A DNA stretch of 22,414 nucleotides, from positions 1 through 22,414 of IMG/VR virus record IMGVR_UViG_3300008117_001123. One strand, written 5' to 3'. The DNA is from a virus. Of this stretch, positions 1 to 22,414 are shown piece after piece. The translations under genes and the position numbers were made by a program. Within the stretch, counting starts at the first letter, position 1; every line of letters starts with the position of its first letter. The notes below the pieces were generated by a model. That model had not been told where the DNA came from. It searched no databases and saw only the letters and a program-made list of their open reading frames with translations.

Positions 1-468
1 GGGGGTAGCACTGGAAGCCCCGTAAAAAGGGGGGGCCCACTCACCCATCCCCGAAATTTCTCTAAAACTTTTCCTGTTGCAAACAAACAACACTGCTCTT
101 TAGGTAACTGTCTTGGTGGGGATTGTGTGATGGTTAACTGTGGACGAACTATGGCATCCACTGTTTTTACTTAGAAAGAAAACTTTCAAGCAGTAGCACC
201 TTGTTTATCTAACTTAACCCTAGTGGGCTCTACCTGTATGTTCCCGTTCATTGCTTACTAGAGAGACTGATAGATTCAGTACGTTTATCTGGGTCGGTAA
301 GCTACCTGCCTTCCCAAGGGCTGGATGATGGCCCCGTAATCATTCTATTAGGGTTTACCCCTATGTAAAGAGGATATCCTGTGGATAATTCTGTATAAGT
401 GTTCCTGTATAAAAATTTTTACTTAAAACTTTTTCCTGAGTACAATTGCTGCATTGCAAAGGAATAGC
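1..468. other. Non-coding leader with hairpins, no supported gene
   Basis: I see no convincing gene or tRNA here. The stretch starts with G/C-rich runs and becomes very A/T-rich before the first gene. Two small hairpins can be read. One is at 170-190, with stem GAAAG/CTTTC, an AAAA loop and three outer pairs beyond a bulged A. The other is at 349-363, with stem TAGGG/CCCTA. TGTATAA occurs twice, at 392-398 and 406-412, and AAAAATTTTT at 411-420. These could belong to a promoter, but no well-spaced -35 box is visible. Frame 1 is open from the window edge to a TAG at 172-174 (57 codons), but it resembles no family I recognise and may be chance. Confidence 0.5.
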
Positions 469-972
469 ATGGAATGGACATTGGCACACCCACTGCATGA
501 TGTGGATGATATTGTGGACATGGCAGACTCAGTCTTTGGGACTGAAGCTGATGGCATACTGACTAGAGACAAAGCCGTGTTCCGCAAGAATGTGACTGTT
601 GCAACGACAGTCCAAGTGTTTGACAAAAGCAAAGAGTTTATTGCTGTCTGCCGTGATGATGACAAGCTGCTTGGCTACTGTTGGTTTGATCGTGGGGGCT
701 ACACCACCTATGCCAATGAAGAAATCTCCAATGCCAAATTCCACCATGTTGACCTACAATTAAGCCCTCGCTTGCGTGTCAGGTTAATTAATGAGATGAT
801 TGACCAACATATACTGTGGGCAAACCGATGGGGTATACCCGTGGTATGTTCCACTTCTATTCGTGCTGAACATGATGGGTTTATGAAGATCCACAAAAAA
901 CGTGGGTTTACTGTACATGGCTCATATGCTTGGTTAAGAACTGAAAAGGGTATCCAATGTTTAACGAAATAA
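469..972 (+). CDS. GNAT-like acetyltransferase-fold phage protein
   Basis: This 167-residue protein looks like the small GNAT-fold proteins often found beside the terminase genes of short-tailed phages. The C-terminal half, with CSTSIRAEHDGFMKIHKKRG followed by FTVHGSYAWLR, matches the usual end of that fold: a strand, a helix beginning near the acyl-CoA site, then a strand. A clear acetyl-CoA P-loop (Q/RxxGxG/A) is not visible, so catalytic activity is not supported. I chose ATG 469 because AAGGA (459-463) lies five bases upstream; a TTG at 454 is in frame but has no such site. The 3' end overlaps the next gene by 16 bases. The role is unknown: it may be a virion-associated or host-modifying protein. 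Confidence 0.6.
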   Translation: MEWTLAHPLHDVDDIVDMADSVFGTEADGILTRDKAVFRKNVTVATTVQVFDKSKEFIAVCRDDDKLLGYCWFDRGGYTTYANEEISNAKFHHVDLQLSPRLRVRLINEMIDQHILWANRWGIPVVCSTSIRAEHDGFMKIHKKRGFTVHGSYAWLRTEKGIQCLTK

Positions 973-1469
973 GACCCGAAGGCTCAACTGTTACTTCTGA
1001 AGAAATTAAACAGAAAGCCCGTGATTACGCCAAAGCCAAGAGAGCGCAAAAGAAAGCCATGAAACTAGCCACTGGTCAAATTGAACCTAAAGCCATTGAA
1101 ACTGTAGCTGTAGTAGATGAGTTTGACATGAGCAGCTTTACTCCTAGGTCACAAGTTAAAGCTGGTCGCCCAAAGTCTATAGTTAACAAGGTTACCGAAT
1201 ATGGTGCTTTGTTCAACAAGCTAAATGACGAACGTACCTCTCGTGGATTGCCACCCCTTAAAACTGCTATGGAAGTTTTGATTGATGCCATGCAGTCTGA
1301 CGAACTAGATATCAAGGACAAAGCCAAGATTGCTGATAAACTGGCCCCGTTTGAATCTAGCCGTGCCCCTATCATTTCCGTAGAGCATATTCAGAATGTA
1401 ACTAGGGAAGATGAAGGAGATGCAGATGATGCCTTGAATGACTTCATGGAATCTTTGCGTAAAGTGTAA
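957..1469 (+). CDS. Putative terminase small subunit
   Basis: This is a 170-residue charged protein. The N-terminus (about residues 10-35) is strongly basic and probably helical (KQKARDYAKAKRAQKKAMK). The C-terminal half contains a helix-turn-helix-like stretch, AMEVLIDAMQSDELDIKDKA, followed by KIADKLAPFESSRAP. That pattern of an 'M-x-L-x-x-x-M' helix, a short loop, a repeat helix and then a proline-ending tail is one I associate with small terminase subunits. The acidic tail ends in DDALNDFMESLRKV. Its place two kilobases before the large terminase supports a role in recognising DNA for packaging. The start has AAGG at 946-949, seven bases upstream. The call rests on pattern and position, not on a unique motif; a generic DNA-binding protein is the main alternative. 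Confidence 0.5.
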   Translation: MFNEIRPEGSTVTSEEIKQKARDYAKAKRAQKKAMKLATGQIEPKAIETVAVVDEFDMSSFTPRSQVKAGRPKSIVNKVTEYGALFNKLNDERTSRGLPPLKTAMEVLIDAMQSDELDIKDKAKIADKLAPFESSRAPIISVEHIQNVTREDEGDADDALNDFMESLRKV

Positions 1470-1508
1470 ACCCGTGTAATATATGCGTACTTCTTTGAAA
1501 GGCTCAAA

Positions 1509-1784
1509 ATGAGTGGATATACATCTGGCAACAATGCTCCTACATTGATGGCTCAAGCCCCCAATCGTAAAGGCAACACATCTAAGCACACGCCAGGCTC
1601 TGGTGGTGTGACTACTGTAACTCGTGGTAGCGGTGGTATTAACTATAGCAGCCCACACCAAGGTGCGCCTAAAACTGGTGGCTCTGTAACTGCTGGCCGT
1701 GGTCAAAAGGTTATGGTTGATTGCAAGTGCGACTATGACGGCACTGCTAGAAACACTGGTTATCTCAAAAACTCTTCTTACTAA
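1509..1784 (+). CDS. Small Gly/Ser/Thr-rich protein of unknown function
   Basis: This is a 91-residue protein rich in Gly, Ser, Thr and Asn, with low predicted order and a basic bias. Two Cys appear near the end in a CKC motif within VMVDCKCDYDGTA. No signal peptide or membrane segment is visible. AAAGG at 1498-1502 lies six bases before the ATG, so translation is plausible. It sits between the probable small terminase and another small disordered protein (1797-2030), and the two may be a functional pair. I do not recognise the family. Confidence 0.55.
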   Translation: MSGYTSGNNAPTLMAQAPNRKGNTSKHTPGSGGVTTVTRGSGGINYSSPHQGAPKTGGSVTAGRGQKVMVDCKCDYDGTARNTGYLKNSSY

Positions 1785-1796
1785 AGTGAGATTAAT

Positions 1797-2030
1797 ATGT
1801 CCTATGGAACAGTAATTAATGGTGGCGCACAAATGCGTAAGGGTGTCACTAAAGGCATCAATGATAAATTAACTGGTCATGCCGCTGAAAATGGTAGGCG
1901 TGATCAAATTGCCAAAGCAGTTGGCAATGCTTACACAGTTAATACAGTGTCTTCACAACACACTAACGGAGTTAAGAATAGTGGCAAGTTCACTAAGCCT
2001 AGCAACACAAGCAAAAATTACGCTCTTTAA
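1797..2030 (+). CDS. Small basic Asn-rich protein of unknown function
   Basis: This 77-residue protein is rich in Asn, Gly, Lys and Thr, with no membrane segment. It begins SYGTVINGGAQMRKG and ends with a Ser/Asn/Lys-rich tail. The ribosome binding site is weak (GTGAG about six bases upstream). It is similar in composition to the gene at 1509-1784 and is probably co-translated with it. A virion-internal or DNA-binding role is possible but nothing in the sequence shows it. Confidence 0.5.
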   Translation: MSYGTVINGGAQMRKGVTKGINDKLTGHAAENGRRDQIAKAVGNAYTVNTVSSQHTNGVKNSGKFTKPSNTSKNYAL

Positions 2031-2044
2031 TTTATAGGAATAAC

Positions 2045-2686
2045 ATGGCAACGTATGATATTGACTCGCTCAAGGAAGACCTTCCGACAGCAAAAGAACT
2101 AGCTCAATTTGTCTATGACAAAACTGGTGTTTCTTTAGACTTACTTGGTAAGAAAAAAGAAGAGCAGTACATTGTCGCTAAGAATGCTTTGGAAGGTAAA
2201 AAAATACCTTCTGAGTATGCTACGGATGACAATCCTTATGTAGACAAAAAAGATCAAATCCCTTGCGACCCTGTAAGGGCTCTTCCAAAACGCAGTGTTG
2301 ATTTGCCTGATGAAGGTTCATTGGTTCACTTCTTTGGCGCAACCAATATGCCTCACCCTCTTGATCCACAATCGGATAAAAAGGTTGGCATCAACTTTAA
2401 AAAGTACGACAACGGATGTATTACTTATCAGGTAATGGGTCCATTAGAGCAAGTGCCTGTTGGTCAAAAGGTCAACAAGTATGGTCAAACTATTCCTGAG
2501 AAATACAGTTGGATTGACCCTCGTACAGAAGAGTTGTTAATGCGTAGACCTGATGGAACCTTTACAGAAAAAGGCCGTGGTCTTTACTCATATTTGGTTG
2601 GCGAAAAAGGTGGTGGGGTGTGGTCATTGATTGATCGCAACATTACAAGTATCTCTCAGAAGAATATTGCTGATCCGTGGGCGTGA
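2045..2686 (+). CDS. Conserved-looking phage protein upstream of the terminase
   Basis: This is a 213-residue soluble protein of mixed composition. The N-terminal 50 residues look helical (DLPTAKELAQFVYDKTGVSL, then a Lys/Glu-rich helix). The remainder is Pro/Gly-rich with aromatic positions, for example LVHFFGATNMPHPLDPQ and YSWIDPRTEELLMRRPDG. There is no signal peptide or transmembrane segment. AGGA at about 2035-2038 precedes the ATG. Its stop overlaps the next start as TGATG, so the two are probably translationally coupled. I do not recognise the family. Its place in the packaging/head operon suggests a virion or packaging role, but that is inference. Confidence 0.6.
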   Translation: MATYDIDSLKEDLPTAKELAQFVYDKTGVSLDLLGKKKEEQYIVAKNALEGKKIPSEYATDDNPYVDKKDQIPCDPVRALPKRSVDLPDEGSLVHFFGATNMPHPLDPQSDKKVGINFKKYDNGCITYQVMGPLEQVPVGQKVNKYGQTIPEKYSWIDPRTEELLMRRPDGTFTEKGRGLYSYLVGEKGGGVWSLIDRNITSISQKNIADPWA

Positions 2687-2874
2687 TGGAAGACCCATCC
2701 AAAATCTTCCAAAACAGACTGTCATCCCAAGCTGAAGCTTGTGCTCGTAAAACCTTAGAATGGTTGCAAAAAGACCTTCAGGGAACACACAAGCTTGAGC
2801 CAGATGAAGTTTACTATCTTGCATATGCTGCACAAATCTTGTTAAACATACGAGATAACTATGGCAAAAAGTGA
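2686..2874 (+). CDS. Small helical protein coupled to the large terminase
   Basis: This 62-residue protein is mostly helical: residues 1-32 are amphipathic with charged faces, and the second half contains LEPDEVYYLAYAAQILLNIR. I start it at ATG 2686, which overlaps the preceding stop (TGATG), rather than at the in-frame GTG 2677. Its last 14 bases overlap the start of the large terminase gene at 2861. The tight coupling suggests its product is needed with the terminase, perhaps as an accessory packaging protein; no family is recognised. Confidence 0.55.
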   Translation: MEDPSKIFQNRLSSQAEACARKTLEWLQKDLQGTHKLEPDEVYYLAYAAQILLNIRDNYGKK

Positions 2875-4453
2875 AGCCAGTGACTATATCCTTCCCCTCT
2901 ACAAAGACAGGGCGATAAAGCATTTGGTTAAGTTGGCTGGCGGTAAAGATCAGATTAAGAATCTTTCTGCCGAACAACTCAGGGCAATGAAAGTTGCTAG
3001 AGACAAGATTGCCCAAGATATGCAGTTCAATACTTTGAAATGGTTTAGGCCGTTTAAGTATCAGCAAAAATTCTTTGACATGGGTGCTAAGTTTTCCCGT
3101 AGGGGTATGATTGCTGCCAATCGTGCAGGTAAAACTATTGCATCTACTTATGAGACTGCTTACCATTTAACAGGTAAGTATCCTAAAGGATGGAAAGGCG
3201 TAAGATGGGACAAGCCCATTATTGCCATGTGTTCAGGTGAATCTTGGGAACAGGTTGCCAAAACATTACAATCTAAGTTGTTAGGTTGTGATGACATTAA
3301 GCAAAGTTACAAGTTAGGCACGGGTTCTATTCCGAGGGAGTGCATTGATGACAAATCAATCCGAACAGATGGAGCTAACGTCTTGGCCATCGAAATTTGG
3401 CACGAGTCTGGAGGAAAGTCTAAACTTTACTTCTCCAACTACACCCAACAAGTCAGGCATTTGCAGGGTTTTGAGTTGGACCTCGTGGTTCTTGATGAGC
3501 AACCACCAGATGAGACTTTCTCAGAACTCGTTGTTCGTACAGCGTCCCGCAACGGCCAAGTTATCTGTTCTTTCACTCCACTTAAAGGTCTATCGGGACT
3601 TGTCCGAAAGTTTTGGGACAACATTGATGGCTACTCCCACATCAGGGTTACTTGGGACGATATCCCATACGAAAACGAATGGGGTGAATCATTTTTCCCC
3701 AAAAAAGAACGGGAACAATTAGCCCGAGACTTTATGCCTTGGGAACGAGACTGCCGTATAAATGGCATTCCTTTGGTTGGCAAAGGCGTGGTCTTCCCAT
3801 TACTTGAATGGCCTACTTATAAGTCTGAAGACATTGAGTTAAGACACAATGAAAAGCTAGAGCGTTTGATTAGCTTTGACTTGGGGATTAAGAATGACCC
3901 TACTGTCATTTCTTTCTTTTTCAGGAATCCTGTAGAAGAAATCATTTATCTGCATAAGCAAATTACAATCCCTAGCGGTGAAACACCGGATGAATATGTG
4001 CATTATTTGCTAGACAGAGAAACACGGGATGTGCCTATTGCCCTGCCCCATGATGCTGGTTTGGCAGGTAGGTACACATTGACAGAACAATCTGTTCGAG
4101 AAGTTTTTGAAGATTCCTATGGACTAAACTGTATTTCAGGTGCTATATTAAACCCACCTAACGATCAAGGCAAAGTAACTAACCACAAAGCCTATGGAAT
4201 CAATATAATGCGGATGGGCATGGAACGTAAATCTTTTATGATTAATGAGTCATGCAAGGCATTTCTTGATGAGGCTCGGAATTACGCTATTGACGATGCG
4301 GGTAAGTTTTCTGATCCTGACGATCACATTGACTCTGCCCGTATTGGCATATTAGCTTTGATTCAAGGCCATGGTGAATCCGTAGTGAGTAGGGCAAATA
4401 ACTTTAGCTTTAGGCGTATTGATGTACCCGAAGGTAAAGTCCAAAGGATATAA
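2861..4453 (+). CDS. terL: Terminase large subunit (ATPase and nuclease)
   Basis: This is the phage DNA-packaging motor and headful/terminal nuclease, 530 residues, the normal size for the family. The ATPase half shows a Walker A box AANRAGKT at residues 85-92, a Walker B box LDLVVLDEQPP at 206-216 with the catalytic Glu just after the Asp, and a coupling motif SFTP at 237-240. The RNase H-like nuclease half shows the expected acidic residues: ISFDLG (Asp 340), PHDAG (Asp 398) and DDHIDSARIG (Asp 487, 488 and 491). The gene overlaps its upstream neighbour by 14 bases and is followed two bases later by the portal, the usual order. It is the only terminase in the window although two head modules are present. 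Confidence 0.95.
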   Translation: MAKSEASDYILPLYKDRAIKHLVKLAGGKDQIKNLSAEQLRAMKVARDKIAQDMQFNTLKWFRPFKYQQKFFDMGAKFSRRGMIAANRAGKTIASTYETAYHLTGKYPKGWKGVRWDKPIIAMCSGESWEQVAKTLQSKLLGCDDIKQSYKLGTGSIPRECIDDKSIRTDGANVLAIEIWHESGGKSKLYFSNYTQQVRHLQGFELDLVVLDEQPPDETFSELVVRTASRNGQVICSFTPLKGLSGLVRKFWDNIDGYSHIRVTWDDIPYENEWGESFFPKKEREQLARDFMPWERDCRINGIPLVGKGVVFPLLEWPTYKSEDIELRHNEKLERLISFDLGIKNDPTVISFFFRNPVEEIIYLHKQITIPSGETPDEYVHYLLDRETRDVPIALPHDAGLAGRYTLTEQSVREVFEDSYGLNCISGAILNPPNDQGKVTNHKAYGINIMRMGMERKSFMINESCKAFLDEARNYAIDDAGKFSDPDDHIDSARIGILALIQGHGESVVSRANNFSFRRIDVPEGKVQRI

Positions 4454-4455
4454 AG

Positions 4456-6621
4456 ATGCTAGATAAACAAAACGTAATTGTAGAAAATCTTGCGAGTTCA
4501 TCTGGCAATCGTGGTCTTACCGAACAAGTTTGCCATGAAGTGTATGTAAAAATGGTTGATTACTTGCGACTGACTCAGTCCAAGAATACATACAATCGTT
4601 TTACTGATTACCACTATCTGAACATTCCAGTATCAAATTCTACGGAACCTATTCGTGGTATTGATTACATTCAGCCTATTGTTGCGCCAGGTATTGACTA
4701 CGCTACTGCGGTTATCACCAAGTGCTTAATGCCTAATGGCAAGATCAATTTTGAGTTTGAACGATTCAGTGAAATGGATGGCGATCAAGCCCGTCAAGCC
4801 ACTGAAATGGTCAAATATATGCTCAACAGTAAGAATGATTCTTATCAAGTCATTCGGGATTGGGCGCAGGATTCTTTGCTGCATAAAAACGGCATTGTGA
4901 TGGTTTCACCCGTGCGTAGTCCTGTGACGCAATACAAAGAAGTAGAAGGTACTCGTGACCAACTGCGAGTGTTTGAGACTTTGGCAGGTGATAAAGGCTT
5001 AACTGCTAAACGTCAAAATATGCGGAAAATTGACGTAGATCTTCAAGGTGCTATGCAAGAAGCAATGGCTCCTGATGAGTCAATGCAAGAACCTACAGGT
5101 GATGAGCTTCAGGATGCTTTACGCAATAACACTATTTATCGTGCCAAGTACAAGCTTACCGGATATGAAACAAGCATTCGAGTAAAGCACGTTGCACAAC
5201 ATTATTTTGTTTGCAACCCAACTATTCCAACCATTCAGGATCAAGACTTTGTGGGCTTTTATGACCCAATGACTATCCATGAATGTAAGGCGCAATTCCC
5301 ATTTGTAGACTTAGAGTTATTGGCTGACCATGCTGCTTATGGTCCTGCGGGTGCTTACCAAGCTGGTGCTTTGGAGAATGACTTAGCCCTTCACGCCCGT
5401 GACTCTACCCCTGTGCCAGGTCAAGGCGTTATTGCCTCCCAAGGCGCAGACCGCTATAGCCGAGTCATTATGTTGACCACCGCATGGATTCGCAGGGACA
5501 TTGATGGTGATGGCGAAGAAGAGATTGTTGAATGCTGTTTTTCAGGTTCATACATTCTGTATGCCAAGGAAGTAGACTTTATTCCTTTGGCCAATATGTG
5601 TCCAAAACCCATTACAGGTAACTTCTTTGGTTACTCTTTGGGTGAGCGTTTGGTTCCGCTTCAAGAATATGCAACGGCAATTCGCAGGGCAGAAATGTCC
5701 TTTGCCATGCAGTCTTCCACCCCTAGAATTGGTGTTAATCCTGAATTCTTGGATGCCGAAGAGATTCAGCGTGGTGTGAGTGCCATGTTTATTTTGGATC
5801 GTAAGTTTGATCCTACCAAGCACATCTTTGAATTCCAACCTATGCAGGGTAACTTGGCATATGTGGAATCAGCCATGAACCGCTTTGAGTCGGACAAGAT
5901 GGCCATGATCGGCATGACAAGCCCTGGCGATACGCTTAACCCTGAAGTTATGAAAGACGGAAACTCAGGCTTTAAGCTCCAATTGGCTATGGGTCCTAAT
6001 CAGTTGATCCAAGATGAAATGGTCAAAAACTGCGCCATTGGCTTGCGAGATGTTATTTACATTACTTGGAAGACATTAATTCAGTATTCTGATGATTTCA
6101 ACATTCAGCAACTGGCTGGCACTTGCCTAAAAGGTGCGCCATTTATGGATGCCATATCAATTGAAAACTTTGAGTTTATTGATCGCAAAATGATCAACAT
6201 TGATTTGGCTTTGGGCTTCCTTTCAGAGGAAAACCGCCTGACACGCCAACAAATGATTCTTCAGGCTCAACAACAGTTTTCCCAAGCCATGATGATGATT
6301 CCACCTGAAGTCCCCGAAATGTTTATTAAAGTTCGTAGACCTTTTGAAGATACTTTGCGGGTTTTAGGGGTTAAGGATGTAGACGCTTATTTGCCTACTA
6401 TGGAAGAAGCCGTTAATATTATGCAAGCACAAGCGGCCAAAGGTCCTTCTGCTGAACAACAAGAAACTCAATCTAAAGTGGCTTTGAATAATGCCAAGGT
6501 TGAGGAAAGTGGATCAGTTACTGCTTTGAATATCAGAAAAGCTCAAGATATTGATACAGATGATATGTTTGAGGCTTTGGCAGCTAAGAGAGGCAAGTTA
6601 AGCTCTGTACAAGTAGATTAA
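4456..6621 (+). CDS. Portal protein (P22/SU10-size)
   Basis: This 721-residue protein forms the dodecameric head-tail portal through which DNA is packaged. Its length is close to the P22-type portal (about 725) and much longer than the T7-type (about 536). The N-terminal part has a helix and a Tyr-rich stretch (YNRFTDYHYLNIP), then a clip/wing core with 'GIDYIQPIVAPGIDYATAV'. The central region has TTAWIRRDIDGDGEEEIVEC followed by a membrane-like strand and FFGYSLGERLVPLQEYATAI, a stretch characteristic of this portal family. The C-terminus is Gln-rich and probably coiled-coil (about residues 590-615, QMILQAQQQFSQAMMM), like a barrel helix. It follows terL directly. Confidence rests on position, length and this recognisable core. 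Confidence 0.85.
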   Translation: MLDKQNVIVENLASSSGNRGLTEQVCHEVYVKMVDYLRLTQSKNTYNRFTDYHYLNIPVSNSTEPIRGIDYIQPIVAPGIDYATAVITKCLMPNGKINFEFERFSEMDGDQARQATEMVKYMLNSKNDSYQVIRDWAQDSLLHKNGIVMVSPVRSPVTQYKEVEGTRDQLRVFETLAGDKGLTAKRQNMRKIDVDLQGAMQEAMAPDESMQEPTGDELQDALRNNTIYRAKYKLTGYETSIRVKHVAQHYFVCNPTIPTIQDQDFVGFYDPMTIHECKAQFPFVDLELLADHAAYGPAGAYQAGALENDLALHARDSTPVPGQGVIASQGADRYSRVIMLTTAWIRRDIDGDGEEEIVECCFSGSYILYAKEVDFIPLANMCPKPITGNFFGYSLGERLVPLQEYATAIRRAEMSFAMQSSTPRIGVNPEFLDAEEIQRGVSAMFILDRKFDPTKHIFEFQPMQGNLAYVESAMNRFESDKMAMIGMTSPGDTLNPEVMKDGNSGFKLQLAMGPNQLIQDEMVKNCAIGLRDVIYITWKTLIQYSDDFNIQQLAGTCLKGAPFMDAISIENFEFIDRKMINIDLALGFLSEENRLTRQQMILQAQQQFSQAMMMIPPEVPEMFIKVRRPFEDTLRVLGVKDVDAYLPTMEEAVNIMQAQAAKGPSAEQQETQSKVALNNAKVEESGSVTALNIRKAQDIDTDDMFEALAAKRGKLSSVQVD

Positions 6622-6629
6622 GGATTGCA

Positions 6630-6959
6630 ATGAAAAGCTTGGTATCGAATATCCGTGATTATTTTAATCGCAGGACAAAAGTTATAGATAGTCATAAGGA
6701 GGCTCATGTAAATCGGAAGACTCTGGTTATAGAAAATGGAGAGAGCGCACAAAAGCTCTTACGCAATGATGATTTTGCATTGTTATTTAACCTGTATAGG
6801 TTTTACTTGCTAGAAATGCTAGAAGAAAGCAAGGACGATGTTAATCGAATTGATAATGCACAGCGTGTTGCCGGAGTCCGAGACTTCATTGAGTTTATTG
6901 AACGAACTGAATATCTCGGTAAGGTAGCTAACAAAAATGTTGAAACTTTAACGAAATAA
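6630..6959 (+). CDS. Small helical protein between portal and scaffold
   Basis: This is a 109-residue, largely helical, charged protein. A basic N-terminal stretch (NIRDYFNRRTKV) is followed by long helices including DFALLFNLYRFYLLEMLEES and DFIEFIERTEYLGKV. No membrane segment or known motif is present. AAGGA at about 6620-6624 gives a good binding site, and part of it lies in the portal stop codon. Position between portal and scaffold suggests a head-assembly or connector-associated role, but the family is not recognised. Confidence 0.6.
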   Translation: MKSLVSNIRDYFNRRTKVIDSHKEAHVNRKTLVIENGESAQKLLRNDDFALLFNLYRFYLLEMLEESKDDVNRIDNAQRVAGVRDFIEFIERTEYLGKVANKNVETLTK

Positions 6960-6967
6960 GGTAATAT

Positions 6968-8077
6968 ATGTCAGACGTAATCGCAAATGCGACCGCCACT
7001 GAGCAAACTGGTGTGAATCCTGTAGATGCTATCGCAGGGATGATTGCCGCCAACAGGCGTAACAATCCCCAACCCGAAGCAGTTACACCACCAGCGGGAC
7101 AAGAAGAGGCGCAAGCCAAATCCCCCGAGGCGACTCCTGAAGAGGGGCTCGAACCTGAAGATGGTATTGATGGGACTACAGAAACTGTAGATTCTGAGGA
7201 TACGGATGAGGCCACCGATGGTGTAACCGAACCAATTAACTTCTTAGAGTTTGCAGAGCAGAATCCTGACATGATGTGGAGAATTCCCAATAAGGAAGCC
7301 GAAGGCGGTTTTATTGAGATTCCTGTATCTAAGGCGGCTGCCATTCTTGGTCAAGGAAGTGCTATCCATGAGAATGCTCGTAAGCTTAAAGCCGAAAAAG
7401 CAGATTTTGAAGAATACGAAAGTAATCGCAGGATTGAATTAGATGGTCTGCAAATAGGGTTGGAATTAACAATGGTTCCTCAGTTGCAACAAGCGGCTGA
7501 TGAATTGGTAAAAATCCAACAATATAACCAGCAATGGAAACAGATCTATGACAATGCTCCTGATGAAATTAGACGAAGTGAAGCTGAAGCAGCAATGCGT
7601 CAGAACAACGAGTTAATTCAGGAAAAGTCACAGTTCATTCAAGCGAATAGACCGAAAGTTCAACAGTTTTTTGATCACCGAAGTAAGGTTGTAAAGCAAC
7701 AGCTTGAACAAGCCCGACAAAACTTCACAGACAAAGAATTGGCGAACAAGGCAACATTTTCTGAATTACGGGAAAAGTTGTCTAAAGATTGGAAAGGTGC
7801 AAGTGGGACATTTGTTCCTGGTGTCCAAAACATTGATTTGGTATCCAGTGATGAGTATCTACTAGGACTTGTTCGGGATGGTATGAAATTCCGAGAAGGA
7901 CCTAAAGTGAAGAATGCAGGAGGTTCATTAGCTGCCGCTAGTAAACCAATGGCAAGAGGCAAGACAGCACCTGAAGATAAGTCGGTGGAACTTCAAAGGA
8001 AAGCGCAAAGCGGTGATAAGGGTGCGGCTCGTGACCTTTTAGCAACTATGCTTGCCGCTAATAAGCGGAGGCGTTAA
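6968..8077 (+). CDS. Scaffolding protein, head module A
   Basis: This 369-residue protein fits a phage scaffold, which fills the procapsid and guides coat assembly. Residues 35-95 are a long Glu/Asp/Pro/Thr-rich disordered stretch. Residues 125-265 are highly charged and helical, probably coiled-coil (KAEKADFEEYESNRR, QIQ-rich and KVVKQQLEQARQNF). The C-terminus is basic (KGAARDLLATMLAANKRRR), as expected for the coat-binding end. It is directly followed by the major capsid gene, the classical scaffold-capsid order. The start at 6968 follows GGTAATAT, a weak binding site. No protease motif is visible. The main alternative would be another head-internal protein, but composition and position make scaffold the best call. 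Confidence 0.75.
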   Translation: MSDVIANATATEQTGVNPVDAIAGMIAANRRNNPQPEAVTPPAGQEEAQAKSPEATPEEGLEPEDGIDGTTETVDSEDTDEATDGVTEPINFLEFAEQNPDMMWRIPNKEAEGGFIEIPVSKAAAILGQGSAIHENARKLKAEKADFEEYESNRRIELDGLQIGLELTMVPQLQQAADELVKIQQYNQQWKQIYDNAPDEIRRSEAEAAMRQNNELIQEKSQFIQANRPKVQQFFDHRSKVVKQQLEQARQNFTDKELANKATFSELREKLSKDWKGASGTFVPGVQNIDLVSSDEYLLGLVRDGMKFREGPKVKNAGGSLAAASKPMARGKTAPEDKSVELQRKAQSGDKGAARDLLATMLAANKRRR

Positions 8078-8090
8078 TTCAGGAGATATT

Positions 8091-9117
8091 ATGTCTACTA
8101 TTACATCGACATCCCTCGGTAACGGCAATGGAGCCTATGCTACCGACATCGTAGTTAAAGACCTCGACATGACTGTTTCTAACTATGTTAAAGACCGCAC
8201 TCCGGTTACTAACATGGCTATGAGCAAAAAGCGTAAAGTTAATTCAACTCTGCACATTTGGCCTAACGACTACTTCCGTGTACCCGCACTGAATGCTAAG
8301 TTGGAAGGTGCTGCCGTTGATGCGTCTGCTGCCGCTGACAACACACGTTCTAACTTGGGCAACTACACACAGATCTTTACGACTGTGATTGGTGCTACAG
8401 GTACAGCTCGTGCCGTTGAACAAGCTGGTGGTGACCCACAAGCATATCAAGAAGTCAAGCAATTGACTGAGATCATGTTTGACGTTGAGTTGCAGATGCT
8501 CCGTGCTGATGGTGCTTCCATCAAGTACTCTGGTCAAGCTGGTACACAGCCATCAGGCTCTACAACTGTTAACTCTGGTCGCAGATTCGGTTCTTTGTTC
8601 TCTTTTGCTGGAACACGCTCTGGTAACGACACAGACGGCACTTCAGTGTTGAACTTGGCTACTTCTGATAGCAATGACGTAACTTCTGCTGTTAACACAA
8701 ACACACCTTTCAATGGTGTTTTGTCTAACGCAGGTTTGGGTTACTTCACTTTCTCAAGTGGCGTGACACTGCAAGCTTTCAGCCCTGTGCTGTACAAGCA
8801 GTTGGTTACTACTGCTGAGCAACGCTTCAATGCCAAGATCACCAACATGGTGGTTCCAACATCTTTGCGTACTACTATCTCTGACAACATTCCTCAGAGC
8901 CGTTCTATCAACCGATTTAACCCTGCTGACAAGGGTGACACGATTGGTACATACGAAGGTGACTTCAACTACACCTACCAGATCGATGACTCATGGGTTA
9001 TGGATCAAACAGGTTCTGACAACACATCGATTCTGTTCTTGAATCCTGATGTTGTTCAGTGGGGTTCTTTGCGTGAACTTGCGTCCTACGGCTCAAGTCA
9101 AGCGTTACTTGTCTTAA
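8091..9117 (+). CDS. Major capsid protein A, SU10/DUF5309 type, 3' end frame-disrupted
   Basis: This is the shell protein of head module A. ATG 8091 has AGGAG at 8081-8085. The HK97-fold family of SU10-like major head proteins is recognised from NYVKDRTPVTNM (residues 31-42), LGNYTQIF (89-96), the aligned helix VKQLTEIMFDVELQMLRADG and the late strand ILFLNPDVVQWGSLR ending near residue 327. After that the family pattern stops. In frame 0 the reading frame continues through a terminator-like hairpin (9132-9155) into the next gene, with no stop until 9686. Frame +1 instead stops at TAA 9115-9117, just before the hairpin, giving a C-terminus ending in VKRYLS. I place the true end there, with a lesion between about 9069 and 9105. 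This is inferred, not proven. Confidence 0.75.
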
Positions 9118-9131
9118 TCCTAGTGTCTCTG

Positions 9132-9155
9132 AAGGGAATCCTAAGGGGTTCCCTT
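9132..9155 (+). terminator. Terminator-like hairpin after capsid A
   Basis: AAGGGAATCC (9132-9141) pairs with GGGTTCCCTT (9146-9155) around a TAAG loop: ten pairs, one of them a U-G wobble. It is followed by a short TTT run and then GGAG (9157-9160) and ATG 9165. The spacing matches two other hairpins here (18524-18548 and 18900-18920), also placed just before a Shine-Dalgarno. It probably reduces transcription beyond the very abundant capsid mRNA while leaving the downstream gene translatable. The lack of a long T-tract makes strong termination uncertain. Confidence 0.55.
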
Positions 9156-9164
9156 TGGAGAATC

Positions 9165-9686
9165 ATGGAGCAAAGCATGGAATTAAACTTAAATAATGAA
9201 GAAGCCAAAGTAAGCGAGGATTACTATACAAAGGGTATTCTCGAAGCTGGCATGGAAGGTGCGTTAATTAAAAACGACAAAATGTTCAACGAGGTTAAAT
9301 CGGGAACATGGTCGCAAACATTTAACACATCCAACATGAATTACAAGGTTGGAGCTATTGATGGTGAGCGTTATGTTCAATATGAACAAAAAAACGTAGA
9401 AAACATCAAGCTATATTGCAAAGAACGTAGAGAGTTTTATAAGATGATTGGCACAACGGATAATCCGATGTTTGCTGGCACTTTTGAAGCTATGAACTTG
9501 CCAAAGTGTTTTGCCCATGAAATAAGCGGAAAATGGTTTAACAACAGACCTTGGGAATTGATCAAAATGGACAAAAAAGACAAGATCCTTTTTTACGCCA
9601 TTGTGAACCAGTTTTACAGTGATTTTGTTTGCCACCCTAGCGGAAAAATTCCACTGCCTTATAATCCAATAGTCCCGACAAAATAA
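9165..9686 (+). CDS. Unknown protein between capsid A and adaptor A
   Basis: I read this as a separate gene of 173 residues even though the frame is open from the capsid gene. ATG 9165 has GGAG at 9157-9160 and follows a terminator-like hairpin. The amino-acid composition also changes from Thr/Ser/Ala-rich capsid to charged Asn/Lys/Glu-rich sequence. The protein starts MEQSMELNLNNEEAKVSEDY and contains ERREFYKMIGTTDNPMFAGT and a C-terminal ILFYAIVNQFYSDFVCHP. No motif or membrane segment is recognised. It could be a minor head or completion protein by position only. Confidence 0.55.
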   Translation: MEQSMELNLNNEEAKVSEDYYTKGILEAGMEGALIKNDKMFNEVKSGTWSQTFNTSNMNYKVGAIDGERYVQYEQKNVENIKLYCKERREFYKMIGTTDNPMFAGTFEAMNLPKCFAHEISGKWFNNRPWELIKMDKKDKILFYAIVNQFYSDFVCHPSGKIPLPYNPIVPTK

Positions 9687-9695
9687 GGATGTCTT

Positions 9696-10682
9696 ATGTC
9701 CCTTTTCATCCAATCTGCTAACGCACTTGTTAGCCGTATAGCACAATGGGTAGGGGCAATCCCAACAGCCTTAACAATTAACGCTACTGCGTTTAATTCG
9801 ACTACAAGTGTAATTACAACATCTGCTACACCTGTTGGATCTGTATTTATTGGTGATTTTATTGGGCCATCTGTAACGGGCGTTTACACAACTGTTTTGG
9901 CTGTATCTTCTACAACCATCACTGTTAGCGACCCAGACGGAACTTGGCAAGGTTTAACATTTCCTGTCAGCATTTTAAAGTACCCAACTCAATCAAGTAT
10001 TGAGATTTTGTCTTGCATTCAATTGTGCGAGTTAAAAATGCGTACCATTGAGTTGCCAGGTTTGCGTACAAATCCATATGGTAACAATCCTACTGTTTTA
10101 ACAACAGATGCCAATGGTTTTGCGCCTATTCCTGCTGACATGAATAAGCCTATTTTCTTTTTTCAAGAAACACCTAATAGTGCTGTCCCGCCAGGCACAC
10201 CTGCTGCTTCTATGGGTCCTTGGATTGTTTATGACCGAGTTGGTGATAGAGAAATTATTCGTAGACGCATGATTGACCAATTGTATGTGCGCCCATTTGG
10301 TGTGCCACGGGTTATTCGTGCTTCATTCTCTGAAGTAGGGCCTAATTATGTGTTTACGCCAAACCCTGGTGAAAACGTAGAAATCAAGGCGTATTATCAG
10401 CGCACATTCCCATTTCTTTTTGGGCCAACCGATGATGCTTTAGATCCTATTGTGCAAAATAACGCTTGTCTTGCCTCCTTCCCAGAAGGCTATATGTATG
10501 GCACATTATGGGCATATTACGATAAGAATAAAAACAATGATGAAGCCCAAAAATGGAATGCAAGATTTGAAGATGCATATGGTTTAATTGAAGATCAGAA
10601 TTTCAAAGGCAAGTGGTTGGGCGGTGACCAACACCTTACTTCTGAATTTCAGCCACGCAACTACAGATACAGTTTTAAGTGA
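9696..10682 (+). CDS. Head-tail adaptor A with an inserted beta domain
   Basis: This 328-residue protein joins portal and tail in SU10-like and T7-like phages (the SU10 adaptor family, comparable to T7 gp11). The helical core is split. Residues 1-20 (IQSANALVSRIAQWVG) form the first helix, and residues 98-121 (QSSIEILSCIQLCELKMRTI) resume it. Between them, about 25-95 form a Thr/Ser/Val-rich beta domain with FIGDFIGPSVTGVYTTVLAV. The late part has FAPIPADMNKPIFFFQ, VEIKAYYQRTFPFLF and a C-terminal helical stretch SFPEGYMYGTLWAYYDK, as in the family. TAAGGAT precedes the ATG. The insertion is unusual for this family and resembles a module in the tail fibre gene. Confidence 0.75.
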   Translation: MSLFIQSANALVSRIAQWVGAIPTALTINATAFNSTTSVITTSATPVGSVFIGDFIGPSVTGVYTTVLAVSSTTITVSDPDGTWQGLTFPVSILKYPTQSSIEILSCIQLCELKMRTIELPGLRTNPYGNNPTVLTTDANGFAPIPADMNKPIFFFQETPNSAVPPGTPAASMGPWIVYDRVGDREIIRRRMIDQLYVRPFGVPRVIRASFSEVGPNYVFTPNPGENVEIKAYYQRTFPFLFGPTDDALDPIVQNNACLASFPEGYMYGTLWAYYDKNKNNDEAQKWNARFEDAYGLIEDQNFKGKWLGGDQHLTSEFQPRNYRYSFK

Positions 10683-10691
10683 GCATAAAAA

Positions 10692-13600
10692 ATGGCAACA
10701 GGCGGTCTTTACGGAAATAGCGGAACTGGTGCTTTAATTGCTCAACCTGGTGCTGAGACACCTGGCTTGTATGGCAAAAGCCCCAATGGTTCTGTGGTTG
10801 CCCAACCTGGCAGCGAGTCTGCGGGTTTGTATGGCAACGGGACTACTTTTGGTGGTTACTATTTTGAATGGTTTGTTTTCCAAACAAGTGCAACTCAACC
10901 TGCTACGCCTACAGGTGGTTCTTGGAATTTTCAAACTGACTCTGGAACAGCACCTAGCGGTTGGACTAATGCGCCAGCGTCTAATCCTACAAATCCTGTA
11001 TGGATTTCCATTGCTCTTGTTAACTCTAGATCAACATCTCCTTTAGTTTGGTCAACGCCTGGCGTTTTGAGCTATTCAGGAACCATCAATGGTTCTGGTG
11101 CGCCTACTTCTGGCATTGGTCAGATTGGTGAGTTGTACATTCAAACGGGTGTAACTCCAAATGCTTTGTGGTTTAAGAGTGGTAGTACAACTTGGACTCA
11201 AATTACTGGTTCTGCGCTTTATGTTGATTTAACAAGCAGTCAAACTATTGCAGGAACTAAGACTTTTAGTAGCACGATTCAAGGTAACATTTCTGGAAAT
11301 GCAGGAACAGTTACTAATGGTGTTTATACCAATGGTACATATGTAGACCCTTCTTGGATTGCATCTTTGGCAGGTTCTAAGATTACGGGAAACATTTCTG
11401 GTAACGCTGCCAATGTAACGGGCACTGTTGCTATTGTTAATGGCGGTACAGGAGCCACTACAGCAAGTGGAGCAAGGACTAATCTTGGACTTGGTACGAT
11501 TGCTACTCAAGACGCTTCAAGTGTTGCTATCACTGGTGGGTCTATCACTGGTATTACCGACCTTGCTATTGCTGATGGTGGTACTGGAGCTTCTACAGCG
11601 GGTCAAGCGAGAACTAATTTGGGTTTGGGAACGGCTGCTGTCCTTGATAACACTGATGCGGTTACATCGGTAAACGGATTTACAGGCACTGTAGTTTTAA
11701 CTGCTGCCAATGTTAATGCGTTAGCCATTGCAAACAATTTGTCTGATCTGGCTGATGCGTCAACGGCTAGAACTAACTTGGGTTTAGGTACTGCGGCAAC
11801 GCAAAACAGCACAGCATTTGCTACTGCGGCTCAAGGTGCAACAGCAGATACGGCATTACAGACTGTTACGTCTGCCGATGGAAGTATTGTAGTTTTACAG
11901 TCTGGCACAAATATTGATTTGGCGGTATCTGCGGCATCCCCTGCTTCTACATTGTTAGCGCAAGTTCGTAATACAACAGGTGCAACCTTAACTAAAGGTA
12001 CGGCTGTTTATATTTCAGGTGCAACAGGGCAGATTTCAACTGTCTCAAAAGCATTGGCTAATAGTGACGCAACTTCGGCTCAAACACTAGGTTTAATAAC
12101 CGCAGATATAGCAAACAACTCAAATGGTTATGTTACTGTTATTGGTTTAATTACCAATACCAATACGTCTGCTTACACAGACGGACAACAACTATATCTA
12201 AGCCCAACAACGGCTGGTACATTAACTGCAACAAAGCCTTATGCCCCCCAGCATTTAGTGTATGTTGCCATTGTTGAACACGCACACCCAACGCAGGGTA
12301 AATTGTTTGTTAAGGTACAAAACGGCTACGAGATGGACGAGCTGCACAATGTGTCAGCGCAGTCTCCTACTACTGGACAGACTCTTGTTTACAACGCAAG
12401 TACATCACTCTGGGAAAAATCATTTGCCCCAATTATCAACGGCACTACAATCAACAACACCACAATAGGAGCAACAACACCCTCTACAGGTGTGTTTACT
12501 ACGCTTACATCAAATAGTACATCTGAGTTTGGTAAAGGTTCTGCTCAGTACATTCGTGCTGTTGGAGATGCAACTGCTCCTGTATTGTCAGCACAAGGTA
12601 GCGGAACAAACATTGACTTTAACGTCACTACCAAAGGCTATGGCTCGTTTAAAATCAATGACGCTGGTGGAACTATTGCTGAATTTAACGATGGCGGTTC
12701 TGGCACTCCAGTCAACTCATTTTTGTTTGCCGCTGGTGGAGCGTCTGGTACGCGTGCGCTTATTCGCGCAATGGGTGGCCCAATTACGCTTCTTTCAACA
12801 GGGTCTAATTCTGTAAACTTTGCAACCAATGGCGCATCGGGAAACATTCAAGCATTAGTTTCCCACACCGCCTCCGCAGTAAACTATGTTCAAGTAACTG
12901 GTGCGGCTACTGGTGGTGCTCCTGCAATAACTTCTCAAGGTTCAGATGCCAACATTGGTTTAAGTTTTTCTACTAAGGGTGCTTTCAATACATCGTTTAG
13001 GTCAGGTAATGGCTCATGGGTTCAGTTTGTAGTTAATGGCGCAAACAACTCGGTAAATTATCTTTCCGCCGCTGGCTCTGTTTCAAACCAAGCCCCTGTC
13101 CTGTCTTCAGTAGGCTCCGACACAAACATCTCCCAAGTATTCCAATCCAAAGGCACAGGAGCAATAGACCTAGCCGCAGGTAGTTCAGGGGTTAATATTT
13201 CTAATGGTGGTACTGTTACTGCTATTACGAGGACTGCTTCGGGTTCTGGATATACGAGTTTTCCGACATGGACAGCTTCAGCACCGACAACCGCTGGAGG
13301 CGCAACAGCAAGCGGAACACCTACAAACATGACAGCAAGTGGTTTTACAGTTGCTTCTGGTGGTACAGGTTACACAGTCGGTAATGTGCTTACAGTCACA
13401 GGTGGAAGCACTGGTAATTGCACATTAACTGTAACTGCGGTTTCTTCTGGTGCTGTTACGGCAGCAACACTTGCCACTACTGTTTCATACACTGCTTTAC
13501 CAACAAACCCTGTTTCAGTAACAGGAGGTACGGGTTCTGGAGCTACTTTTAACCTTACTTATGGTATTGGGAATAGCCTAACCATCACCAACGCAGGTTC

Positions 13601-15599
13601 AGGCTATGTTGAACAACCAACAGTAACCTTTAGCGGTGGCGGTGGTTCTGGTGCGGCGGCTTATGCGACTGTTGGTGCTACGGCTACTATCAAAGGCTTG
13701 TACGGAGGCAACTCACAGATTCCAATTCAGTTTGCAGGACCTGCGGGAAATATTCTTCAATTGATGGAGTCAGGGACAACATCTTCACCAACTGCACTTG
13801 TTATCAAAACAGGTGGTTCATCGGCACAGATGTATCCATCTTTGACAAACTCATCATTGTCGTTTTCAGCGAGTGGAACATCGCCAATTGATTTTTATAC
13901 GGGCGTATTGAGTGCGCTACAAGCCCGAGTAGCCCACACAGCCTCTGCTGTTAACTATGTACAGGTTACAGGGGCGGCTACTGGTTCAGGGCCAACAATT
14001 TCATCGCAAGGCTCTGACGCTAATGCAAGGTTGTTGCTGAACTCAAAAGGCTCATCTAGCGGTATTGATTTGCTGATGAACAATAGCCGTCAGGTTTTCA
14101 TTGGAACAAACGGCTCTGCGGTCAACTACTGGTTAATGGGTGGGTCGACTGCTGGTTTTGGCCCTGTCCTGTCTGCTCAAGGTTCTGATACCAATATCCC
14201 TGCTGTTGTCCAACCAAAAGGAACAGGAGCATTACAAGCCCAACAAACAGACTCTACTGCTACTGGTGGTAATGCACGAGGTGCTAATGCTGTTGATTGG
14301 CAGACTGCTAGGGACGCGGCTTCACGGGTTGCTAGTGGACAATACTCAGTTGTTACAGGCGGCTATGCCAACACCGCAAGCGGAACTGCATCTCTGTCGG
14401 GAGGATTTTTAAATAACAACAGCGGAAACTTCTCGTTTCTCGGTGGTGGAGCAGGTCAAAACTTAGCGGGTAGTTATGCTGTTATTGCTGGTGGGTGGGC
14501 TAATACTGCCTCTGGCTTTATAAACTTTATTGGTGGCGGTTATGGCAACTCTGGAACTTCTGGTTCTGCTGTAACTACACAATCTGGGACGATGAACGCT
14601 ACCACAGCGGTAACATTGTCAAGTTCCAACGCCAACATCAAAGTTGGTCAGTACATTTCAGGTACTTCAATCTCTAACGGAACTTACGTTGCCGCAATCT
14701 CAGGAACAAGCCTAACACTATCTCAAGTAGCATCAGGCTCAAGCACATCTACTCTATCTTTCTTTACTCCTCACGGGGTAGTTGTAGGAGGAGGAAATAA
14801 CCAAGCCACAGGCTCTTACAGTTTCATCGGTGGTGGTGGTGATGCAGGGACTGCGGCTAATCGTAATGTGGCTTCTGGGGATTGGAGTAAGGTTGGCGGT
14901 GGACGAAACAATACCGCATCAGGCGCTGGCTCAGTTGTTGGCGGTGGTGGCTATTACAGCGGGATTGGTTCATCAAATGTTGGTAACACTTCCGCAGGCG
15001 ATGGTTCGTTTGTGGGTGGTGGATTTTTAAACCAAGCCCAATCTTTTGGTTCTTCTGTTTTAGGCGGCTACACAAACATTGCAAATGGAACTTATTCTGT
15101 AATTCTTGGTTCTGCTTTTGGAACTGCAAGGGGTATTCAAGGTAATACAGTAGCCCCTGCTTCTGCAAACCCAATGAATGTAGGTTCAGCAGGTGTATGC
15201 CAAACTGCATTACTTATTCTTGCCGTTCAAACCACAGACGCTACTGCAACAGTATTGCGCTCAAGTACAGCCGCCGCAGGAACGACTAACCAAGTAATCC
15301 TACCCAACAACTCTGCCTACTATTTCCGTGGTGAAGTTGTATCAGGTGTTACAGGCGGTGGAAACACTAAAGGATGGACTATTGAGGGTGTGATTAAACG
15401 TGGTGCTAATGCCGCCTCTACTGCCCTTGTAGGAACACCAACAGTCACATCCAGTTACGCAGACGCAGGTGCATCTACTTGGACAATTGCAGTAACAGCC
15501 GATACGACAAATGGTGGTTTAGCAGTAACATTCACTGGTCAGGCATCGACTACCATCAGAACTGTCGCCCAAATCCGCACAACCGAAATGACCTATTAA
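10692..15599 (+). CDS. Giant mosaic tail fibre/receptor-binding protein
   Basis: This 1635-residue protein is probably a trimeric fibre that contacts the host surface. Its modules are: three GLYG units at residues 5, 25 and 45 with a 20-residue period; a beta-rich segment to about 250; three copies of RTNLGLGT at 262, 307 and 360; repeats containing 'GSDTNI/GSDANI' and 'SKGTGAI' between about 628 and 1190; and YadA-head-like repeats (SVVTGGYANTASG, GNFSFLGGGAG, GSYAVIAGGWANTASG) from about 1210 to 1295 and 1362 to 1480. A different beta domain splits these repeats at about 1305-1358. A conserved C-terminal knob fills about 1497-1635 (WTIEGVIKRGANAASTALVG, DTTNGGLAVTFTGQA). The ATG has only a weak GTGAG upstream. 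It directly follows the adaptor. Confidence 0.88.
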   Translation: MATGGLYGNSGTGALIAQPGAETPGLYGKSPNGSVVAQPGSESAGLYGNGTTFGGYYFEWFVFQTSATQPATPTGGSWNFQTDSGTAPSGWTNAPASNPTNPVWISIALVNSRSTSPLVWSTPGVLSYSGTINGSGAPTSGIGQIGELYIQTGVTPNALWFKSGSTTWTQITGSALYVDLTSSQTIAGTKTFSSTIQGNISGNAGTVTNGVYTNGTYVDPSWIASLAGSKITGNISGNAANVTGTVAIVNGGTGATTASGARTNLGLGTIATQDASSVAITGGSITGITDLAIADGGTGASTAGQARTNLGLGTAAVLDNTDAVTSVNGFTGTVVLTAANVNALAIANNLSDLADASTARTNLGLGTAATQNSTAFATAAQGATADTALQTVTSADGSIVVLQSGTNIDLAVSAASPASTLLAQVRNTTGATLTKGTAVYISGATGQISTVSKALANSDATSAQTLGLITADIANNSNGYVTVIGLITNTNTSAYTDGQQLYLSPTTAGTLTATKPYAPQHLVYVAIVEHAHPTQGKLFVKVQNGYEMDELHNVSAQSPTTGQTLVYNASTSLWEKSFAPIINGTTINNTTIGATTPSTGVFTTLTSNSTSEFGKGSAQYIRAVGDATAPVLSAQGSGTNIDFNVTTKGYGSFKINDAGGTIAEFNDGGSGTPVNSFLFAAGGASGTRALIRAMGGPITLLSTGSNSVNFATNGASGNIQALVSHTASAVNYVQVTGAATGGAPAITSQGSDANIGLSFSTKGAFNTSFRSGNGSWVQFVVNGANNSVNYLSAAGSVSNQAPVLSSVGSDTNISQVFQSKGTGAIDLAAGSSGVNISNGGTVTAITRTASGSGYTSFPTWTASAPTTAGGATASGTPTNMTASGFTVASGGTGYTVGNVLTVTGGSTGNCTLTVTAVSSGAVTAATLATTVSYTALPTNPVSVTGGTGSGATFNLTYGIGNSLTITNAGSGYVEQPTVTFSGGGGSGAAAYATVGATATIKGLYGGNSQIPIQFAGPAGNILQLMESGTTSSPTALVIKTGGSSAQMYPSLTNSSLSFSASGTSPIDFYTGVLSALQARVAHTASAVNYVQVTGAATGSGPTISSQGSDANARLLLNSKGSSSGIDLLMNNSRQVFIGTNGSAVNYWLMGGSTAGFGPVLSAQGSDTNIPAVVQPKGTGALQAQQTDSTATGGNARGANAVDWQTARDAASRVASGQYSVVTGGYANTASGTASLSGGFLNNNSGNFSFLGGGAGQNLAGSYAVIAGGWANTASGFINFIGGGYGNSGTSGSAVTTQSGTMNATTAVTLSSSNANIKVGQYISGTSISNGTYVAAISGTSLTLSQVASGSSTSTLSFFTPHGVVVGGGNNQATGSYSFIGGGGDAGTAANRNVASGDWSKVGGGRNNTASGAGSVVGGGGYYSGIGSSNVGNTSAGDGSFVGGGFLNQAQSFGSSVLGGYTNIANGTYSVILGSAFGTARGIQGNTVAPASANPMNVGSAGVCQTALLILAVQTTDATATVLRSSTAAAGTTNQVILPNNSAYYFRGEVVSGVTGGGNTKGWTIEGVIKRGANAASTALVGTPTVTSSYADAGASTWTIAVTADTTNGGLAVTFTGQASTTIRTVAQIRTTEMTY
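10704..10841 (+). repeat. 60-bp coding repeat encoding GLYG units
   Basis: Three copies of the residue unit GLYGxS...AQPG..., each 20 residues, start the tail fibre (GLYG at residues 5, 25 and 45). The DNA copies are clearly related but diverged. A short, exactly periodic repeat at the extreme N-terminus may form the attachment to the adaptor/nozzle or be a spacer. This is a direct sequence observation; the role is inferred. Confidence 0.7.
12864..14240 (+). repeat. Large duplicated fibre module
   Basis: HTASAVNYVQVTGAATG occurs at 12864 and again at 13935, each followed by a 'QGSDAN' stretch and then, after about 60 residues, by 'VGSDTNI/QGSDTNI ... KGTGA' ending. The two units are about 110 residues each and differ in DNA, so the duplication is old. 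Between them lies a beta-rich segment with GSGYT and GSGYVEQP turns (13190-13690). A further single 'APVLSAQGSGTNIDFN' unit precedes the first copy near 12573. Confidence 0.7.
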
Positions 15600-15610
15600 G
15601 GAGAACTCAA

Positions 15611-15880
15611 TTGGCACTACGCATACAAGCAACTAATTCAACAAACGGACAACAGGAAACCCAAGCCTATGCCCGTATCACTAACTTCTTTGGTACTAAA
15701 GACCAAGTACAAGTACAAGTGGAAATCCATGCAACAGAGGAAGCCCGTCAAGCAGGATGGCCTTCTATTCAGCAACAGGCTCATTACATCAACATGAGCG
15801 ACATTCAGGGTGACTTTATCCCTGCGCTTTACAATGTTCTGAAGACTTTTACCCAGTATTCTGGCTCAACAGACGTTTAA
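15611..15880 (+). CDS. Small 89-residue protein after the fibre gene, TTG start (paralogue 1)
   Basis: I start this at TTG 15611 because AAGGAG (15598-15603) lies seven bases upstream; no ATG fits. With Met, the first residues are MALRIQATNST. The protein has 89 residues. It aligns end to end with the gene at 16100-16369, also 89 residues. EAR is at 44-46 here (43-45 there), ALYNVLK at 72-78 here aligns with ALYQIIK at 72-78 there, and both begin MAL. The fold is probably a beta sheet then a C-terminal helix. The place right after the fibre gene suggests a fibre-associated or assembly role, but nothing in the sequence shows this. No known family is recognised. Confidence 0.65.
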   Translation: MALRIQATNSTNGQQETQAYARITNFFGTKDQVQVQVEIHATEEARQAGWPSIQQQAHYINMSDIQGDFIPALYNVLKTFTQYSGSTDV

Positions 15881-15889
15881 GGAGAAAAC

Positions 15890-16090
15890 ATGGATGATTC
15901 TGTTATAGAAGATTTTGCCGTGATGTGTTATCAAGAAGACTACAGAGAATACTACTATGAGTATTTGATTGAAGATTCGGATGAAGATTCTGATAAAACA
16001 CAAAAAACTATTTCAGGAACTGGCAAAGATACAGATATTTCTATGCAGTTTATGCCTAAAGGCACAGGCGTAATTTCTGTTAACTTTTAA
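15890..16090 (+). CDS. Small acidic protein ending in a fibre repeat
   Basis: This is a 66-residue protein. The first 40 residues are very acidic and Tyr-rich (YREYYYEYLIEDSDEDSDKT). The last 24 match the repeating fibre unit: 'GTGKDTDISMQFMPKGTGVI' resembles 'GSDTNISQVFQSKGTGAI' in the large fibre at about 13100. The start has AAGGAG directly in the previous stop codon region (TTTAAGGAGAAAACATGG). It looks like a domain copy captured from the fibre gene and joined to a new acidic N-terminus. It could compete with or cap fibre repeats, or be a relic; function is unknown. Confidence 0.6.
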   Translation: MDDSVIEDFAVMCYQEDYREYYYEYLIEDSDEDSDKTQKTISGTGKDTDISMQFMPKGTGVISVNF

Positions 16091-16099
16091 GGAAAACAA

Positions 16100-16369
16100 A
16101 TGGCTTTGATTAAAACTGTAGACACAGACTTTGGCGTATCTGCCGAGTATTGGAACATTGGTGCTGTTCAAGAAGACTTTAAAGGTCGTGGAACAGAGAT
16201 AACCTTTTACGGCTACGCAAGCAAAGAAGCCCGTGATTCTGGCAAACAACCTTTAAGCGCAGGCAAGGTACAGATTTCTGGTGACGAATATGTAGCAGGT
16301 GCAGACCGAGCAGCCCTTTATCAAATCATCAAGCAAAAGCCTGAGTTTGAAGGTGCTGAAGACGCATGA
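16100..16369 (+). CDS. Small 89-residue protein (paralogue 2)
   Basis: This is an 89-residue protein with the same length as the gene at 15611-15880 and conserved positions (EAR at 43-45, ALYQIIK at 72-78, MAL at the start), so I read them as paralogues. It starts MALIKTVDTDFGVSAEYWNI, with a beta-rich first half and a helix near the end. AAGGAAAAC precedes the ATG by about five bases. The stop overlaps the next ATG as ATGA. The family is not recognised. Its neighbours (fibre, head module B) suggest a structural or accessory role. Confidence 0.65.
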   Translation: MALIKTVDTDFGVSAEYWNIGAVQEDFKGRGTEITFYGYASKEARDSGKQPLSAGKVQISGDEYVAGADRAALYQIIKQKPEFEGAEDA

Positions 16370-16593
16370 CACCTGAACTGGAAAAATACTATACCGATCG
16401 CTTTGAAATGATGTCTACCCAAGGGTGGAAGGATTTAGTAGAAGATGTTGACAAAATAATAGTATCTTTGAATAATATATCTACGATAGATAGCGAGAAA
16501 GACCTACAATTCAAAAAAGGTGAGCTATCTATACTTACTTGGCTGGTAAATCTTAAAGAGATCAGCGAAAGAGCGTATGAAGAGATTTTATGA
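16366..16593 (+). CDS. Small conserved phage protein with start MTPELEKYY
   Basis: This is a 75-residue acidic helical protein: MTPELEKYYTDRFEMMSTQG, then a WKDLVEDVDKII helix and a C-terminal ILTWLVNLKEISERAYEEIL helix. I have seen proteins of this pattern beside zinc-ribbon and scaffold genes in short-tailed phage contigs; their function is not known to me. It starts by an ATGA overlap with the preceding stop and overlaps the next gene by 17 bases, so it belongs to module B's operon. It has no membrane segment. Confidence 0.65.
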   Translation: MTPELEKYYTDRFEMMSTQGWKDLVEDVDKIIVSLNNISTIDSEKDLQFKKGELSILTWLVNLKEISERAYEEIL

Positions 16594-16777
16594 TTACGTC
16601 TGTGAAAACGGACACAAAACAGAAAAGTTTGTTGTTTATGAGGCAACGAACTTGAAGTGTGAGTGTGGGGCTTTGGCTACACGTTCACTAGCAGAAACTC
16701 AACTCATAAGCAATTATGCCGAGTTGAATCTCCTAGAACCCATTGCGGCAGGAAAAGGAAATAAGTATGTTGATTGA
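16577..16777 (+). CDS. Small zinc-ribbon-like protein (FmdB-like)
   Basis: This 66-residue protein begins MKRFYDYVCENGHKTEKFVV, the start of a FmdB-type zinc ribbon (YDYxCxxCGHxFE). Visible potential ligands are Cys 9, His 13, Cys 28 and Cys 30 (LKCECG). The first knuckle therefore has one Cys and a His where the classic form has two Cys. The C-terminus (NYAELNLLEPIAAGKGNKYVD) is unstructured. It overlaps both neighbours, so it is translated with them. Such proteins are frequent next to scaffold genes in podovirus-like genomes; a specific function is not established. Metal binding here is inferred. Confidence 0.65.
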   Translation: MKRFYDYVCENGHKTEKFVVYEATNLKCECGALATRSLAETQLISNYAELNLLEPIAAGKGNKYVD

Positions 16778-17510
16778 CAATGAAAAAGAAGAGTTTGGTG
16801 AGTTAGAGATCGAAGAGCAGAAGATTTCGCAAAAGGCTGAACTCCCTGAGAAATACAGGGATAAAAGTTTAGATGACATTGTGAAGATGCACCAAGAGGC
16901 TGAAAAGCTCATTGGTAAGCAAGCACAAGAAGTAGGCGAAGTCCGTAAGTTAGCCGATGAACTCATTAAGCAGAACCTTGGTTCTAGACAACAACAGACT
17001 AGACAGGAAGAGCCTGAAGTAGATTTCTTTGAGAATCCTCAGAAGGCAGTTCAAAGGACAGTTGACAGTCACCCTGACATCATTGCGGCTAGACAAGCCA
17101 CTTTAGAGATGAAAAGGGCGCAGATTCAGCAGAAGTTAGCTAGTGAGCATCCTGATTTTGGCGATATTGCTAAAAATGAGGACTTTACGAATTGGGTTAA
17201 ATCTAGCCCAGTACGGATTGATTTGTTCAAGAAAGCTGATGCAGAATTCGACTATGATTCAGCCAATGAACTGTTATCGACTTACAAGGAACTTCGCTCT
17301 GTCAAACAGAAGCAATCGAGTGATGCTGGAGAAGCCACTCGGAAGCAGAATTTGAAGGCAGCGGGGGTAGATGTAGGCGGTTCTGGAGAGTCCTCAAAAC
17401 GAGTTTATCGTAGGGCTGACCTTATTCGGCTAAAAATGCAAGACCCCAATCGGTATGAGGCACTTTCAGATGAAATTATGACCGCATACCAAGAAGGTCG
17501 TGTCAGGTAA
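16767..17510 (+). CDS. Scaffolding protein, head module B
   Basis: This 247-residue protein is very charged and helical with no motif of an enzyme. The N-terminal half includes EFGELEIEEQKISQKAELPE and long Glu/Lys/Gln helices. A linker EEPEVDFFENPQKAVQRTV leads to MKRAQIQQKLASEHPDFGDI. The C-terminus is basic (KRVYRRADLIRLKMQDPNRY). Order (zinc ribbon, this gene, capsid B) and composition match a scaffold. It shows no sequence similarity I can see to the scaffold of module A. I chose ATG 16767 with AAGGAA just upstream over the in-frame TTG at 16743. The gene overlaps the zinc-ribbon stop. Confidence 0.72.
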   Translation: MLIDNEKEEFGELEIEEQKISQKAELPEKYRDKSLDDIVKMHQEAEKLIGKQAQEVGEVRKLADELIKQNLGSRQQQTRQEEPEVDFFENPQKAVQRTVDSHPDIIAARQATLEMKRAQIQQKLASEHPDFGDIAKNEDFTNWVKSSPVRIDLFKKADAEFDYDSANELLSTYKELRSVKQKQSSDAGEATRKQNLKAAGVDVGGSGESSKRVYRRADLIRLKMQDPNRYEALSDEIMTAYQEGRVR

Positions 17511-17534
17511 GATTTAACTTTTGGAGATTTAATT

Positions 17535-17948
17535 ATGGCTAATACAGCTTTTGCACCCAATAACGCAACCACAGTAACAACCTCAGCAACGTTCATTCCA
17601 GAAATTTGGAGTGATGAAATTGTTGCCAGTTACAAGAAAAACCTTGTTCTAGCGAACTTGGTTATGAAGATGAACTTCAAGGGCAAGAAAGGTGACACAG
17701 TTCACATTCCAGCCCCTGGTCGTGGTTCAGCTTCTGCCAAAACCGCTACCGATGCAGTTACCTTGATTGTTGACACAGCATCTGAGATTCAAGTTTCTAT
17801 CAACAAGCACTATGAATATAGCCGCTTGATCGAGGACATTGCTGAAGCGCAAGCCTTGAACTCTATGCGTAACTTCTACACCTCTGACGCAGGTTATGCC
17901 TTGGCTAAACAAGTCGATACAGACTTGATTCAGTTGGGTCGTTCTTGA
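17535..17948 (+). CDS. Major capsid protein B, N-terminal part (broken by duplication)
   Basis: This is the first 137 codons of a second, unrelated HK97-fold coat protein, of a type frequent in marine podovirus contigs. ATG 17535 follows GGAG. The family is recognised from TFIPEIWSDEIVASYKKNLV, MNFKGKKGDTVHIPAPGRG and INKHYEYSRLIEDIAEAQAL. Translation stops at TGA 17946-17948 because a 20-bp tandem duplication (17925-17964) shifts the frame. If one copy is removed, residues run DTDLIQLGRSSNGGAGT without a break into the C-terminal part, giving about 317 residues in total. The sequence itself shows the duplication; whether it is biological or an assembly artefact is not known. Confidence 0.85.
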   Translation: MANTAFAPNNATTVTTSATFIPEIWSDEIVASYKKNLVLANLVMKMNFKGKKGDTVHIPAPGRGSASAKTATDAVTLIVDTASEIQVSINKHYEYSRLIEDIAEAQALNSMRNFYTSDAGYALAKQVDTDLIQLGRS

Positions 17949-17964
17949 TTCAGTTGGGTCGTTC
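17925..17964 (+). repeat. Exact 20-bp tandem duplication inside capsid B
   Basis: TTGATTCAGTTGGGTCGTTC at 17925-17944 is repeated exactly at 17945-17964. The preceding base is C in both cases. Twenty is not a multiple of three, so the reading frame is broken. Removing either copy restores the conserved capsid frame. Such a short exact tandem copy is typical of replication slippage or of a failed overlap collapse in assembly. Confidence 0.95.
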
Positions 17965-18508
17965 CTCTAATGGTGGTGCGGGAACAAACGCCTACGCAAC
18001 TGGTGCTTTTGTGGGTGGTGATGGTACAACAGCCTACGTTGCTGGTAGCAACAATGAGTCTGCTTTGACCGATGCTGCCATTCGTCGCACTATTCAGCGT
18101 TTGGACGACAACGATACTCCTATGGATGGTCGTTTCTTCATCATTCCTCCTTCAAGCCGTAACACGTTGATGGGTCTTGCCCGTTACACTGAGCAGGCTT
18201 TTGTGGGTGATGGCAATGCGATCCGTAATGGTGAAATCGGTAACCTTTATGGTATCCCTGTGTTCACATCTAGCAACTGCGATACAACCAGTGGTTCTGG
18301 CGCTGCTCGTGTCTGCCTGATGGGTCATAAAGACTCTATGGTTCTGGTTGAGCAAGTTGGTATCCGTTCACAAGTCCAGTACAAACAAGAGTACCTTGCT
18401 ACTCTGTTTACTTCTGACACTTTGTATGGTGTTGCCGCCTTGAGGAAAGCCGCTACTGTTGGTGCAGCTACTTCCTCTTCATTCTTTGCCTTGATCGTAC
18501 CTGCCTAA
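17945..18508 (+). CDS. Major capsid protein B, C-terminal part
   Basis: This is the rest of the coat protein after the duplication, 187 codons. It opens with IQLGRSSNGGAGTNAYATGA, part of which is the second copy of the duplicated sequence. Coat-like features follow: RLDDNDTPMDGRFFIIPPSS, GNLYGIPVFTSSNCD and a C-terminal SDTLYGVAALRKAATVGAAT. A TTG at 17945 is available, but I see no specific binding site in front of it, so this part would not be made efficiently on its own. It is best read as one gene with 17535-17948. A strong terminator follows at 18524-18554. Confidence 0.85.
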   Translation: MIQLGRSSNGGAGTNAYATGAFVGGDGTTAYVAGSNNESALTDAAIRRTIQRLDDNDTPMDGRFFIIPPSSRNTLMGLARYTEQAFVGDGNAIRNGEIGNLYGIPVFTSSNCDTTSGSGAARVCLMGHKDSMVLVEQVGIRSQVQYKQEYLATLFTSDTLYGVAALRKAATVGAATSSSFFALIVPA

Positions 18509-18523
18509 GCAGTTGCCATCTTT

Positions 18524-18554
18524 CCCCCTGCCTTAACGGGTGGGGGGGTTTTTT
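18524..18554 (+). terminator. Rho-independent terminator after capsid B
   Basis: CCCCC (18524-18528) pairs with GGGGG within the run at 18542-18548. A further CC/GG pairing (18531-18532 with 18538-18539) encloses a TTAAC loop, with an unpaired TG/GT internal loop between the two stem parts. Six T follow (18549-18554). This is the strongest terminator in the window and lies just before AGGAGG (18560-18565) and the next ATG 18573. Confidence 0.8.
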
Positions 18555-18572
18555 AATCTAGGAGGATAAATT

Positions 18573-18896
18573 ATGGCGACCGCATCCGCAGTAACAGTAC
18601 GTCGTGGTAACGACCAGTTTCGTGGCCTTTTCAGTGATACATGGGTAGTTCGTGCTACTTTGGACGCTGGTTCATTGGTCGATGGCGCTGGTGAAACTGA
18701 CGACATTACAATCCCTGGCGTGGCCTTGGGTGATATGGTTATCGGTGCATCTTTGGGCGTGGACTTAGTTGGTTTGACAGTAACAGGTTATGTTTCTGCC
18801 GCAAACACAGTTAAATTCCGTATTCAAAATGAATCTGGTTCAACCGCTGACTTAGCATCTTCAACATTGCGAATTGTTGTAGCTCGCATGGTCTAA
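18573..18896 (+). CDS. Small beta protein, possible capsid decoration
   Basis: This 107-residue all-beta protein has TLDAGSLVDGAGETDDITIP, MVIGASLGVDLVGLTVTGYV and SAANTVKFRIQNESGSTADL. I recognise a recurring small protein placed after the capsid in marine and freshwater phage contigs. Decoration of the head is the usual guess for such proteins, but I cannot verify it. It has a very strong binding site (AGGAGG) and sits between two terminators, so it is probably made at high level. Confidence 0.6.
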   Translation: MATASAVTVRRGNDQFRGLFSDTWVVRATLDAGSLVDGAGETDDITIPGVALGDMVIGASLGVDLVGLTVTGYVSAANTVKFRIQNESGSTADLASSTLRIVVARMV

Positions 18897-18899
18897 TCT

Positions 18900-18923
18900 A
18901 AGGGGGCTAATAACCCCCTTTTT
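18900..18923 (+). terminator. Rho-independent terminator
   Basis: AAGGGGG (18900-18906) pairs with CCCCCTT (18914-18920) around CTAATAA, and three more T follow (18921-18923). The next gene's GGAG (18927-18930) and ATG 18936 come immediately after, so the terminator and translation start are nearly adjacent. Confidence 0.8.
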
Positions 18924-18935
18924 CTCGGAGTTCTT

Positions 18936-19127
18936 ATGGCAACCTTTCAATGCTTACAAAGCGGTAACACAGTTACTTTCACATATCAACACGATATTGA
19001 CACAATGAAAGGTCATCAGGGCTATGTCAGAATAGATGAAGTTAAAGAAGAAACTTCTGAAAAGCAAATAGTCTTGCAACCTCCAGTTAAGAAGGTTGGA
19101 CGACCTAAGAAAGTCGAAAATGTCTGA
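18936..19127 (+). CDS. Small protein of unknown function
   Basis: This 63-residue protein begins MATFQCLQSGNTVTFTYQHD and contains DIDTMKGHQGYVRIDE, then a basic tail (KKVGRPKKVENV) that looks like a short AT-hook (GRPKK). GGAG at 18927-18930 precedes the start after the terminator. It overlaps the next gene by eight bases. It belongs to a class of small proteins found after capsid genes; function is unknown. Confidence 0.6.
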   Translation: MATFQCLQSGNTVTFTYQHDIDTMKGHQGYVRIDEVKEETSEKQIVLQPPVKKVGRPKKVENV

Positions 19128-19323
19128 AATTGACCCAAGAGAATTTGGTAAATTGGAAGCCCAAGTTGAGGCTTTACAGATAGAAGTTCATGGACTTCGC
19201 CAAGATATTAAACTGCTTTTAGAGATGGCTAATAAGTCTAAAGGCGGTATGTTTGTAGGAATGGCTATTGCATCCTTTATTGGTGGCTTAGTCACATTTG
19301 TTGCTGATCGACTTTGGAAATAA
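19120..19323 (+). CDS. Holin-like small membrane protein
   Basis: This is a 67-residue protein with a coiled-coil N-terminus (EFGKLEAQVEALQIEVHGL, residues 8-26, heptad Leu/Val pattern), a second helix QDIKLLLEMANKSK and one transmembrane segment (FVGMAIASFIGGLVTFVAD) with a short basic end. This resembles the coiled-coil plus single-membrane-span layout of XhlA-type proteins found near lysis genes. It overlaps the preceding gene by eight bases. I chose ATG 19120 over an in-frame start further upstream. Lysis is a guess from the layout, as no endolysin is seen in the window. Confidence 0.6.
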   Translation: MSEIDPREFGKLEAQVEALQIEVHGLRQDIKLLLEMANKSKGGMFVGMAIASFIGGLVTFVADRLWK

Positions 19324-19333
19324 GGAGCATATT

Positions 19334-19519
19334 ATGCCTATGGTTGGAAAAAAGAAGTTTCCCTACTCTGAAGAGGGCAAGAAAGAAGCCAAAGAGTACG
19401 GCAAGAAAAAGGGTATGCCTGTAACCATTATGATTGCTGTTGGTAAGCCTAAAGGTCTGCCTACCCGTGGTGGTCGTACTGCTACAAACATGATGAAAAA
19501 ATCAGGTCGTGGCAAATGA
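19334..19519 (+). CDS. Small basic protein with GKKKFPYSEEGKKEA motif
   Basis: This 61-residue protein is very basic: MPMVGKKKFPYSEEGKKEAK, then KEYGKKKGMP, VTIMIAVGKPKGLPTRGGRT and a KKSGRGK tail. The ATG has AAGGAG at 19322-19327. The pattern matches small basic proteins that recur in podovirus head clusters. I suspect a virion-internal, DNA-associated role, but this is inferred from charge only. Its stop overlaps the next ATG (ATGA at 19516-19519). Confidence 0.65.
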   Translation: MPMVGKKKFPYSEEGKKEAKEYGKKKGMPVTIMIAVGKPKGLPTRGGRTATNMMKKSGRGK

Positions 19520-19662
19520 AACAAGGTCTTTACGCAAACATTAAAGCTAAACAAGATCGCATAAAGGCGGGTTCTGGCGAGAAGATGCGTAAGGTTGGTT
19601 CTAAAGGCGCTCCTACTGCAAAGGACTTTAAGCAAGCAGCTAAGACTGCTAAAAAGAAATGA
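19516..19662 (+). CDS. Very small basic protein (48 aa)
   Basis: This is a short gene bounded by ATGA overlaps on both sides. Its protein is MKQGLYANIKAKQDRIKAGS followed by GEKMRKVGSKGAPTAKDFKQ and a final AAKTAKKK. The pattern 'LYANIxAK..RIxAGSGEKMRK.G.KGAPTA..F..AAKTAKK' is one I know from related phages just before the DUF6321 gene, so it is a real gene. It is very basic with no membrane segment. The function is unknown and probably virion-associated. Confidence 0.75.
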   Translation: MKQGLYANIKAKQDRIKAGSGEKMRKVGSKGAPTAKDFKQAAKTAKKK

Positions 19663-20279
19663 GCATCCCAGAAGGATTAGACAAATCGACTGTAGATCGG
19701 TTGGTTTTGTCTCATAGTACGTGGAAACATCTTTTTTACCGATGCTATTCAAAAGTAAGTCCAGACTACAAAAACTATGGTGGTCGTGGAATTGATGTGC
19801 ATCCATCATGGCATGGTGACGATGGGTTTTATCAATTTATCCAAGATGCTGGACTAAGACCTTCAAAAGATTACAGTCTTGATAGGATTGATGTCAATAA
19901 AGGCTATTCACCAGAAAACGTGAAATGGTCGACTAACATTGAGCAAGCCAATAATCGAAGGAATAGCAAGCGGTACTTGTTTGAGGGCGAAAATCTTACG
20001 TTGGCTGAAATTGCTAGAAAAACAGGAATTGACTACCAGAGAATCTGGAAAGCAACAAAGGTTTATGGCAATCCATTAGAGCATACAAAAATTGACCCAG
20101 ATCGTGGGAAACGTATGTATCAAGGTGAATTACGCTCAACAACTGAAATTGCCAAAATGGTTAATATGAAGCCAGGAACTCTTATGCGAAGACTAAGAAA
20201 TGGCTTAGATTTTGATTTAGCTATTGCACTTCCACTTCAAGCTGGTGTACACTTCAGGGAAAGATCATTATGGTCTTAA
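19659..20279 (+). CDS. HNH-type homing endonuclease with two C-terminal HTH repeats
   Basis: This 206-residue protein is a freestanding homing endonuclease. The N-terminal nuclease part holds YKNYGGRGIDV (residues 37-47), SLDRID (73-78), YSPENVKW (83-90) and EQANNRRN (95-102), the usual spacing in this HNH-like family. The C-terminal half holds two helix-turn-helix DNA-binding repeats: FEGENLTLAEIARKTGIDYQ, about 108-127, and QGELRSTTEIAKMVNMKPGT, about 155-174. The ATG overlaps the upstream stop as ATGA (19659-19662), and its end overlaps the start of the next gene by ten bases. It lies between the 48-aa gene and the DUF6321 gene, which are normally adjacent. Confidence 0.85.
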   Translation: MSIPEGLDKSTVDRLVLSHSTWKHLFYRCYSKVSPDYKNYGGRGIDVHPSWHGDDGFYQFIQDAGLRPSKDYSLDRIDVNKGYSPENVKWSTNIEQANNRRNSKRYLFEGENLTLAEIARKTGIDYQRIWKATKVYGNPLEHTKIDPDRGKRMYQGELRSTTEIAKMVNMKPGTLMRRLRNGLDFDLAIALPLQAGVHFRERSLWS

Positions 20280-20821
20280 AAAAATACCAGAATCCAAAAG
20301 GCGGATTAAATGAGGAAGGTCGTGAGTTCTACAAAAGAACTGAAGGACTAGACCTCAAAAAGCCTTTAAAAACGGGTAATTCAGGTCGACGATCTAGTTT
20401 TTTAGCACGTATGGGCAATATGCCTGGCGCTGAGATGAAAGATGGGAAGCCGACTCGACTCCTATTATCTCTTAGAGCTTGGGGCGCAACGTCCAAAGAA
20501 GATGCCAAAGCGCCTACAGCCGCAACGCTGACTACTGTTTATACAGTTCCTACGGGTTACTACGCCAAATTTACAGTCATGTACGTCCACAATACGGGTG
20601 GATCAACAAAACACATTACTGTGGTGTGGAATGATGCAAGTGCCGCTACTTCCCATGACATCCTGACTGAATACAATTTCACTTCTAAGCAATACCTTCA
20701 ATTTGATGGCGCTGCTTATATCGTTTTAGAAGAGGGCGATAAGATTCAAATTACGACTGAAGCTGGAAGTTCATTCAGTTTTATTGCTACTTTTGAACAA
20801 ATAGGATTAACAAGAGCATGA
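20270..20821 (+). CDS. DUF6321 domain fused to a beta-sandwich domain
   Basis: This is a 183-residue protein in two parts. Residues 3-72 match the small DUF6321-type phage protein (KYQNPKGGLNEEGREFYKRT, then SGRRSSFLARMGNMPG and KPTRLLLSLRAWG). Residues 78-183 are a beta sandwich (TTVYTVPTGYYAKFTVMYVH, IVLEEGDKIQITTEAG, SFIATFEQIGLTRA) like small virion beta proteins that are often separate. In my experience DUF6321 proteins normally end shortly after the RAWG-like motif, so this is probably a fusion. The start overlaps the endonuclease by ten bases, and the stop overlaps the adaptor ATG (ATGA). The function is unknown; a virion role is likely. Confidence 0.7.
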   Translation: MVLKKYQNPKGGLNEEGREFYKRTEGLDLKKPLKTGNSGRRSSFLARMGNMPGAEMKDGKPTRLLLSLRAWGATSKEDAKAPTAATLTTVYTVPTGYYAKFTVMYVHNTGGSTKHITVVWNDASAATSHDILTEYNFTSKQYLQFDGAAYIVLEEGDKIQITTEAGSSFSFIATFEQIGLTRA

Positions 20822-21468
20822 CTACATACCTTCAAGCTGTTAATGACGTTCTTGTTCGACTCAGAGAAGAGGAAGTCTCTACTGTTACCGAAACAAGTTA
20901 TTCCTCTTTGATTGGAAAGTTTGTCAATGATGCCAAACGTCAAATTGAAGATTCTTATGAGTGGAATATTTTGGGGACAACTATTGTTGTTTCTACTGTG
21001 GCTGGCACTTCTTCTTACTCTCTAACGGGGGCGGGGCAGAAGTTCCGTGTTCAAGACGTTATCAATGATACGAATAACACTGGGATGAAAAACATCCCTT
21101 TTGTTAACATGAATCGTTATTTGAACTTTGGGACTGTCTCTAATGGTGTTCCTTTGTACTATGCTTTTGATGGTGTAGATGCCAGTTACGACACAAAAGT
21201 AACTGTATTTCCTATTCCTGATAGCGTGGTAAGTCTAAGATTTAGCTTGGTCGTGCCACAAGCACCATTGAGTGCTGATGGTACTGTGATTCTGATGCCG
21301 TCTGAATTGGTGGTTCAGAGTGCTTATGCTCGTGCTTTGGTTGAGCGTGGTGAAGATGGTGGTCTATCGTCTTCTGAGGCTTATCAGTTATACAGGTCTA
21401 TGTTGTCTGACTACATTTCGACAGAAGCAACACGTTACCCTGAGTTTGGCTCTTTTGAGGCTGTCTAA
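20818..21468 (+). CDS. Head-tail adaptor B (T7 gp11-like)
   Basis: This 216-residue protein fits the head-tail adaptor/tail tubular A family that binds the portal and starts the tail. It has the N-terminal helix pair (YLQAVNDVLVRLREEEVSTV, SLIGKFVNDAKRQIEDSYEW), a beta part with SSYSLTGAGQKFRVQDVIN, and a C-terminal helical block (QSAYARALVERGEDGGLSSS, EAYQLYRSMLSDYI). Unlike adaptor A it has no inserted domain. It is coupled to both neighbours: ATGA with the gene before and TAATG (21466-21470) with the gene after. It pairs with the nozzle protein next to it. Confidence 0.75.
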   Translation: MTTYLQAVNDVLVRLREEEVSTVTETSYSSLIGKFVNDAKRQIEDSYEWNILGTTIVVSTVAGTSSYSLTGAGQKFRVQDVINDTNNTGMKNIPFVNMNRYLNFGTVSNGVPLYYAFDGVDASYDTKVTVFPIPDSVVSLRFSLVVPQAPLSADGTVILMPSELVVQSAYARALVERGEDGGLSSSEAYQLYRSMLSDYISTEATRYPEFGSFEAV

Positions 21469-22414
21469 TGGCTCAACCCATCCAAACATTCAGCATTAGC
21501 GCACCAGGGTTTTTTGGACTCAATACCCAAGACTCGCCATTGGATTTGGCTAGTGGATTTGCTTTGGTTGCTACTAACTGTGTGATTGACCAGTATGGTC
21601 GTATTGGATCAAGAAAAGGTTGGACAAGGGTTAATGCTTCTTCTGGAAACCTTGGTGCTAACGATGTTGGTGTGATCCATGAGTTAGTACAGACTGATGG
21701 CACATTGACTGTGTTGTTTGCTGGCAACAATAAGATATTCAAACTTAGTGGCACTTCTGTTACTGAGTTGACCTATGGGGGAGGGGGGTCTGCTCCTACC
21801 ATCACTGCTAGTAATTGGCAATGCGCTTCTTTGAATGGGATTACTTATTTCTTTCAAACAGGGCATGACCCAATCATTTACGACCCTGCTGTAAGTACAA
21901 CCACTTATAGACGGGTTTCTGAGAAGTCAGGCTATGTAGGGACTGTTCCTAGTGGGAATCTCGCTATATCGGCTTATGGTCGCTTGTGGGTGGCTTCTAC
22001 CAGTACAGATAAGGTCACTGTCAGCTTCTCTGATCTGATTGCAGGTCATGTGTGGTCTGGTGGCACGACAGGAACTTTGGATACGAGTAGAGTTTGGCCT
22101 AATGGTGCTGATGAAGTACAAGCCTTGGCTGCTCACAATGGATTTTTGTTTATCTTTGGTAAGAGACAGATTCTTGTTTATCAGGGAGCAACTACTCCTT
22201 CTACGATGTCCATATCCGACACAGTAGGTGGGATTGGTTGTTTAGCAAGAGACAGTGTTCAGACAACCAGTTCTGATGTGATCTTCTTGTCAAACAGTGG
22301 TGTTCGTTCATTGATGAGAACGATTCAAGAGAAGTCTGCTCCCGAGAGGGACTTGTCTAAGAATGTACGTAATGATTTGATGAGCGATGTTGCTTCTCAG
22401 AATCTGGCAAATAT
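21468..22414 (+). CDS. Tail nozzle/tail tubular B-like protein, truncated by window end
   Basis: The frame is open without a stop from ATG 21468 to the window edge, 315 complete codons. The start overlaps the adaptor stop as TAATG. It begins MAQPIQTFSISAPGFFGLNT and continues DSPLDLASGFALVATNCVI and GRIGSRKGW, a signature I know from T7 gp12-like and stabilisation-type tail proteins. Short beta-propeller-like blades follow (LTVLFAGNNKIFKL, AISAYGRLWVASTST, AHNGFLFIFGKRQILVYQG). Residues near the end (SNSGVRSLMR, EKSAPERDLSKNV) also fit. It would form the tail nozzle that contacts the cell surface. The C-terminal part is missing here. Confidence 0.82.
   Translation, partial: MAQPIQTFSISAPGFFGLNTQDSPLDLASGFALVATNCVIDQYGRIGSRKGWTRVNASSGNLGANDVGVIHELVQTDGTLTVLFAGNNKIFKLSGTSVTELTYGGGGSAPTITASNWQCASLNGITYFFQTGHDPIIYDPAVSTTTYRRVSEKSGYVGTVPSGNLAISAYGRLWVASTSTDKVTVSFSDLIAGHVWSGGTTGTLDTSRVWPNGADEVQALAAHNGFLFIFGKRQILVYQGATTPSTMSISDTVGGIGCLARDSVQTTSSDVIFLSNSGVRSLMRTIQEKSAPERDLSKNVRNDLMSDVASQNLAN

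Follow-up and report, generated by a model that had tools for sequence, protein, structure and literature searches.

The window, a stretch of viral DNA of 22,414 nucleotides, comprises positions 1 to 22,414 of the IMG/VR record IMGVR_UViG_3300008117_001123. The open reading frame (ORF) described here, called X (15890-16090), is located downstream of a gene for a long fibre-like protein, between two small genes called A (15611-15880) and B (16100-16369). The features of this region are:

10692..15599, plus strand: fibre-like protein of 1,635 aa which carries repeat units (from the ORF and a unit search)
13095..13178, plus strand: fibre unit PVLSSVGSDTNISQVFQSKGTGAIDLAA, residues 802-829 (from the unit search and a profile)
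14163..14246, plus strand: fibre unit PVLSAQGSDTNIPAVVQPKGTGALQAQQ, residues 1158-1185 (from the unit search and a profile)
15611..15880, plus strand: gene A, 89 aa, phrog_18037 (a PHROG family without known function), TTG start in the window
15880..15884, plus strand: AGGAG, predicted ribosome-binding site of X, overlapping the stop codon of A (from the sequence)
15890..16090, plus strand: X, ORF of 66 aa; residues 1-38 acidic and tyrosine-rich, residues from about 40 to 64 one fibre repeat unit
15971..15994, plus strand: tandem stretch coding for EDSDEDSD, with a 12-bp unit; one unit more in the related contig L001 (from sequence comparison)
16004..16087, plus strand: residues 39-66 of X, fibre-like unit plus the final residues (from a profile match)
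16100..16369, plus strand: gene B, 89 aa, phrog_5084 (a PHROG family without known function)

X has an ATG start codon, 66 codons and a TAA stop codon, with AGGAG 5 bases 5' of the ATG, and its TAA overlaps the ribosome-binding site of the next gene. Both the gene and its own binding site are as given in a preliminary description of this DNA, as is the acidic and tyrosine-rich nature of the N-terminal part: residues 1-38 contain 14 aspartate or glutamate, 2 lysine or arginine and 6 tyrosine residues. Opposite the acidic part, on the minus strand, an antisense ORF for a hydrophobic peptide of 45 aa (49 aa in L001) extends over 15866-16003 and is probably a by-product of the repeat codons in this part of X. 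The same description had taken A and B for paralogues, a relationship that is not secured: BLASTP delivered no alignment, and profile-profile comparison gave 24% identity over 54 columns with a probability of 13.7% and an E-value of 0.002. The predicted structure of A (score 87.4) has eight BFVD matches at E <= 0.001, six of them uncharacterised phage proteins and two nameless, and no PDB match at this threshold, and its best VIA Z is 4.5, so that A provides no functional clue. Gene B occurs twice, approximately 27 kb apart, on the 46,225-bp contig IMGVR_UViG_3300042516_001195 (L021, which is the same as L062).

In X, GKDTDI is followed after 6 residues by KGTG, which is the spacing of the fibre (GSDTNI, 6 residues, KGTG). 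A profile was constructed from 184 distinct 28-residue fibre units of the ORFs of the fetched loci, with X left out; the seed pattern required KG.G, and the profile is therefore biased to a KG.G core. With this profile X scored 26.8 bits (i-E 1.6e-6 among 11,495 ORFs and 4e-6 among 28,820). Shuffling X 100,000 times gave a maximum of 13.5 bits versus 27.2 for the real protein, and shuffling its last 28 residues 100,000 times gave a maximum of 19.0 versus 30.3. A weaker profile, for which the adjoining fibre alone supplied five units, recovered X at E 0.0035 and the copy in L001 only at 0.08. When the record containing the window was searched at the protein level, the fibre unit at 13095-13169 (E 5.2e-4) was found besides X itself. 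Among the 28,820 ORFs of 328 sequences, 216 contained units at i-E <1e-3, but the only closed ORFs of less than 200 aa with a unit at i-E <0.1 were X, its re-fetched copy L002 and the copy in L001; the other ORFs of this size with a unit at i-E <0.1 (L007, L013 and L067) are each cut by the contig start. On the basis of the profile score, the shuffle controls and this ORF survey, the resemblance of the C-terminal unit of X to the fibre units is, at the level of the sequences compared, one of homology. The view that X ends in a copy of the fibre repeat thus holds for approximately the last 25 residues, and an alignment arising by chance, which the preliminary description had also considered, does not agree with the shuffling results. 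The repeat also matched Salicola phage SCTP-2, but at E 6, and this match was discarded.

In spacing and consensus the unit of X equals the repeat units (GSDTNI-x6-KGTG) of fibres located beside A or B. These units, however, occur singly or severally within long ORFs (closed ones at least 200 aa), whereas X consists of a single unit in 66 aa behind an unrelated acidic N-terminal part. Such a single free-standing fibre unit is exceptional among the 328 sequences compared.

The source of the unit was searched for at the DNA level in 327 sequences in which X had been masked. The best alignments reached 73-74% over 61-66 nt (E 3.4e-4) and belong to the distant fibres L192, L197 and L243, exact runs of more than 15 nt shared with the X unit were absent from these sequences, and the window's own fibre and that of L001 do not appear among the 14 best DNA matches listed. 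Among the protein units of the first loci compared, one in L009 comes closest (15/24 residues identical), as compared to 12/24 for the best unit of the window's own fibre. Recent duplication from the adjoining fibre is ruled out by these values, and as no fibre unit compared exceeds approximately 73-74% DNA identity to that of X, X was not freshly broken off that fibre. The earlier idea of a captured fibre fragment is therefore upheld as far as homology to the fibre units is concerned, with an origin in another or an older fibre rather than in the adjoining one. For the N-terminal part, phmmer found no relative in 11,495 ORFs except L001, and tblastn found none in phages, in a search whose low-complexity filter may mask acidic stretches. 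An IMG/VR search for a fibre ending in the X-type tail (KGTG-V/A-I-x-VNF-TAA) delivered only L001.

A scan of IMG/VR with X peptides revealed one relative, contig L001 (IMGVR_UViG_3300017766_000068), in which the copy of X occupies the same place between A and B; it shares 90% identity with X in the best segment, and the match spans all 66 residues. Further IMG/VR pattern scans, one of them with a narrow pattern, returned this contig only, none of 53 pattern matches in genome_contigs was confirmed, and the whole X protein had no match in the phage collection at E up to 10; none of these searches extends beyond close relatives. The loci compared around B are 80 of 212 found and those around A 80 of 283 found, and the junction was counted in the 31 distinct contigs, including the window, which hold both A and B. 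Here the junction is empty, with a gap of 6-14 nt, in 23 contigs, and carries X in two (the window and L001). Five contigs have other inserts, which were named by eye as fibre-like genes in three and an HNH-like gene in two, and in one contig B precedes A. The inserts are located at L034 4020-4970, L059 3832-4981, L035 4192-4985, L057 4262-4912 and L149 5254-5925; some consist of fibre-like genes plus a small following gene, others are HNH-like (by eye). The junction is also empty in L084, which shares 98.2% identity with the window over 16690-19525. X represents a clean 210-bp insertion between A and B, flanked by the similar stretches TTTAAGGAGAAAACATGG and TTTAAGGAAAACAAATGG. Of the homologous short genes in related phages for which the preliminary description had asked, these searches delivered one, and 28 of the 30 contigs with A followed by B lack X.

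Between the window and L001, X differs by three substitutions in 198 nt, all of them replacements and none silent, and by one extra 12-bp repeat unit (EDSD) in L001. A and B show 22 silent codon changes each per 89 codons, together with 6 (A) and 11 (B) replacement codons. The contrast in silent change, 0/66 codons in X versus 44/178 in A plus B, is significant (Fisher p 2.7e-7), and near-identical copies of X between diverged A and B genes indicate a recent exchange: as judged from these two contigs, X would have moved lately between the two lineages or been overwritten by the other's copy, the divergence of A and B being older. Recombination, to which the preliminary description had alluded, is supported by the clean insert, by a junction that takes other inserts and by a near-identical X in two diverged backgrounds. 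As an outcome that would speak against its view, the description had named absence of X from close relatives together with a lack of constraint. The absence applies to the 28 contigs mentioned; with respect to constraint, the two copies provide no silent and three replacement changes, and for two copies only the probability of finding no silent change among three without selection is 0.54. The EDSD difference says nothing on selection on X, because a 12-nt unit preserves the frame anyway.

The fibre gene is located between two head modules. The first one (2861-10682) precedes it and comprises a terminase, an SU10-type portal, an SU10-type capsid protein and an SU10-type adaptor; the second one (16743-21468) follows it and comprises a scaffold-like protein, a capsid protein (phrog_267) and a second SU10-type adaptor. 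In the best 80 of 124 first-adaptor loci found, 58 of which extend at least 7 kb past the adaptor, A, the second capsid gene and the scaffold gene are absent within the stretch compared, and B is present in one. The seven second-module loci inspected (L012, L033, L042, L084, L087, L115 and L127, with L042 and L087 on the same contig) have a different fibre N-terminus and a different preceding gene. L248, which ends at position 12621 of the window, shows full identity to it from 9082 onwards, and its terminase-to-adaptor proteins are 100% identical. It contains approximately 260 bp more (9626-9886) relative to window positions 11644-11648, with identical flanks, which suggests a fibre repeat collapsed in one of the assemblies. 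From approximately 12,850 on, the window's fibre is far nearer to fibres of the A/B type than to those of the adaptor type, and the window is probably a chimera, produced in assembly or by recombination, whose join falls within the fibre gene, after approximately 12,621 and before approximately 13,200. Some fibres followed by A share earlier parts as well (L088 and L096 with as much as 93% over residues 301-540; L099 83% to the N-terminus of the window's fibre), so that, judging from these similarities, the fibre may be a natural mosaic, which counts against a simple join, although a join within this gene is still likely. Such a join leaves X untouched, because L001 independently shows A, X and B followed by the second module.

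Two further observations concern the capsid genes. The second one (17535-18508) is divided into two overlapping frames near 17945, whereas its copy in L001 is a single frame of 317 aa; the split is likely a sequencing or assembly slip. In the first capsid ORF (8052-9686), residues 31-343 match the SU10 capsid profile, followed by approximately 200 residues of another kind, possibly through a frame-slip fusion with the next gene.

The codon score of the X frame is 0.257, as compared to 0.229 for A and 0.347 for B, and the other five frames of X are negative; within X, the C-terminal part reaches 0.411 and the N-terminal part 0.143. This likeness to A and B makes a coding past of X likely. The codon evidence is modest, however, because the 90th percentile of the 245 stop-free stretches of 45-90 codons in the window (all frames, real genes included) is 0.282 and the gene at 16366 scores -0.031. 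X might be a chance open frame in leftover DNA which is not expressed, as would suit its rarity, its short length, a codon score below that percentile and the lack of a sign of constraint in its three substitutions. The frame, the ribosome-binding site and the codon usage argue against this, as does the unit, whose likeness to fibre units is greater in the protein than in the DNA sequence and thereby points to protein-level selection on it at some time; we consider this explanation very unlikely. A weak stem at 16050-16073, with T-rich bases after it, is located inside the X ORF.

X has no match in Pfam, NCBIfam or the models of PADLOC, a library of defence and not of counter-defence systems, and its PDB matches are at chance level (best E 0.61). 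Its only PHROGs match is phrog_3834 (no known function; E 0.012 for X and 0.077 for the copy in L001), and its predicted structure has a low pLDDT (50.1) that did not warrant a fold search. The excess of acidic residues in the N-terminal part and the accessory distribution would be compatible with a small acidic protein whose job lies apart from the fibre, such as blocking a factor of the host or of a rival phage, with the unit serving only as a stable beta tail. With chance-level or absent matches in the above libraries, a position among late structural genes and no promoter-like site on the plus strand at X in a scan for the sigma-70 type, such a role appears unlikely.

The main rival explanation is that X is a working fibre accessory, in which the unit would pair with shaft units by strand addition and the acidic part would shield, cap or solubilise the fibre at assembly or release. 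The shared unit, the place in the fibre cassette between A and B and an intact ORF with a ribosome-binding site in two phages are in line with this. By analogy, host-recognition cassettes of a fibre and a small partner gene, exchanged between phage families, are described for Alteromonas phages A5 and V22, and transient fibre caps from a separate gene of the host-recognition module have been proposed in Alteromonas phages (PMC10579305). The likeness to these cassettes lies in fibre-linked small genes beside different head genes; the difference is that X is not obligatory and was very seldom encountered in the searches, and that any chaperone role of X is putative. A chaperone or cap should be present with its fibre in relatives, but X is found in only 2 of the 31 contigs with A and B, and its absence from 28 of the 30 contigs with A and B in this order means that such fibres generally manage without it. 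No family match of X suggests a chaperone, and the low-confidence model of X speaks neither for nor against binding; the accessory role is regarded as possible but less likely than a passenger. In a far less probable and speculative variant, X would be a mimic of the fibre unit which inserts a single unit into growing trimers, of its own phage or of a co-infecting one that shares the repeat, and would thereby modulate or disrupt the fibre assembly of the rival.

We judge it likeliest, with about even confidence, that X is a real but dispensable accessory ORF, a passenger derived from a fibre and carried in a fibre cassette subject to shuffling. This agrees with the unit homology, the prevalence of empty junctions (also in L084), the single further carrier in IMG/VR with none confirmed in genome_contigs, the lack of silent change in X as compared to A and B, the other inserts taken by the junction and the coding past suggested by codon usage. 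On the other side, both copies of X are intact with a good ribosome-binding site, as expected for a useful gene, the codon evidence is as limited as described, dispensability is not provable from two copies, and a near-identical donor of the unit was not found in the 327 sequences.

If X is such a passenger, an acidic, tyrosine-rich N-terminal piece would have been joined to one unit of the fibre-repeat family, either by fusion with a unit of another fibre or long enough ago for the DNA to have diverged. X would then have travelled as a cassette, recombining at similar junctions of stop codon, ribosome-binding site and start codon between genes of the fibre region; a candidate junction sequence of this kind, TTTAAGGA...ATGG, stands on both sides of X. 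X is probably translated along with A and B, and the gain for the phage may be little or none. A phage moron is an extra gene inserted between conserved genes. X is similar to morons in being a clean insert between genes that are direct neighbours in most of the relatives compared, but differs in having no promoter of its own in the sigma-70 type scan, other promoter types lying outside its coverage. Among the titles and beginnings of abstracts listed for phage fibre repeats and de novo genes, none describes X, which is not proof of its absence in print.

The case of X would weigh more if its unit bound the fibre. It is a small and well-bounded case of the birth and movement of short genes in phage host-recognition regions: sites with and without the insert are both seen, its limits are clear and the family of the donor can be recognised.
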